Of a DNA stretch of 58,195 bases, positions 1 through 58,195 are shown piece by piece. The translations under genes were made by a program, and so were the position numbers. The first letter of the stretch is position 1; each line of letters starts with the position of its first letter. The notes under the pieces were generated by a model. It was not told the DNA's origin and ran no database searches. It saw nothing but the letters and a program-made list of their open reading frames with translations. This stretch comes from an uncultured Bacteroidales bacterium (GTDB lineage Bacteria; Bacteroidota; Bacteroidia; Bacteroidales; Bacteroidaceae), in the NCBI GenBank assembly GCA_902774335.1, contig CACYHW010000019.1, forward strand, positions 1-58,195, written 5' to 3'.

Positions 1-231
1 ATTAAGCTGACCGTGCGTTACGATGGATACGTATTTCCCTGCGAAGCCTTTAAGGATGGGATGATGGAGATAAATAAAGGTGTCATGCCTGAAAATGTAA
101 AAGAAAAGAGGCTGAAAAACATATACGAAGAATCAGGATACCTCAAAGTCATACGTGAAGGACTACAGGCTTATTCTGTATGCGAAGGCAATGAATACTG
201 TTATGGCCAGTTTATAAGAACAAAAGAATGA
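1..231 (+). CDS. Radical SAM/SPASM protein, C-terminal fragment (cut by window edge)
   Basis: The reading frame is open from base 1, so the gene starts upstream of the window. What is visible looks like the end of a SPASM domain: YDGYVFPCEAF followed about 40 residues later by CEGNEYCYGQF. In this family such cysteines bind auxiliary iron-sulfur clusters, and the radical SAM core (CxxxCxxC) would lie upstream. Its stop overlaps the next start by 4 nt (ATGA), so it is the first visible gene of a four-gene operon with an ATPase and a methylase-like protein. A peptide- or nucleotide-modifying role is possible. The assignment rests on the Cys pattern only. Confidence 0.6.
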   Translation: MKLTVRYDGYVFPCEAFKDGMMEINKGVMPENVKEKRLKNIYEESGYLKVIREGLQAYSVCEGNEYCYGQFIRTKE

Positions 232-629
232 AGTTATCTGACTACTGTACCATAGATAGTGACGGCACGGCGTGGATAGATATCGACTCCGGCTGGAAAT
301 TCCCATGCACGCTTCACGGGATGGATGCAGAATACGCCCAAATATTCATTCGCAGACTATCGAAGAAACGCCGTCTGAATGATGAGGACGAACTTTTGGA
401 AGCAGAAGTGATAGTGCCTGATATGGCTCGTCAGAAACAGATAGTAGGAGCTGTAAAGACTGCATTTGAGATTCAAATGACAATGGCCCAATTAGGTGGC
501 GAGTATGATGAAATGCGTCAACTGACAGGGGATGATTTTTATGGAGTAGCCCAGAAATATGTTTCTACCAAGTTTGGGGAACTGAATGACTACTACTTTA
601 TGTTGGTTGATCAACAGATGGGAGTATGA
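228..629 (+). CDS. Hypothetical protein, second gene of the ATPase/methylase-like operon
   Basis: I do not recognise this 133-aa protein. It is acidic and looks globular, with no signal peptide or membrane segment. The N-terminal third (YCTIDSDGTAWIDIDSGWKF) looks beta-rich and the rest helical. It overlaps both neighbours by 4 nt (ATGA at each end), so translation is probably coupled to the SPASM protein and the ATPase. That suggests a dedicated partner or substrate of one of them, which is inference. The start is fixed by the overlap. Confidence 0.65.
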   Translation: MKLSDYCTIDSDGTAWIDIDSGWKFPCTLHGMDAEYAQIFIRRLSKKRRLNDEDELLEAEVIVPDMARQKQIVGAVKTAFEIQMTMAQLGGEYDEMRQLTGDDFYGVAQKYVSTKFGELNDYYFMLVDQQMGV

Positions 630-1756
630 AGGAGACTATGACACTAGAAGGAGTAGCCAAGTGGGTGAAGGATAATAAAAAGCCCATCATAGTGCTATAT
701 GCCTTTAATGCTACGGGTAAGACAAGACTATCCGTGGCATTTAAAGAACAGATGCGTGATAAGGCCACTCATTTGCAGACGGGCATATACTATAACGCCT
801 TTAGTGAGGACCTGTTTGTGTGGGACAATGATATGCCCCACTCAGAGAAAGATATGAAACTGAGGGTGGTGAAGAGCAGCCTGAACAGATTGCATAGCGA
901 CTTGAACGAGGAGAAAATAAGGACGCTGTTGTTTCCATACCACGTGAGTTATGACTTCCGCTTTATCTGGATAGGTGATGACCCACAAAATGGTATAGAC
1001 TCCATACGATTCTTCAGAGCTGAAGACCCGGAGAAGAGTATCAAAATTTCAAGGGGGGAAGAAAGGCTGTTTGTTTGGAACTTCTTTCTGGCCTTGTTTA
1101 TGGAGGCAGATGGCAACTTGGGAAAGCATCAGTATTTCTTCATTGATGATCCTATTGGGAGCTTGGACGATAATAACATGTTTATTACGGCAGAAAGGCT
1201 TGTTGAACTTATGGTGCAGAACTACAAGAACTCTAAGATTATAGTAACAACACACCATATGGGATTCTTCACAACTCTACAGGCGTTGATGAAGAATCCG
1301 GATGCTGGCGTTCTGCAATATACAGAAGAGGTAACTAAGGACGGGCGCAACGTGCAGGCTAAAGAACCTAAGTATGACATAAAATTTCTGGAAAGGGCTG
1401 GTGAGCAGTATGTGATTACTGGAAACGGTAAAGGCACGCTACAATATCATCTTTTACTATTGCAGGAACTGGATGCCGTGGAGGAGGATGAGGTGCAACC
1501 ACTGCATTTTGTAGAACTGAGGCAGATTCTGGAATTGATATCATCATTCCAGGGAAGAGGAGGCTTTGGCAGGGCATTGGAAAGTGCTGGTGTGGCAGAG
1601 TATAATGGCATGAATGTGGCAGACCGTGTGAATGCGTTGTCACATCAGCGAGTATATGAACGTTCCGTTCCAGTTGTACATCCCAATGACAGGGCTATGT
1701 TGAAAGCAGTCGTGAACGCACTTAAGAATACATTTAAATTCAGTCTGGAAAAATGA
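626..1756 (+). CDS. ABC-type ATPase of the RloC/PrrC (AAA_13-like) group, short form
   Basis: A 376-aa P-loop ATPase. Walker A is AFNATGKT near residues 27-34, with Ala where Gly is usual. An ABC-like signature SRGEERL lies near residue 142. Walker B with D-loop is FFIDDPIGSLDDNN near 171-184, followed by an H-loop in VTTHHMGFF. The DDPIGSLD motif is characteristic of the ATPase domains of the anticodon nucleases PrrC/RloC and related AAA_13 proteins. The long coiled-coil insertion of RloC is absent. The C-terminal 120 residues are helical and of unknown role. The gene overlaps both neighbours by 4 nt. It may be the nucleotide-driven sensor or switch of a conflict system. No nuclease motif is obvious. 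Confidence 0.75.
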   Translation: MKETMTLEGVAKWVKDNKKPIIVLYAFNATGKTRLSVAFKEQMRDKATHLQTGIYYNAFSEDLFVWDNDMPHSEKDMKLRVVKSSLNRLHSDLNEEKIRTLLFPYHVSYDFRFIWIGDDPQNGIDSIRFFRAEDPEKSIKISRGEERLFVWNFFLALFMEADGNLGKHQYFFIDDPIGSLDDNNMFITAERLVELMVQNYKNSKIIVTTHHMGFFTTLQALMKNPDAGVLQYTEEVTKDGRNVQAKEPKYDIKFLERAGEQYVITGNGKGTLQYHLLLLQELDAVEEDEVQPLHFVELRQILELISSFQGRGGFGRALESAGVAEYNGMNVADRVNALSHQRVYERSVPVVHPNDRAMLKAVVNALKNTFKFSLEK

Positions 1757-3132
1757 TTAACCTAACAAATATAGGAAAGCAGCTAACCGGCTTTATACGA
1801 GAGAATAGCCCGCTAACGGTTGAGGAGATGTGCCCCATTACGTTGGCAATTCTGTGCTATAGGTTTACTACGTATGACATAACAGAAGCAACGGCAGGTG
1901 AGCGGGATGATTGGGAGCAGTTGCTGATGAAAATGGACAGCGGTAATGTAGAACCCAAAGCCTGGCTTCAAACAGTTTTACTCAATTCTGCGGATTTATA
2001 CCGGGACAGGGTGGAAATGTTTGACCTGTATGACAGAGTGACGCAGGTGATGTACAGACTGCCAAAGGGTGATTTCTGTACACACTATGTAATGCTGATA
2101 GGGGAATGCTCGAAAGACTATTGCAGTACAGTTTTGAGAAGTGTGCTGTTTAACTATATCCTAAGAACTCACGGCAGCAGGCTTTTGGAACTGGTGCCCT
2201 ATGAAGTGAGGCGTCTGATGAGCCAGATTGTTCAGCGAACTATCAGAGGAAGAGAGGATTTGAGGCTTTATGACCCGTTTTGTGGAGTTGGGTCGCTGGC
2301 ATTGTCGGTGATGAAGCATAACAAGGGGGCAATCAGAGACGCGGTACTGAAAGATGTAGCCACACTGCAAACGGATATGGCAAGGCTGAACTTGATAGTA
2401 AACGGCTTAGATGGTTTTGAGCTGCGGAATGAGGACTTTTTGAATGACGAGTGGGTCCTTAGGGAGCGATACGATGTGATAGCCAGCATGCCAGCATGGA
2501 GCCTGAGAAGAAGAATTGAACCGATAAAGCTAGGTGAACTCCCATCAAGATATCCAGAATTTGGGGAGTTGCCATACGATTATGCTGTCATTATACGTGC
2601 ATTGGAATCGTTGAAAGAGAATGGCATGATGGTGCTGGCAATGCCAATTGGAGTACTAAGTCAGACTGGAATAGGCGAGGATGTCAGGCTGCGTATTATA
2701 GCTCATCGGGACTTAAGAGCCGTGATAGAAATGCCGGTAAATCTGCTTTACTCAACCAGTGTGGCTTTTGCATTGTTGGTGTTCCAACACAACGAGAGGC
2801 GTGAGGACGTGATGATGATCAATGCCAAGAGTTTGTTTGAGAAACAAGGGAGGTTGAATCGGATGTCATTGGTGAATGTTGGCCAGATTGTGAGGTGTTA
2901 TGCTACTGGGCGTGAAGAGGTAGGATTGGCTAGAAGAGTGTCATATGGTGAAATAGCCAATCATTTGTATAATCTGTTGCCCAGCCAGTATGTTAACGAC
3001 CGGAGGTTAGAGCAAAGGGCATTGGAAGAGAAAGTTCAGAAGATAAACGAATTGACGGAAAAGATGAAAGAGCTGACCAGAGAGCATAATGCTTATCTTA
3101 GGCAGTTGGGGTTGCCGGAGTTGGAGGTGTAA
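1753..3132 (+). CDS. HsdM-like N6-adenine methylase fold protein with altered catalytic motif
   Basis: A 459-aa protein with the type I restriction HsdM fold. An N-terminal helical part is followed by the SAM-binding motif I DPFCGVGSL (residues 174-182). The position of catalytic motif IV, normally (N/D)PPF, reads DVIASMPAW (241-249): Met246 replaces the catalytic Asn and Ala248 the second Pro. The following text (MMVLAMPIGVLS, then DLRAVIEMPVNLLY) is typical HsdM, and the C-terminus ends in a coiled coil (3000-3120). No hsdS or hsdR lies nearby. I infer that it binds SAM or DNA but has lost methyl transfer and serves as a sensor or scaffold. It is the last gene of the ATGA-overlap operon. 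Confidence 0.75.
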   Translation: MINLTNIGKQLTGFIRENSPLTVEEMCPITLAILCYRFTTYDITEATAGERDDWEQLLMKMDSGNVEPKAWLQTVLLNSADLYRDRVEMFDLYDRVTQVMYRLPKGDFCTHYVMLIGECSKDYCSTVLRSVLFNYILRTHGSRLLELVPYEVRRLMSQIVQRTIRGREDLRLYDPFCGVGSLALSVMKHNKGAIRDAVLKDVATLQTDMARLNLIVNGLDGFELRNEDFLNDEWVLRERYDVIASMPAWSLRRRIEPIKLGELPSRYPEFGELPYDYAVIIRALESLKENGMMVLAMPIGVLSQTGIGEDVRLRIIAHRDLRAVIEMPVNLLYSTSVAFALLVFQHNERREDVMMINAKSLFEKQGRLNRMSLVNVGQIVRCYATGREEVGLARRVSYGEIANHLYNLLPSQYVNDRRLEQRALEEKVQKINELTEKMKELTREHNAYLRQLGLPELEV

Positions 3133-3158
3133 TTAGAGATATATCTTATTAAGAAACA

Positions 3159-4235
3159 ATGACATACCAGACCGTAGCTTTAGGAGAGCCATTCTTTGAA
3201 AAGGAACTGGTTGAGGCGTGTAAGCTATACCCTGAGATTACGTTTAAGAGTGAAGAAGATGTAGTAGATAAGAATTATCCTGTTCTATATCTATATTATG
3301 GAAAGACGCCAGGTTCATCCACTTATCGAGGGGATTTGGACTTAGCAGCATTGGCACGCCAAAAGAAAATTTTGCCAATTGCGCCCAGTGCTCCGGTATT
3401 TAATCAGAATATCCCCAAAAGCATAAGAAATCTGAATGGTTTCTTTTTAAACGACGAAAGAGCTGTTTATGCTTTGAAGAATTATATACTTGCGTTCTTT
3501 GGCCTTGTGAATACTAACCGAAAGGTATTCATATCTTATCGTAGAGTGGATAGTGAAGAATTGGCCCACCAATTATTTGACGCACTAACTAAACTAAAAT
3601 ATCACCCTTTTTTAGACTCTTATAGTATACAGCCTGGAGTGGACTTTCAGGAGTACCTGCGTCACGAATTGAATGACACGGAACTGATAGTGGTGCTGAA
3701 TACAGAGCATTTTGATGAGAGTGAGTATACCAAAGAAGAAGTGAACATAGCCAATGAGTTGCGCATCCCGATATTGGAGGTGAAATTCGATCCATGTGTG
3801 AAAATGGATATTTTTGCCTTGTCACAGGTGATTGACACCCACGAAACAATAAGTGATAATAAACACTTTGAAGATAAAATTGTAAATAATATCACACTGG
3901 CTATTGAGCAAATGAGAGCCCAGAGCTATTTGTTTAAGAGGAAGGATATTATCACAAGTTTGAATAAACAGTTTAGTACGTCTGGAATGGTGTTCCAAGA
4001 AGCAGGCGGGTTTTTAAGGAGTGATGTTACTCGCGAGATATATTGTCCGCTGACACATATTCCACAAAGCACAGATCTCTTTCGGACAGAAGAGTTCTTT
4101 GAGAGTATTCCATTGTTTAAGACCTACACCAAGAAGGTGGTATATAATGGATCATATTGCCGTGATGACATTAAACGGCACTTGAAATGGCTTGATCAGT
4201 ACCTGCCTGTAAAGTCGTTTAGTATTAACGATTAA
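3159..4235 (+). CDS. TIR domain protein with N- and C-terminal extensions
   Basis: A 358-aa soluble protein. The TIR domain spans about residues 120-240: it opens with KVFISYRRVDSEELA, has the central strand ELIVVLNTEHF, and carries YTKEEVNIA, where Glu193 or Glu194 occupies the usual NADase catalytic position. The first 115 residues form a separate alpha/beta domain (VLYLYYGKTPGSS, KKILPIAP) of unknown type, and the last 110 residues are unassigned. Prokaryotic TIR proteins cleave NAD or make cyclic ADP-ribose signals during phage infection. The next gene is a SLOG protein and two more TIR genes follow, a Thoeris-like grouping. The start lies 26 nt after the preceding operon. Confidence 0.8.
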   Translation: MTYQTVALGEPFFEKELVEACKLYPEITFKSEEDVVDKNYPVLYLYYGKTPGSSTYRGDLDLAALARQKKILPIAPSAPVFNQNIPKSIRNLNGFFLNDERAVYALKNYILAFFGLVNTNRKVFISYRRVDSEELAHQLFDALTKLKYHPFLDSYSIQPGVDFQEYLRHELNDTELIVVLNTEHFDESEYTKEEVNIANELRIPILEVKFDPCVKMDIFALSQVIDTHETISDNKHFEDKIVNNITLAIEQMRAQSYLFKRKDIITSLNKQFSTSGMVFQEAGGFLRSDVTREIYCPLTHIPQSTDLFRTEEFFESIPLFKTYTKKVVYNGSYCRDDIKRHLKWLDQYLPVKSFSIND

Positions 4236-4248
4236 TATTTCTTTGAAA

Positions 4249-4803
4249 ATGATATTTCTTTCAGCAAGTGTTCCTCAGCGAGATAGAGAGTTTTTTGGAA
4301 CAGAAAATGTCTATGCCATAAAGGAGGCAGTTATTTCTTTTGTAAGAGTTTGTGCGGAGAAAAGGCTGCCATTCTTTTTTGGCGGACATCCGGCAATTAC
4401 ACCTTTGGTGTGGAATGTGGCCAAAAACTATTATGGAGATAAAGAGCCGGCGATAAAGATTTATCAGTCGCTGTTCTTTGGCAACCGTATTCCAGACGAA
4501 GTGAAGCATTTCAAGGATGTTCACATGACGGATGCGGTAGATGGAGATGTTCGTAAAAGCGTAGACCTTATGCGGCGAGTGATGTTTAGAGAGAACTCGA
4601 CCGACTGTGCGGTGTTTATTGGGGGAATGGGTGGAGTTGTAGATGAAGCCCGTATGATAAGAGATATGTACCCGGATGCAAGATTTCTTCCGTTTTATAG
4701 TACCGGTGGAGCGGCAAAGGCAATATACGAGGAATTCCAGATTGAAGATGAGCGTTTGAAAGAGAATTACGCTTTTTATGAGTTGTTTCAAGAACTATTA
4801 TAG
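4249..4803 (+). CDS. Stand-alone SLOG-family (Rossmann, nucleotide-binding) protein
   Basis: About 184 aa. It begins MIFLSASVPQRDREFF and carries two glycine motifs typical of SLOG/LOG-like Rossmann folds: FFFGGHPAITPLV and CAVFIGGMGGVVDEA. SLOG domains bind nucleotide-derived ligands. In Thoeris ThsA, a SLOG domain senses the cyclic ADP-ribose isomer made by the TIR protein. Here the SLOG domain is not fused to SIR2 or a membrane segment, so the effector is not obvious. I chose ATG 4249 over the upstream TTG at 4243. Only 13 nt separate it from the upstream TIR gene and 15 nt from the next one, so it is co-transcribed. Family is fairly sure, role is inferred. Confidence 0.72.
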   Translation: MIFLSASVPQRDREFFGTENVYAIKEAVISFVRVCAEKRLPFFFGGHPAITPLVWNVAKNYYGDKEPAIKIYQSLFFGNRIPDEVKHFKDVHMTDAVDGDVRKSVDLMRRVMFRENSTDCAVFIGGMGGVVDEARMIRDMYPDARFLPFYSTGGAAKAIYEEFQIEDERLKENYAFYELFQELL

Positions 4804-4818
4804 CAGATTTAACGAGCG

Positions 4819-5355
4819 TTGGAACCGAAAGAACTGTTGACCAAGAGGCGTATCGAGAAACTGGCCAGTGAATATAATTACGGCCAGCTGGAGAGCGTTG
4901 AGCCTGCTGATGGGAAATACGATGTGTTCGTATCTCATTCCAGCCGTGATGTGGAATTTATCCGAAAGGTTCTTTTGTTTCTGAAATCCAGCAAGGGTGG
5001 TATCAACGGTTATGTAGACTGGCAAGACCCGGACATGGAGCACGAAACTGATGCGCGGACAGCAGCGGGATTAAAGGACAAAATCAAAAACTCGAAGAAG
5101 GTGATTTATGTAGTTACGACTGAATCGCTTAAGTCTGCCTGGTGCAGTTGGGAGATTGGCTATGCAGACTGCAACAAAGGTGTTGACGACGTAGCAATCC
5201 TAGCCATCAAGCCTAACAACGGACGCTGGAAGAACCACGAATATCTGCAGCAGTATCCTTGGATTTATTATGATACGGCGGAGCATTTGTTTATGGTCGT
5301 AAAACCTGGTGGGGATAGAGTTAAGTTGTATGATTGGCTGAAGACTATTAAATAG
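4819..5355 (+). CDS. TIR domain protein (canonical WCxxE type), TTG start
   Basis: A 178-aa protein whose TIR domain begins near residue 34 (YDVFVSHSSRD). It contains the classic SAWCSWEIGYA motif with Glu112 at the NADase catalytic position, preceded by KKVIYVVTTESL. Upstream in frame there is a stop and no early ATG, so the start is probably TTG at 4819, 15 nt after the SLOG gene. The 33-residue N-terminal lead is short and charged. Given the neighbours, it likely makes or consumes a NAD-derived signal. Substrate and product cannot be read from the sequence. Confidence 0.8.
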   Translation: MEPKELLTKRRIEKLASEYNYGQLESVEPADGKYDVFVSHSSRDVEFIRKVLLFLKSSKGGINGYVDWQDPDMEHETDARTAAGLKDKIKNSKKVIYVVTTESLKSAWCSWEIGYADCNKGVDDVAILAIKPNNGRWKNHEYLQQYPWIYYDTAEHLFMVVKPGGDRVKLYDWLKTIK

Positions 5356-5396
5356 ATGGCGCAAGATAATTGTTTGAGTGTATAAACAATACAAAT

Positions 5397-6077
5397 ATGT
5401 CTAGAAACGTTTTTGTCTCTTATAAATACGCAGATGAGGATGTACAACACCTAAATGGGCATTATCCTACGAGGGCGAGGCACTATGTTGATGAAATTGA
5501 GAAGTTGTTGGCGGCGGATGATCATATATTTTTTGGAGAGCATGACGGGGAAGACCTTTCTGATTGGAGAGAAGATCAGATATGGGATGAGCTAAAGGAT
5601 AGAATATTTCCCACTACCTGTACCATCGTTCTTATCTCACCCAATATGAAGAATCCCCATCAATATGATAAATCACAATGGATCCCTTGGGAGATCAGCT
5701 ATTCAATTAGAGAGACGGTCCGAAATGATAGGAAAAGCCATAGAAATGCTATTCTAGCAGTGGTTTTACCTGATAAAAACGGTAGTTACGAATATGCATT
5801 AAGAGCGAATAATTGTTGCTTGTCTGGATGCACAACGTATTATAGGGATTGGATGTTCACAATTATCAAAGAAAATATGTTTAACCGAAAAAATCCCAAT
5901 ACTAGCGATTGTTTAAAGGCTACAACGGTTTGGTATGGTGAGTACAGCTATATACCCATGGTGCGCTGGGAGTATTTCGTAAATCATGTTTCGGAATTGA
6001 TCGAGAGGGCGGAACGTATAAAAGAGGATTATGAGATGAATGACTCATATGAACTTCATCTTGGGGTGAATAAGTAG
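5397..6077 (+). CDS. TIR-like (DUF1863 / ThsB-like) protein
   Basis: About 226 aa from ATG 5397; an upstream TTG at 5370 is less likely. It opens SRNVFVSYKYADEDV, has TCTIVLISPNM as the central strand and SQWIPWEISYSI, with Glu99 at the catalytic position. This spacing, with a long insertion between the first strand and the WxxWE motif, is that of the DUF1863/ThsB branch of TIR proteins, the signal-producing subunit in Thoeris. The last 90 residues are an unassigned extension. It is the third TIR gene in 3 kb, which suggests either several sensors feeding one SLOG effector or merged systems. Confidence 0.75.
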   Translation: MSRNVFVSYKYADEDVQHLNGHYPTRARHYVDEIEKLLAADDHIFFGEHDGEDLSDWREDQIWDELKDRIFPTTCTIVLISPNMKNPHQYDKSQWIPWEISYSIRETVRNDRKSHRNAILAVVLPDKNGSYEYALRANNCCLSGCTTYYRDWMFTIIKENMFNRKNPNTSDCLKATTVWYGEYSYIPMVRWEYFVNHVSELIERAERIKEDYEMNDSYELHLGVNK

Positions 6078-6163
6078 GTCCTGTATCGTGAATGACACTA
6101 GATGGACGCTGGCTAACTAAAAACAATGAATAATGGCCTTCATGACGGTGCCATCAGTGATAG

Positions 6164-6376
6164 TTCTGTTTTGGCGGCGTTTGTACATCAGCCATTGTTA
6201 TAATTGGGGCGGTATCGGGCATCGGCCGTGAACAGATGTCTGCGTTTAAGGATGTATCGGTCGAGGTTCATTACAGGCCTATTTATCTGAGGAACTGGTT
6301 TGTTGACAATAAGCTGGCGTGGTACATTAGTAGCATTGATGAGCTGAGTATAGCGCTAATAAGATACAGAGTGTAG
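6164..6376 (+). pseudogene. Open-frame remnant of an unidentified gene
   Basis: Between the last TIR gene and the helicase-associated fragment lies a 326-nt stretch without an intact gene. One frame is open from 6164 to the TAG at 6374-6376 and reads like real protein (AFKDVSVEVHYRPIYLRNW, then SSIDELSIALI), but it has no start codon at its left end. It looks like the C-terminus of a decayed gene. I do not recognise the family. Confidence 0.35.
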
Positions 6377-6403
6377 CGCTCAATAGGATACCGGAGGTGA
6401 GTT

Positions 6404-6637
6404 ATGATGACACAAGATGATAGATGGTTGGCTAACTGGACGGCGGTGATGGAGTTCATTACTGCTAACCGTAGGAATCCATCTAAGCACCGGATTGAGG
6501 AGCATTTGATGCTGAATTGGGTGAAACATAACCGGAAACTGTTAAAGGCTGGTAAAATGGCTCCGGAACGGGTGGAGATGATGGGGAAATTGGTAGATTT
6601 GTGGGAGGAGAGGAAGAGAGTGAATCAATATGTGTAG
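6404..6637 (+). CDS. Isolated helicase-associated (HA) domain, probable fragment
   Basis: 77 aa with the spacing of a single helicase-associated domain (W..N..A..EF near the start, then LNWVKHNRKLLKAGKM, then DLWEE). In Bacteroidetes these domains usually follow a helicase core, often in mobile-element proteins. Here only one repeat is left, although a good Shine-Dalgarno (GGAGGTGA) precedes the ATG. It lies beside another remnant, so this is probably a relic of a larger gene, perhaps still translated. Confidence 0.5.
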   Translation: MMTQDDRWLANWTAVMEFITANRRNPSKHRIEEHLMLNWVKHNRKLLKAGKMAPERVEMMGKLVDLWEERKRVNQYV

Positions 6638-6700
6638 AAGGCTGAGGGCTGATTTCTCCACGAATAATAGTATAAAACTGAAATTAATAACTACAACGAA

Positions 6701-7963
6701 ATGATAAGGATATTGCAGATATCGGACATACACTGGACAAATCGAAAAAACTGGGATGCAGATTTTCCGGGTATGAAAGCACGTTTTCTGGTAGATTTAA
6801 AGGACTACCACAAGGCCAAAGGGAGCATTGACTATGTGTTTGTATGTGGGGACGTGGCATTCAAGGGCGCTAAGGATGAGTATGACGAGGCTAAAGAATA
6901 CATAGAGAAGATATGCAAAATCGTTGGCTGTAAAGATGAACAAGTATTTGTGGTACCAGGAAACCACGACCTGAACAGAAAGGCTGCAGGAGCGAACATC
7001 AGGGAGATGATGGATGCCGCACTTTCATGTGAAGGGAGGAACAAAGACTTCTTCGATGAATCAATTCTGAAAACGACTAACTTGAAGGAATCAGCATATC
7101 GCGCTTTTGAACACTATTACGAGTTTTCAACTCGCTATTTATGTCAGGAGGCCGTAATGGGAAAGTGCCTGCAAAGCAATGGAGAAGAGGCAATCACTGA
7201 TGATGACAAACTCTACTATCATGAGCGGCTGGCAAAAAATGAGGGCACTTTCAATATTAGCGTCAGAGGCGTGAACACCGCTCTTAACTGTGATGAGTGG
7301 GACTATAATGATGAGAAAAAAGAAGGACACATGCAATTTCTTCCTCGAAGGGCATACGTTATGGACGAGGTAAAGAAACAGGAGATACGTATCATTTTAG
7401 GACACCACCCACTGGAATTCCTGACTAACAAAGAAGAGATAGAACAGTATCTGAACAACCACTACCATATACAGTTCTTCGGTCATGTGCACGAGCAGAA
7501 GGTGCATGAAAAGAACAGGCTTGAAGGAAACTTCGTGAGGGTTTATTCGGGTGCATTTGACCCTCCAAAGGATAAGAAGGCTTCAGAAAGGTATAAACCC
7601 ATCTATAACCTTGTAGAGATAGAACAAAAAGACGAGGGACATATCCAAGTAAGGGGAGAATCACAGATATGGGAAATAAACCGTTTCGTAAAATACGATG
7701 AAGGATGTTTTGAAAAGGTGATTGAAATAGAGCAAGATAAAAACAAATGGGAAGAGGATGCTATGACAGTAAAAAAACCTATAGACGCAAGGAGCATAAA
7801 ATTCAAGTATATGCGACTTGATAACCGAACCTACTACTTTGACAAGATTTCGGGGGTGCATTTTAAACCCAAAACCGGACGGTCGGAGACGGATAACTGT
7901 TTAGATTTTCTTGCTGAGGTAGAAAAAATGGGTAAATTAGCAGAGTTAAAAGACAAGATGTAG
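6701..7963 (+). CDS. Calcineurin-like metallophosphoesterase, first gene of the GTPase system
   Basis: A 420-aa protein with every metal-binding motif of the family: ISDIHW (Asp9, His11), VCGDVAF (Asp51), PGNHDLN (Asn88, His89), GHHPLEF and FFGHVHEQ. It therefore should hydrolyse phosphoesters with a dinuclear metal centre. About 110 extra residues follow the catalytic domain and end in a helical segment. It is followed after 3 nt by an unknown helical protein, two GTPases and a GAP1-type protein, with gaps or overlaps of a few nt, so it is very likely one operon. It is a plausible nuclease or nucleotide-degrading effector of the system, which is inference. Confidence 0.82.
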   Translation: MIRILQISDIHWTNRKNWDADFPGMKARFLVDLKDYHKAKGSIDYVFVCGDVAFKGAKDEYDEAKEYIEKICKIVGCKDEQVFVVPGNHDLNRKAAGANIREMMDAALSCEGRNKDFFDESILKTTNLKESAYRAFEHYYEFSTRYLCQEAVMGKCLQSNGEEAITDDDKLYYHERLAKNEGTFNISVRGVNTALNCDEWDYNDEKKEGHMQFLPRRAYVMDEVKKQEIRIILGHHPLEFLTNKEEIEQYLNNHYHIQFFGHVHEQKVHEKNRLEGNFVRVYSGAFDPPKDKKASERYKPIYNLVEIEQKDEGHIQVRGESQIWEINRFVKYDEGCFEKVIEIEQDKNKWEEDAMTVKKPIDARSIKFKYMRLDNRTYYFDKISGVHFKPKTGRSETDNCLDFLAEVEKMGKLAELKDKM

Positions 7964-7966
7964 AGT

Positions 7967-8935
7967 ATGGGTAATTTACTAAAAGAACTATTAAGCGAGG
8001 TGGTCGTGACTCCTTACGATCCTAAGATAATAGAACGCTTGACAGAGATATGTAATGATATTGCTGAAGCAACCGCCGTTGATGATATTGAAGGCTATAT
8101 CGAATCGTTTGTATACAACAAGCCCGATATGAATTTCAAACATTGTGTTGAAGATTATTATGCGGAAAAGTATCCGGAAGAAGAGGTGATAGACTTACCT
8201 CCAATATTTGCAATTGTGCTGGCTCAGTTTATAGCTATTGTATGTATCACACAATATATGGAAGGTAGAGACCAGGCAACGGCATCATTGATATTAATGA
8301 ACCATTTGCTCTTTAGAAAAGGGTCGCTGACAAGGCTGATTTTGCCCAACCACATCAAAGATATGCTTTCAAAGATAGATGTCTATATTGCCAATCAAGA
8401 CAATATTGTGGTGGATAGGGAGTGCGGAAAAATGAAGGAGTTGTTATCGGATCCTGACTATCTGGACACTCATTATCAAGATGCAGACATAAAGGCAGAA
8501 GTGAGAAAGATGGCCAAGGCCTCATATCTTTATCAGCAACAACTCATCGTTGGTAAATACAAAGGAGTATCAGATAAGAAGCCATACGAGAAAACGTACA
8601 ACTTTTTGTTTGAACTACTTAAGCATACCCCTTGGAAGTTCACCAATAATGATGTTGTAGCTCTGTTGAGACAAGTAATGACAGAAGAGGAACAAAAGAA
8701 AACGGCGACGATTGAAAGTATTGTGAAAGAACTTGTAGAAGCAGATGCTGAACTCCCATATGATACATTGGAAAAGTCGTCACTTCTACTAAACTATGTC
8801 CAGTCTGGTGAAAAAGAAGTTCCACAGGAATTAAAGAATCGCAGACTGACAGTGATGGAATTTGGAATCTACATATATTACGAATTATTGTTGGAATACA
8901 TTATTATCGAATATTATGGCAGCGGAGATGAATGA
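7967..8935 (+). CDS. Helical GTPase-system protein (possible GASH-type)
   Basis: 322 aa, strongly helical and acidic, no signal peptide. Residues 82-98 are hydrophobic (FAIVLAQFIAIVCITQY) but look like a buried helix or weak membrane segment. I do not recognise it with certainty. Its position between a phosphoesterase and two GTPases fits the helical component described for GTPase-centred conflict systems (the GTPase-associated system helical domain). The gene overlaps the next one by about 20 nt (start ATG 8916 or 8928), so expression is coupled. Confidence 0.55.
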   Translation: MGNLLKELLSEVVVTPYDPKIIERLTEICNDIAEATAVDDIEGYIESFVYNKPDMNFKHCVEDYYAEKYPEEEVIDLPPIFAIVLAQFIAIVCITQYMEGRDQATASLILMNHLLFRKGSLTRLILPNHIKDMLSKIDVYIANQDNIVVDRECGKMKELLSDPDYLDTHYQDADIKAEVRKMAKASYLYQQQLIVGKYKGVSDKKPYEKTYNFLFELLKHTPWKFTNNDVVALLRQVMTEEEQKKTATIESIVKELVEADAELPYDTLEKSSLLLNYVQSGEKEVPQELKNRRLTVMEFGIYIYYELLLEYIIIEYYGSGDE

Positions 8936-9845
8936 AGAAAAAAAGGATCTGACCGACTATAGTTTTATCCAAGGAGGCAACGAAAACGTTGATAACGGCT
9001 ATACTCCCAAGATACCTGACACAGGACAGTTTTATTGCGATGCCATGAATGATGCTAATATCAACATGGTGTTGAACAACGTCAAACCAGAACTGATTGT
9101 ACTGATAGGCTTTTCAGACTATGGAAAGTCAACGTTTGTTGGGTCCCTATATTATTACCTGTTAACGAAAGGAGAGGTGGAGGGCTATAAAATGTATGAT
9201 TCGGACACCTTTTCCGGCTTTGAGAGGCGTTTTTACTTACGAAGTGTGAAAAACGATGAGGAGATTAAGTCGAAGACACTGAGAACAGAAGAGGAGGATG
9301 AATATCTGTTGACATTGAACCTCTTTAACCCTGCGTTAAGAGAAAAGAAACAAATCATCATTTCAGACCGTGCCGGAGAAACGTATGGAAAGTATGTTGA
9401 CATCAAAGAGCGAATCAAGAAAGATGAGTCTATATCCCGTGCGCAACGAGTTCTCATATTTCTGGATACCACTAAGTTGACTGAAAAATGGGACATTGAA
9501 GAAGGAAAGTTCAGACAGCTTTTTGGAGGGCTGAAAGAGTGTGGAAAGTTGCCCAAAGATGCAACATACGCTCTTTTGTTCAACAAGATAGACCTAGTAG
9601 AAAAAGATAATCAGAAAAAGAACGATTTTGTGGCGTTCAAGCAGATGATTGTTGACTTTTTCTGCTCTCAGATTGAGTTATCACCAGAAAATTTTGACTG
9701 CAGGGAAATAGATTCGAAGCACATTCACAATAACGAACGATTTGAAAAGCTTGTGAAAGACCTTATCAAGAAGGATGAAGATTCAAAAAATGAGGAACAG
9801 CGTTTGAAGAAAGTACTTGACTGGGTTGGAGAAAAAATGAAATAA
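8916..9845 (+). CDS. P-loop GTPase (TRAFAC-like) of the GTPase/GAP1 system
   Basis: About 309 aa. The G1 motif is GFSDYGKST (residues 65-73), G3 is in ISDRAGETYG, and G4 is LLFNKIDLV, matching a GTPase rather than an ATPase. There is no membrane segment. The start is taken as ATG 8916, inside the end of the preceding gene; ATG 8928 is also possible. Its stop overlaps the next gene's start (TAATG). Two adjacent GTPase genes followed by a GAP1 protein match the GTPase-based biological conflict systems described by comparative genomics. A switch role is inferred. Confidence 0.7.
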   Translation: MAAEMNEEKKDLTDYSFIQGGNENVDNGYTPKIPDTGQFYCDAMNDANINMVLNNVKPELIVLIGFSDYGKSTFVGSLYYYLLTKGEVEGYKMYDSDTFSGFERRFYLRSVKNDEEIKSKTLRTEEEDEYLLTLNLFNPALREKKQIIISDRAGETYGKYVDIKERIKKDESISRAQRVLIFLDTTKLTEKWDIEEGKFRQLFGGLKECGKLPKDATYALLFNKIDLVEKDNQKKNDFVAFKQMIVDFFCSQIELSPENFDCREIDSKHIHNNERFEKLVKDLIKKDEDSKNEEQRLKKVLDWVGEKMK

Positions 9846-10681
9846 TGACTATGGAGAAGAAGTGTTTCATAGCAGGCGTGCCAGATGCTGGTAAAACGAC
9901 CTATATAGCCGCGCTTTGGGATATAATAAAGCGAGGCGGTAATAATTTAGAGCTTCAGTTTACGACATCACCCGAGAACTCCAGCTATCTGAACGAGATA
10001 TGGGAGTATTGGGTGAGTATGAATAAGATTGAGCGGTCGAAAACACCTGTCCCCGATGATATCAAAATTAATGTAAAAAGGAAATCGGACGGTGAAGAAC
10101 TAGAGTTGGACATACCAGATTTTATGGGGGAACAGTTCCAAAAAATCATTGATCACACCCTGCCGGAGAACATCAAACAATGGATAGAGCAATCGGACAG
10201 AATGGTCTATCTTATTAACAAACTGGATGATGTGAGTAAAGACGATTTGGAAGAAGACGATCCAGAGGAGGTAGACATTGACAGGACTGAAGAAAGACAG
10301 AAGGCTCCGCGACTGGCCCCTGAAAAGATGCTGGAAGCCTCGCAAAATATGATGGTGCTGAAATATATCGCTTCGCATTCTAAAATGCAGAAGATTGCGA
10401 TAGGACTTTCTGCATGGGATTTGAAAATGACGGAAAACCTAACCCCTGAAGAGTTTCTTCAACAACGTTCGCCCGTATTGTATAACTTCATTAAGTGGCA
10501 CTTTAATGATGTTGTTTTCTTTGGTGTTAGTGCCCAAGGATTCGACTATAAAGATAAAAGTGAGAAAGAGGCTGAAATGAAAGACAAGGCTCGCAAGAGC
10601 TGCCGTGCCTTTATAGCTTTTGACAAAGAGAAAGAGCTATCGCCTGATTTGACGAAACCGTTTAATTACCTGATATCATAG
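9845..10681 (+). CDS. Double-GTPase-type (DO-GTPase) protein
   Basis: 278 aa beginning with a P-loop at the very N-terminus (FIAGVPDAGKTTYIAALW, G1 at residues 11-18). The G3-like motif is DIPDFMGEQ and the G4 position reads GLSAWD. GxPxxGKTT followed by ALW at the N-terminus, and a divergent G4, are typical of the DO-GTPase families that accompany GAP1 proteins. An acidic insertion lies near residues 130-150. Four nt separate the stop from the next start, so it is co-translated with the GAP1 gene. Confidence 0.7.
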   Translation: MTMEKKCFIAGVPDAGKTTYIAALWDIIKRGGNNLELQFTTSPENSSYLNEIWEYWVSMNKIERSKTPVPDDIKINVKRKSDGEELELDIPDFMGEQFQKIIDHTLPENIKQWIEQSDRMVYLINKLDDVSKDDLEEDDPEEVDIDRTEERQKAPRLAPEKMLEASQNMMVLKYIASHSKMQKIAIGLSAWDLKMTENLTPEEFLQQRSPVLYNFIKWHFNDVVFFGVSAQGFDYKDKSEKEAEMKDKARKSCRAFIAFDKEKELSPDLTKPFNYLIS

Positions 10682-10683
10682 AA

Positions 10684-12675
10684 ATGCAAATAGATCAATT
10701 ATTGCATGGCTATAACAATGGCCATCACTTGATAGCCGGATCGGTATCGTTACCACTACACGATGCCGATATGATGTCATATCTTAGTGACTGGTCGGGT
10801 TATGTGAACCCTATTGATAAAGATACAAGCTATATAACGGCTTATCCTCTGGAGGAATCACAGAGTTATGTCATTGCGAAGAGCTGGTATGCAGACGAGA
10901 TGAGTCGTCCCGGTTGCGTATGGACCCATTCGTTGGTTATTAAACAGGATTCATTGGGACAATACACTAACTTCTACGAACTTCTAAAACTGTTCAGAAG
11001 ACCAGAAAGAGTAGACGAGGATTTTATAGCATACACAAAGCCCATCATCCTGAAAGAAGAAAAAATGCAAGGACGCAGAGAACCATTGAATGGTATAGAC
11101 CCTACTCGTTTCATGTTCTTATGTGCCTTCTTGCTGGATATGCAAAAACCGGCTGTATATGCTGTGGAAAAACCATCGGAAGACTATATTGAGCTTTGTA
11201 TGAGGCTAATACAGAATATTCCGTATGGTTTCTTGAAAGGAATGGCCATTTGCTCGGGAAGTGCTTCTGCCAGAAAGTTTGGAAATGGATTCTACAACTT
11301 GCAATTTGTGGCAGGAAAAGGCGAGACGTTGATGGAACCATACCCCGACAATGTAAATAAGCCAACAGCCGATGTGGGATTTCAGTTCTGGATGGATTCT
11401 GTGCTTGATGGAAGAAACGATGTGTCCCAGATGCTACATCTGTTCTCTGATGACATTGGGCGCGATTCAACGAAATTTCTTGCGACAGTCAACTTGCTCA
11501 AACTCCTTGATGAAAAGATTTCTGGACGAGGTGAAGATGTTGGAATAGGCTTAATACTTAATCATCTTGAAGGTGGCTTTAAAGACAAAGATAGCGGGGC
11601 AACAGTAAAGAAGGCCTTTCTAAGTGAACCCGTTTCAAAACTGTTTTGTGATGAAAGACGTTTTATTGTAGAGTTGTCGAAGACTTCCAAATTTGGGTCT
11701 TTTGATTATCAGGTATTTGACTTTAGTAGTAGAGTTGAAGATTATAGAAAGAAGCAAAGGATAGAAGATTATGTGTCGCTGCTGGTTGAACTAAGCAAGG
11801 CCGACTATCTAAATGATGAAGGAAAAGCATTACTTTCGAATGCTCTAGATGGGCTGACTAAGGAAGAAATAGTAGCTTTGCTCAACCATGATTGGGCTTT
11901 GTTTAAATCAATTGTTACTCTGAACAATCAGATTCTTGCGGAAGATTTCTGGCTGGAATTGATGCCTACACAGTTCATTGCGTTGTTTTTTATATTCCAA
12001 CGAAATGTTCCTGAGAAGTTTGACGCATGGGAAAAACTGTATAAGAAACTGCTAACAATAGACACGTTCGTTGCTGACTACATCCTTTCTGAGTTTGTGG
12101 CACATGTAGATGAATATGTGGCTATCGCATTGGACCAATGGAATCAGCCGAACAGAGTTCCTATTAACAAGATTATTCTTAAGCACTGTTTGATGCAGCG
12201 CTCAAGAGTGATTGCTTGGATGGGAAAGCAGGGCATGGTAAATGATTCTATTAGGGCTGCCATTAAGAAACATATAGAACCAGATGATTCTGTTGTGGTG
12301 AGTATGGGTAGCATCGCGTGGAAAGCATTCGTCGAAGGAGAGTTGAGCGGAAAGTGCGAGGCCAATGAACTTGTGTATGTGTACGTGTTGGCGTTCAATT
12401 GGCGAGATTTCAATTCTTTAGGGTATCTCAAGAGGGTGTTGCCGTTTATTTACGAAGCATTATCTCTGGAAACTCTAAGTTATTCATCATGGCAACGAAT
12501 TGAAAAGTTTACTGGTGCAGTGCCATTCTGGAGGTCGTGGGATAACTGCCGTAAGGTCCTTTTAGGAGTAAGGGATTATTGTAAGAGCATGAACTTGCGG
12601 GATGCTGATATCGAGAACTTCACTACGAATAAGAAACTGAATGGAGAGTTGATGGAGTTGTGGAGGAAGAGGTGA
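10684..12675 (+). CDS. GTPase-associated protein 1 (GAP1-N1-like), 663 aa
   Basis: The N-terminus QLLHGYNNGHHLIAGS, followed by LSDWSGYV and later RPGCVWTHSLVI, matches the GAP1 N-terminal type-1 domain, in which an HGYxxGHxLL signature is conserved. The remaining 500 residues are mostly helical, consistent with the middle and C-terminal GAP1 regions. There is no signal peptide. In known examples the gene lies directly after DO-GTPase genes, as here. GAP1 proteins are proposed to be large adaptor or effector parts of GTPase conflict systems; the biochemical role is not established. It is the last gene of the operon. Confidence 0.72.
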   Translation: MQIDQLLHGYNNGHHLIAGSVSLPLHDADMMSYLSDWSGYVNPIDKDTSYITAYPLEESQSYVIAKSWYADEMSRPGCVWTHSLVIKQDSLGQYTNFYELLKLFRRPERVDEDFIAYTKPIILKEEKMQGRREPLNGIDPTRFMFLCAFLLDMQKPAVYAVEKPSEDYIELCMRLIQNIPYGFLKGMAICSGSASARKFGNGFYNLQFVAGKGETLMEPYPDNVNKPTADVGFQFWMDSVLDGRNDVSQMLHLFSDDIGRDSTKFLATVNLLKLLDEKISGRGEDVGIGLILNHLEGGFKDKDSGATVKKAFLSEPVSKLFCDERRFIVELSKTSKFGSFDYQVFDFSSRVEDYRKKQRIEDYVSLLVELSKADYLNDEGKALLSNALDGLTKEEIVALLNHDWALFKSIVTLNNQILAEDFWLELMPTQFIALFFIFQRNVPEKFDAWEKLYKKLLTIDTFVADYILSEFVAHVDEYVAIALDQWNQPNRVPINKIILKHCLMQRSRVIAWMGKQGMVNDSIRAAIKKHIEPDDSVVVSMGSIAWKAFVEGELSGKCEANELVYVYVLAFNWRDFNSLGYLKRVLPFIYEALSLETLSYSSWQRIEKFTGAVPFWRSWDNCRKVLLGVRDYCKSMNLRDADIENFTTNKKLNGELMELWRKR

Positions 12676-12946
12676 ATCATGTTATTTGATTTTGTAATTA
12701 GATGTGATTCGGAACAATGGATAATGGGTAAATGGGCTGCTAGGAGCCCGTGGCGTTTTATATGATGCTGGGAGATTTTTAAATAGTAAATTCGATAGTA
12801 CTATTTTCAAAATAAGGTGATGTTAATATGTATGTCATCATATTGTAATAATTGAAAATATGAGAAAAATTCTCAATTTATCCTTGAATTGCAATATTTA
12901 TTACTACTTTTGCGCCCAAAGTTCTATAAATTCTCAAAAAACAATC
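12676..12946 (+). promoter_or_regulatory. Promoter and hairpins upstream of the AbiL-like pair
   Basis: 271 nt without a gene. TTG at 12884-12886, an 18-nt spacer and TACTTTTG at 12905-12912 form a Bacteroidales promoter 34 nt before ATG 12947. Just upstream is a perfect hairpin TGAGAA-AAA-TTCTCA (12861-12875), well placed for an operator. Near 12780-12810 an AAATAGTA...TACTATTT inverted repeat may end the previous operon. The upstream ATG at 12860 lies before this promoter and is not a credible start. Confidence 0.6.
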
Positions 12947-14236
12947 ATGAACGCACTTCTTAGATTTACAATCGAAAACTTTCGATCTATCGCAGAACGA
13001 AAGAGCATAGAAATTAAGCCTGATTCAATTAAAGATGAGCCTCGAAGTAATGTCGTTTCTACTAATGAGGTTCCCTTTTTGCGATCTGTTGCGATTTATG
13101 GCGCTAATTCAAGCGGAAAGAGTAATTTGATAAATGCTATAGGATGCATGTCTAGGCTTATTGTGGATTCGGTAAAGGTTAATGATGAAGAAGAACTTCC
13201 TTATTTCCCATTTAGCCTTAATCTCGTAAATGATAAAAAGCCAACATTATATGAAGTTGATGCTATCATATCAGATGTAAGATACCGATATAGTTTTTCT
13301 AACACCGATAAGCGTATTATTCATGAACAACTTATTCGAATTGAAAAATCCGGTACGGAGAAACCCCTTTTTATTCGAAATGTAGATGGGATTGGTGTCA
13401 ATGAAAAACTATTCCCTGAAGGGAAAGATATGGAAGACAAAACAAATGATAACAGGTTGTTTCTTTCGCTGGTTGGTCAATTAGGAGGCAAAATTTCCAA
13501 TACCATCATAAAATTTTTCAATAATGATCTCAATGTATTATCGGGCTTAGAAACAGACGGTTATTCGACATATACAAGGTATTTGCTGAATAAGAATCTT
13601 CCTGGTTGTGAAGACATGAAAAAATTCTTCTCCGATATGCAACTTGGGTTCTCTGGCCTTTCAACAAAAGTTCGTGACTTTAATATCAATGAACTACCGG
13701 ATAATCTACCAAAGGAATTGAAAGAAAGTCTTGCAAAAGAGTTATCAGGAAAAAAGTTAGTAGATGTTTTCTCTACACATAAAGTATTTAATGAAGAAGG
13801 ACAGCCGATAGAATCAAAGAGTTTTGATTTTACTGAGATGGAATCTGCTGGAACTCAGAAACTATTTGACATGGCAGGGCCGATATTTGATACCATACTT
13901 AGAGGTTCTATACTCGTAATAGATGAACTTGATGCAAAGATGCATCCTCTTATTTCAAGAGAGATCGTTAAATTATTCAATGATCCATTGCGAAATCAAT
14001 TGGGGGCACAACTTATATTTACCACACATGATACAAATCTATTATCTAGCAATTTACTGCGCCGTGATCAGATTTGGTTTACTGAAAAAGATCAGTTAGA
14101 GCGTACTGATGTGTACAGTATGCGTCATATAGTTCTTCCCGATGGTAAGAAACCTCGAGGTGATGGTAATATGGAGCGTAACTACATAAAAGGACGATAT
14201 GGAGCAATTCCCTATATTAGAACCTCAATAGACTGA
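12947..14236 (+). CDS. AAA15/OLD-like ATPase, AbiLi-type
   Basis: About 429 aa. It opens MNALLRFTIENFRSI, the usual start of RecF/AAA15 ATPases. Walker A is GANSSGKS (residues 52-59), Walker B is ILVIDELDAKMHP, and the H-loop is LIFTTHDTNLL. No endonuclease domain is fused. The following gene, 0 nt away, encodes a RloB-family TOPRIM-like protein. An AAA15 ATPase plus RloB matches AbiL of lactococci (AbiLi/AbiLii) and resembles the ATPase-TOPRIM layout of PARIS. It probably senses phage and controls the partner nuclease, by family analogy. Confidence 0.8.
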   Translation: MNALLRFTIENFRSIAERKSIEIKPDSIKDEPRSNVVSTNEVPFLRSVAIYGANSSGKSNLINAIGCMSRLIVDSVKVNDEEELPYFPFSLNLVNDKKPTLYEVDAIISDVRYRYSFSNTDKRIIHEQLIRIEKSGTEKPLFIRNVDGIGVNEKLFPEGKDMEDKTNDNRLFLSLVGQLGGKISNTIIKFFNNDLNVLSGLETDGYSTYTRYLLNKNLPGCEDMKKFFSDMQLGFSGLSTKVRDFNINELPDNLPKELKESLAKELSGKKLVDVFSTHKVFNEEGQPIESKSFDFTEMESAGTQKLFDMAGPIFDTILRGSILVIDELDAKMHPLISREIVKLFNDPLRNQLGAQLIFTTHDTNLLSSNLLRRDQIWFTEKDQLERTDVYSMRHIVLPDGKKPRGDGNMERNYIKGRYGAIPYIRTSID

Positions 14237-14974
14237 ATGTATATGGCTAAAAAACTCAATATTTCTGACCTAGAACCATACTCTTTACTAACTCCTGTTG
14301 ATAATAAGGATGCTCATTATGTCCATTGTAGAGTATTAATTGTCTGTGAAGGAGAAAAGACTGAGCCGAACTACTTTCGTTCTTTTAGTATGATGAAGAA
14401 CTCAAGTGGATTGGTTTTTGAGGTGAACTGTGATGGTGGAGGAATTAACACCATTCAGGTCGTTGATAAAGCGATTGAACTACGTGATAAAGCTGAAAAA
14501 CAAGGAAACCCGTATGATAGTGTTTGGGCTGTGTTTGATAGGGATAGTTTTAAACCATCAGCTTTTGATAGCGCTATTTTAAAAGCGGAAGCTCATCATA
14601 TTGGATGTGCGTGGAGTAATGAAGCGTTTGAGCTTTGGTATGTGTACCACTTTGATGCACGTTGTACAGAGTTGCCACGTTCTGAGTATAAGCGCATTAT
14701 TACTAAACGCGTAAAAACTTTCGGCTATAAAAATGGTGCCAAGCCATACATGTACAAGAAGAATGACGAGAGAATGCGCTATCTTTTGTTAGAGATATGT
14801 AAATGCAGTGAGAAAGAGGCTATTAGGAGAGCAAGTGAACAGAGGAAAAAATATAATGATAAAAGGTTCCATACTCATAATCCTTGTACAACGGTTGATA
14901 AACTGGTGAGTCTTCTTATCGGAGAAGATAAAAAGTTCAATAAGGAAATAGAAAAAAGTCTATCAAAAAAATAA
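14237..14974 (+). CDS. RloB family protein (TOPRIM-like), AbiLii-type
   Basis: 245 aa. LIVCEGEKTEPNYF carries the conserved acidic residue of a TOPRIM-like fold, and VWAVFDRDSF supplies the DxD pair. ACAWSN-like text (CAWSNEAFELWYVYHFD) is a RloB family hallmark. It is probably a metal-dependent nuclease acting as the toxic arm of the AbiL-like pair. Start is ATG 14237, immediately after the upstream stop, or ATG 14243. A strong hairpin terminator follows 60 nt later. Confidence 0.8.
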   Translation: MYMAKKLNISDLEPYSLLTPVDNKDAHYVHCRVLIVCEGEKTEPNYFRSFSMMKNSSGLVFEVNCDGGGINTIQVVDKAIELRDKAEKQGNPYDSVWAVFDRDSFKPSAFDSAILKAEAHHIGCAWSNEAFELWYVYHFDARCTELPRSEYKRIITKRVKTFGYKNGAKPYMYKKNDERMRYLLLEICKCSEKEAIRRASEQRKKYNDKRFHTHNPCTTVDKLVSLLIGEDKKFNKEIEKSLSKK

Positions 14975-15033
14975 GGGTGCTACATTTGAAGGTATTGCTA
15001 CCGTTTGTCAATTATCTCTAGTGACATTCTTTT

Positions 15034-15070
15034 AATTATACAATTGGGGCTTGTTCCCAATTGTATAATT
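15034..15070. terminator. Perfect 15-bp hairpin, bidirectional terminator related to the REP element
   Basis: AATTATACAATTGGG pairs perfectly with CCCAATTGTATAATT around a 7-nt loop and is followed by T-rich sequence. It lies between the convergent rloB-type gene and the 15095-16309 gene. The core TACAATTGGGG..CCCAATTGTA is that of the 33-bp REP-like elements, with a diverged centre. Confidence 0.75.
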
Positions 15071-15094
15071 TTTCATTAGTACGGCCAAATAGAA

Positions 15095-16309
15095 CTACAA
15101 CAAATCGGCGATGTTCACAATCTGTTTGTTGAGTTCAAGGAGTTCGTCTAGGTACTCGCTATAGGTGGCGCGGTTGTCCATCTGTTTTAGGAGGGCGGCG
15201 TGGGCTCGGGCGAAGGATTGGAGCATGGTTATGCAGTTGCGACGGAGGGTTTCGGCTTGGTCGATTTTGAGGCGGCTTTCTACGTAGATTCGGTCGTAGG
15301 TGGGCTGGGGCGAGGTTCCGGTTAGAGAGGCGGCGTTTAGGTAGGCCCTATAGTTGTTCTCTAAGCCGGTTCGCTCGTTTTCTATGAGTCCCTTGAAATC
15401 TTCCGATTTAAGCTCTGCCACAAGGGATTTTACGCAGGCGTCTACTATTGTATCTCCGTGTTCTAAGATTTTCTTTACTACGTGGCGTTGGCGGCGTTTG
15501 ACGTATTGTTCGGCCAGGTATCCGGTAGTTTTTCCTATTTGTTTGGCTATTCCGGGGTCGTAGAGGGTTCCCCAGTCGAGTTTGTTGTAGGCTATAGCTA
15601 GGGAGTCCATGTTTCGGCCTATTCCGCGTAGCTCGGTTCCGTTTTGCTTCCATCTAGTCTCACTGGTGACAGATTTCAAAGCCCTGATATAGCTTTCCAG
15701 GATAGTGATGCATACATCAGACTTCTCAGCCAAACGATTCTGCTGAGCTACCGCATCGGCCAAACCATTTAGTTCCTGAATATGCGTCTCGGTTCCTTGC
15801 AGAGAGGCCGCATACATCAGCCCGCGTTCCAATCGTACCTCATCCAGCAGTCGCAGAACGCTTCCCGGACCCGTCATGGAGGAATCGGACACCACAGCCA
15901 GATCATTAACCCGCTTTAGCTGTGCCTTAGTCATGGAAGCACAACCGGACATGTAAACAAGGACAAACAGCATAGTGCACCACATGGCAATAGCCTTAAG
16001 CACTTTGACACACTGCTTTATCACAGTCTCGGTAACATCCAGGGATTTGGGGATATTGTTGATTTTGGTCACTAGGGCGCGAATGTTTTTGGCTTGCAGG
16101 TTGACGCTGCCGGCGCTTGCGGTGAAGCGCTCTACCAGACCGGTTTCAACGTTTACTATGGCGGCGCGTTCGGCTTCGCGGAGGGTTACGCACGCCTGTT
16201 CCATTATCACTCTGTCCTGGCGGGACATTTCGGGGGCCATTCTGGCCGAATCGGCTTTGGAGAGTGCACTAGCTATCTCTTCCAAGCGCAAACAAGTTGT
16301 ATTTTTCAT
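15095..16309 (-). CDS. Unknown protein with an internal lipoprotein-like signal
   Basis: 404 aa. I do not recognise the family. Residues 1-110 are soluble and charged. About residues 113-130 (MWCTMLFVLVYMSGCAS) look exactly like a lipoprotein signal peptide with lipobox MSGC, and the rest is helical with coiled-coil character. A lipobox in the middle of a protein is abnormal. Either two reading units overlap in one frame, with an internal start near 15970, or two genes have fused. It is preceded by a well-formed minus-strand promoter and faces the AbiL pair convergently. Confidence 0.6.
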   Translation of the reverse strand: MKNTTCLRLEEIASALSKADSARMAPEMSRQDRVIMEQACVTLREAERAAIVNVETGLVERFTASAGSVNLQAKNIRALVTKINNIPKSLDVTETVIKQCVKVLKAIAMWCTMLFVLVYMSGCASMTKAQLKRVNDLAVVSDSSMTGPGSVLRLLDEVRLERGLMYAASLQGTETHIQELNGLADAVAQQNRLAEKSDVCITILESYIRALKSVTSETRWKQNGTELRGIGRNMDSLAIAYNKLDWGTLYDPGIAKQIGKTTGYLAEQYVKRRQRHVVKKILEHGDTIVDACVKSLVAELKSEDFKGLIENERTGLENNYRAYLNAASLTGTSPQPTYDRIYVESRLKIDQAETLRRNCITMLQSFARAHAALLKQMDNRATYSEYLDELLELNKQIVNIADLL

Positions 16310-16368
16310 AAAGTTTTAAATATGGTGTTTTCCAATATTGGCAGTGCCGTGATATTTTCATATCGATG

Positions 16369-16399
16369 CAAATATAATACAAAAGGGAACAGGGCCAAA
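16369..16399 (-). promoter_or_regulatory. Promoter of the 15095-16309 gene
   Basis: On the minus strand, TTTG (16399-16396), a 19-nt spacer and TATATTTG (16376-16369) match the Bacteroidales consensus. The -33 box lies inside a decayed REP-like sequence (16377-16405). Confidence 0.65.
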
Positions 16400-17045
16400 T
16401 TGTATTCCCCAAAAACTAAAAACTCTTTCATGTTGGCTATACTTTAGGTGCAAAAGGGGACAGTCTTTTAGTCGCTATGCTTTGGTGCCCCAATTGTACT
16501 GTTCAAATAATCAACTATCGCGCCCTGAGTGTGTTAAAAGCCACTTTTTGCCCGAAAATAAAAGCCGAAATATTTGGTGGTTTGCTGGATTTATCAGTAC
16601 TTTGTGATAGGAATAAGCAATAGTCCTGTGCCGCACCTCGCAATCTAGTCGTTTTTGTGATTGCTATCCTTTTTATCCATGACGCGCGGCCGTAGTGCTT
16701 TGATACAATTAATAAGTTTTCAGGAGGAACTCCTCGGCCGCTCCGGCATGAGTCGCCGACTTGCAAATTGGCAAGCATGAGTTGAAGAAGGTAATTTGTA
16801 CCGTCCCTCTTTCTATGCCAGATAGGTGATTTCTACGTGGAAATTACCCTTTTGTTTAACGCCCTATATCTAACCCTAAAAAATTAATGCCTTCAACAGC
16901 AAGAATTTAATTATTGCGGTCCAGTGGACCATGCCCAAACCAACGATTCGGTTATTGAATCGCGGTGCCTCCTCACGCAGGCAATGCCTTAATGAATTAA
17001 GTTTATTATTGAAATTTTTGTTTAACTAAACGACAACCTATCACT
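16400..17045. other. Long hairpin-rich intergenic stretch, possible structured RNA
   Basis: No convincing protein gene over 640 nt. REP fragments occur at 16451-16465 and 16484-16500. Further right are several separate hairpins: AGGAG/CTCCT near 16722, CTTGC/GCAAG near 16763, GGTGATTTC/GAAATTACC (16825-16848), GGTCC/GGACC (16918-16930) and CGATTC/GAATCG (16944-16962). They all precede the 72-aa gene at 17046. A long 5' leader or a small RNA is possible. No known riboswitch class was recognised. Confidence 0.4.
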
Positions 17046-17264
17046 ATGAGAATTTGTTTTGTTATCAAAGAGTTCGCAAAGGAGACCTATCTGTCTTTTT
17101 CAGAAGGTGGCCCAGTATTCAAGGTCTTTGCCAAGGGTACCTACCTTTACTGGTTCCCAACTAAGGAGGAAGCGGAAAGCTTCGCGGTAGCCAATCTTTC
17201 CGATTTATGCTACGAGATCATCCCTGTTTACCACATCTCCAGCAGCGGTCGTATTCAGGTATGA
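17046..17264 (+). CDS. Small hypothetical protein (72 aa)
   Basis: A compact 72-aa protein with alternating aromatic and charged residues (VFKVFAKGTYLYWF, CYEIIPVYHISSSG), probably a small alpha/beta fold. It has no signal peptide. I do not recognise the family. A clear intrinsic terminator follows at 17362-17394 and a long, hairpin-rich region precedes it, so it is probably a single-gene transcript with an extended leader. That the region ends in a proper terminator supports a real gene. Confidence 0.6.
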   Translation: MRICFVIKEFAKETYLSFSEGGPVFKVFAKGTYLYWFPTKEEAESFAVANLSDLCYEIIPVYHISSSGRIQV

Positions 17265-17361
17265 CTCCCAAGAAAAATACAATACCAGAAAACATACATA
17301 ATTGATACTTAAACGATGATGTCGTTAGTATAATCTCGCAAATAATAGAGATGGTAGTTCC

Positions 17362-17394
17362 AAGCCAAAGGAGAGGACCTTTGGCTTTTTTATT
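17362..17394 (+). terminator. Intrinsic terminator
   Basis: AAGCCAAAGG-agagga-CCTTTGGCTT followed by TTTTATTTT: a 10-bp stem, short loop and U-tract ending the 72-aa gene's transcript. Confidence 0.85.
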
Positions 17395-17442
17395 TTACGA
17401 CAGATTATTTATATTTGCAAAAACCATCAAAACTTATGAGAT

Positions 17443-18021
17443 ATGTTTGAACTGATTACATTGCCATTCGGGCCCAAGGATCTGGAGCCCGTGATAAGCG
17501 AGAGGACTATTGGTTTCCATCATGGGAAGCATTTGCAGGCTTATGTGGATAATCTTAATAAGTTGCTGCCCGGGAGCGGGCTTTCTGAGGATTTGTCGCT
17601 GGAGGAGATTGTGTGCAAATCCAGCGGCGGCATATTCAACAATGCCGGTCAGATACTGAATCACAACATGTACTTTACGCAGTTCTGCAAGGGCGGTAAG
17701 GCCTTATCGGACGGCGCTCTCAAGGCTCAGATTGTAAAGCAGTGGGGCAGTGTAGAGGCTTTCCAGACAGAGTTTGTAGCCAAGGGCGTTAGCCTGTTCG
17801 GAAGTGGATGGGTATGGCTGTCAGCCAAGAAAGACGGTGAACTTGTAATAACCCAGGAGCCCGGCGCATCAAATCCTGTAACACAGGGCCTCAAGCCCAT
17901 TCTCACCTTCGATGTCTGGGAGCACGCCTACTACCTTGATTATCAGAACCGCCGTGCTGCCCAACTTGAAGCTCTCTGGCAGATTCTGGATTGGAGTGTA
18001 ATTGAAAAACGATACAAATGA
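17443..18021 (+). CDS. sodB: Fe/Mn superoxide dismutase
   Basis: 192 aa, the usual length. It dismutates superoxide to oxygen and peroxide in the cytoplasm. Predicted metal ligands are His26 (FHHGKH), His74 (NHNMYF), and Asp157 and His161 (DVWEHAYYLDY). Gly-Ser-Gly-Trp-Val-Trp-Leu near 120 is a family signature. A TATATTTG box lies at 17410-17417, 25 nt before the ATG. The TGA stop (18019-18021) is the first three bases of a REP-like element. The next gene is the peroxidase bcp, so both act against oxidative stress. Confidence 0.93.
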   Translation: MFELITLPFGPKDLEPVISERTIGFHHGKHLQAYVDNLNKLLPGSGLSEDLSLEEIVCKSSGGIFNNAGQILNHNMYFTQFCKGGKALSDGALKAQIVKQWGSVEAFQTEFVAKGVSLFGSGWVWLSAKKDGELVITQEPGASNPVTQGLKPILTFDVWEHAYYLDYQNRRAAQLEALWQILDWSVIEKRYK

Positions 18022-18085
18022 TACAATTGGGGTCAGGCCCCAATTGCACGATTGTGCAAATGGGGCCTGACCCCAATTGCTACTT
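18019..18085. repeat. Inverted doublet of the 33-bp REP-like element
   Basis: Two copies face each other around a 4-nt centre (GATT). The left copy has the GGGGTCAGGCCCC core, the right GGGGCCTGACCCC. The arms can pair over about 25 bp with one mismatch, a BIME-like arrangement between sodB and bcp. The left end gives sodB its stop codon. Confidence 0.85.
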
Positions 18086-18093
18086 GAGAAGTT

Positions 18094-18546
18094 ATGCTGA
18101 AAGTTGGAGATAAGATGCCTCAGTTTGAGGTGGTTGATCAGGATGGTCAAGTGGTTCGGTCATCGGACTTTATCGGGAATGGCCGCAAGACGATTGTGTA
18201 TTTTTACCCCAAGGACAACACGTCGGGCTGCACGGCCGAGGCGTGCTCGTTCCGCGATAATTACGCTGCGCTGACGGCTGCGGGGTACAATGTGGTGGGC
18301 GTGAGCAAGGACAGCGCCAAGTCGCACACTGGTTTCAGGGCCAAGTATGAGCTGCCGTTCCGGTTGTTGGCCGATACCTCTACGGAGATGCTGCAGGCGT
18401 TTGGCGCGTGGGGCGAGAAGAAGATGTACGGCAAGACGGTGCTGGGCACTCTGCGCCGCACGTTCATCTTTTCTGAGGATGGGGTTTTGGAGCGCATCAT
18501 CGAGAAGGTCGATACTAAGAATGCGGCAGAACAGGTGCTAAAATGA
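18094..18546 (+). CDS. bcp: Thiol peroxidase, Bcp/PrxQ type peroxiredoxin
   Basis: 150 aa. It reduces hydroperoxides with electrons from thioredoxin. Peroxidatic Cys46 lies in TSGCTAEACSF and a second Cys51 sits five residues later, as in the resolving-Cys subgroup of Bcp. PKDNTSGCT is the family signature. The gene starts 8 nt after the REP doublet that follows sodB, and its own stop TGA (18544-18546) starts another REP element. Confidence 0.93.
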   Translation: MLKVGDKMPQFEVVDQDGQVVRSSDFIGNGRKTIVYFYPKDNTSGCTAEACSFRDNYAALTAAGYNVVGVSKDSAKSHTGFRAKYELPFRLLADTSTEMLQAFGAWGEKKMYGKTVLGTLRRTFIFSEDGVLERIIEKVDTKNAAEQVLK

Positions 18547-18576
18547 TACAATTGGGGTCAGGCCCCAATTGTACTA
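18544..18576. repeat. 33-bp REP-like element
   Basis: Arms TGATAC and GTACTA with core CAATTGGGG-TCAGG-CCCCAATTG. Its TGA is the bcp stop codon. Confidence 0.9.
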
Positions 18577-18586
18577 TTTTGTGGAG

Positions 18587-18940
18587 ATGAAGGATTATCC
18601 GGACAGAATGACGGTGGAGGAGGCTAGGGATTTTCAGACCAATGTGCTGAGCATCGTTAGCCAGATCCCCCGCGGGAAGGTGACCACGTACGGCAATGTG
18701 GCGGCCTTGGCGGGGTGGCCCAGTCATTCCCGAATGGTGGGTCGGACGCTCCGATATACGCCAGGAGCGGAATTGCTACCTTGTCATCGGGTGGTAAATA
18801 TTGTTGGCCGCACAGCGCCTGGATGGAGCCAGCATCGGCCCTTGCTGGAAGCCGAAGGTGTTTCATTCAAACCCAACGGTCACGTGGATATGCAGCGCCA
18901 TCTCTGGCGCCCTGAAAAAAATAGTACAATTGGGGCCTGA
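18587..18940 (+). CDS. Methylated-DNA-cysteine methyltransferase domain protein (Ogt/MGMT family, short)
   Basis: About 117 aa from ATG 18587. It holds only the DNA-binding/active-site domain of [21 protein letters not shown], the recognition segment [10 protein letters not shown], and the alkyl-acceptor LPCHRVVN with Cys66, so it should repair O6-alkylguanine or related adducts. The usual N-terminal half is absent, as in many stand-alone MGMT domains. The C-terminus runs into a REP element: the last residues (NSTIGA) and the TGA stop are encoded by the repeat, which evidently displaced the original stop. An upstream TTG start at 18569 is less likely. Confidence 0.88.
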
Positions 18941-18954
18941 CCCCTTTTGTATCA
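18922..18954. repeat. 33-bp REP-like element overlapping the MGMT gene end
   Basis: Arms TAGTAC and GTATCA, core GGGG-CCTGA-CCCC with a diverged right arm (CCCCTTTTG). The TGA in its centre ends the MGMT reading frame. Confidence 0.88.
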
Positions 18955-18972
18955 TTTTTCTATATTTGCAGT

Positions 18973-20082
18973 ATGATTCCGTTTTTGAGTTTAAAGGAGG
19001 TTACCGGGCTGCACGCGGCTGAGATTCAGGAGGCCGTTAAGCGTGTGGTTGAGAGCGGGTGGTATCTTCAGGGCGCTGAGAATGAGCGCTTTGAGGGGGA
19101 TTATGCTTCCTTTATTGGGTCTAAGTACTGCGTGGGCTGTGCTAATGGGCTGGATGCTTTGATTTGGATTTTCCGGGCTTATATTGAGCTGGGCGTGATG
19201 CAGGCTGGCGATGAGGTGATTGTTCCGGCTAATACTTATATTGCTACCATTCTGGCTATTACTGAGAATGGGTTGAAACCGGTGCTGGTTGAGCCTTCAA
19301 TTGAGACTCTGGAGATTGATCCGGAACGCATTGAGGCTGCAATTACTTCACGTACTCGTGCGATTTGTATTGTTCATCTTTATGGACGGAACTCGTATTC
19401 AGATAGAATAGGAGAGATTTGTTCTAAGCATAATCTTAAGTTGATTGAGGATAACGCTCAGGCGCATGGATGTAAGTGTGCTGACGGGCGTAGAACGGGC
19501 TCTATTGGCGATGCTGCCGGTCATAGTTTCTATCCTGGCAAGAACCTGGGTGCGCTGGGCGATGGCGGTGCTGCAACAACTAATGATCCTGAGTTGGCTA
19601 AGGCCGTTAGGGCGCTCGCTAATTATGGTTCATCAGCCAAATACGTCTTCAAATATACCGGTCGCAACAGCCGCTTAGATGAGATCCAGGCCGCAGTTCT
19701 GGATGTAAAGCTCAAACATCTTGAAACAGATAATGCGCATCGTCAGCAGGTTGCAAAGATGTATTATGAGGGAATCAATAATCCGCTGATTACATTGCCT
19801 AAACGCTTGCCTGATGCTCAGGACGTCTATCATCTGTTCCCTGTTTTGTGTACCAAGCGAGATGAACTCCAAGCCTACCTGAAAGAGAATGGGGTAGAGA
19901 CCATAATTCATTATCCCATCCCCCCGCACAAGCAAGAGTGCTACGCTAAAGCTGACTGGAATTCCGGTCTAAAACTGCCCATCACCGAGCAAATTGCAGC
20001 TCAAGAACTCAGCCTACCCATCGGCCCCACAATCAAGCCTGAGGATGTAGCCTATATCATTGATGTAATCAACAGATTCTAG
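18973..20082 (+). CDS. DegT/DnrJ/EryC1/StrS sugar aminotransferase
   Basis: 369 aa, PLP-dependent. It transfers an amino group to a keto-sugar nucleotide. The PLP-binding Lys190 lies in [16 protein letters not shown], and [12 protein letters not shown] plus EDNAQAHG are family motifs. The overall pattern ([10 protein letters not shown] start, [11 protein letters not shown]) is like the FdtB/QdtB 3-keto-6-deoxyhexose aminotransferases, so the product may be a 3-amino sugar for surface polysaccharide; substrate is inferred. A TATATTTG box (18961-18968) ends only 4 nt before ATG, implying a nearly leaderless mRNA. Confidence 0.88.
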
Positions 20083-20086
20083 AAAA

Positions 20087-20119
20087 TGATACAATTGGGG
20101 CCTGACCCCAATTGTACTA
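20087..20119. repeat. 33-bp REP-like element
   Basis: Arms TGATAC and GTACTA, core GGGG-CCTGA-CCCC. It starts 4 nt after the aminotransferase stop and ends 5 nt before the -7 box of the next gene. Confidence 0.9.
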
Positions 20120-20136
20120 TTTGCTAACTTTGCAGC

Positions 20137-20736
20137 ATGTATTGGATTGAGATTATTGGTACGTTCGCTTTTGCGATAAGCGGTATCAGGCTTGCTGCTG
20201 CGAAACAGTTTGACCTGTTCGGCCTGTTCATCGTAGGCTTTGTTACAGCTGTTGGCGGCGGAACAATCAGGGATGTAATGCTGGGCGTGAGGCCGTTCTG
20301 GTTTGATGATCTGATGTCGCTTCTAATCGTTGCAGGTGCATTGGTACTGTACTATTTCTTCCACAAATTGGTTGACCGGATTGCCGGTACAATTTTCCTC
20401 TTTGATACTATCGGACTTGCTATTTTTACTCTTTTGGGTATGATCAAGGCCCTTGATATGGGTTGCTCGGCGGTAATCGCAATAGTGATTGGCGCTATGA
20501 CCGGTGCTGGCGGTGGCGTTATACGCGATATCTTCATCAACGAGGAGCCGCTCATTTTCCGCAAAGAAATCTACGCACTTGCCTGCGTTGCAGGTGGATT
20601 GGTATATCTGTTGCTGGAATATTTCAATTTCAGTCCGGCCGTGTATCGGACCGGATGCGTAGCTGGAGTAATAATAATCCGCCTCTTAGCCACCAAATAT
20701 CACTGGCAACTTCCCAAGGTCAAGATGGAAAAATGA
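20137..20736 (+). CDS. TRIC-family cation channel (UPF0126, YadS/YicG-like)
   Basis: 199-aa inner-membrane protein of about seven helices. The two internal repeats each carry the TRIC glycine signature: VTAVGGGTIRDVMLG and MTGAGGGVIRDIF. Bacterial TRIC homologues form trimeric monovalent cation channels. A TAACTTTG box at 20125-20132 ends 4 nt before ATG, so the transcript is nearly leaderless. Its TGA stop (20734-20736) is the beginning of a REP element. Confidence 0.88.
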   Translation: MYWIEIIGTFAFAISGIRLAAAKQFDLFGLFIVGFVTAVGGGTIRDVMLGVRPFWFDDLMSLLIVAGALVLYYFFHKLVDRIAGTIFLFDTIGLAIFTLLGMIKALDMGCSAVIAIVIGAMTGAGGGVIRDIFINEEPLIFRKEIYALACVAGGLVYLLLEYFNFSPAVYRTGCVAGVIIIRLLATKYHWQLPKVKMEK

Positions 20737-20766
20737 TACAATTGGGGCCTGACCCCAATTGTTCCA
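20734..20766. repeat. 33-bp REP-like element between convergent genes
   Basis: Arms TGATAC and GTTCCA, core GGGG-CCTGA-CCCC. It gives the TRIC gene its TGA, and the convergent glycosylase gene ends with TAA 2 nt from the other foot. Confidence 0.9.
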
Positions 20767-20768
20767 TT

Positions 20769-21326
20769 TTAGAAGAGCTGGCGGTAGGCGTCGGCTTTTT
20801 TGTTTATTGGTAGCGGGTAGGCGCGCGACGTTGAAGGCATTCGCCAGAAGTTGATTGGGCGATTGCCTATTTTTATTTCTATGTGGCTCCCGATGGGTGG
20901 AATGGGGCAGTTGAAGGTGCTGCTGATGACCTCGGTGGCCTTCTGGCCTGTTGTGACCAGAGTGGTGCAATTCGGGATTTGTTGCAATAGTGAAGGGATA
21001 TCGGTCGGTGTTACAACTTCTAAGAATGCGTCGGAGGCGTTGTCTTTCAGTCTGCGGATTTGGGTTGCGGTGTCATAGAACGCTAGGCCGTTTTGGGTGC
21101 AGAATTTGCGAATATCGGCCTCGTTGAAGCGTTTTTCTGTGATGTTGCAGAAGTGGTCTTTGTCGTTGAAATGAATCAGGCCGATGATTCGCCAGAAGTC
21201 GTTGATCCAGTTGGGGTAATAGAACGGCATGCTCCAACGATGCAGCTGGGGCGGGAAACTGCCCAGAAAAAGGATCCTGGTGTTCTTGGGCAGAAACGGT
21301 TCAAACGGGTGCTGCTCTATATTCAT
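20769..21326 (-). CDS. Uracil/mismatch-specific DNA glycosylase family protein
   Basis: 185 aa. ILFLGSFPPQLHRWS near residue 18 is motif A-like of the uracil-DNA glycosylase superfamily (G-S-F-P-P), and RMPSTSRAYP near the end is the family's motif B-like loop. A region around residue 127 (TTLVTTGQKA) is the central strand. It likely removes uracil or mismatched thymine from DNA; the exact subfamily cannot be set by eye. Convergent with the TRIC gene. Confidence 0.72.
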   Translation of the reverse strand: MNIEQHPFEPFLPKNTRILFLGSFPPQLHRWSMPFYYPNWINDFWRIIGLIHFNDKDHFCNITEKRFNEADIRKFCTQNGLAFYDTATQIRRLKDNASDAFLEVVTPTDIPSLLQQIPNCTTLVTTGQKATEVISSTFNCPIPPIGSHIEIKIGNRPINFWRMPSTSRAYPLPINKKADAYRQLF

Positions 21327-21346
21327 TGGTTACAAAATTAGCAAAA

Positions 21347-21379
21347 TGATACAAAAGGGGCCTGACCCCAATTGTATCA
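21347..21379. repeat. 33-bp REP-like element
   Basis: Arms TGATAC and GTATCA, core AAAAGGGG-CCTGA-CCCCAATT. It lies between the divergent glycosylase and AbiE genes. Confidence 0.9.
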
Positions 21380-21456
21380 TTTGAAAGAAATTTGAATAAA
21401 ACTACGGCTAATTCAGAAAAAAGCCGTATTTTTGTTGCGATATAAAGAATTGCCTA

Positions 21457-22023
21457 ATGGATAAGGAACTGATAATTAATGGTGTGATGAGTACGCATGA
21501 AATCCGCGAATCACAGAGTTACTACGGCATAAGGAAGGCTGTGGAGGATGGAAGTGTGGTGCGTCTGAAAAACGGCGTGTATGCATCGGCTGAGGCGTTA
21601 GCGGATACTATGATTGATATCGAAAGAGTAGTACCGCGCGGTGTGCTTTGTCTTTATTCGGCCTGGTCACATTATGGATTGACGACGCAGATTCCAGGGG
21701 CGTTCTATGTGGCTGTAGAGAAGCATCGTAAGGTCGTTGTGCCGGAGTTTCCTCCAATACAACTATGCTATTGGGAGCAGAAGTACTACGATTTGGGTGT
21801 TGAGGAGGCTAAAGTGCAGGGTCAGATAGTTAAGATCTACGGATTGGAGAAATCAGTGTGCGATGCGGTTAAGTTTCGCAACAAGATTGGCCTGGACGTG
21901 GCTGCTGAAGTTCTAAAAAACTATCTTGCCAGGAAGGACCGTAACATTGCCCTCTTGACTGCTTACGCGAACCAGATGCGCGTGGCAACGACTTTGAAGG
22001 GGTATCTGGAGATCGGACTTTGA
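21457..22023 (+). CDS. abiEi: AbiEi-type antitoxin (type IV toxin-antitoxin)
   Basis: 188 aa. The N-terminal part is a winged helix (GVMSTHEIRESQSYYGIRK, then VVRLKNGVYA), followed by the AbiEi C-terminal domain with LCLYSAWSHYGLT and LEKSVCDAVKFR. AbiEi represses its own operon and counteracts AbiEii. The gene ends 13 nt before abiEii. A TATTTTTG box lies at 21427-21434, and the inverted repeat around ACTACGGC..AAGCCGTA just upstream could be the autoregulatory operator. Confidence 0.87.
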   Translation: MDKELIINGVMSTHEIRESQSYYGIRKAVEDGSVVRLKNGVYASAEALADTMIDIERVVPRGVLCLYSAWSHYGLTTQIPGAFYVAVEKHRKVVVPEFPPIQLCYWEQKYYDLGVEEAKVQGQIVKIYGLEKSVCDAVKFRNKIGLDVAAEVLKNYLARKDRNIALLTAYANQMRVATTLKGYLEIGL

Positions 22024-22036
22024 ATAACAACAATTA

Positions 22037-22906
22037 ATGGAGAAAAAGAATTTCGGTGTATCGAACAAGGCTAGATTGCTGAACATCACTCGGCAGACGG
22101 CGGGGCAGACTTATATGCAGGTGTTGTTGCGTTTTATACAAGAGCGGTTTCTGTATAGGTTGTCGCTGAGCGAGTATCGGAATCATTTCTATCTGAAAGG
22201 AGGTGTGCTACTGTATGCTCACGAGCAATTCAATGCCCGTCCGACGATGGATATGGACTTTATGGGTGATAGGATTAACCGTGATAAAGAGAATATCAAA
22301 CGGGCGTTCCAGACCATCTGTCGTGTTGATTGTCCTGAGGATGGCGTTAAGTTTGACAGTGGGGATGATGAGATTATTTTGGAGGATATAACATTGGAAA
22401 GAGAGTACAATGGTATCAGAATTCTCATTACTGCTCATCTGGATTCGATAGTGCAACAAGTGTCAATGGATGTGGGATTTGGCGATATCATTATTCCCAA
22501 ACCTGTGGACTTGGATTATCCGTTGTTGCTGGAGGATTTACCAGAGGTGAAGGTTAAGGCATACTCACTGGAAACGGTGGTGGCAGAGAAATTTCAGACA
22601 ATGATAGACCGTGCGGAGAGCAACAGTCGTATGAAGGACTTCTTTGACGTATACACGATTCTGAAGAGTGGTAATGTTGACATGGTGGTGTTGAGAGATG
22701 CTGTGAGAGAGGTGTTCGCTAATAGAGGGACTGTGTATATGGAGGTACATCCATTGTTTGAGCCCGCGTTTGTGGAATCGGAACAGCGTCAGGCTATGTG
22801 GCGGGCTTTTCTGCGTAAGATAAAATATCCTGAGACACCAAAGTTTGGTGAGGTGATGGGAGAGATCCTACCGGTGCTGCGGCCTTTGTGGGAGATGATG
22901 AAATAG
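22037..22906 (+). CDS. abiEii: AbiEii-type nucleotidyltransferase toxin
   Basis: 289 aa of the AbiEii/MenT nucleotidyltransferase family. YLKGGVLLY (Gly55-Gly56) and RPTMDMDF (Asp72, Asp74) form the catalytic GG...DxD core. KAYSLETVVAEKFQTM and RMKDFFDVYTI are the later conserved motifs. Members inhibit growth by adding nucleotides to target molecules (tRNA 3' ends for MenT). Together with abiEi it forms a phage-abortive type IV system. Confidence 0.9.
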   Translation: MEKKNFGVSNKARLLNITRQTAGQTYMQVLLRFIQERFLYRLSLSEYRNHFYLKGGVLLYAHEQFNARPTMDMDFMGDRINRDKENIKRAFQTICRVDCPEDGVKFDSGDDEIILEDITLEREYNGIRILITAHLDSIVQQVSMDVGFGDIIIPKPVDLDYPLLLEDLPEVKVKAYSLETVVAEKFQTMIDRAESNSRMKDFFDVYTILKSGNVDMVVLRDAVREVFANRGTVYMEVHPLFEPAFVESEQRQAMWRAFLRKIKYPETPKFGEVMGEILPVLRPLWEMMK

Positions 22907-22927
22907 TTTTATTGGCCTTTGATAAAT

Positions 22928-23409
22928 CTATATATGAATTACTTTACAAGGATCAAATCCGTTTGCCAGGTGTTCATTAAAGCATACGTAACCAAGTTGG
23001 TTGGTAACGATTTTTGTATTGCCGATGACAGTGTCGATGTTGGTGTGGGAGTGGCCGTAAATCCAGGCGTCAATGCGGCTATCGGCAATGTAATCGCCTA
23101 ATTCTGTGGCGAATGCACCATTTAATACTGATTCTTTATGCTGGGCAGATACCACCGACATAGTGGGCAGATGATGGGTTACCACAACGATATGTTTTGC
23201 CGTACTCTGCTCAACAGCCTGTTTAAGGAAACTGAGACATTTTTCGTGTTCAAGGTTATAATCATCGGGCGTAAACCGATGGCCGTTGTATAGAATCTGG
23301 CGGAAATCATTCATTCCTCTTAGCACATTGCCTCGAATTCATTGGCTTTTATGAATCGGGAATTTTCAGTAAACTCCATATGGAGGTCACTCATGTGTTG
23401 GATCTTCAT
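22928..23409 (-). pseudogene. Metallophosphoesterase gene with internal deletion
   Basis: The N-terminus (MKIQHMSDLHMEF, from 23409) and the C-terminal half (HIVVVTHHLPTMS, then WIYGHSHTNID) both belong to a calcineurin-like phosphoesterase, but they are in different frames and about 120 residues, including the GD and GNHD motifs, are missing between them near 23325. The gene is therefore inactive. Confidence 0.8.
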
Positions 23410-23476
23410 TTTATTGTTTTTTGCAAAATTCTTCTTAGAAAGAATTGCTTCCAAATCTTTGCAAGGTTTGCAGAGA

Positions 23477-23509
23477 TTTGGAGGGTTAAATGGGGTGGGA
23501 GTACCTTTG
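23477..23509 (+). promoter_or_regulatory. Promoter of the AAA+ ATPase gene
   Basis: TTTG (23477-23480), 21 nt, TACCTTTG (23502-23509); ATG follows 23 nt later. It overlaps the upstream region of the broken phosphoesterase gene on the other strand. Confidence 0.7.
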
Positions 23510-23532
23510 CTGCGTTGTTTAACAATGGTAGT

Positions 23533-24705
23533 ATGAAAAATAATCAGCAGTGGATTAATGAATCGGGAACTTTTTTCCCTGTGAGCGGAGATACCCGTTT
23601 GCTTGAGTCGCCGGGTGATGGTGTTTTTGTGGTGGTCCAGACCAGTACTGCCATGATGAAGAGGATAGGTCTTAAAAGAATTGGAGATCAATTTGTTTTT
23701 GATTTCAAAATATATGAGTTGGGCCTAGAGCCGATAATAGGACTTGTTAAAAAGACTTGGTTTTCTGATGCTTTTATTGAAGGAAACAAGAATCTGGGAA
23801 TAATATTCAATGGTATAAAAGGTACGGGTAAGACAATATCGGCCAAACTCTTATGCAATGCTATCGGTCTGCCGGTGGTGATTGTTCAGAATAACTGTGA
23901 TGGCCTGCTGCCATTCCTGCAGTCGCTGAATTTTGAATGCGTGGTGTTTATTGATGAGGCCGAAAAGACCTTTAAGAAGGGCGAGGACGATGATATCCTG
24001 CTCAGGCTTATTGATGGAGTGTATAATGCTTGCCGCCGATTGTATATTCTGACTACCAATCAGTTGACGCTGAATGATAATCTGCTGGGTCGCCCCGGAA
24101 GGATTCGTTATCGGTTTGAATTCTCGAACCTTCTGCCCGAGGCTATAGAGGAGTATCTGAAGGATAATCTGAGGTCTGATTTGATGGATCAGAAGGAGAA
24201 GATTCTGCAACAGATTGACCTGTTGGAGATATCGACCATTGATATCCTGAAAGCGTTGGTGGATGAGGTAAATATTCATGGTCAGTTGCCTGAGACCCCA
24301 TGTCTGAATATTCCGGTTGCCAAATTTGCGTATGAGATTCTTAAGTTCCATTATTTGGACAATATTGAGGATAAGACGCAGGTGTTGAACTTTATTCGCA
24401 CTAAAATGGGCGAGAACGGATATGTCTCTTTAAATGAGTGGATTAATAAATGGAAATCAAAGGATGGTAATAAAGATGCGGTTGATCTCCTGACGGATGA
24501 ATTTGATTATGTTTCAATACATACGATGACATCAACATCATCATCTCTATGGCGTGAAACCACCACATCAATGGGTTCAATTGTAAGTGAACCGGATGCC
24601 GACGGCTTCTTTATTATGCGTTCACGATATGATGACTCGGATATGCTCTGTTTGCTTCTTAAGAGGAAAGAATCGCCATCTTTGTACAGGGGAATGCTTG
24701 TGTGA
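23533..24705 (+). CDS. AAA+ ATPase of unknown role
   Basis: 390 aa from ATG 23533, which follows a good promoter. Walker A is GIKGTGKT (residues 94-101), Walker B CVVFIDEAEK, sensor-1 ILTTNQ and arginine-finger region GRPGRIRYRF. The C-terminal 130 residues include a small helical lid and an unassigned tail. The layout resembles single-domain AAA+ remodelling or loader ATPases often carried by phages and islands. No partner is obvious, although three proteins of unknown function follow. Confidence 0.75.
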   Translation: MKNNQQWINESGTFFPVSGDTRLLESPGDGVFVVVQTSTAMMKRIGLKRIGDQFVFDFKIYELGLEPIIGLVKKTWFSDAFIEGNKNLGIIFNGIKGTGKTISAKLLCNAIGLPVVIVQNNCDGLLPFLQSLNFECVVFIDEAEKTFKKGEDDDILLRLIDGVYNACRRLYILTTNQLTLNDNLLGRPGRIRYRFEFSNLLPEAIEEYLKDNLRSDLMDQKEKILQQIDLLEISTIDILKALVDEVNIHGQLPETPCLNIPVAKFAYEILKFHYLDNIEDKTQVLNFIRTKMGENGYVSLNEWINKWKSKDGNKDAVDLLTDEFDYVSIHTMTSTSSSLWRETTTSMGSIVSEPDADGFFIMRSRYDDSDMLCLLLKRKESPSLYRGMLV

Positions 24706-24715
24706 TGGGGTAAAA

Positions 24716-24748
24716 TAGTACAATTGGGGTCAGACCCCAATTGTACCT
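24716..24748. repeat. 33-bp REP-like element between convergent genes
   Basis: Arms TAGTAC and GTACCT, core GGGG-TCAGA-CCCC. The convergent gene's TAG stop lies directly against its right foot. Confidence 0.9.
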
Positions 24749-25385
24749 AAAGATTCGTTTTGCCCAGTAGGGTGAAGTATAAATCTACCACATTACTCAT
24801 TGTCTTGATATACAATTTGAGTTCTGAGAGAGTAAGGGGTTTTCGTTTTTGGCTGAAAAGGCTGTATTCCTGGAATTGGTCAACAAAAGTTTTGTAGTCA
24901 ATTTTTGATATTTGGTACAACAACAGGACTTGGGCGTAAATGGAATAGTTGAGGTTTGCGAAGGCTTTGAATGTATAATACTTTCTTGCCTTATAGACTT
25001 TCTTACAGAATTTTTCTGCCACTTTGGGATAGAAGCAATCGCCTTCAAGCAACTCTAGAAGATGTTTGTATTCCTTATATTTTTCAATTGCTTCATTGCA
25101 GTAATCATCCACAGTTTCCATCAATTCTGATGGGGTTGTAGGGTGTGAAGGGACCAATTCGGTGAGGAAAGATGCTAGTATTTCGGCATGCTCGTATGTA
25201 TCCTGAAATCCGCTTGCGGCCAATGATTGCAAATCGGACATCATGTGGTATGGACCGTAAACCAGCGTTAATTTACAGGCTATCATGGTTTTTAGTGATC
25301 TGAAGAGCCATCTGTCATGTGTGGCATTTTTCAGAATCAGGTGTTTCATTGTTTCCTCGGTGAAATATGATAGTTTCTTTTCCAT
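24747..25385 (-). CDS. Hypothetical helical protein (212 aa)
   Basis: I do not recognise it. The protein is almost entirely helical (EKKLSYFTEETMKHL, YCNEAIEKYKEYKHLLELL) without signal peptide or transmembrane segment. It starts 1 nt after the stop of the upstream winged-helix-like gene on the same strand, so the two are co-transcribed. It may be the partner of that gene and of the AAA+ protein. Confidence 0.65.
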   Translation of the reverse strand: MEKKLSYFTEETMKHLILKNATHDRWLFRSLKTMIACKLTLVYGPYHMMSDLQSLAASGFQDTYEHAEILASFLTELVPSHPTTPSELMETVDDYCNEAIEKYKEYKHLLELLEGDCFYPKVAEKFCKKVYKARKYYTFKAFANLNYSIYAQVLLLYQISKIDYKTFVDQFQEYSLFSQKRKPLTLSELKLYIKTMSNVVDLYFTLLGKTNL

Positions 25386-25386
25386 T

Positions 25387-25773
25387 TCATTTGATTTTGG
25401 GGCCGATGCGATATCGGCCGTCGTGGTGGCGTATAATTATGAAACTTTTTGCTTTTCGGGCACCTATGGTGGTGATGAACTTGTGCTTGATTCGGGATAT
25501 GTTGGAGTAGAAAACTATTTTTGATTTGCCACAGAGGTTTTCTACAGTACTGAGCATCAGTTTTTTGTCGTCAAAGACCGATTCGTGGGCATACAGGCGG
25601 TAGAGTTCTTGCCAATGCAGCGCGAGAGCATCGGCCCTGATGCCCTCTGGGTGGTTAATAAAGAGTTGATATAGTGTTCGTTCCATTGGATTTAGGTACA
25701 CTATGTTGTTGTCGGCGGGTAGATGGAATTGGCCTGGATGGGGGCCTGGGATGATTTGATTTTTATTGCTCAT
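25387..25773 (-). CDS. Small protein of the same family as 25926-26516
   Basis: 128 aa. LNPMERTLYQLFINHPEGI matches LRPLVKTLFVLFLRHPEGI of the divergent gene at 25926, and both end in a basic DGRYRIGPKI-type segment. The shared part is probably a helical/winged-helix domain known from many Bacteroidetes hypothetical proteins; its function is unknown to me. A CACCTTTG box lies about 30 nt upstream. Confidence 0.65.
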   Translation of the reverse strand: MSNKNQIIPGPHPGQFHLPADNNIVYLNPMERTLYQLFINHPEGIRADALALHWQELYRLYAHESVFDDKKLMLSTVENLCGKSKIVFYSNISRIKHKFITTIGARKAKSFIIIRHHDGRYRIGPKIK

Positions 25774-25891
25774 ATGGACTATCTTTTATTGTGGCAAAGG
25801 TGTTGTCGGAAATCGGCATTAAAAAGTGATTACAAGCTTGTAATTGTTTGGTATTTCAAATTGTTTATTTATGAAATAGTGGCGTTTGGGC

Positions 25892-25921
25892 TTGGCGGGT
25901 GAAGTATTTTTCGTACCTTTA
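25892..25921 (+). promoter_or_regulatory. Promoter of the 25926 gene
   Basis: TTG (25892-25894), 19 nt, TACCTTTA (25914-25921). The ATG at 25926 follows after 4 nt, so the mRNA would be almost leaderless. Confidence 0.55.
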
Positions 25922-25925
25922 TGGT

Positions 25926-26516
25926 ATGATGATACGTGGAAACATAGAGGTTCAGTTGATGTGGCAGTTGCTTTTTCCTGGAGTTCCCTGGAAGCTGAGT
26001 GAACCACAGGTTGATTATGGCGATTTGCTTGATGGGATGGAGGCTGCCGAGCTGATGGCGCTTATGACTAAGGTTCAGGAGCGGCTTAAGCATCTTGGAT
26101 GTGGCTTGGAATCGCTGGGTGAGCCTGTTGAATTGTTTATAGACAAGAATTATAGTATTAGAATGGGAGGACCTGATGGGCCGATACTTCAGTTGAGACC
26201 GTTGGTTAAGACACTGTTTGTCTTGTTTTTAAGGCATCCGGAGGGTATTCTGCTGAAGCAACGTGATAGTTTTAGGACAGAGCTGGAGGAGATTTATTCT
26301 ACGATTAATCCTAATACTTTTAAAGAGGATGTTAAGGCCAGGGTGGCGCGCCTGGTTGACCTTGAAGACAATTCTTTTAGCGAGAAGGCATCGGTCTTGA
26401 ATGCCCGACTGGAGGAGTTGCTTCCGGAGGGGATTGCGGGCGATTATCAGATTCAAGGGCGCAATGGATGCCCGCGTAAGATCCGGCTTAATCCGCTGCT
26501 GGTTCATTGGTGTTGA
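25926..26516 (+). CDS. Hypothetical protein, paralogue of the divergent 25387 gene
   Basis: About 196 aa from ATG 25926 (or 25929). The N-terminal 80 residues are unique. The C-terminal part, from LRPLVKTLFVLFLRHPEGI through NSFSEKASVLNARL to RKIRLNPLLV, is the conserved Bacteroidetes family domain also present in the neighbour on the other strand. It may be a DNA-binding or regulatory protein, but no motif proves this. A REP element and the RAYT gene follow. Confidence 0.65.
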   Translation: MMIRGNIEVQLMWQLLFPGVPWKLSEPQVDYGDLLDGMEAAELMALMTKVQERLKHLGCGLESLGEPVELFIDKNYSIRMGGPDGPILQLRPLVKTLFVLFLRHPEGILLKQRDSFRTELEEIYSTINPNTFKEDVKARVARLVDLEDNSFSEKASVLNARLEELLPEGIAGDYQIQGRNGCPRKIRLNPLLVHWC

Positions 26517-26524
26517 TGCATAAA

Positions 26525-26557
26525 TGATACAAAAGGGGTCAGGCCCCAATTGTATCA
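26525..26557. repeat. 33-bp REP-like element flanking the RAYT gene (left)
   Basis: Arms TGATAC and GTATCA, core AAAAGGGG-TCAGG-CCCCAATT. It lies 45 nt before the transposase ATG. Confidence 0.9.
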
Positions 26558-26601
26558 TTTTTTTTTCTATCTTTGCGATATAATCAATTTTTGCTTTTAC
26601 C

Positions 26602-27399
26602 ATGGCACGAAAAATGAGATCAGCCAGTGATTCTGGCGTTTACCATGTTATTCTGCGCGGGGTGAACCGGCAGGACATTTTCGAGAATGAGAAGGATTTT
26701 CTCAAGTTTTTAACTCTGATGGAGCGTTTGGTTTTCCCGGTGGATGAGACCGGGCAACGGATTCCGCCTTTGCTGGTCATTTACGCTTATTGCCTGATGC
26801 CTAATCATGTGCACCTGCTTGTTAGGGAACAGAAGTGTGGGGTATCGACCGCAATTAAATGGTTGTCAGGTACTTATGCTGGCTACTTCAATATCAAGTA
26901 CGAACATGTGGGCCATGTGTTCCAAGGCCGTTTCAGAAGCGAGGTGGTAAATGATTGGGAGTATTTTTTGACTCTTATGCAGTACATTCATCAGAATCCG
27001 GTTGCCGGAGGGCTGGTGAAAAAGGTGGGTGATTATCGGTGGAGCAGTTGGCGTGAGTATGATTCTAAGATGGTTTGTGATGTTCCGATGTGCTCGAAGA
27101 ATTCGGTTTTTACAAAGATTTCGTTCGATGCGCTTGAGGAGTTGGTCAATACACCGCTGGCTAAAACGCAGAGAGTCCTGGATTTTGATAGTGATACAGG
27201 TCGGCGCGTGACAGATGAACGGGTGCGTGAGTATATAAAGGCGGAGTTTGGAATCACGGAAGTCTCTACTATTCAACATTTTGCGAAGGCCGAACGTAAC
27301 GAGATAATTAAAAGTTTACTGAGGTTTTGCAGGAATGTGGCGCAGATATCACGCGTGACCGGTGTCAGCCGAGGAGTTATCCACAGGCTCGATAAATAG
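26602..27399 (+). CDS. REP-associated tyrosine transposase (RAYT, Y1-HUH)
   Basis: 265 aa of the Y1 transposase IS200/REP family. The HUH motif is MPNHVHLLV (His69, His71), the catalytic tyrosine is Tyr128 in QYIHQNPV, and VYHVILRGVNRQDIFEN and GHVFQGRFRSE are RAYT hallmarks. A C-terminal helix-turn-helix (ISRVTGVSRGVIHRLDK) resembles those that bind REP DNA. It should nick and move single-stranded REP hairpins. A TATCTTTG box lies at 26568-26575. REP elements sit on both sides, and the right one supplies its TAG stop (27397-27399). It is the likely source of the 33-bp elements in this window. Confidence 0.93.
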   Translation: MARKMRSASDSGVYHVILRGVNRQDIFENEKDFLKFLTLMERLVFPVDETGQRIPPLLVIYAYCLMPNHVHLLVREQKCGVSTAIKWLSGTYAGYFNIKYEHVGHVFQGRFRSEVVNDWEYFLTLMQYIHQNPVAGGLVKKVGDYRWSSWREYDSKMVCDVPMCSKNSVFTKISFDALEELVNTPLAKTQRVLDFDSDTGRRVTDERVREYIKAEFGITEVSTIQHFAKAERNEIIKSLLRFCRNVAQISRVTGVSRGVIHRLDK

Positions 27400-27429
27400 T
27401 ACAATTGGGGCCTGACCCCATTTGTATCA
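27397..27429. repeat. 33-bp REP-like element flanking the RAYT gene (right)
   Basis: Arms TAGTAC and GTATCA, core GGGG-CCTGA-CCCC. Its TAG ends the RAYT gene, and its TTTG (27421-27424) is the -33 box of the manA promoter. Confidence 0.9.
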
Positions 27430-27451
27430 TTTTTGATATTTTGTATCTTTG
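27421..27451 (+). promoter_or_regulatory. manA promoter partly inside a REP element
   Basis: TTTG (27421-27424), 19 nt, TATCTTTG (27444-27451); ATG 27460 follows after 8 nt. The -33 box is part of the repeat. Confidence 0.65.
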
Positions 27452-27459
27452 CGTTTAGT

Positions 27460-28509
27460 ATGGAAGGGGCAAAATTGTATCCGATGCTGTTTGAGCCTAA
27501 CCTGCATGAAATAGTGTGGGGCGGCGACAGGTTGTGCCGATGGAAGGGGCTGCCGGATCAGGAGCATATCGGCGAGAGCTGGGAGGTTAGCGCTGTGGAG
27601 AGCTCTCCTTGCGTGGTTGCAAATGGGACTTATGCGGGCAAGCTGCTGCCGGATGTGGTCTCGGTTGATCCTGAGGGCATTTTGGGCAAGGCTGTGGCCA
27701 AGCATTACGGGAATAAGATGCCGCTTCTGGTCAAGTTCATCGATGCGCAGAAGGACCTCTCCATCCAGGTTCATCCGGATGATGCGATGGCCCAGTGCGA
27801 GCACGGCAAGATGGGTAAGACCGAGATGTGGTACATCCTGGACGCGGAACCGGGCGCTTGCATCTATTCAGGATTCAAGAAATCACTTACGGCCGATGAG
27901 TACAAGCGGATGGTTCAGAATGGAACTATTGTGGAGGCTTTGGCGCGTCATGAGGCTCATGCGGGCGATGTGTTTTACATTCCGGCCGGCCGAGTGCATG
28001 CCATTTGCGGCGGAATAATGCTGGCTGAGATTCAGCAGTCAAGTGACGTAACTTACAGAATATATGATTATAACCGCCTCGGACTGGACGGAAAACCTCG
28101 TCAGTTGCATACGGAGTTGGCGGCTCAGGCGCTGAATTATCGGGTTGAGAGCAGGTATCGGACCGCATATTCAGTCAAGGCGAATCATGCTAACAGGGTG
28201 GTGGAGACGGCGTTCTTCAGTGCCCGCGTTACGGACATCGGCCAACGTTTTCACAGGGACCTCAAAAAGTATGACAGTTTCATCATAACTATGTGTCTTA
28301 AAGGAGATTGCAGAATCAAGATCCGTGAGACTGGCGATGGAATTGTGCTTCGTGAGGGTTGCAGTTGCCTGATTCCTGCGGCGATTGCAAACTATGATAT
28401 TGAGCCGATTGGTACTTCTACGCGCGTTCTGGATGCGTTCATCGACAACCAGAAGCGCGGAATTATACGTCGTTGGTTCTGGCAAACTTTTAGAAAAACA
28501 GAAAAATAG
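27460..28509 (+). CDS. manA: Mannose-6-phosphate isomerase, type I
   Basis: About 349 aa from ATG 27460. It interconverts fructose-6-phosphate and mannose-6-phosphate, the first step toward GDP-mannose. Zinc-binding motifs are visible: QVHPDDAMA, GKTEMWYIL and GDVFYIPAGRVHAI. It is followed by manC, so the pair makes GDP-mannose for polysaccharide; the intermediate phosphomannomutase is not in this window. The TAG stop (28507-28509) comes from a REP element. Confidence 0.92.
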   Translation: MEGAKLYPMLFEPNLHEIVWGGDRLCRWKGLPDQEHIGESWEVSAVESSPCVVANGTYAGKLLPDVVSVDPEGILGKAVAKHYGNKMPLLVKFIDAQKDLSIQVHPDDAMAQCEHGKMGKTEMWYILDAEPGACIYSGFKKSLTADEYKRMVQNGTIVEALARHEAHAGDVFYIPAGRVHAICGGIMLAEIQQSSDVTYRIYDYNRLGLDGKPRQLHTELAAQALNYRVESRYRTAYSVKANHANRVVETAFFSARVTDIGQRFHRDLKKYDSFIITMCLKGDCRIKIRETGDGIVLREGCSCLIPAAIANYDIEPIGTSTRVLDAFIDNQKRGIIRRWFWQTFRKTEK

Positions 28510-28539
28510 TGCAATTGGGGCCTGACCCCAATTGTATCA
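28507..28539. repeat. 33-bp REP-like element between manA and manC
   Basis: Arms TAGTGC and GTATCA, core GGGG-CCTGA-CCCC. Its TAG is the manA stop. Confidence 0.9.
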
Positions 28540-28557
28540 TTTTGCAAAAATGATGAT

Positions 28558-29616
28558 ATGGCGAATCATGTAGTAATTATGGCGGGAGGTATTGGGAGCC
28601 GTTTTTGGCCTCTTAGTACTCCGGAGTTTCCTAAGCAGTTTATTGATATTTTAGGTTGCGGCAGGTCGCTGATTCAGTTGACTGTGGACCGATTCAAGGG
28701 CATCTGCCCTGAGAGCAACTTTTGGGTTGTTACCAATCAGGCGTACGTGGATATCGTAAAAGAGCAGATTCCCGGTATTCCATCGGCCCATATCTTGGCT
28801 GAGCCGGCTGCACGCAACACTGCGCCCTGCATAGCTTGGGCATGCTGGAGCATCAAACAGGTGGATCCATCGGCCAATGTTGTGGTTACCCCCAGCGATG
28901 CTGTAGTGATGAACCCTGAGGAGTTCAGGCGCATAATCAGCAGTGCTTTGGAATTTACTGCCACGCATGACAATATCGTTACCATCGGCATCAAACCAAA
29001 CAGGCCTGAGACTGGCTACGGTTATGTGAAAACTGAGCAAAACGTGCAATTGGGGCCTGACCCCAATTGTATCATTTTGGTGGAAGCTTTCAAAGAGAAA
29101 CCGGATTTGGAGACGGCTAAGAGGTATTTGGCCGATGGAAACTACCTGTGGAATGCGGGTATTTTTGTTTGGAATGTCAAGACTATCACAGATTCGATAA
29201 GGGCTTATAAGCCTATTTTGGCGGAACAAATGGATAAAATGATGCAATTGGGGCCTGACCCCAATTGCACGGTGGAGGCTATTTTCCCGCAGTGTGAGAA
29301 GATTTCTATTGACTATGCTGTTATGGAGCCGGCGGCTGCGGATGGTAAGGTGTTTACTTGTCCGGCTGATTTTGGATGGAGTGATCTGGGCAACTGGCAG
29401 TCGCTGCATGAAAAACTGCAGAAAGATGAACAGAACAATGCAGCTGTGGGTAATGTACGCTTCTATGAATCAAGCAATTGCGTGGTTCATACGGAGGACC
29501 TTAAGAAGGTTGTGCTGCAGGGACTGGACGGATTTATTGTGTCTGAAAAGGGCGGTCAGCTTCTGGTCTGCAAGCGCTCTGAGGAGCAGCGAATCAAAGA
29601 GTTTGGAGCAAAATGA
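28558..29616 (+). CDS. manC: Mannose-1-phosphate guanylyltransferase with two in-frame REP insertions
   Basis: 352 aa. It makes GDP-mannose from GTP and mannose-1-phosphate. The nucleotidyltransferase signature is MAGGIGSRFWPLS (residues 9-21), with EPAARNTAP and NAGIFVWNV later. Unusually, two 33-bp repeats are embedded in the coding frame: residues about 163-173 (VQLGPDPNCII) between YGYVKTEQN and VEAFKEKP, and about 228-238 (MMQLGPDPNCT) between AEQMDKM and VEAIFPQ. Both points are variable surface loops in the family. The frame stays open and the conserved motifs are intact, so the enzyme is probably still functional. The TGA stop is also repeat-derived. Confidence 0.9.
   Translation: MANHVVIMAGGIGSRFWPLSTPEFPKQFIDILGCGRSLIQLTVDRFKGICPESNFWVVTNQAYVDIVKEQIPGIPSAHILAEPAARNTAPCIAWACWSIKQVDPSANVVVTPSDAVVMNPEEFRRIISSALEFTATHDNIVTIGIKPNRPETGYGYVKTEQNVQLGPDPNCIILVEAFKEKPDLETAKRYLADGNYLWNAGIFVWNVKTITDSIRAYKPILAEQMDKMMQLGPDPNCTVEAIFPQCEKISIDYAVMEPAAADGKVFTCPADFGWSDLGNWQSLHEKLQKDEQNNAAVGNVRFYESSNCVVHTEDLKKVVLQGLDGFIVSEKGGQLLVCKRSEEQRIKEFGAK
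29042..29074. repeat. 33-bp REP-like element inside manC (first)
   Basis: Core GGGG-CCTGA-CCCC, arms ACGTGC and GTATCA. The left arm has lost the TAG/TGA that would end translation. It is read in the only frame of this orientation without a stop. Confidence 0.92.
29240..29272. repeat. 33-bp REP-like element inside manC (second)
   Basis: Core GGGG-CCTGA-CCCC, arms TGATGC and GCACGG. Read in the same frame as the first copy, giving QLGPDPNC again. Confidence 0.92.
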
Positions 29617-29646
29617 TACAATTGGGGCCTGACCCCAATTGCACGT
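29614..29646. repeat. 33-bp REP-like element after manC
   Basis: Arms TGATAC and GCACGT, core GGGG-CCTGA-CCCC. It supplies the manC TGA, and its CAATTG the -33 box of the next gene. Confidence 0.9.
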
Positions 29647-29668
29647 TTGTTTTATTATATTATTTTTG
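29639..29668 (+). promoter_or_regulatory. Promoter of the polysaccharide export operon, partly in a REP element
   Basis: TTG (29639-29641), inside the repeat, 19 nt, TATTTTTG (29661-29668); ATG 29692 follows 23 nt later. Confidence 0.65.
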
Positions 29669-29691
29669 CAGAAAATTTTTAAAGACATTAT

Positions 29692-32367
29692 ATGAAGAAA
29701 ATTCTAGCCTTTGTTGCTGTTCTGCTGCCTGTTATGGTGTTTGCACAGTCAGCTTCGATGATGGCAATGGCTCAGGCCGAGTTGCAGAAGAGAGGACTTA
29801 ATGAGACTGAGGTTCGCGCCCGTCTGCTCGCAAACGGAATAGATGTAGATAACATTTCGCCCACCGAGTACGCTTCTTATCAGGACCGAGTAGTAAGCAT
29901 TCTGAACCAGATGCAGGCCGAAAAGGCATCGGCAGCAGCAGAGTCAGCACCGGCAGCATCAATGGCCAGCGAGGTTGCTACAACTGCTCAGGACGCTCCC
30001 GTAACCACAACCGGTGAGGCAGCCGCTGAGGCGGCTCTTGAGGTGGCACTGGACGAAAATAACGTATCCGATACCGAGGGTAATGACATTTACGGTCACT
30101 CACTCTTTACCGGCCAGGGACTGGACGTGTTCCGCACCACCGACGGTGCTCAGGCTCCCGATACATACGTGCTGGGCGAGGGTGATGAGGTGCACATTTC
30201 AATCTTCGGCTCGTCACAGACCGAGATTCACCAGCGCATTTCAGCCGACGGTTCCATACAGCCGGCCGGTTCGGGCAAGATATTCCTCAAGGGTATGACA
30301 ATTGCTCAGGCCCGCCAGGCCATACGTTCCAAGCTGGCCAGCCACTACTCTTTCCGCGAGGATCAGATTGCTGTAACCATAACAACTGCACGTACCATTC
30401 AGGTAGGCATCTATGGTGAGGTAGGAGTGCAGGGCGGTTTTACCCTGAGTGCTCTGAACTCGGTGTTCAACGCAGTTGCAGCTGCAGGCGGTCCCCGCGC
30501 CATGGGTTCCGTACGTAATATCCAGTTGAGCCGCGGCGGCAAAAATACTCGCTTGGACCTCTACACATATATGACCAAGCCAGATCCTAAAGTTCAGTAT
30601 GACCTGCAGAACGGTGATGTGCTCTATATCCCGGTTGCACAGAATATTGTTCGCATAAGCGGTGCGGTTAACCGTCCCATGCGTTACGAGATGATTCAGG
30701 GCGAGGGTCTGAAGGAACTGATCCAGTATGCCGGCGGCCTGGTTTACAACGCTTACATGGACTTTGTTCAGGTGGAGCGTTACGAGAACGGCGAGCGTAA
30801 GTTCCTGGAGTTCAACCTGGCCGATGTAATGAGCGGCAAGCAGAAGGTTGACCTGCATAACGGTGATGCCGTCAGGATACACCAGTCAAATGTACCCATG
30901 GAGAATTACGTTGCCATTAACGGCGATGTCTACTACGGCGGCAACTACGACCTGGAGGGCAACAGCAGCCTGCAGGGATTGATTGAAAAGGCTAAGCCCA
31001 GATATACAGCCAAGACAGACTTTGTGTTTGTAGAGCGTACCAGGCCCGATGAGACCGTGGAGATTCTGACTGTTCCGTTCCCCGGAGTTGACGGAAACGG
31101 CGACTTTGAGCTCCAGGCTCGTGATGTTGTAAGGGTTCTTGAACAGTCGGCTTACCGCGATGTTGAGACAATCGCTGTTAACGGTCAGGTACGTTCACCA
31201 TTCTCACGTCAGTTTGGACTGAACGACCGCATGACAGTAAAGCAGGCTATCGAATATGCCGGCGGCCTTAAGGAAAGCGTATTCCCTGTGGCTTATATCT
31301 ACCGCAAGGACCTGACCAACCCCGCCAAGATGCAGTATCTGCAGATATCGCTTCAGGATGACGGCGAGATGGAGTTGCAGCCCGGTGACCGCCTGAACAT
31401 TTATGACAACACAACCTATACCAATGTGGGCGAAATCCGCGTGAGCGGCGCTGTGAAGAACCCCTTCGGCACAACCTTCGATGAGTCTCTGACCTTGCAC
31501 GACATGCTTGTAATGGCAGGCGGATTCGAGGTTGGAGCAGCATTTGATCGCGTCGAGGTGTTCCGCCTGGATATATCGGCCAAGGATGAGGTCAAACTGG
31601 AGCAGATAACCCTTGAGGTTGACCAGGATTACAATCTGGTTGGCCAGGAGTTCCAGTTGCAGCCGTTTGACCATATCGTTGTGCGCAGAACTCCCAACTT
31701 TACCATGGGTCGTACGGTCGAGATTAACGGCCGCGTAAAGTACCCCGGATCATATGTGCTGGAGGATAACAAGACCCAACTCTGGGAGATAATCCAGATG
31801 GCCGGCGGTCTTCTGGATGATGCCGATCCGTACGCACGCCTGTTCCGTACCTACAACAACCGCGGTAACATAGGCCTTGACCTTCGTGAAGTGAAGAGCA
31901 ACAAGGGCAGCCTCAAGTCCGATCCTATTCTGATGGACGGTGATGTGATCAATATCGTTCGCTTGGAGAACACCGTGACTATCCGCGAGACAGGTACCCG
32001 CATGGCACAGTATGTTCCGGATGAGTATGCATCGACCCAGAAACTGATAGTTTATCAGGGTAAGCACAGCGCTGCTTGGTACGTTCGCCATTACGCCGGC
32101 GGTTTCCAGAAATTGGCCGATAAGAACAGCGTGACCGTGACATTCCCCAACAACCAGTCGGAATCCACCAAGAGGTTCTTCCTGGGTATACGTAACTATC
32201 CCGATGTTGAGCCGGGCGGTGTGATTACCATGCGTATTGACGAAGAAAAGCGTGAGCGCATTGAGAAGCCCAAGGAGAAGATTGACTGGGGTAATGAACT
32301 CAGGACATCGCTGAGCACTCTGACATCGGTAATATCACTCATTATTCTTGTTGACAGACTTAAGTAA
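29692..32367 (+). CDS. SLBB-domain polysaccharide export protein (Wza-like)
   Basis: 891 aa. A signal peptide (about residues 1-19, cleaved after VFAQ) is followed by an Ala-rich linker (about 80-120), a polysaccharide export domain (VLGEGDEVHISIFG near 160) and at least six SLBB-type repeats, seen as recurring (V/I)xGxV(R/K)xPFxxxF/Y-like strands. A hydrophobic segment lies at the very end (SVISLIILV). It should form the outer-membrane or periplasmic channel for capsule/EPS. The Wzz-like gene starts 1 nt after its stop, so the two are translationally coupled. Confidence 0.88.
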   Translation: MKKILAFVAVLLPVMVFAQSASMMAMAQAELQKRGLNETEVRARLLANGIDVDNISPTEYASYQDRVVSILNQMQAEKASAAAESAPAASMASEVATTAQDAPVTTTGEAAAEAALEVALDENNVSDTEGNDIYGHSLFTGQGLDVFRTTDGAQAPDTYVLGEGDEVHISIFGSSQTEIHQRISADGSIQPAGSGKIFLKGMTIAQARQAIRSKLASHYSFREDQIAVTITTARTIQVGIYGEVGVQGGFTLSALNSVFNAVAAAGGPRAMGSVRNIQLSRGGKNTRLDLYTYMTKPDPKVQYDLQNGDVLYIPVAQNIVRISGAVNRPMRYEMIQGEGLKELIQYAGGLVYNAYMDFVQVERYENGERKFLEFNLADVMSGKQKVDLHNGDAVRIHQSNVPMENYVAINGDVYYGGNYDLEGNSSLQGLIEKAKPRYTAKTDFVFVERTRPDETVEILTVPFPGVDGNGDFELQARDVVRVLEQSAYRDVETIAVNGQVRSPFSRQFGLNDRMTVKQAIEYAGGLKESVFPVAYIYRKDLTNPAKMQYLQISLQDDGEMELQPGDRLNIYDNTTYTNVGEIRVSGAVKNPFGTTFDESLTLHDMLVMAGGFEVGAAFDRVEVFRLDISAKDEVKLEQITLEVDQDYNLVGQEFQLQPFDHIVVRRTPNFTMGRTVEINGRVKYPGSYVLEDNKTQLWEIIQMAGGLLDDADPYARLFRTYNNRGNIGLDLREVKSNKGSLKSDPILMDGDVINIVRLENTVTIRETGTRMAQYVPDEYASTQKLIVYQGKHSAAWYVRHYAGGFQKLADKNSVTVTFPNNQSESTKRFFLGIRNYPDVEPGGVITMRIDEEKRERIEKPKEKIDWGNELRTSLSTLTSVISLIILVDRLK

Positions 32368-32368
32368 T

Positions 32369-33487
32369 ATGCAGGAAGATATGAACAACGCTCCTCTGAT
32401 GGACGATGAGGAGGGCATAGACATAATGGCGCTGGTAAAGCAGCTGTGGGACGGCCGCAAGACGATAATAATCTGGACCTGCTCGTTCATTGTACTGGGC
32501 CTGATTGCGGCGCTCACCATGAAGCGTACCTATACGGTAAGCACTGTCATGGTGCCTCAGGTAGGTTCCAAGTCCAATTCTTCGCTTAGCAGCCTGGCTT
32601 CGTTGGCCGGCATTGATTTGGGTACATCATCGAGTGGGGCGGAACTGTCGCCGCTTATCTACCCGCAGATAGTCAGCAGCGTTCCTTTCCGCAAGGAGCT
32701 GATGTACACTCCGGTGCATTATGAGAAGGTGGATTCGGCTGTCAGCATGTTCTTCTATGCCACCGAGATTTCCAAACCTACCGTATTTGCCACTGTCAAG
32801 AAGTACACCATCGGACTTCCTTTTGTGATACTGAACGCACTCAGGAAAGAGAAACCCGATATTGTGTTGCCCGGCGACGGAAGCGGGGCCGATGCTCCCA
32901 AGCCGCTGGTTCTTACCAAGAAGGAGGTTAAGATACTGAAGGTGATAAGCGAGAGCGTATCGCTGGCTGTGGACAAGAAGGAGGGTTATATTACCCTGAA
33001 TGTTGTAGGTTCTGAGCCTATTCAGACCGCCGAACTGGCAATGAAGGCTCAGCAGTTGCTGCAGGATGAGATAACCCGTTTCCGTATTGAGAAGTCCCAG
33101 AGCGAGCTGGAGTACATCCAGGCCCGTTATGACGAGATTAAGCGTGAGGCGGAGTCATATCAGGAGCAGTTGGCAAAGATTACCGATAAGACCAAGGATC
33201 TGACAACTACACGTGACCGCATTGAGCAGGACCGTATACAGTCCAAGTACAGCATTGCAAACTCCATCTACACTGAGCTTTCCAAGCAGTTGGAGCAGGC
33301 TAAGCTGCAGGTTAAGCGCGATACTCCCGTGCTCACGGTCATCCAGCCGGTTACGGTTCCCGACAAACCGTCAAACAGTCGCGCCAAAACTCTGATTGTC
33401 TGGACGTTCTTTGGCGGCATCCTGGGCTGCGGAATTGTTCTTGGGCGAAACTACTGGCCGAAGCTCAAAGAACAGTTTAAGAGTTAA
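32369..33487 (+). CDS. Wzz-type chain-length determinant
   Basis: About 372 aa from ATG 32369. A cytoplasmic start (EGIDIMALVKQLWDGRK) precedes TM1 (about 32-52). A large periplasmic coiled-coil region (ELEYIQARYDEIKREAESY) follows, then a proline-rich stretch (TVPDKPSNSRAKT) just before TM2 near 348-365, the Wzz/GumC signature. It sets polysaccharide chain length in the inner membrane and works with the SLBB exporter. No kinase domain is fused. Confidence 0.9.
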   Translation: MQEDMNNAPLMDDEEGIDIMALVKQLWDGRKTIIIWTCSFIVLGLIAALTMKRTYTVSTVMVPQVGSKSNSSLSSLASLAGIDLGTSSSGAELSPLIYPQIVSSVPFRKELMYTPVHYEKVDSAVSMFFYATEISKPTVFATVKKYTIGLPFVILNALRKEKPDIVLPGDGSGADAPKPLVLTKKEVKILKVISESVSLAVDKKEGYITLNVVGSEPIQTAELAMKAQQLLQDEITRFRIEKSQSELEYIQARYDEIKREAESYQEQLAKITDKTKDLTTTRDRIEQDRIQSKYSIANSIYTELSKQLEQAKLQVKRDTPVLTVIQPVTVPDKPSNSRAKTLIVWTFFGGILGCGIVLGRNYWPKLKEQFKS

Positions 33488-33634
33488 TTGAGAATTGAAA
33501 ATTGAAAATTGAGAATTGAATGTAACGCACCTGCGTTGTTATAAAGAAAAGGCCTCGAACAACTTCGAAGCCTTTTTTCTTTCACGCAGGTTCTGCGTAT
33601 TAATTCTCAATTTTCAATTCTCAATTCTCAATTT
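33485..33634. repeat. AATTGAGAATT-type repeat carrying a bidirectional terminator
   Basis: Iterated arms (AATTGAGAATTGAAAATT) on the left and their reverse complement on the right enclose two short palindromic pieces (ACGCACCTGCGT, ACGCAGGTTCTGCGT). Between those is a terminator hairpin, AAAGAAAAGG...CCTTTTTTCTTT (33544-33582). It sits exactly between the convergent wzz and adk-cupin genes. Similar copies are at 46622 and 49348. Confidence 0.85.
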
Positions 33635-33638
33635 TGAA

Positions 33639-34622
33639 CTATAGCATGTTTTCCTTGCTAAGAGGAGACCACGGTCCATCCTGAGCCATAAATATAATAC
33701 TCAAGTCGGACACCTCGAATGTGTGCCACTGTCCCTTGGGGATGTTCACGCCAAAGACGCCGGTGTCGCCGCCCATGTGGATGCGCTGCATCTCCACGCC
33801 CTTGTTGTTATAGAATACGGTATCCATCTTGCCACGCATAAGCATAACGGTCTCGCTGGACAGGTTGTGCTTGTGGATGGTGGTCTTGGTGCCGGGGAGC
33901 ATTACGTTGAGCATGCGCTGACTCTGGTCATCCTCACTGTTGCGAAGGTCATAGTTCATGCGCAGACGGGGTGACTCCTGAGCCAGAGCCTGAACCTTAT
34001 CCAGAAGTGAGTCGTCCAGGACAACCTGGCGCTCCAGGAACTTGCGGTCGATGCCCTTGAACACGCGGAACATCTCCTTGCGAACGTCTTCGATATCGCC
34101 GCACTCGCCGTCAACCTCGTGGTACTTGCCTGCGTTCTTGTAGTAGGTGATCAGGGGCTCGGTCTGCTTGTGGTAGGTGTTGATGCGGTTGTTGATGGTT
34201 TCAAGGCTGGCATCATCGGCACGACCCTCAATCTCGGCGCGGTGCTGGATGCGCTGCTTTATTGTCTCATCCTTGATCATGATGGAGATCACGGCATTCA
34301 CCTTCTCGCCGCGACGGGCAAGCATCTCGTCCAGATCGGCTGCCTGGCCAAGAGTGCGGGGGAATCCGTCCAGGAGGAATCCTGCAACGTCCTTGTTGTT
34401 GTTGAAGGTGCTCTCAATCATGCCCTCGACTACGCTGTCGGGTACCAGATTGCCGGCGTCGATCAGGGCCTTGGCCTGCTTGCCAAGCTCGGTGCCCGCG
34501 GCTATCTCGGCACGCAGCATCTCGCCGGTGCTTATGTGCTTAAGGTTGTACTTATCGGATATGGCGCCGGCCTGTGTGCCTTTGCCTGCCCCGGGAGGGC
34601 CAAAAAGGATGTAATATTTCAT
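33639..34622 (-). CDS. adk: Adenylate kinase fused to a WbuC-like cupin
   Basis: 327 aa. Residues 1-190 are a complete short-lid adenylate kinase: P-loop GPPGAGKGT (8-16), STGEMLR, LDGFPRT, and the RADDASLETINNR lid region. Residues 200-327 are a cupin of WbuC type, with IHKHNLSSETVMLMRG holding likely metal His residues and IPKGQWHTFEV the second motif. Adenylate kinase is normally single-domain. WbuC-like proteins occur in polysaccharide clusters and wzz is next door, so the fusion may tie nucleotide balance to sugar metabolism; this link is inference. A TAACTTTG box lies on the minus strand at 34663-34656. Confidence 0.88.
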   Translation of the reverse strand: MKYYILFGPPGAGKGTQAGAISDKYNLKHISTGEMLRAEIAAGTELGKQAKALIDAGNLVPDSVVEGMIESTFNNNKDVAGFLLDGFPRTLGQAADLDEMLARRGEKVNAVISIMIKDETIKQRIQHRAEIEGRADDASLETINNRINTYHKQTEPLITYYKNAGKYHEVDGECGDIEDVRKEMFRVFKGIDRKFLERQVVLDDSLLDKVQALAQESPRLRMNYDLRNSEDDQSQRMLNVMLPGTKTTIHKHNLSSETVMLMRGKMDTVFYNNKGVEMQRIHMGGDTGVFGVNIPKGQWHTFEVSDLSIIFMAQDGPWSPLSKENML

Positions 34623-34732
34623 AATTTATTGGTTGTTGTTTCTTTTAACGAGGCCCAAAGTTACTTTATTAGTATTATTTATGCATAAGGTGATGTTATA
34701 AAAATCCATAAAAACAAAGTGGGTCCGGATTG

Positions 34733-34763
34733 TTGGGAATTTGACTGGAAAACCTTAATTTTG
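34733..34763 (+). promoter_or_regulatory. Promoter of the BACON lipoprotein gene
   Basis: TTG (34733-34735), 20 nt, TAATTTTG (34756-34763), 32 nt before ATG 34796. Confidence 0.65.
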
Positions 34764-34795
34764 GAATAAGTTTGTGAAACATAAAACGTTGTGTT

Positions 34796-36112
34796 ATGAG
34801 ATTATCTGTTCCCGGGGCGCTGCTGCTGTTTTTTGCTGCTGCAGGACTTATTCATGGATGTGACAGAGGTGAGGTTCTGATCGATGACCAGACTATGGTT
34901 ATCTCGTCCGATACCACCGTGCGCGTTATGAACGCCGTGCTGGACTCGTCGAGTATAGCCATCAACACTACCGATACCTGGCGTGCCTTTGTGGCCAAGG
35001 GCGGCGGAAGCTGGTGCCTGCTCAACAAGACCCGGGGTGAGTCCGGACATGATACGCTCAAGCTCATGGTAACGGAGAATCCCACGGACTCGGCGCGTCG
35101 CACATCGGTCATACTGGAATCGGGCACCCGCAGGATTGTGTTCAAGATTGTGCAGAACGCGGGCGAGGCGTGGTTTGTGAATGATTATTGGCACCGGACG
35201 GCTTTGCAGCGGGCCGGATATCGCGGTAATGTTCAGAGCGTTACCGCCACCAACTCCAAGCGCCCCAACAAGACATATATCTACAACTTTGACCGCGCAG
35301 GCAACCTTTTGAGCCGCGAGGTGCATGATGTGGACTATAACCGCTTTGACACCACTCATGTATACACTTACGATGCCCAGAACCACATGACAAGCTGCGT
35401 GGTAACTACCGGTAGCGACAGCACCCTCATAGATACGGTTCGCAGTTACGTGCTGGAATACAACAATCCCGGCAAGCTGGTGGCATACTCGGCCAACAGA
35501 TGGGACGATCCGCACCCACTGGAGGAGGGCCTGGAAGGCGCTGTGTTGCCGGATCTGAGCCTTGTAACCCGTGACTGGAGCGACGAGACATACCGCTATC
35601 ACGAGGTGCGCGAGTACTCTTTTGACGAAATGACCGGAACGCTGGTGATAGACCGCACTCTGTCCACCTATACGCTGGATACCGGCCAACTTGACAACGA
35701 GACCAACCGGACGGATAGGATAGAGTACCGCAAAGGTCGTCCATACAACAGCCGATACGTGGTTCAGACCACATACTACAACAACGGAATGATTCACACC
35801 CTGAGCTATCCCGACGGCACATACGAGTACGCCCTTGAGAACCACCACAGGATGGTGCCTACGCGCTATCAGTATACAGGCTCGCAGGAGCATGCCATAG
35901 ACAGTTGCGTATACCGCTATAACTATAACCGCGACATAGAGGAGCGTCTGGTCTACTACAGCGGCTATCAGGGCGCCACAATAGAGACTTACGGTCCCTA
36001 CAGATACGACAACAGCCACCACAACTGGGAGGAGATGATAGAGTACATCCCCAAGGCCGGCCAAACCGATTCCCACCCACACAGACTTACAAGAGCATTC
36101 ACATATTATTAA
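34796..36112 (+). CDS. BACON-domain lipoprotein with YD/RHS-like repeats
   Basis: 438 aa. The signal peptide ends in a lipobox (LIHGC, Cys22), so it is a surface or outer-membrane lipoprotein. Residues about 45-125 look like a BACON domain (SIAINTTDTWRAFV, SGTRRIVFKIVQNAG). The rest holds beta-hairpin repeats like RHS/YD repeats (YIYNFDRAGNLLSREV, HVYTYDAQNHMTS, REYSFDEMTGTLVI). Such proteins in Bacteroidales bind glycans or mucin; the exact ligand is unknown. No export or partner gene is adjacent. Confidence 0.75.
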   Translation: MRLSVPGALLLFFAAAGLIHGCDRGEVLIDDQTMVISSDTTVRVMNAVLDSSSIAINTTDTWRAFVAKGGGSWCLLNKTRGESGHDTLKLMVTENPTDSARRTSVILESGTRRIVFKIVQNAGEAWFVNDYWHRTALQRAGYRGNVQSVTATNSKRPNKTYIYNFDRAGNLLSREVHDVDYNRFDTTHVYTYDAQNHMTSCVVTTGSDSTLIDTVRSYVLEYNNPGKLVAYSANRWDDPHPLEEGLEGAVLPDLSLVTRDWSDETYRYHEVREYSFDEMTGTLVIDRTLSTYTLDTGQLDNETNRTDRIEYRKGRPYNSRYVVQTTYYNNGMIHTLSYPDGTYEYALENHHRMVPTRYQYTGSQEHAIDSCVYRYNYNRDIEERLVYYSGYQGATIETYGPYRYDNSHHNWEEMIEYIPKAGQTDSHPHRLTRAFTYY

Positions 36113-36128
36113 ATCACAGTAAAGAATT

Positions 36129-37112
36129 ATGACCACAGGTAACGTACGTCCGGCCGATATGGAGCGAATCACGACTCCCGCACTGGCCAAGAAATTCATC
36201 GACGAGCAGATAAAAGAGCTCAGGGCTCAAATAGGCGACAAGAAAGTCCTTTTGGCACTCTCCGGAGGAGTAGACTCATCGGTAGTAGCCGCCCTCCTGA
36301 TCAAAGCTGTAGGCAAACAGCTGGTATCAGTCCATGTAAACCACGGCCTCCTGCGCAAAGGCGAGCCCGAGCAGGTAGTCAGGGTGTTCCGTGACGAGCT
36401 GAACGCCAACCTGGTCTACGTTGACGCCACCGACCGCTTCCTCAACAAACTAGCCGGAGTTGCCGACCCCGAACAAAAACGCAAAATAATAGGCGCCGAG
36501 TTCATACGCGTATTCGAGGAGGAGGCCCGCAAGCAGGAGGGAATCAGTTTCCTTGCCCAGGGTACCATTTACCCCGACATTGTTGAGTCCGGACCCGTAA
36601 AATCCCACCACAACGTAGGAGGCCTGCCCGAAGACCTGCAGTTTGAATTGGTTGAGCCTATCAAGTTATTGTTCAAAGATGAGGTGCGTGTAGTAGGAAA
36701 GGAACTCGGTCTGCCCGACAACATGGTCTTCCGCCAGCCCTTCCCAGGCCCAGGCTTAGGCGTTAGATGCACAGGTGCAATAACAAGGGATCGTCTTGAA
36801 GCCCTCCGCGAGAGTGATGCCATTCTGAGGGAAGAATTTGCTGCTAACGGCCTCGAAGGAAAGGTTTGGCAGTACTTCACCATAGTCCCCGATTACAAAT
36901 CCACCGGAGTAAAGGACAACAAGCGCTCATGGGATTGGCCCGTAATCATCCGCGCCGTCAACACCCGCGACGCCATGACTGCCACCATCGAGGAAATTCC
37001 GTATTCTCTCCTCCACCACATTACTCAACGTATTATTACAGAGGTTCCAGGAGTAAACCGCGTCCTCTACGATCTGACACCGAAACCAACCGGCACAATC
37101 GAGTGGGAGTAA
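36129..37112 (+). CDS. guaA: GMP synthase ATP-pyrophosphatase half, no amidotransferase domain
   Basis: 327 aa. It is the C-terminal part of GuaA: PP-loop LALSGGVDSS (residues 43-51), then the catalytic region with VNHGLLRKGE, GTIYPDIVESG and FPGPGLGVR, and the dimerisation end PTGTIEWE. It adenylates and aminates XMP to GMP. The roughly 190-residue glutaminase domain found in usual GuaA is missing, and the N-terminus (about 40 residues before the PP-loop) starts exactly where that domain would end. A separate glutaminase subunit may be encoded elsewhere, or ammonia may be used. A strong terminator follows. Confidence 0.9.
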   Translation: MTTGNVRPADMERITTPALAKKFIDEQIKELRAQIGDKKVLLALSGGVDSSVVAALLIKAVGKQLVSVHVNHGLLRKGEPEQVVRVFRDELNANLVYVDATDRFLNKLAGVADPEQKRKIIGAEFIRVFEEEARKQEGISFLAQGTIYPDIVESGPVKSHHNVGGLPEDLQFELVEPIKLLFKDEVRVVGKELGLPDNMVFRQPFPGPGLGVRCTGAITRDRLEALRESDAILREEFAANGLEGKVWQYFTIVPDYKSTGVKDNKRSWDWPVIIRAVNTRDAMTATIEEIPYSLLHHITQRIITEVPGVNRVLYDLTPKPTGTIEWE

Positions 37113-37114
37113 AA

Positions 37115-37153
37115 AAACAATAATCTCGGGCTTTCAGTCCGAGATTATTGTTT
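37115..37153 (+). terminator. Intrinsic terminator after the GMP synthase gene
   Basis: AAACAATAATCTCGG pairs perfectly over 15 bp with CCGAGATTATTGTTT around a 9-nt loop, 2 nt after the stop. Confidence 0.85.
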
Positions 37154-37154
37154 A

Positions 37155-37374
37155 GAAAATATAGGGTATTGGCAGGCAAAACCGTTGCCACCCTCGGCAC
37201 GTTAGAGGGAGGGGCCCGCAGCACAAGAAGAAGCCCTGGGATGTAGGAGTTTACTCATACAAGAAGAAGCCCTGGGATGTAGGAGTTTACTCATACATTT
37301 CAGGGATTCTTATTGGGATGTGGGAGGGATAGGCCCGAAGGGCCGTAGTTTTGACGTCAATACCCTATATTTTC
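37155..37374. mobile_element. MITE-like element, copy A (longest, 220 bp)
   Basis: Bounded by a perfect 17-bp inverted repeat (GAAAATATAGGGTATTG and its complement). The inner 10 bp (TAGGGTATTG) are shared with copies B and C, the outer bases are not. The first 90 bp or so match the other copies. It contains a 36-bp tandem duplication (AAGAAGAAGCCCTGGGATG unit, 37226-37296) and a unique right half. No transposase gene is inside. It lies between the convergent GMP synthase and Lrp genes. Confidence 0.85.
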
Positions 37375-37396
37375 CCCAAACTCCCACGAGCCTCAA

Positions 37397-37897
37397 TTAT
37401 ATAGAGAGACCAAACGTTTTCTTTATAGGACTCATAACAAACATAGACTGAATAGACCCCACTGTGTCGGTCGAACCAAGAACATCCATCAAGAACGCTT
37501 TGTAACTACGCATATCAGGGCAATACACCTTTAATAAGTAATCAAACTCACCCGAGATATTGTAACATTCTGCCACCTCTTTCATATTGCGCGCAGCTTC
37601 TTCGAAACGATGAGCCGCATCGCCCGTCATCATGCGGAGGCGTACGCAGCAGAACACCACGAAGCCAAGGTTGAGTTTCTCCGGGTCGAGAACCGCAATA
37701 TACTTCTTTATATATCCCTCGCGCTCCAGACGTTTCTGACGCTCAAACACCGGGGTGGTGGACAGATGCACTTTAGCCGCGAGTTCCTTGGTTGTGAGGC
37801 GCGAATTATCCTGCAGACAGCTAAGGATTTTGATGTCCGTGGCATCCAATTCACCAGCCTTAGGCTCAATAAAAGTAAGATTATTCTCCTGTTCCAT
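37397..37897 (-). CDS. Lrp/AsnC-family transcription regulator
   Basis: 166 aa. An N-terminal winged helix (LDATDIKILSCLQDNSR, then LTTKELAAKVHLSTTPVFER) is followed by a RAM ligand-binding domain (GEFDYLLKVYCPDMRSYKAF). It is divergent from metY with 170 bp between starts, so it may control methionine or sulfur metabolism, as Lrp-type regulators often bind next to their own gene. A TACCTTTG box lies on the minus strand at 37948-37941. Target and ligand are not known. Confidence 0.88.
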   Translation of the reverse strand: MEQENNLTFIEPKAGELDATDIKILSCLQDNSRLTTKELAAKVHLSTTPVFERQKRLEREGYIKKYIAVLDPEKLNLGFVVFCCVRLRMMTGDAAHRFEEAARNMKEVAECYNISGEFDYLLKVYCPDMRSYKAFLMDVLGSTDTVGSIQSMFVMSPIKKTFGLSI

Positions 37898-37976
37898 AAT
37901 ATTGAATTGTTTTTATGTTTGTTTTTTCTATTGATTTGCGCAAAGGTAGGAAGTTTTTCCTTTATAATGTAATGTG

Positions 37977-38008
37977 TTTGGTGGAATTTTCTATCGGCCG
38001 TAACTTTG
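37977..38008 (+). promoter_or_regulatory. metY promoter
   Basis: TTTG (37977-37980), 20 nt, TAACTTTG (38001-38008). The 59-nt leader includes an AATTGAGAATT-type remnant (38026-38056). Confidence 0.7.
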
Positions 38009-38067
38009 CATCGCAATCGAGAAACAAATTGAGAATTTAGAATTGATAATTTAAAAAACATACAACT

Positions 38068-39354
38068 ATGGCAAACAACAAATTACATCTTGAGACTCTC
38101 GCACTCCACGTAGGCCAGGAACAGGCCGATCCCGCATCAGATGCACGCGCAGTACCTATCTATCAGACCACATCTTATGTGTTCCGCAACTCCCAGCACG
38201 CTGCTGACCGTTTTGGTCTGCGTGATGCCGGTAACATCTACGGCCGTCTGACCAACTCAACACAGGATGTACTGGAGAAACGTATAGCAGCCCTTGAGGG
38301 TGGCGTGGCCGGTCTGGCCGTTGCATCGGGTGCAGCCGCAGTAACATACGCCCTGCAGAACATTGCTCAGGCTGGTGACCATATCGTGGCAGCCGACAAC
38401 CTGTACGGCGGTTCATTCAACCTGATAACACACACACTTTCAACCCAGGGCATAAGCAATACCATCGTTAAGGTGAATGACCTGGAGGCTCTTGAGGCAG
38501 CCATCCGCCCCAACACCAAGGCAATCTATGCCGAGACATTCGGTAACCCCAACAGCGATGTTACCAACCTGGAGGCTGTAGCCGAGATTGCTCACAAGCA
38601 CGGCATAGTATTCATCGTGGATAACACATTCGCTCCCATACTTATCCGTCCGCTGGAGCACGGAGCAGACATCGTGGTTCATTCAGCAACCAAGTTCATC
38701 GGCGGTCACGGTTCATCTCTGGGTGGCGTTATCGTTGACGGCGGTACATTCAACTGGAAGGCCAACCCCGATAAGTATCCCACACTTGCTAAGCCCGATC
38801 CCTCTTATCACGGTGCAGTATTTGCCGATGTAGCCGGTGCAGCCGCATTCGTAACCCGTATCCGTGCCGTCATCCTGCGTGACACCGGTGCTGCAATCAG
38901 CCCCTTCAACGCATGGATCCTGCTGCAGGGTGTCGAGTCACTTCCTCTGCGCATTGAGCGTCACGTGGAGAACGCACTCAAGGTAGTTGATTACCTGGCT
39001 AAGAACCCCAAGGTTGCCAAGGTTAACCATCCTTCACTGCCTGGTCATCCGGATCATGAACTGTATCAGAAGTATTTTCCCAACGGTGGCGGATCCATCT
39101 TTACATTTGAGGTGAACGGAACACAGGAGGACACCTGGAAGTTCATCGACTCTCTGCAGATTTTCTCGCTGCTGGCCAATGTGGCCGATGTAAAGAGCCT
39201 TGTGATACATCCTTACACCACCACACACTCTCAGATGACCTCCAAGGAGCTGGCCGAGCAGCACATAACTCCCACAACGGTACGTCTTTCAATCGGTGTT
39301 GAGCATGTTGACGACATTATTGCTGATCTTGATCAGGCTTTTGCCAAAATATGA
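38068..39354 (+). CDS. metY: O-acetylhomoserine sulfhydrylase
   Basis: 428 aa, PLP-dependent Cys/Met metabolism family. It combines O-acetylhomoserine with sulfide to give homocysteine. The PLP lysine is Lys209 in HSATKFIGGHGSSLGG; YGRLTNSTQDVLE and VDNTFAPIL are family motifs. The length of about 430 and GGHG after the PLP site favour MetY over cystathionine enzymes. The next gene, 90 nt away, makes its substrate, so the pair forms the direct sulfhydrylation route. Confidence 0.93.
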   Translation: MANNKLHLETLALHVGQEQADPASDARAVPIYQTTSYVFRNSQHAADRFGLRDAGNIYGRLTNSTQDVLEKRIAALEGGVAGLAVASGAAAVTYALQNIAQAGDHIVAADNLYGGSFNLITHTLSTQGISNTIVKVNDLEALEAAIRPNTKAIYAETFGNPNSDVTNLEAVAEIAHKHGIVFIVDNTFAPILIRPLEHGADIVVHSATKFIGGHGSSLGGVIVDGGTFNWKANPDKYPTLAKPDPSYHGAVFADVAGAAAFVTRIRAVILRDTGAAISPFNAWILLQGVESLPLRIERHVENALKVVDYLAKNPKVAKVNHPSLPGHPDHELYQKYFPNGGGSIFTFEVNGTQEDTWKFIDSLQIFSLLANVADVKSLVIHPYTTTHSQMTSKELAEQHITPTTVRLSIGVEHVDDIIADLDQAFAKI

Positions 39355-39446
39355 TAATAACCAGAGTTTGTTTTAAGTAACTTTGCTGTGTATTCACTGC
39401 CTCACGCGAGGTGGTGAATATCGGCTTTCAATAAATAGAGTAGAAT

Positions 39447-40364
39447 ATGCCTCTTAAACTGCCCGATAAGCTGCCTGCAATTGAGATTCTCAAGGGGGAG
39501 AATATTTTCGTGATGGATACTTCCAGGGCTCAGCACCAGGATATCCGCCCGTTGCGCATTGTTATCCTTAACCTGATGCCTATCAAGATTACCACCGAGA
39601 CGGATCTTATCAGACTGCTTTCCAATACTCCTCTTCAGATTGAGCTTAAGCTGATGAAGCTGCGCAGTCATACCTCCAAGAACACTCCTGTGGAGCATAT
39701 GAAGGTGTTCTATGAGTCGTTCGAGAGCCTGCGTGACCAGAAGTTTGACGGCTTTATCATTACCGGCGCTCCGCTGGAGCAGATGGAGTTTAATGAGGTG
39801 GAGTACTGGGATGAGCTTACGGAGATTATGGATTGGGCGCGCACTCACGTGACTTCCACGCTCTACATCTGCTGGGCTGCCCTTGCTGCGCTCAACCACT
39901 ACTACGGCGTGCCCAAGCATGCGCTTGACGCCAAGATGTTCGGCATATTCAAGCACAAGACCATCAATGAGCCGTTGCCCATCTTCCGCGGCTTTGATGA
40001 TGAGTTCTACGCGCCCCACAGCCGCCACTCCGAAGTGCGTAAATCCGACATCCTGAAGCATCCTGAGCTCAAGATCCTCTCGGAGTCCGATGAGGCCGGC
40101 GTATTCATGGTATCAGCCCGCAACGGCCGTGAAATCTTCATCACAGGCCATCTGGAGTACTCTCCGGATACACTAGACAAAGAGTACCGCCGTGATCTGG
40201 AGAAGGGGCTGCCCATAGAAATGCCTAAGCATTACTACCGCAACGATGATCCCGCTCAGGGCCCGTTAGACCGCTGGCGCGCCCATGCAAACCTGTTCTA
40301 TGCGAACTGGTTGAATTATTACGTTTATCAGGAAACTCCTTATAATCTTCAGGATATCAGCTAA
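39447..40364 (+). CDS. metA: Homoserine O-acetyltransferase (MetA family)
   Basis: 305 aa of the MetA class-I amidotransferase-like fold. The catalytic Cys142 is in YICWAALAAL, and His-x-Glu in FITGHLEYS. Residue 111 is Glu (GAPLEQMEF); in this family Glu111 has been linked to acetyl-CoA and Gly111 to succinyl-CoA. Acetyl specificity fits the adjacent metY. It works in the cytoplasm as the first committed step of methionine synthesis. A MITE-like element follows 9 nt after its stop. Confidence 0.93.
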   Translation: MPLKLPDKLPAIEILKGENIFVMDTSRAQHQDIRPLRIVILNLMPIKITTETDLIRLLSNTPLQIELKLMKLRSHTSKNTPVEHMKVFYESFESLRDQKFDGFIITGAPLEQMEFNEVEYWDELTEIMDWARTHVTSTLYICWAALAALNHYYGVPKHALDAKMFGIFKHKTINEPLPIFRGFDDEFYAPHSRHSEVRKSDILKHPELKILSESDEAGVFMVSARNGREIFITGHLEYSPDTLDKEYRRDLEKGLPIEMPKHYYRNDDPAQGPLDRWRAHANLFYANWLNYYVYQETPYNLQDIS

Positions 40365-40373
40365 GGCCCTAGG

Positions 40374-40535
40374 AGGAACTTGAAAATTTTTTAGGGTATT
40401 GGCAGGCAAAACCGTTGCCACCCTCGGCACGTTAGAGGGAGGGGCCCGCAGCACAAGAAGAAGCCCTGGGATGTAGGAGTTTACTCACATAGGGCCGTAG
40501 TTTTGACGTCAATACCCTAAAAAATTCAAGTTCCT
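40374..40535. mobile_element. MITE-like element, copy B (162 bp)
   Basis: Shares TAGGGTATTG ends and about 90 bp with copy A, but the right half is mostly deleted. The outer flanks AGGAACTTGAA..TTTTTT and AAAAAATTCAAGTTCCT are complementary with only a 2-nt offset, and unlike those of the other copies. Confidence 0.85.
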
Positions 40536-40583
40536 ACCTTTGACTAATCTGGATCCATGACAACTATTACTAACTAGTAAGTA

Positions 40584-40614
40584 TTGTATTTGCTTCGCTT
40601 TGGTTGTAATTTTG
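40584..40614 (+). promoter_or_regulatory. feoAB promoter
   Basis: TTG (40584-40586), 20 nt, TAATTTTG (40607-40614), 19 nt before ATG 40634. No Fur box could be confirmed by eye. Confidence 0.65.
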
Positions 40615-40633
40615 CGGGCAAAATTACGAGAGT

Positions 40634-43000
40634 ATGACACTTAAGGAACTTAAGATTGGTAAGAGCGCTGTTATTACAGCAGTTGGTGGTGAGGGTGCTT
40701 TGAGGCAGCATTTCCTGGATATGGGTTTGCTGCCCGGTGTTGAGGTTAAGTTGCTTAAGTTTGCTCCTATGGGGGATCCTATGGAGTTGCTGGTGCGCGG
40801 TTATACTCTTTCTTTGAGACTGGAGGAAGCTGCTCAGATCACCGTTAAGGCGGGTGAGGGGCAGGAAATGTGCAATTGGGGTCAGGCCCCAATTGCACAA
40901 GATGACTTTGGCTACAATCTGACTTTGCATGAGCATAACTCGCATCCGGGTTTGGGTGAGGCAGGCAAGTACCATGATCCTACTCATGAGAATGCGTTGC
41001 CTAAGGGTACCACGTTGAGGTTTGCGCTGGCCGGTCAGCAGAACTGCGGCAAGACTACCTTGTTTAATCAACTTACGGGTTCCAATCAGCACGTGGGTAA
41101 TTTCCCGGGCGTGACGGTGGACCGAAAGGACGGACAGATAAAGGGTTACCCGAATACGCTTGTCACTGACCTGCCAGGTATTTATTCGCTGTCGCCCTAC
41201 ACTCAGGAGGAGACGGTTTCGCGCCAGTTTATCATTGAGCAGAAGCCTAACTGCATCATAAATATAGTCGATGCCACCAACATCGAGCGTAACTTGTATC
41301 TGACGGTTCAGCTCATGGAACTGGGCGTGCCTATGGTGCTGGCTCTCAATATGATGGACGAACTGACGGGTAACGGAGGTTCGGTCCGAGTCAACGAGAT
41401 GGAGCGTATACTGGGCATTCCGGTGGTGCCGATATCGGCCTCAAAGGGCGAGGGTATCAAGGAGTTGGTGGAGCATGCAATCCATGTGGCTGAGTATCAG
41501 GAGGTTCCCGCCAGGACCGATTTCTGCACAAAGGATGATCACGGCGGCGCTGTTCACCGTTGCCTGCACAGCATAATGCATCTGGTTGAGGATCACACCG
41601 AGCGCGCGGGCATTCCGGCCCGATTCGCAGCCGGCAAATTGGCTGAGGGTGATACTCAAGTGCTTGAGGCATTGCAACTTACCCAGAACGAGAAGGAGAC
41701 CATGGAACATATAATTCTGCAGATGGAGGAGGAGCGTGGCATGGACCGCGCGGCCGCCATTGCCGATATGCGTTTCTCATTCATAGAGCGCCTGTGTTCA
41801 CAGACGGTGGTAAAGCCGCAGAAGAGCCGTGAGTATGTCAGGAGCCGCAAGATTGACCGCGTCCTGACGGGACGATGGACCGCAATCCCCATATTCCTGG
41901 TTGTGATGTGCCTGGTTATCTGGCTCTCAATCGATGTGCTGGGCGCACCGCTGCAGGACTGGCTGGATCAGGGAATCCAGTGGCTGGCAGGCATTTGCGT
42001 GGCCGGCCTTGAAAGGGCCGATGTCAGCCCGGCAATAGTTTCGCTTGTTGAGGACGGTATTTTTGGCGGTGTTGGCAGCGTGCTCAGCTTTGTACCTATT
42101 ATTATAATCCTGTTCTTCTTCCTTAGTCTTATTGAGGACAGCGGTTATATGGCTCGTATAGCATTTGTGACCGATAAGCTGCTGCGTAAGCTGGGTCTTT
42201 CCGGGCGTTCTATCGTGCCTCTGCTCATAGGTTTTGGCTGCTCGGTTCCGGCTGTGATGGCTACCAGGACGTTGCCATCGGCCCGTGACCGTAAACTGAC
42301 CATACTGCTTACTCCGTTCATGAGCTGCAGCGCCAAGATTCCTATTTACGGATTCTTTACCAATGCTTTCTTCCCTGGTAAGGGCGGTCTGATTCTGGCC
42401 GGTCTGTACTTGCTTTCCATACTTGTTGGTATTCTTGTTGCGCTCATTACCAAGCTGTTCCGCAAGAATTACGTGGCTGCGCCGTTTGTGATGGAGCTGC
42501 CCAATTACCGCATGCCGGGATTCAAGAACGTGAGCCATCTGCTCTGGGACAAGACCAAGGACTTTGTTCAGCGTGCGTTCACGGTGATCTTTGTGGCCAC
42601 TATCGTGATCTGGCTGCTGCAGACGTTTGATTTCCGCTTCAACATGGTTGAGGAGGGCGAAGGCTCTATGATGGCCTGGGTTGCAGGCGTGCTGGAGCCG
42701 CTGTTCCGCCCGCTTGGCCTGGGTGACTGGCGAATCGTTACATCGTTTGTGAGCGGATTCCTGGCTAAGGAGAGCGTGGTTGCCACGATGGAGGTGCTTG
42801 GCGTGACCGAGTCGCTGACTGTTGTTACCGCTGTTCCGATGCTGATATTCAGCCTGTTGTACACGCCCTGCGTTGCCGCAATCAGCAGCATCCGCCGCGA
42901 ACTCGGTGACAAGTGGGCAATCTACGTAGTTATATTCCAGTGCGCCATCGCCTGGGTAGTATCCTGGCTTGGCTACTTAATTGCATCGGCCGTACTATGA
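40634..43000 (+). CDS. feoB: FeoA-FeoB fusion, ferrous iron transporter, with an in-frame REP insertion
   Basis: 788 aa. Residues 1-75 are a FeoA SH3-like domain. The FeoB G domain begins near 128 (G1 GQQNCGKTT, 134-142; G3 DLPG; G4 NMMD), then come the helical spacer and about 8-10 membrane helices from residue 415, including the Gate motifs LIGFGCSVPAVMATR and CVAAISSIRRE. It takes up Fe(II) in the inner membrane. Between FeoA and FeoB, a 33-bp REP element is translated in frame (residues 79-89, MCNWGQAPIAQ). The linker is a place where such an insertion should be tolerated. A Cys-rich partner overlaps the end. Confidence 0.93.
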   Translation: MTLKELKIGKSAVITAVGGEGALRQHFLDMGLLPGVEVKLLKFAPMGDPMELLVRGYTLSLRLEEAAQITVKAGEGQEMCNWGQAPIAQDDFGYNLTLHEHNSHPGLGEAGKYHDPTHENALPKGTTLRFALAGQQNCGKTTLFNQLTGSNQHVGNFPGVTVDRKDGQIKGYPNTLVTDLPGIYSLSPYTQEETVSRQFIIEQKPNCIINIVDATNIERNLYLTVQLMELGVPMVLALNMMDELTGNGGSVRVNEMERILGIPVVPISASKGEGIKELVEHAIHVAEYQEVPARTDFCTKDDHGGAVHRCLHSIMHLVEDHTERAGIPARFAAGKLAEGDTQVLEALQLTQNEKETMEHIILQMEEERGMDRAAAIADMRFSFIERLCSQTVVKPQKSREYVRSRKIDRVLTGRWTAIPIFLVVMCLVIWLSIDVLGAPLQDWLDQGIQWLAGICVAGLERADVSPAIVSLVEDGIFGGVGSVLSFVPIIIILFFFLSLIEDSGYMARIAFVTDKLLRKLGLSGRSIVPLLIGFGCSVPAVMATRTLPSARDRKLTILLTPFMSCSAKIPIYGFFTNAFFPGKGGLILAGLYLLSILVGILVALITKLFRKNYVAAPFVMELPNYRMPGFKNVSHLLWDKTKDFVQRAFTVIFVATIVIWLLQTFDFRFNMVEEGEGSMMAWVAGVLEPLFRPLGLGDWRIVTSFVSGFLAKESVVATMEVLGVTESLTVVTAVPMLIFSLLYTPCVAAISSIRRELGDKWAIYVVIFQCAIAWVVSWLGYLIASAVL
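40868..40900. repeat. 33-bp REP-like element inside feoB
   Basis: Core GGGG-TCAGG-CCCC, arms ATGTGC and GCACAA: no stop in the frame used. It lies in the FeoA-FeoB linker, in the opposite orientation to the manC copies. Confidence 0.92.
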
Positions 43001-43146
43001 ACGCACCTACAATTATTGCAATCATCGTCATTACCGCCCTTGTAGTTTGGGCTGTAATATCATCCATCCGTAAAAGAAAGGACGGCTCAGCTTGCTGCGG
43101 CTGCTCTATGAAGGATTCCTGTAATAAAAACACTTCTAGGTGCTAA
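42997..43146 (+). CDS. FeoB-associated Cys-rich membrane protein
   Basis: 49 aa. One N-terminal transmembrane helix (IIAIIVITALVVWAVISSI) is followed by a basic turn and a Cys-rich tail (CCGCSMKDSC...C). Small proteins of this kind often follow feoB and may carry or sense iron. It overlaps feoB by 4 nt (ATGA), so it is translationally coupled. Its start is ATG 42997. Confidence 0.85.
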   Translation: MNAPTIIAIIVITALVVWAVISSIRKRKDGSACCGCSMKDSCNKNTSRC

Positions 43147-43149
43147 TTA

Positions 43150-43277
43150 GAACAATTTTAGGGTATTGGCAGGCAAAACCGTTGCCACCCTCGGCACGTT
43201 AGAGGGAGGGGCCCGCAGCACAAGAAGAAGCCCTGGGATGTAGGAGTTTACTCAACGTCAATACCCTAAAATTGTTC
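43150..43277. mobile_element. MITE-like element, copy C (128 bp)
   Basis: A perfect 19-bp inverted repeat (GAACAATTTTAGGGTATTG), of which only TTTTAGGGTATTG is shared with copy B. It has the common 90-bp left part and the shortest right part. It sits 3 nt after the Cys-rich gene. Confidence 0.85.
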
Positions 43278-43290
43278 GGGGTTTCAAAAA

Positions 43291-43351
43291 GAGCCAAACG
43301 GAACCGTCCCCTTTGTCATCAGAGCCAAACGGAACCGTCCCCTTTGTCATC
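43291..43351. repeat. Tandem pair of a second short repeat (AAAGGGGACGGTTCCG family)
   Basis: GAGCCAAACGGAACCG...CCCCTTTGTCATC occurs twice with a 31-bp period. The second copy supplies the TGA stop of the minus-strand pepP. A third copy is at 58064. Confidence 0.88.
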
Positions 43352-44741
43352 TCGCCATGAACTCTTCCACATCATCCGGATGGTAGGGGATGATGTCGGC
43401 ACCCAGGACTCGGCAGCCGGTGGGGGTAATCAGGATGTCGTCCTCGATGCGGATTCCGCCAAAGTCGCGGTAGGTTTCTATTTTGTCGTAGTTTAGGAAG
43501 TCGGTGTGCATGTGCTCGGCCTTCCATTTGTCGATGAGGGCGGGGATGAAGTAGATTCCGGGCTCGTCCGTCATGACGAAGCCGGGCTGGAGACGGCGGC
43601 CGCAGCGCAGGCAATTGGTGCCGAATTGCGTTGAGGGGCGGACTTCATCGTCAAAACCTACGTAGATCTGGCCAAGGCCTTCCATATCGTGTACGTCCAT
43701 TCCCATCATGTGGCCCAGACCGTGCTGCAGGAACATTGCGTGCGCTCCGGCGGCTACGGCGTCATCGGTATTGCCTTTCATCAGACCCAGGTCCTTGAGG
43801 CGGTCGGTCATGAGGCGGCAAACGTCCAGATGCATGTCCATCCATTTCATATCGGGGCGGGCTTTCTCAATCACCAGGTCGTGACAGGCCTCGACGATTG
43901 AGTAGATGTCCCGTTGCATGGAAGTGAACTTGCCGCTGATGGGCATGGTGCGGGTGTTGTCGCTGCAGTAGTTGTTGACGGTCTCGGCTCCGGCATCGAC
44001 CAATAATAATCGTCCGGGCTCAAGAGGTTTGAGCGAGGGGTCGCCGTGGAAAATCTCGCCGTGCATGGAGACTATGCTGCTGAACGATACTTTGGCACCG
44101 TAACTCATTGCTATTCCCTCCATTATGCCGCCGATGGACTTCTCGGCCACGCCGGGTTTGCAGTGTTTCATTGCGGCTGTATGCATCTGGTAGCCGATGG
44201 ACATGGCGCGCTCAATCTCCTCAATCTCGGCGTCCGATTTGACGGAGCGCATGCTCACCACCGCCTTTATCAACTGGACCGATGCGGCATCGCGGGTTTT
44301 CAGAGGATGAATGCCCAGCATATCGGACAACAGGATCATATGATCGTGACGGTAGGGAGGCAGGAAGTGTACCTTTCGACCCAGCTTGAGGGCATCGGCC
44401 ACAAGTTCCTGCAGCTTGGAGAAGGGGGCGCTGTTACGGACGCCGCACTCTGCTGCCAGATCGGCCACCGAGGGAACGAATCCGGTCCATATTATGTCCT
44501 CGATATCGATGTCGTCGCCCAAGAGCCACTCCTGACCGCTGTCGGCATCGATTACGCCGGCAAGTGAGTCGCGGTCCTGACCAAAATAGTACAGGAACGA
44601 GCTGTCCTGACGGAAAGTGTAACCGTTGGCAGGATAGTTGCAGGGGGCGTTATTGTTGCCCAACAGGATAATCAGACCCGAACCCACCTTGTCGCGAAGC
44701 ACAGAGCGGCGCAAGGAGTATGTTTTTTGATCGAACAGCAT
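43347..44741 (-). CDS. pepP: Xaa-Pro aminopeptidase (aminopeptidase P)
   Basis: 464 aa, M24 family. It removes N-terminal residues preceding proline. An N-terminal creatinase-like domain (ILLGNNNAPCNYPAN) is followed by the pita-bread catalytic domain. Metal ligands are in LLLVDAGAETVNNYCSDNTR (two Asp), FLQHGLGHMMGMDVHD (His), TDEPGIYF (Glu) and IRIEDDILIT (Glu). It is soluble, with no signal peptide. The last codon and stop lie at a repeat (43347-43351). Confidence 0.93.
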   Translation of the reverse strand: MLFDQKTYSLRRSVLRDKVGSGLIILLGNNNAPCNYPANGYTFRQDSSFLYYFGQDRDSLAGVIDADSGQEWLLGDDIDIEDIIWTGFVPSVADLAAECGVRNSAPFSKLQELVADALKLGRKVHFLPPYRHDHMILLSDMLGIHPLKTRDAASVQLIKAVVSMRSVKSDAEIEEIERAMSIGYQMHTAAMKHCKPGVAEKSIGGIMEGIAMSYGAKVSFSSIVSMHGEIFHGDPSLKPLEPGRLLLVDAGAETVNNYCSDNTRTMPISGKFTSMQRDIYSIVEACHDLVIEKARPDMKWMDMHLDVCRLMTDRLKDLGLMKGNTDDAVAAGAHAMFLQHGLGHMMGMDVHDMEGLGQIYVGFDDEVRPSTQFGTNCLRCGRRLQPGFVMTDEPGIYFIPALIDKWKAEHMHTDFLNYDKIETYRDFGGIRIEDDILITPTGCRVLGADIIPYHPDDVEEFMAR

Positions 44742-44840
44742 AGTTTTTACGTTTTGTTTCCCGTAAAGGTACTCGAAATCTTTTTAACTTTGGGAAGTTT
44801 TTGGAATCTTAAGTATAGACAAACGCAAAACAAGAGAGTC

Positions 44841-45587
44841 ATGAAACGGATAATATCACTCTTTACGATACTGTTCCTGACAAGCGGTATGGTGTTTGCC
44901 GACGAAGTTTGGCGCAACGAGACACTAAGATATACAATGTACCTGGGCCCCATCAAGGCAGGTGAGGCCAGTCTGGCAACCAAGAACGTGGTCCGTGACG
45001 GGCAGAGCCTGGTTCAGATGGACCTGATAGCACGCACCACCAACACGGTGGAGAAGATTTTCAGCCTGAACGATACGCTCACGACCATAGTCAACCCCAA
45101 GAACGCAGCGCCGGTATACTTCCAGAAGCACTGCTTTGAGGAGGACGACATTGTCAAGGAAAAGGTAAGTTTTAGCACCACAGGCAGTCAGTGCACAGCC
45201 GTAATGCGCAAGGATTACAAGGACGGACGCGTCAAGGAGCGCACCCAGACCGTAGCCACACAGGTCTACGATATGGTAAGCGTAGTGGGATTTGCCCGCT
45301 CAATAGACGCCACAAACCTGTACAAAGGCAAGCGTTTTGATTTCAAGTTGGCCGATGCATGCGACATCATTGACGAGGTGCTCATTTATCAGGGCAAGGA
45401 GACCGTAAAGATTCAGGGCAAGAAGTACAACTGCATGGTATTCAAGCTGGTGGAACCCTACGTGGAGAAGGGTAAGAAGAAGGAGCGCGAGATACTGAAT
45501 ATCTACGTGAACAACGACGCCAAACGCACCATCGTTCAGATGGATATAAAGTTCAAGGTGGGATCGGCCAAAGTCAAACTGAATTAA
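44841..45587 (+). CDS. DUF3108 periplasmic protein
   Basis: 248 aa. A signal peptide (cleaved after MVFA) is followed by a beta-rich domain: YTMYLGPIKAGEASL, LIARTTNTVEKIFSLND and YNCMVFKLVEPY are the DUF3108 pattern. Function is not known; the fold is a lipocalin-like or LolA-like barrel, so binding of a hydrophobic ligand is possible. A TAACTTTG box (44785-44792) lies 48 nt before ATG 44841. Confidence 0.78.
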   Translation: MKRIISLFTILFLTSGMVFADEVWRNETLRYTMYLGPIKAGEASLATKNVVRDGQSLVQMDLIARTTNTVEKIFSLNDTLTTIVNPKNAAPVYFQKHCFEEDDIVKEKVSFSTTGSQCTAVMRKDYKDGRVKERTQTVATQVYDMVSVVGFARSIDATNLYKGKRFDFKLADACDIIDEVLIYQGKETVKIQGKKYNCMVFKLVEPYVEKGKKKEREILNIYVNNDAKRTIVQMDIKFKVGSAKVKLN

Positions 45588-45662
45588 TGGGTTGAGCTAT
45601 TTAACCTGACCGATTAAACCTTATATAACAAGAAAGAATCAAAGTATAAACCTTAAACTATA

Positions 45663-46619
45663 ATGCAAATGAGAAAACTTATGATGGCCGCCATGATGTT
45701 TGCGGCAGTTAGCATGTCAGTAAGTGCGGCTAAGAAGGATAAGACAGAGCCGGCAGAGCCTGTTCTGGGAATCAAATCGGGTGTTATAACAATGGCCAAC
45801 AATATGGGCCAGTTCCAGGGCATGGGCGGCTTCGGCGGTGGTATGGGCGGCGGCCAGTTTGGCGGCGGCCAGCGTCCCCAGGGTGCTCCTCAGGGCGGTC
45901 AGCGCGGTCAGGGAGGCCAGCGTGGTGAGCGTCAGATGAACTTTGACCCCAGCACAATGGTTACCAAGATATATTTTGACGATTACGGCAAGAAGTACGT
46001 GACAGTTACCAGCCGCGGTGAGGCAGGAACCACACGTTCACTGATGATAAACGACGAGAACTATACCATCAACGATGCCGAGAAGAGCGCAACCAAGATG
46101 CCGTCATTCGGCGGTCGTCGTGGTGGCCAGGGCGGCGGTCAGCGTGGAGGCGGCCGCGGAATGGGCATGGGTATGGGAATGGGCATGGGTGCTCAGACCA
46201 CTCCTATGTTTGACTGGGAGAACCTGGATGCCAAGACCATCAAGAAGAATAAGATCAAGGAGCTGGGCGAGGAGGAAGTTGCAGGCGTAATGTGCAAGAA
46301 GTACTCTGTAACTCAGAGCAACCAGGGTTACTCAACCGAGATGACTCTGTGGATATACAAGAACCTCACTATGAAGAGCGAGTCCGTTACCGATTTTGGT
46401 ACAATGGGCCAGACTGTTGAGAAACTGGAGGAGACCGATGTTGACCAGAGTCTGTTTGAGCTTCCTGCCGACTATAAGGTTGAGGAGATGCAGATGAACT
46501 TTGGCGGCGGTGCCGGCATGGGCGGCTTCGGCGGCGGCATGGGCGGCGGTGACTTTGGTGGCGGCTTTGGCGGCGGTGCCGGTGGATTCGGCGGTGGCGG
46601 CTTTGGCGGCGGCTTCTGA
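45663..46619 (+). CDS. Secreted Gly-rich protein (DUF4412/GLPGLI-like)
   Basis: 318 aa. A signal peptide (cleaved near SVSA) is followed by a beta-domain carrying FDPSTMVTKIYFDDYG, EEEVAGVMCKKYSV and MTLWIYKNLTMKSES, typical of the DUF4412/GLPGLI-like outer-membrane-associated proteins. Three glycine-rich segments are inserted: about residues 50-90 (GG/GM/GQ repeats), 148-175 (GMGMGMGM) and the last 45 residues (FGGG repeats). These are disordered or fibrous. Role unknown. ATG 45669 is an alternative start. Confidence 0.65.
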   Translation: MQMRKLMMAAMMFAAVSMSVSAAKKDKTEPAEPVLGIKSGVITMANNMGQFQGMGGFGGGMGGGQFGGGQRPQGAPQGGQRGQGGQRGERQMNFDPSTMVTKIYFDDYGKKYVTVTSRGEAGTTRSLMINDENYTINDAEKSATKMPSFGGRRGGQGGGQRGGGRGMGMGMGMGMGAQTTPMFDWENLDAKTIKKNKIKELGEEEVAGVMCKKYSVTQSNQGYSTEMTLWIYKNLTMKSESVTDFGTMGQTVEKLEETDVDQSLFELPADYKVEEMQMNFGGGAGMGGFGGGMGGGDFGGGFGGGAGGFGGGGFGGGF

Positions 46620-46621
46620 TT

Positions 46622-46750
46622 GAATTGAGAATTGAAAATTGAAAATTATAAAAAGCCTTCGGAATTTCTCCGGAGGCTTTTTAATGTCGCGGGTTTTACG
46701 CAGGTACAGCGTATCAATTTTCAATTCTCAATTCTCAATTCTCAATTTTA
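46622..46750. repeat. AATTGAGAATT-type repeat with terminator (second copy)
   Basis: The same arms as at 33485, a different central hairpin AAAAAGCCTTCGG...CCGGAGGCTTTTT (46650-46683) and one ACGCAGGTACAGCGT box. It lies between two co-directional genes. Confidence 0.83.
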
Positions 46751-46784
46751 TTTTACCTTTGTAACCTAACCAAATCAATTTTAC

Positions 46785-49346
46785 ATGAAACGAATCACTT
46801 TGTCCCTATTGTTGGCAACAGCATCTGTCTCTGTTGCTTTTTCACAACCTTACAAGAACCCCAATCTGCCCGCACAGGAGCGTGCTGCGGACCTTGTGAG
46901 CCGCCTCACACTTGAGCAGAAGGCCGCTCTGATGCAGAACGGTTCGCCCGCAATCCCGGAATTCGGAATCAAGGCATACGATTGGTGGAACGAAGCTCTT
47001 CACGGAGTGGGTCGCGCCGGCCTGGCTACGGTATTCCCGCAGGCCATAGGTATGGCTGCATCATTTGACGATGCGCTGCTGCTGGACGTATTCACAGCCG
47101 TGAGCGACGAGGCACGCGCCAAATCGGCCGAATTCGGTGAGAACGGCGGTCTGCGTCGTTATCAGGGCCTCACGTTCTGGACTCCCAACGTCAACATATT
47201 CCGTGATCCCCGCTGGGGCCGCGGTCAGGAGACTTACGGCGAGGATCCGTATCTGACATCACGCATGGGCGTATCGGTGGTAAACGGACTTCAGGGTCCC
47301 GCCGATTCCAAATATGACAAGCTGCACGCCTGCGCCAAGCATTTTGCGGTACACAGCGGTCCGGAGTGGAACCGTCACGTGTTCAACGCCGAGAATATTG
47401 ATGCACGCGACCTGCGCGAGACCTATCTGCCCGCTTTCAAGGCACTGGTCCAGAAGGCCGATGTAAAGGAGGTGATGTGCGCCTACAACCGCTACGAGGA
47501 TGAGCCTTGCTGCGGCAGCAACCGCCTGCTCCAGCAGATACTGCGCGACGAGTGGGGATACAAGGGCATTGTGGTATCGGACTGCTGGGCTATCAATGAC
47601 TTCTTTACCGAGGGTCATCACAATACCGAGCCGGACGCCAAGCACGCCACATCGAAGGCTGTGCTGACAGGTACCGACCTGGAGTGCGGAAGTTCATATG
47701 CAAACCTGCCTCAGGCTGTCAAGGACGGTCTGATCAAGGAATCAGATATAGATCTGTCACTGACACGTCTGCTCACAGCACGTTTTGAACTGGGTGAGAT
47801 GGACGATCCCTCACTGGTGGAGTGGAACAAGATTCCGGCCAGCGTGGTGGACAGCAAGGAGCACAGGGCTCTGGCGCTCAAGATGGCGCAGGAGAGCATG
47901 GTGCTGCTCAAGAACAACGGCCTGCTGCCCCTTAAGGAGGGTATGAAGGTGGTTGTGATGGGTCCCAACGCCAACGACTCGGTGATGCAGTGGGGTAACT
48001 ACAACGGTACTCCGTCACATACTATCACTCTGCTGGATGCCATCCAGAATATGGGTGTGGAGGTTGAGTATATGCGCGGTTGCGACTACGCATCAAATTC
48101 ACTGGCTCTGATAAGCCTGTTCAGCCAGACCAGCGCAAGCGGTCAGCAGGGCTTTGACGCTCAGTACTGGAACAACGCACGCGCCCAGGGTGAGCCCGAC
48201 GTACTGCGTCACAACTCAACTCCGCTGCGTTTCTCGACCGGTGGTGCTACTGTATTCGCTCCCAACGTAAACCTGGAGAACTTTGCAGCCAGGTATACAT
48301 CCACCTTCCATGCCGATAAGGACGGCCAGGTGGCTTTCTACATGCAGAATCAGGGTCAGGCTTCGATAAGCGTTGACGGACGCCGTGTGGCTATGGGACG
48401 TAACGGCACCGAGGCCCGTAAGGTTTACACTCTGGAGGCTAAGGCAGGTCAGGATTATGAGATTGTAATCAACTACAGCTGCCGCAGCGGTGAGGCTTCG
48501 CTCTCGTTCGACCTTGGTTACGAGGAGGAGGTGAGCGTGGACAAGACAGTTGCTGCTACTGCAAATGCCGACGTGGTGATATTTGCCGGCGGTATATCAC
48601 CTTCGCTGGAGGGCGAGGAGATGCCTGTAAGCGTGGACGGTTTCCGCGGCGGTGACCGCACCAAGATTGAACTTCCGGCTGCTCAGGCCGAGCTGGTCAA
48701 GGCTCTCAAGGCTGCCGGACGCAAGGTGGTGTTTGTAAACTTCTCCGGCTCTGCAATGGGTCTGGCCGAGGTTGAGCCTGCCTGCGACGCTATCCTGCAG
48801 GCCTGGTATCCGGGCGAGGAGGGCGGTAACGCTATCGCATCGGTCCTGTACGGTACTTACAATCCCGGCGGCCGTCTGCCCGTTACTTTCTACAAGTCGA
48901 CAAGCCAGCTGCCTGACTTTGAGGATTACTCAATGAAGGGCCGCACATACCGTTATATGACTGAGCAGCCGCTCTATCCGTTCGGTTACGGTCTGAGCTA
49001 CAGCAAGTTCACCTACAAGGGCATCAAAATTAAGAAGTCAGGTGAGAACTACGTGGTTTCGCTCAAGGTAAAGAACAACGGCAAGATGGCCGGTGATGAG
49101 GTGGTTCAGGTTTATCTGCGCCGTCCGGGTGATACCGAGGGCCCGAGTCACGCTCTGCGTGCCTTCAAGCGCGTGAATATCGGCGCCGGCAAGACACAAA
49201 AAGTTGAGATCGAACTCACCCCGGAACAGTTCGAGTGGTTCGATCCAAACCTTAATGTCATGCACGCCATGAAGGGTGAGTATGAGGTGCTGGTGGGAGG
49301 CAACTCGGATTTGAAGACACTGAAAGGAAAGAAGATACAGTTCTAA
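46785..49346 (+). CDS. GH3 beta-xylosidase/beta-glucosidase with PA14 insert
   Basis: 853 aa, secreted (signal peptide about residues 1-20). The GH3 N-domain has YDWWNEALHGVGR and KHFAVHSGPEWNRH; the nucleophile is Asp266 in GIVVSDCWAIND. A PA14 domain lies about residues 440-580 (DAQYWNNARAQGEPD, FHADKDGQVAFYMQNQG), then the second GH3 domain and a fibronectin III-like end. The WWNEALHG pattern is typical of the xylosidase branch. It probably releases xylose or glucose from plant polysaccharides in the periplasm. A TACCTTTG box (46754-46761) precedes it. Confidence 0.9.
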   Translation: MKRITLSLLLATASVSVAFSQPYKNPNLPAQERAADLVSRLTLEQKAALMQNGSPAIPEFGIKAYDWWNEALHGVGRAGLATVFPQAIGMAASFDDALLLDVFTAVSDEARAKSAEFGENGGLRRYQGLTFWTPNVNIFRDPRWGRGQETYGEDPYLTSRMGVSVVNGLQGPADSKYDKLHACAKHFAVHSGPEWNRHVFNAENIDARDLRETYLPAFKALVQKADVKEVMCAYNRYEDEPCCGSNRLLQQILRDEWGYKGIVVSDCWAINDFFTEGHHNTEPDAKHATSKAVLTGTDLECGSSYANLPQAVKDGLIKESDIDLSLTRLLTARFELGEMDDPSLVEWNKIPASVVDSKEHRALALKMAQESMVLLKNNGLLPLKEGMKVVVMGPNANDSVMQWGNYNGTPSHTITLLDAIQNMGVEVEYMRGCDYASNSLALISLFSQTSASGQQGFDAQYWNNARAQGEPDVLRHNSTPLRFSTGGATVFAPNVNLENFAARYTSTFHADKDGQVAFYMQNQGQASISVDGRRVAMGRNGTEARKVYTLEAKAGQDYEIVINYSCRSGEASLSFDLGYEEEVSVDKTVAATANADVVIFAGGISPSLEGEEMPVSVDGFRGGDRTKIELPAAQAELVKALKAAGRKVVFVNFSGSAMGLAEVEPACDAILQAWYPGEEGGNAIASVLYGTYNPGGRLPVTFYKSTSQLPDFEDYSMKGRTYRYMTEQPLYPFGYGLSYSKFTYKGIKIKKSGENYVVSLKVKNNGKMAGDEVVQVYLRRPGDTEGPSHALRAFKRVNIGAGKTQKVEIELTPEQFEWFDPNLNVMHAMKGEYEVLVGGNSDLKTLKGKKIQF

Positions 49347-49347
49347 G

Positions 49348-49538
49348 TGAATTGAGAATTGAGAATTTTGAATTGAGAATTGAATGTAACGCACCTGCGT
49401 TGTAATATGAAAAAAGGCTCCGAGTTTTTCGAAGCCTTTTTTTACGCAGGTTCTGCGTATTAATTCTCAATTCTCCGCTCGGCCCGAAGGGACGCTTTCA
49501 CAAAGCGAAGCGACTGAAAGAATTCTCAATTTTCAATT
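49348..49538. repeat. AATTGAGAATT-type repeat with terminator, interrupted (third copy)
   Basis: The terminator hairpin AAAAAAGGCTCCG...GAAGCCTTTTTT (49410-49443) is flanked by ACGCACCTGCGT and ACGCAGGTTCTGCGT boxes. The right arm is split by a 47-bp palindromic piece (49473-49519). The convergent dcp gene ends inside the arm. Confidence 0.83.
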
Positions 49539-51616
49539 ATTTCCAGTTGTCTGAGTAAAGCTTCCGGTTCAGGGTCGTGACCACGGAACTCTCTATAAAG
49601 TTTCGCCGCCTCAACACTTCCGCCCTGCTCAAGCAGATGACGGAACTTTGCTGCGGTCTGCTTATCGAAAATTCCCTTCTCCTCGAAGAGGCTGAATCCG
49701 TCGGCGGCAAGGACTTCGGCCCATTTGTAACTGTAATAACCGGCTGCGTAGCCGCCGCTGAATATGTGGCTGAATGAGGTCGATATTATGCACTCGGGTA
49801 CTGTGGGCAGTACATCGGTCGATAACAGGGCGTTCTTTTCAAACTTGATGATATCGCCCTGGATGGGCTTAGTCTGGGTGTGGTAGTTCATATCCAGGAT
49901 TCCGAACTGCAGCTGGCGCATGTGATAGTAGGCGCTCAGGTAGTTCTTGGAGGCCTTGATCTTGGCGATGAGCGAGTCGGGCAGGGCGTCGCCGGTCTGA
50001 TAGTGCTTGGCGAAGAACTGCAGGTACTCCTTCTCGTAGCCCCAGTTCTCCATTATCTGGCTGGGCAGCTCCACAAAATCGTGGTCTACGTTGGTGCAGG
50101 TCATGGACGGGTAGCGTCCCTTGGCCAGCATTCCGTGCAGTGAGTGTCCGAACTCGTGCAGCATGGTGGTGAACTCATCATGTGTAATGAGGCTGGGGGT
50201 ATCGGCCGTGGGTTTGGTGAAGTTGGTTACCAGGCTGATGAAGGGACGCTCCTCGACTCCGTTCTCTATCTTGAGGCCGCGGAACTCGGTCATCCAGGCA
50301 CCGCTGCGCTTGGTTGCACGCGGGAAGAAGTCGGCGTAGAAGAGGGCCAGGAATGAGCCGTCGGCGTCACGGACCTCATATACCTTTACGTCGGGGTGAT
50401 AAACCGGCACGTTTGCGGGCTGGAAGGTGATTCCGTACAGGCGGTTTGCCAGGCTGAATATGGCGTCTATGCAGTCCTCAAGGCGGAAATAGGGCTTGAG
50501 TTCCTCATCTGTCAGGTTGTACTTGGCAACGCGCTGTTTCTCAGCGTAGTAACTGAAATCCCAGGGGCGGATCTGATCTCCGTCAAAACCTATTGACTTA
50601 GCGTATTTATTCAATTCGGCAACCTCCTCCTTGGCCTTGGGCAGGGCGGGGGCGCGCAGTTTCTCTATGAAATCCCAGACTGCTGCGCCATTCCCCACCA
50701 TACGCAGTTCAGTCTTGTAGTCGGCGTAGTCCTTGTAACCCAGCAGAGCAGCCTCCTGGTAGCGCAGATCAACTATCTGGCGGATGGTCTCGGTGTTGTC
50801 CCACTCATCGCCGTAGGCGCGGCGGTTGTAGGCGCGGTAGATCTTTTCACGCAGGTCGCGGCGGTCACTGAATTTCATGAATCCTCCGTAACTGGGTGCG
50901 GAGAGATCAAACAGCCAGCCTTCAACACCCTTGTCCTTGGCTGCCTGTGCGGCCATATCGCGGATATATCCGGGCAGTCCGGCTAGGTCGGCCTCATCGG
51001 TCAGTACCATCTGGAAGTTGTTGGTTGATGAGAGCTGGTTCTTCTGGAACTGCAGGGTCAGGAGTGAGAGTTTCTCATTTATCTCGCTGTATTTCTTCTT
51101 GTCCTCGGGGCTCAGGTTGGCTCCGCTGCGCTCAAATGACTTGTAGGTGTCCTCAAGCAACTTCATCTGATCAGGCTCCAGATCAAGGCTATTGCGCTGA
51201 TTATAAACGGTTTTGATGCGCTCAAACAGCTTATCGTTCAGGCTGATGTACATGGAGTACTCGGTCTCCATGGGTGATACCTTCTCGGCTATCTCCTGGA
51301 GCTCGTCGGTGGCATCGGCCTCCAATATATTATAGAAGATCATTTCTACGCGGTTGGCAGCGCTGCCGGCATACTCAAGGGCCTCGATGGTGTTCTGGAA
51401 GGTGGGTGCATCGGGGTTGGCCACAATGGCGTCGATCTCCTGTTTGCCCTGACGGAAGGCTTCCTCAAAGGCCGGGAGATAGTGGCCGGGCTTGATTTTG
51501 TCGAACTGCGGAGCACCGTACGGAAGGGGTGACTCGCTTAGAAGTGGGTTGTTGTGCATAGTGCAAGCTGTTAATAGTGTAACACCTAGGATACACGGGA
51601 TAAAACGGATATTCAT
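49526..51616 (-). CDS. dcp: M3 family peptidyl-dipeptidase (Dcp-like) lipoprotein
   Basis: 696 aa, the full length of the family. The zinc motif is LHEFGHSLHGML (HExGH form), with a downstream Glu in VDHDFVELPSQIMENW. It cleaves dipeptides from peptide C-termini. The N-terminus (LLTAC lipobox, Cys18) indicates a lipoprotein, so it probably acts at the cell surface or periplasm. Its last residues (IIEN) and TGA stop are encoded by the AATTGAGAATT repeat arm. Confidence 0.9.
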   Translation of the reverse strand: MNIRFIPCILGVTLLTACTMHNNPLLSESPLPYGAPQFDKIKPGHYLPAFEEAFRQGKQEIDAIVANPDAPTFQNTIEALEYAGSAANRVEMIFYNILEADATDELQEIAEKVSPMETEYSMYISLNDKLFERIKTVYNQRNSLDLEPDQMKLLEDTYKSFERSGANLSPEDKKKYSEINEKLSLLTLQFQKNQLSSTNNFQMVLTDEADLAGLPGYIRDMAAQAAKDKGVEGWLFDLSAPSYGGFMKFSDRRDLREKIYRAYNRRAYGDEWDNTETIRQIVDLRYQEAALLGYKDYADYKTELRMVGNGAAVWDFIEKLRAPALPKAKEEVAELNKYAKSIGFDGDQIRPWDFSYYAEKQRVAKYNLTDEELKPYFRLEDCIDAIFSLANRLYGITFQPANVPVYHPDVKVYEVRDADGSFLALFYADFFPRATKRSGAWMTEFRGLKIENGVEERPFISLVTNFTKPTADTPSLITHDEFTTMLHEFGHSLHGMLAKGRYPSMTCTNVDHDFVELPSQIMENWGYEKEYLQFFAKHYQTGDALPDSLIAKIKASKNYLSAYYHMRQLQFGILDMNYHTQTKPIQGDIIKFEKNALLSTDVLPTVPECIISTSFSHIFSGGYAAGYYSYKWAEVLAADGFSLFEEKGIFDKQTAAKFRHLLEQGGSVEAAKLYREFRGHDPEPEALLRQLEIIEN

Positions 51617-51694
51617 ATTTTGGTCCTTTAATGTGCGCGAAGTTACAAAATAAATGTACCTTTACGGAAATAAACCTGTTATATTAACTACCTC

Positions 51695-52948
51695 ATGAGA
51701 CTGGGAATTACCTTATTTGCATTACTGACATCGGCTTACGCCCTGGGGCAGGGCGCCGATAACCGCGCCACCTATGTTGTGGACGGAGCGGTGGAAAAGG
51801 AGCAGTACCGCTCCCATGTGCCCCTTGAGAGCCTGGGACAGGGGGCTAACGTTGTTTATGCACTTAACGGCGTGAAACTTAATCTTACAAAAGTACGACT
51901 CAATAAGACATCCGGAACCGTTAATGACCCTACACACAGAGAGACGGGCCTGAACGCTGCGATCCTGGTGGAGGGTGGCAGCAAGGTGACTATGGAGCAG
52001 TGTCAGGTAAACTCTCACACGGCTATGGCCGACGGCCTGACTGCCAAGGGGCAGGATACCCGTGTTGACGTGACTGAGGGTGAGTGGCAGAGTACACGAA
52101 ACGGATCGGTGGTGATGAATGCGGTGGACGGTGCGGTTATCAAGGCACAGCATCCCAAGGCTTCATCGTACTCCAACCAGAGTCCGATTTTCTATACCGG
52201 TGTGGACGGCACCCTTGAGGTGACCGCTGCAGTGGGTGAGAGTTCCGGTCAGGCATCGCCTCTGTTCTATTCGTCGGGAACGCTCCTGGCTCAGGAATGC
52301 CGCATGGAATCCGCAAAATGGAGCATTGGCAATGTGGACGGCGGCAATCTGACGCTTATCAAGAATGTGTTGGGTTCCGGAGGTTTCAGTGGATTCCTGG
52401 TTTACGGAAACAAGTACAGCCAGGGGCAGGGCATGCTGCAGCTTATCAAGAATCAGATAAGTGTGGTTGAGGGACCGCTCTTTTACGTTACAAACACCAC
52501 TTCGGAGATATCGGTCATAGGCAACAAGATTTCAAAAAAGAGCAGCGATCTGATGATTGTATGTGCCGATGACTGGGGCGAGCAGGGCTCCAACGGCGGT
52601 CATATCACTCTGTCGGTGCAGAAACAGGCGCTGAGCGGTATGATTACGGTGGACAGCATCAGTTCGGCCGATATCAGACTCCTTAAAGGCGGCAGCATCA
52701 ACGGCCGTATGAACCCGGAGGAGAACCGTTGCGCCAGGATTCACGTATCAATGGGCGAGGGTTCCAAATGGACCTCACGCGGCGACTCTTACATTACTTC
52801 GATAGAGTTCAGCGCACCCCTCAAGAAAGGATTGAAACAACTAAAAGGCAAACATACAATATACTATGATCCTTCGGACCCGGCAAACGCCTATCTGGAG
52901 GGTAAGGAGTATAAGACCGGAGGCGGCTGGCTGCGTCCGTTAAAATGA
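51695..52948 (+). CDS. Secreted beta-helix-like protein
   Basis: 417 aa. A signal peptide (cleaved after YALGQG) is followed by many short beta repeats such as LNAAILVEGGSKVTMEQCQV, NGSVVMNAVDGAVIKA and GTLLAQECRMES, the look of a right-handed parallel beta-helix. No catalytic residues can be assigned. It may be a surface adhesin or a lyase-like fold. It is followed 6 nt later by a PepSY-like gene and overlaps nothing else. Confidence 0.6.
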   Translation: MRLGITLFALLTSAYALGQGADNRATYVVDGAVEKEQYRSHVPLESLGQGANVVYALNGVKLNLTKVRLNKTSGTVNDPTHRETGLNAAILVEGGSKVTMEQCQVNSHTAMADGLTAKGQDTRVDVTEGEWQSTRNGSVVMNAVDGAVIKAQHPKASSYSNQSPIFYTGVDGTLEVTAAVGESSGQASPLFYSSGTLLAQECRMESAKWSIGNVDGGNLTLIKNVLGSGGFSGFLVYGNKYSQGQGMLQLIKNQISVVEGPLFYVTNTTSEISVIGNKISKKSSDLMIVCADDWGEQGSNGGHITLSVQKQALSGMITVDSISSADIRLLKGGSINGRMNPEENRCARIHVSMGEGSKWTSRGDSYITSIEFSAPLKKGLKQLKGKHTIYYDPSDPANAYLEGKEYKTGGGWLRPLK

Positions 52949-52954
52949 TAGGTT

Positions 52955-53401
52955 ATGAAAAGGATTCTCACTGTGGTTCTGGCACTTGTGCTGGCGGTTT
53001 CCGTCTATGCGGAGGATGTGGAGATTCAGTTTGAACAGCTTCCCGAGAAGGCTCAGAAGGCTGTCCTGAAGGCTTTTCCCGACACCAGGATTAAAAAGGT
53101 GGAGATGGAGCGCAGGGCAAGCCTGATGCAGTACGAGGTTAAGCTGGCGGGCGGAATCAAGATGCAGTTCTCCAAGGAGGGAAACTTTACGGAGTGCGAG
53201 TGTACCAATGGAAGCGTTCCGCCGGTGCTTATCCCGGAAAAGATAAGGACCTACGTGGGCAAGGAGTTTCCCGGACGTGAGATAAGGCGCATAGAGCATG
53301 ACAACAAGTTGTTCGAGGTTACGCTGGACAACAAATACGAGCTTAGCTTTAACAGCGCCTACAGACTGATAGACATTGATATAGTGGAGGAAGAGGAATA
53401 A
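52955..53401 (+). CDS. PepSY-like (DUF2874) periplasmic protein
   Basis: 148 aa. A signal peptide (cleaved after SVYA) is followed by two repeats of the PepSY-like type: LPEKAQKAVLKAFPDTRIKK...YEVKLAGGIKMQFSKEG and IPEKIRTYVGKEFPGREIRR...FEVTLDNKYELSFN. Such proteins may bind or inhibit peptidases. The stop overlaps the start of the C11 peptidase gene (TAATG), so it could be the peptidase's inhibitor or chaperone; this is inference. Confidence 0.8.
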   Translation: MKRILTVVLALVLAVSVYAEDVEIQFEQLPEKAQKAVLKAFPDTRIKKVEMERRASLMQYEVKLAGGIKMQFSKEGNFTECECTNGSVPPVLIPEKIRTYVGKEFPGREIRRIEHDNKLFEVTLDNKYELSFNSAYRLIDIDIVEEEE

Positions 53402-54663
53402 TGGCTGAAGAGCGACGTACAGTAAAAAGGATTATCGGCGGAGTATCATTCCTTATGGTGCTCCTGCTGTGGAGTTCGTGCGTAAGGACCGACAGGCTGG
53501 ACGATTATCCATCGCGTACGCTGCTGGTATATATGGCTGCCAACAACAATTTGGATTCCGAGGCTGCTACCGACATCCTGGAGATGAGCATTGCGCTCTC
53601 CAGGGGCAGGACAGTGGAGAACTGCAACCTTATACTGTTTGTTCAGCGCGCAAACGGACGGTCGTACCTGCTTCATGTGAACGGCCACATGGATTTTGAC
53701 ACCTTAGCCACTTACACGGACCTGAACAGTTGTGACCCATCGGTCCTGACTCAGATGATTGACTATGTTCAGGATGAGTGGAAGGCCGAATCGTACGGTC
53801 TGATTCTGTGGTCGCACGGATCAGGCTGGGCGCCTACAAGCCAGATGGCCAACCTGGGTCTGGCATCGTCCAGCCAAAAGGCTCCTATGCGCAACGGAAA
53901 TATGAGCCAGAGCGCATTATGGATGTCGCCGGAACCGCTCACCAAGGCTTTCGGCTTTTACAAGAAAACCAACTCGGAAACATTCAACTGCATTGACCTG
54001 GACCAGCTGGCGAGCGCCATTCCGGACAATGTGTTCGAGTATATTATGTTTGACGCCTGTTACATGGCTAGCGTGGAGGTGATGTACGCCCTGCGCTACA
54101 AGGCCAGATACATTATTGCGTCCAGCATTGAGATTATGGCCAGCGGATATCCGTACGACAAGGTTACGCGTGATTTCCTGCGCGGCAACATTATCAAGTG
54201 CTGTAACGACTTTTACGATAACTACAACAACCGCAGCGGCTCTTTGAGGACGGCCGGAATCGGGATTATACATACCGATCAGCTGGACAGCCTGGCACAC
54301 TGTTTCAAGAAGATTGTGGCGGGTTCGCTGGACACCATTCCTAACATGGATGTGAGCAAAATTCAGCGTCTGGATAGACTGAACAAGCATTTTATATATG
54401 ATCTTGGCGATTTTGTCAAGCATTTGGGGGTAAAGGATGCCTGGTATAATGAGTTCATGCTGCAGCTTGACCGATGCGTTCCCGTGAAGATGAACACCCC
54501 GTATGCGCTGTTTGACGGAACGCCCAACAACAGTGATCACGGATTCGAGATTAATGCGTACTGCGGATTGAGCGTATACATTCCTTTGAGTTCGTTCGAG
54601 AGTATGGGACTGAATGCTGAGTACCGGAAGACTGACTGGAGTCTTGATACCGGTTACCGTTAG
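53401..54663 (+). CDS. Clostripain-family (C11) cysteine peptidase lipoprotein
   Basis: 420 aa. The N-terminus has a lipobox (LLWSSC, Cys27), so it is membrane-anchored. The caspase-like core begins LLVYMAANNNLDSEA. The catalytic dyad is His139 (LILWSHGSGW) and Cys220 (IMFDACYMAS). C11 enzymes cut after Arg or Lys and are often self-activated. It is coupled to the PepSY-like protein upstream. Confidence 0.88.
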   Translation: MAEERRTVKRIIGGVSFLMVLLLWSSCVRTDRLDDYPSRTLLVYMAANNNLDSEAATDILEMSIALSRGRTVENCNLILFVQRANGRSYLLHVNGHMDFDTLATYTDLNSCDPSVLTQMIDYVQDEWKAESYGLILWSHGSGWAPTSQMANLGLASSSQKAPMRNGNMSQSALWMSPEPLTKAFGFYKKTNSETFNCIDLDQLASAIPDNVFEYIMFDACYMASVEVMYALRYKARYIIASSIEIMASGYPYDKVTRDFLRGNIIKCCNDFYDNYNNRSGSLRTAGIGIIHTDQLDSLAHCFKKIVAGSLDTIPNMDVSKIQRLDRLNKHFIYDLGDFVKHLGVKDAWYNEFMLQLDRCVPVKMNTPYALFDGTPNNSDHGFEINAYCGLSVYIPLSSFESMGLNAEYRKTDWSLDTGYR

Positions 54664-54722
54664 ATAGGTCTTTCAGACTTTAACAAATGCCTTTAACTTA
54701 CACTAAGTCAATTTACAACCAT

Positions 54723-57263
54723 ATGAAGAAATCATTGCTTTTAATGCCCGCGGTGCTGATTCTGGCCGCATGTGCAAAGACGACCGACAGCACTCTTGTC
54801 CTTAACGACAAGGAGTATTTCGAGACTCAGGGCGTGAATATCCTTGTGTTCAGTAACACGTTCTCGGGCGGATTCAACGATGAGAAGAACTCCGGTATCG
54901 AGATTATCCATCACGGCGTCCGCACCGTTCAGGGTGGCGCTGTAAGACTATCCAAGACCCCCGAACAGTGGGATCTGGTTCCTGCATCACCGTCACGTAC
55001 TGTGGATACCGTAAACAACTCAATCGAGGTTGAGATGCGCTACAACGACTATGACTTTGACTCACGCGTGGTTGTGACCGCCAAGGGCAGCGCCGTTGAG
55101 ATTGCGGTATTCCTGGATGAGCCTTTACCTGAGTTCCTGGAGGGTAAGGCCGGATTCAACCTGGAGTTCCTGCCTTCACAGTACTGGAACAAGACCTACA
55201 TCATGGATGGCCGTCCGGGCCGATTCCCGCGTTATGCCGCAAGCCTGACTCAGGCCGTATCCAACGACGAGAAACCCCGTCAGTTCAAGGGATTCCGCAC
55301 ATACGATGACCGCGGAACGGGTGAGTTCGTGGATCCGCTGCCTCTGGAGCAGGGCCGTTCTATCCTGATTGCGCCCGATGCACCCGAGCGTATGATCAAG
55401 ATAACCTCGCTGGATGCCGATCTGGAACTGTATGACGGCCGTATCATTGCTCAGAACGGCTGGTACGTGCTGCGCAGCGAACTGCCGGCAGGCAAGACCG
55501 GACAGGTGGTTACATGGGTTGTGGAGCCTCATGCTATCCCGGGATGGAAGAGAGAGCCTAACATTGGATTCTCACAGGTGGGTTATGTGCCCTCACAGCC
55601 CAAGGTAGCCGTTATCGAGCTGGACAAGCTGGAGAAGCCGCTGCCTACCGCATCGGTCTACAGGATTGCCGACGACGGTTCCGAGCAGCTTGCTTATCGC
55701 GGCAAGACGGATGTGTGGGGCGAGTATTACAAGTACAACTACGTGAAGTTTGACTTCAGCGAGCTGACAGAGCCCGGTATCTACTACATCAAGTACGGTA
55801 AGTACAAGACCGGTAACTTTATCATTGACAAGTCGGTATATAACTGGATTACCGACGCTACCAGCGACGTCTGGATTCCTATCCACATGAACCATATGAC
55901 GGTGAACGAGGCCTACAGGATCTGGCATGGTGAGCCGTTCAAGGAGGGTTATCTGCAGGCTCCTCAGAGCGATCATTTTGACCTGCACTCACAGGGCGCC
56001 AACACCAACACCAAATACAAGCCCTACGAGCTTATTCCGGGCCTGAACGTCGGCGGATACTTTGATGCGGGTGACTTTGATATTGAGACCGGCTCGAATA
56101 TCAGTGTGGTTCAGAATATGGTGGCTGCATGGGAGCTGTTCCATCCTACACGTGACGAGACGTTCGTGAGCGAGGAGCAGCGTTATGTGGATCTGCATCG
56201 TCCGGACGGCAAACCTGACCTGCTGCAGTACATTGAGCACGGCGTGCTGAACCTTCTGGCTCAGGCCGAGAACATAGGGTTTATGTCACAGACTCTCTCC
56301 AACTCGGTTCTGGACAACTATCATCATCTGGGCGATGCTGCCGCAATCACTGACGGTCTGCATTATGATCCCAGCCTGCCCAAGTATGTGAAATCGGCCG
56401 ACGGCAAGCGCAGCGGTACTCCCGATGATATGTGGGCATTCACCAACCGTAACGCCAACACGGATTTCAATGCCGCTACCATGTTTGCGGCTGCCAGCCG
56501 TGCTCTGCAGGATTACAACGACAAGCTGGCTGCCAAGTGTCTGGCACAGTCCAAGCGTCTGATGTCGGAGGCTCAGAATATGATGAACCGTCGCGGCGGC
56601 GCTATGGGCGGACAGAACCGTAACCGTAATGCGGGTAACATGTCGACCAACCTGCAGCTTTACATCTCTACTGGCCAGCAGTCCTATCTGGATCAGTTTG
56701 TTCAGCAGATTTGGCCGGCTCTGGAGCGTAACGCCAGCAACAGCATACGTATCGCTTTGGATGCCATTCCTTACATGGACGATGAGTACAAGGAGAAGCT
56801 GCGTCCCTACGTCCTCAAGTATAAGGAGTATCTGGATGAGTTCGACAAGAACAATCCCTACGGTGTGCCGATAGGCGAGGGTAACTGGGCTGGCAGCGGC
56901 GCTGTGGTAAACTTTGGTACCACCGCCTGCTTTGCCAATCTGTACTTCCCGGATATCATCGACAAGAGTTATGCCTACAAGGCTGCTGCGTTCATGTTCG
57001 GATGCCATCCTTACCATAACTACTCGCTGGTGGCTGCAGTAGGCGCCGCTCGGCCCAAACAGGTATTCTACGGCAACAACCGCGCCGATTTCTCGTTCAT
57101 TCCCGGTAACGTGGCTCCCGGACTGCTGTTCCGCAAGCCCGACCACTTTGAGAACTACGATGATTGGCCATTCCTGTGGGGACAGAACGAGGGTACCATT
57201 GCCGGTAACACAGGTTATCTGATATTCGGCGAGGCATTCAAGAATATGGCCTCAGGGAAGTGA
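54723..57263 (+). CDS. GH9 family glycoside hydrolase lipoprotein
   Basis: About 846 aa from ATG 54723. The lipobox LILAAC (Cys17) suggests anchoring. Residues about 290-380 form the N-terminal Ig-like CelD_N domain (FSQVGYVPSQPKVAVIE, GIYYIKYG). The (alpha/alpha)6 catalytic domain follows, with GGYFDAGDFDIETG carrying the conserved DAGD catalytic base, and GHPYHN-like CHPYHNYSLV. It is probably a beta-glucanase or exo-glucosidase acting on beta-glucans. The first 280 residues are an extra beta-rich domain that I cannot name. Confidence 0.85.
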   Translation: MKKSLLLMPAVLILAACAKTTDSTLVLNDKEYFETQGVNILVFSNTFSGGFNDEKNSGIEIIHHGVRTVQGGAVRLSKTPEQWDLVPASPSRTVDTVNNSIEVEMRYNDYDFDSRVVVTAKGSAVEIAVFLDEPLPEFLEGKAGFNLEFLPSQYWNKTYIMDGRPGRFPRYAASLTQAVSNDEKPRQFKGFRTYDDRGTGEFVDPLPLEQGRSILIAPDAPERMIKITSLDADLELYDGRIIAQNGWYVLRSELPAGKTGQVVTWVVEPHAIPGWKREPNIGFSQVGYVPSQPKVAVIELDKLEKPLPTASVYRIADDGSEQLAYRGKTDVWGEYYKYNYVKFDFSELTEPGIYYIKYGKYKTGNFIIDKSVYNWITDATSDVWIPIHMNHMTVNEAYRIWHGEPFKEGYLQAPQSDHFDLHSQGANTNTKYKPYELIPGLNVGGYFDAGDFDIETGSNISVVQNMVAAWELFHPTRDETFVSEEQRYVDLHRPDGKPDLLQYIEHGVLNLLAQAENIGFMSQTLSNSVLDNYHHLGDAAAITDGLHYDPSLPKYVKSADGKRSGTPDDMWAFTNRNANTDFNAATMFAAASRALQDYNDKLAAKCLAQSKRLMSEAQNMMNRRGGAMGGQNRNRNAGNMSTNLQLYISTGQQSYLDQFVQQIWPALERNASNSIRIALDAIPYMDDEYKEKLRPYVLKYKEYLDEFDKNNPYGVPIGEGNWAGSGAVVNFGTTACFANLYFPDIIDKSYAYKAAAFMFGCHPYHNYSLVAAVGAARPKQVFYGNNRADFSFIPGNVAPGLLFRKPDHFENYDDWPFLWGQNEGTIAGNTGYLIFGEAFKNMASGK

Positions 57264-57319
57264 TTATTCAAGGCTTTTGGCTAATTTTGGCGCCGGTTTA
57301 GAAACAGTCCTCCGATATT

Positions 57320-58057
57320 ATGGTAAAGGTTGAAAAACTGACGCACAAGTATACAGTCAAGAGTTTTGAATGTGACCGTAAGGATACGCTCCGTCTGCTC
57401 ACGCTCCTGAATATGTTTCAGGATCTGGCCGATGACAGCGCCAACAGCATAGGTATAGGTTACGATTACCTCCGTACGGTGGGTAAGGCATGGGTTCTGA
57501 TTGCCATGAATGTGGAGATTGACCGCATGCCTCACCTGCAGGAGGAGATTACGGTGGTGAGCTGGCCCAGTGACGAGCTTCCTCTCTATACCGAGCGTGA
57601 GTTTGAGGTTTGGAGTGCTGACGGACAGCGTATAATCCGTGCATGCAGCCAGTGGATAATCATTGATTTCGCTTCACGCCGTCCGGTGCCTGTTCGCCGC
57701 AATCTTCCCGAGTATGAGCCTGTTCGTGAAAAGGTGATAGGCGAGGGACGTTTTGCCAAACTGCCGGCCGTAGAGCGAGAGGACTACACCGAGCGTTTCC
57801 TGGTGCGCTACGATGATATCGACCGCAACGATCACGTGAACAACGCAATCTACTCACTCTGGGCCAGCGAGAGCCTGGAGCCTGAATACCGCATTAACCA
57901 TGAGCCGGCCCGCCTGGATATCAACTTCAAGAAGGAGGGTCTGTTCGGTGAGAAAATAAGTGTCTCCACCCAAATGGACGGAGACACTTCACTTCATAGC
58001 ATTACGGCTGCTGATGATGGCCGCGAATTAGCTCGCATCCGCTTCAGCTGGAGGTGA
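57320..58057 (+). CDS. Acyl-ACP thioesterase
   Basis: 245 aa, double hot-dog fold. It releases fatty acids from acyl carrier protein. YTVKSFECDRKDTLRLLTLLN is the first motif. The second hot dog carries DDIDRNDHVNNAIY, whose Asn/His residues are the catalytic positions of the FatA/bacterial acyl-ACP thioesterase family. It is soluble. A TAATTTTG box lies at 57282-57289. Confidence 0.9.
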   Translation: MVKVEKLTHKYTVKSFECDRKDTLRLLTLLNMFQDLADDSANSIGIGYDYLRTVGKAWVLIAMNVEIDRMPHLQEEITVVSWPSDELPLYTEREFEVWSADGQRIIRACSQWIIIDFASRRPVPVRRNLPEYEPVREKVIGEGRFAKLPAVEREDYTERFLVRYDDIDRNDHVNNAIYSLWASESLEPEYRINHEPARLDINFKKEGLFGEKISVSTQMDGDTSLHSITAADDGRELARIRFSWR

Positions 58058-58063
58058 GCGAGA

Positions 58064-58092
58064 GATGACAAAGGGGACGGTTCCGTTTGGCA
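58064..58092. repeat. Third copy of the AAAGGGGACGGTTCCG repeat
   Basis: GATGACAAAGGGGACGG...GTTTGGCAC, the reverse complement of the pair at 43291-43351. It follows the thioesterase stop by 6 nt. Confidence 0.85.
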
Positions 58093-58100
58093 CGCATTGA

Positions 58101-58195
58101 TGTGACCCCAAAAAATTGGACACCAACAAAGGGGTAGGAAATGTCAAAGCATCATTCGTTTGAGGAGAAGCTAAAATACATGAAGCTTCTCGATG
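58101..58195 (+). mobile_element. IS3-family insertion sequence, left end
   Basis: TGTGACCCCAAAAAATTGG is the typical IS3-group terminal inverted repeat, and a transposase reading frame starts 40 nt inside. The element runs out of the window. Confidence 0.8.
58141..58195 (+). CDS. IS3-family transposase OrfA, N-terminal fragment (cut by window edge)
   Basis: ATG 58141 opens MSKHHSFEEKLKYMKLLD, like the helix-turn-helix start of IS3/IS150 OrfA. A Shine-Dalgarno-like GGGGTAGGAA precedes it. Only 18 residues are visible, so the assignment rests on these and on the adjacent terminal repeat. Confidence 0.75.
   Translation, partial: MSKHHSFEEKLKYMKLLD

Follow-up and report, generated by a model that had tools for sequence, protein, structure and literature searches.

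REP-like palindromes at gene ends carry the stop codons of neighbouring genes in an uncultured genus of gut Bacteroidales

The DNA analyzed here is a stretch of 58,195 nucleotides from an uncultured Bacteroidales bacterium (GenBank contig CACYHW010000019.1; hereafter the window), in which copies of a short palindrome, referred to here as REPs, recur at the ends of genes from sodB to manC (Table 1). The element is a 41-nt palindrome, AAAAT(GA/AG)TACAATTGGGG..CCCCAATTGTA(TC/CT)ATTTT, with a TGA or TAG on each of its two feet, immediately next to the stem, and it is this outer triplet that forms the stop of the genes named in a preliminary description of the locus. There, sodB, bcp, the TRIC gene, the RAYT gene, manA and manC were all said to end in AAA followed by the TGA or TAG that opens the repeat; all six junctions can be read directly, and feet reading as AAATGA or AAATAG are found on either side of the element, as had also been claimed. 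Two convergent genes were further described as ending against a repeat foot. The gene at 20769 does so with a TAA that uses the A-run of the foot, and the gene at 24747 stops at an atypical foot, 3 nt off the core. Two cases were absent from that description, namely the MGMT-like gene (end 18940), which stops in the loop of a REP, and the minus-strand gene 43347-44702, whose stop comes from a second repeat family. At the manA junction, a single case, a possible target-site duplication of 7 nt is apparent by eye.

Table 1. Repeats of the window and the genes that they adjoin
Feature	Position	Strand	Relation to gene or stop
REP 1 (core 18024-18046)	18015..18055		left foot is sodB stop TGA 18019-18021 (AAA TGA)
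Second REP core after REP 1	18057-18079		
REP	18540..18580		left foot is bcp stop TGA 18544-18546 (AAA TGA)
REP	18918..18958		loop TGA 18938-18940 is stop of MGMT-like gene, which enters in a different frame
REP	20083..20123		immediately 3' of aminotransferase gene, which has its own TAG at 20080-20082
REP between convergent genes	20730..20770		left foot is TRIC/glycine-transporter gene stop TGA 20734-20736 (AAA TGA)
Gene	20769-21326	-	TAA stop takes two A's from right foot of REP 20730..20770
REP between divergent genes	21343..21383		supplies no stop
REP between convergent genes	24712..24752		minus-strand gene 24747-25385 stops at TAG, 3 nt from core, atypical foot
REP upstream of RAYT gene	26521..26561		5 nt past TGA of gene 25899-26516
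RAYT gene (Y1 transposase)	26602..27399	+	REP on each side; stop is foot of next REP
REP	27393..27433		left foot is RAYT stop TAG 27397-27399 (AAA TAG)
REP	28503..28543		left foot is manA stop TAG 28507-28509 (AAA TAG)
REP inside manC, first site	29038..29078		translated in frame
REP inside manC, second site	29236..29276		translated in frame; core same as first site's
REP	29610..29650		left foot is manC stop TGA 29614-29616 (AAA TGA)
Second repeat family (GATGACAAAGGGGACGGTTCCGTTTGGCTCT), two copies	43290..43351	-	first copy's TGA is stop of gene 43347-44702 (-)

The RAYT gene lies between REPs 26521-26561 and 27393-27433, the arrangement of a REPtron. Its product carries a Y1/HUH domain (Pfam Y1_Tnp, 42.4 bits, cut-off 23) and NHVH and YIHQNP motifs; against the NCBIfam model NF047646 (REP_Tyr_transpos) it scores 55.8 bits, under the cut-off of 80, and a PDB search gave no match at E 0.01. 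Judged by these scores and motifs, it is probably a divergent RAYT member or belongs to a sister group. RAYT subclass 2.6, associated with atypical secondary structures, is described as mostly from Bacteroidetes and as having NH[LIV]H and YIH[QN]NP motifs (Quentin et al. 2018, PMC6006769), and the window RAYT resembles it in both motifs and in its place between non-canonical palindromes copied in the genome. It differs from that subclass, as characterized there, in that the WQ motif was not located, and the likeness is one of motifs and context. Matches to the RAYT at E 0.001 occur in 24 of the 37 genomes of the genus, all of them drafts, and are absent from the REP-bearing draft genomes G007 and G009.

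With up to 3 mismatches, 40 REP copies were found in G000, in keeping with the many-copy, 20-40 nt palindrome by which REPs are recognized. The feet are mainly ATGATA and ATAGTA and GTAG or GTGG is absent 5' of the stem, so the element falls outside the canonical GTAG REPs. Among the genera searched, it is confined to one genus of uncultured gut Bacteroidales, where REP sites are common to many genomes and the core type differs genome by genome. Called genes contain 50 of 390 cores, and the element is mostly extragenic. Of the 346 feet on the 3' side of a gene (larger set), 243 have a TGA or TAG at the stop position, as do at least 106 of the 156 on the 5' side of a gene (121-locus set); the stop triplet is thus a property of the REP foot in any setting, not only at gene ends.

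The placement of REPs relative to stops was measured in a first set of 121 loci (727,846 bases), made up of the window, 20 stretches of G000, 30 of G036, 35 of G018, 15 of G005 (among the G005 sites listed) and 20 RAYT-locus stretches from 19 genomes, G022 being represented by its RAYT locus alone. We discarded any core that came within 150 nt of the end of its stretch (3 in the first set, 4 in the full set), and the register counts include neither the inward-facing sides of doublets (51 towards 3' ends, 44 towards 5' ends) nor REP sides more than 400 nt from a gene; they carry calling error, because our custom gene-calling script missed the MGMT-like gene. Across the four genomes and the RAYT-locus orthologues, the repeat's own TGA or TAG is the gene stop in 117 of 258 REP sides facing a gene 3' end. 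The preliminary description had proposed comparing repeat-to-stop distances with random placement, and in the sampled genomes 114 of 256 sides lie in this exact register against 12.4 expected from uniform placement in the same gaps. The binomial p of 1.5e-78 is too small, because the same orthologous sites are counted in several genomes and so lack independence. Bare proximity is only mildly above uniform: 126 sides lie within -1..5 nt of the stop, where uniform placement predicts 86.7, and for a distance of up to 9 nt the figures are 188 and 165.9; since the gaps are short, closeness is weak evidence, and the signal is the register.

The genes in exact register are distinctive at their last two codons. 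AAA is the last codon in 103 of 117, compared with 66 of the 416 genes that have no repeat in 400 nt, and their stops are 78 TGA, 39 TAG and 0 TAA, compared with 170, 56 and 190, respectively. In 48 further sides the stop abuts or shares the A-run of the repeat; registers 7 and 8, with 24 sides each, hold 34 TAA, 13 TGA and 1 TAG. The exact register accounts for 23/46 sides in G000, 29/66 in G036, 27/65 in G018 and, among the sites listed, 16/33 in G005. For validation, 20 stretches each of G009, G007 and G012 were picked from the site list, and a prediction was written down after sequence retrieval and ahead of analysis. The repeat supplied the stop in 32 of 88 sides (18/28 in G009, 6/16 in G007, 8/44 in G012), with AAA as the last codon in 28 of the 32.

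Mapping against orthologues without the repeat, also proposed in the preliminary description, indicates that the repeats lie on ancestral stops, because protein lengths are unchanged or nearly so: of 30 gene clusters, 17 have a protein identical in length to its closest repeat-free orthologue, and in 28 the two differ by at most 2 residues. Lengths are altered in 13 of the 30 (one by -18, one by -5), more commonly than in control clusters, where 51 of 57 are unchanged. The native stop is TAA in 19 of the 30. Loss of a redundant upstream stop was rejected as an explanation, as it would add two codons and the observed lengths centre on 0.

The terminal lysine is often native and owes nothing to the repeat. 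Among clusters of unchanged length whose repeat-ended protein has a terminal Lys, 10 of 13 already show Lys at the end of the orthologue without the repeat, compared with 3 of 13 clusters of changed length and 22 of 71 controls; bcp has no native Lys. Across all stop-REP clusters the excess of native Lys is not significant (13/30 versus 22/71, p 0.26; in another comparison 12/24 versus 19/57, p 0.21), and it is significant in the same-length subset only (10/17, p 0.048). Where the last codon is another one, both that codon and the place of the stop are as in the native gene (Leu CTA-TAA/TAG, Glu GAG-TAA, Leu CTT-TGA). A native AAA-stop was rejected as a general explanation: averaged over clusters, the share of repeat-free orthologues with an AAA-TGA/TAG end was 0.07, versus 0.10 in controls.

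A second repeat family is also found at stops. Its GGGACGGTTC-type box lies near the stop at 34 gene ends, 10 of them in a 7-8 nt register, where AAA is the last codon in just 1 of 10; this family retains native last codons at the same register. The search windows of the TAnnTTTG comparison were of unequal size. A further family, GACGCAAAG..CTTTGCGTC, likewise opens on TGA, with just 2 sides found.

Not every gene that enters a repeat ends at its foot. In the 121-locus set together with G009 there are 135 foot stops, 6 loop stops and 2 read-throughs, three more read-through ORFs (41-66 aa) having been excluded as doubtful. Eight G007 genes read through a REP close to their 3' end, versus a foot stop at 6 of 16 sides. 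Because these tails exist, exact ends are not required, and the scarcity of read-through elsewhere is not simply lethality. Deep intragenic, in-frame copies make up 29 of 390 cores. In 9 of 10 genomes the two manC REPs share an identical core, yet the cores differ between genomes; in the close pair G022/G023 the manC core has 6 mismatches in 46 positions and the rest of the gene 45 in 965. In six of nine genome pairs the divergence of the manC cores does not exceed that of the remaining gene, and in two of these six it is much lower. REP arm type is shared by 4797 of 5312 pairs within a genome, but by only 151 of 284 pairs at the same site.

There are 145 REP islands in codirectional gaps, 58 in convergent and 9 in divergent ones (441, 109 and 85 gaps, respectively), the mostly codirectional and convergent placement typical of REPs. 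One copy can end two convergent genes, because both feet carry a stop, and both stops come from one island in 13 of the 83 convergent pairs that have a single island. Between positions 17500 and 29800, 13 of 23 terminator-like sites fall at REPs (shuffles give 11.9 in all), four REPs fold with z-scores of -2.6 to -4.1, and a stable stem is followed by a T-run, as in intrinsic terminators. On these sequence features, the palindrome could serve as a two-way transcription terminator for its neighbours.

We propose that these REP-like palindromes, as part of a REP/RAYT system, occupy gene ends by overlapping the native stop, possibly ending transcripts as well, and we assign this reading a probability of roughly 0.6. 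A foot that covers the final codon together with the stop, or that lies directly past the stop, would keep or remake the stop (TAA becoming TGA or TAG), altering the protein by 0-2 residues. The RAYT would have moved the REPs, the stop-bearing feet may make insertion at a gene end harmless and hence retained, and the A-run, stem and T-run in both directions may end transcripts. Counting against it are the low exact-register count in G012 (8/44), the 13 of 30 clusters with altered length, the lack of a significant native Lys excess across all clusters, the read-through genes of G007, the RAYT score under the NCBIfam cut-off, and the REPs of G007 and G009 without a RAYT match, although these two genomes are drafts. 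The preliminary description had suggested either a target preference for stop codons or selection at them: stops are indeed occupied far beyond uniform placement and in one register, and the evidence from orthologues and from the second family tends to favour native-stop placement, but the data do not separate target preference from selection.

Two rival readings, each doubtful and about equally so, put the weight on one side. If the RAYT joins the element to the host at a short foot match, AAAAT or (A)TGA/TAG, then Lys-AAA plus a stop would offer such a match, and the target would be the stop of the gene itself, or the T that opens it, the element completing the stop. The native Lys of 10 among the 13 Lys-ending clusters of unchanged length, the preserved last codon and stop position of the non-Lys cases, the native codons kept at the same register by the second family and the tolerated tails of G007 are all consistent with this, as is the choice of cleavage sites by pairing with the foot in IS200/IS605 relatives (PMC8266576). 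A short DNA motif would, however, be struck away from gene ends too, native Lys is missing in bcp and in 10 of 13 changed-length clusters, and the overall Lys enrichment is not significant. If, instead, insertions fall anywhere near gene ends and survive only where the frame stops at once, the predominance of foot stops among repeat-entering genes (135, with 6 loop stops and 2 read-throughs) and the nearly empty divergent gaps would follow, but lengths would then be expected to spread over the last codons, whereas they concentrate at 0 (17/30), and both the G007 tails and the 29 deep in-frame copies run counter to it.

Turnover of the cores raises a further idea, which we consider unlikely: the feet would be homology arms, through whose AAAATGA/AAAATAG and TCATTTT-like ends single-stranded REP copies pair with host DNA, replacing what is between. 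Since lysine followed by a stop looks like a foot, REPs would end up on gene stops by this route; older REPs would be replaced where they stand, and each site, REPs within proteins included, would take on the genome's current type. The paired manC cores (identical in 9/10 genomes, yet differing between genomes, including G022/G023) and the closer agreement of arm type within genomes than within sites point this way, but plain gene conversion would account for core turnover, and manC cores are no more divergent than the rest of the gene in 6 of 9 pairs. Less probable still is that ancestral terminator hairpins were later converted to each genome's repeat type with little new insertion. The same sites are filled in many genomes with different core types, as this would predict, but in 30 clusters the same gene ends have orthologues free of the repeat, the internal manC copies cannot terminate manC, and the repeat occurs in only one of the genera searched. 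Chance placement, to which the short gaps and mildly raised closeness might lend colour, is refuted by the exact-register excess (114/256 against 12.4) and its recurrence in the validation set (32/88), and we regard it as negligible.

Stop supply by the termini of GTAG REPs is already published, the TAG often being provided to flanking ORFs, and different REPs lie at about the same recB site in two Xanthomonas species (Di Nocera et al. 2013, PMC3733652). The elements described here are, like those, short palindromes near 3' ends, mostly in codirectional or convergent gaps and with some copies in ORFs. Unlike the GTAG REPs of that account, they lack the GTAG/GTGG tag and carry TGA or TAG on both feet, and the register, frames and native ends measured here go beyond it. 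The two manC REPs recall the palindromic elements of Rickettsia, translated in frame within ORFs (as cited in PMC3733652), although in-gene copies are a minority here (50/390 cores). In E. coli, many REPs lie within 15 nt of the stop and can lower translation (the RepRanger paper, PMC12306157); those REPs, as described there, come after the stop, whereas here the stop is the REP foot. Relative to the open PMC papers searched, the two stop-bearing feet, the frame statistics, the orthologue mapping, the second repeat family at stops and the conserved sites with cores differing by genome are new.

Mobile elements in compact genomes must land harmlessly, and a palindrome with a stop triplet in fixed register at both ends is a simple answer. 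With many copies and close relatives at hand, target preference can be tested against selection. Annotators should note that, for many genes of this group, the final lysine and the stop belong to a repeat, and that some proteins bear repeat-coded tails or inserts.

Each of the six genes that the preliminary description had named as taking their stop from a repeat (sodB, bcp, the TRIC gene, the RAYT gene, manA and manC) ends, as read from the sequence, in AAA followed by the TGA or TAG of a foot of the repeat (REP), a 41-nt palindrome of the form AAAAT(GA/AG)TACAATTGGGG-loop-CCCCAATTGTA(TC/CT)ATTTT. A seventh gene stops at the TGA of a REP loop, and an eighth, a minus-strand gene, at the TGA of a repeat unrelated to REP. 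The source genome, a draft of 2.35 Mb in 29 contigs, holds 40 REP copies at ≤3 mismatches, clustered round the RAYT gene. Close relatives of this gene belong to Bacteroidales (Bacteroidaceae/Prevotellaceae) assembled from rumen and gut metagenomes. At ≤2 mismatches, 23 of the 37 genomes within the genus contain REP, and the 24 taken from the order's other families contain none. A stop triplet is carried by 243 of the 346 feet that face gene 3' ends and by at least 106 of the 156 that face 5' ends, so the triplet belongs to the element and not only to gene ends.

Repeats within or at the ends of genes, with their coordinates
Feature	Sequence	Position	Remark
Two in-frame REPs inside manC	window	29047-29069 and 29245-29267	
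Second repeat family, two tandem copies	window	43290-43351	its TGA is the stop of minus-strand gene 43347-44702
REP core within 788-aa gene 40634-43000	window	40873-40895	
REP at a nearby site, G036 orthologue of gene 40634-43000	locus L075	4072-4094	different reading frame
Partial or nested repeat	locus L153	7412-7434	old foot beside new core
Partial or nested repeat	locus L051		gene end GEQGKL; old foot beside new core

Genes were called with a purpose-written codon-statistics caller, and the spacing between stop codon and stem was measured as d, such that at d=2 the stop is the foot. The first set of loci has 258 outer sides that face a gene 3' end. The stop is at d=2 in 117 of them, at d=7 in 24, at d=8 in another 24 and at d=3 to 6 in eight altogether, and six stops lie in the loop. 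AAA is the last codon in 103 of the 117 genes at d=2, compared with 66 of 416 genes that have no repeat at ≤400 nt; none of the 117 stops is TAA, compared with 190 of the 416. Stops at d=7 and 8 (34 TAA, 13 TGA, 1 TAG) adjoin or overlap the A-run. The earlier suggestion that repeats are not placed randomly relative to stops is borne out by the exact register, as d=2 was seen at 114 of 256 sides where uniform placement in the same gaps predicts 12.4; mere closeness yielded 188 sides within ≤9 nt against 165.9 expected, an excess in the same direction that is weak because the gaps are short. In a second set, made up of 60 stretches of three further genomes, d=2 occurs in 32 of 88 (G009, 18/28; G007, 6/16; G012, 8/44), with AAA as last codon in 28 of the 32, and every stop at the 15 sides at d=7 or 8 is TAA. 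The most frequent foot of G012, AGAGTA, is stop-free, and REPs with a stop-free foot still adjoin native stops (d=7 to 9 in 37 of 103). Among 83 convergent gene pairs with a single repeat island, both stops come from its two feet in 13 and one in 33.

When repeat-ended genes of the window locus were aligned with their orthologues, taken in order of availability, repeat-free manA (three genomes) was found to encode a protein ending in KTEK before TAG, TGA or TAA. Bcp ends in LK in seven genomes with the repeat and in LG, LS or LD in four others, only one of which is without any nearby repeat, and repeat-free sodB overruns into the bcp start in three genomes. Among 30 clusters in which a repeat-ended gene could be set against an orthologue lacking the repeat, protein length is the same in 17 and differs by ≤2 residues in 28, the two outliers differing by -5 and -18, and the native stops are TAA (19), TGA (7) and TAG (4). 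Control clusters are tighter, with length unchanged in 51 of 57. Where length is the same and the repeat-ended protein is Lys-terminal, the native end is also Lys in 10 of 13 clusters; it is rarer elsewhere (3 of 13 changed-length clusters and 0 of 4 same-length clusters not ending in Lys), is found in 22 of 71 control clusters, and shows no significant excess over all clusters (13/30, p 0.26). These length and Lys counts indicate that the stop codon alone changed in about a third of clusters, and the last one or two codons as well in others.

Placement at stops can mean either that the enzyme prefers such targets or that selection eliminates others. Genes entering a REP in the first set and G009 stop in the foot in 135 cases, in the loop in six and read through in two, three read-through ORFs of 41-66 aa having been excluded as doubtful; relative to one third under equal frame use, the foot-stop frame gives p 6e-54, a value that is too small since orthologous sites are not independent. 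G007 has eight genes, encoding 159-565 aa (loci L238, L239, L243, L246, L248, L251 and L255), that read through a REP and terminate 2-13 codons beyond it. REP-encoded tails are therefore tolerated, at least in this genome, which counts against pure lethality as the filter; because no match to the window RAYT was found in G007, its REPs may be decaying. According to PMC8266576, it is established that the foot pairs with the site of cleavage in IS200/IS605 relatives and in one REP system, and by analogy a foot-like insertion target is plausible here.

At the same gene end, REP type varies between genomes: arm type matches in 151 of 284 pairs at the same site, 4797 of 5312 pairs within one genome and 18806 of 28595 pairs in which both genome and site differ. 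Among 18 genomes, 10 carry two in-frame REPs in manC, G029 carries one and seven carry none; G011 has none, though it is nested in a REP-bearing clade (tree without printed support). The two cores are identical within nine of the ten two-REP genomes, yet vary between genomes. For nine pairs, mismatches in the cores versus the rest of the gene are 6/46 vs 45/965, 0/46 vs 60/847, 8/46 vs 100/959, 8/46 vs 62/848, 0/46 vs 101/957, 7/46 vs 143/959, 2/46 vs 184/966, 1/46 vs 171/958 and 3/41 vs 188/966. The REP cores thus change in concert inside a protein-coding gene, being conserved or altered jointly in the two copies, a pattern that fits conversion between them. The partial or nested repeats at L153 and L051 suggest replacement or slippage at hairpins.

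A repeat of the GGGACGGTTC type lies near 34 gene ends, ten of them in the 7-8 nt register; AAA is the last codon in only one of the ten, and native last codons appear to be kept (e.g., HWE, KVKM). In a survey of wider taxa (78 RAYT genes with sufficient flank, stem ≥9 pairs), a stem overlies the stop in seven and starts ≤15 nt away in 23, and six of them, more distant RAYT genes (L303, L304, L308, L310, L312 and L342), have their 3' end within the repeat GAACCGTCCCCTGATCT. The supply of stops by repeat termini had already been reported by Di Nocera et al. and so is not categorically new. Bacteroidetes RAYTs with atypical palindromes are described by Quentin et al. (PMC6006769), a class to which the window system may belong.

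REPs make up 13 of the 23 terminator-like sites in the region. TAnnTTTG, a Bacteroidetes promoter element, follows the REP and precedes the next gene in 93 of 177 codirectional gaps (181 loci), 37 of the 93 boxes sitting 10-12 nt past the REP core; it occurs in 57 of 170 gaps without REP, over a search window unequal to that of the REP gaps. The best-supported reading is that REP-like elements associated with a RAYT overlap native stops, that the foot retains or recreates the stop of the gene, and that the palindrome could terminate transcription in both directions.
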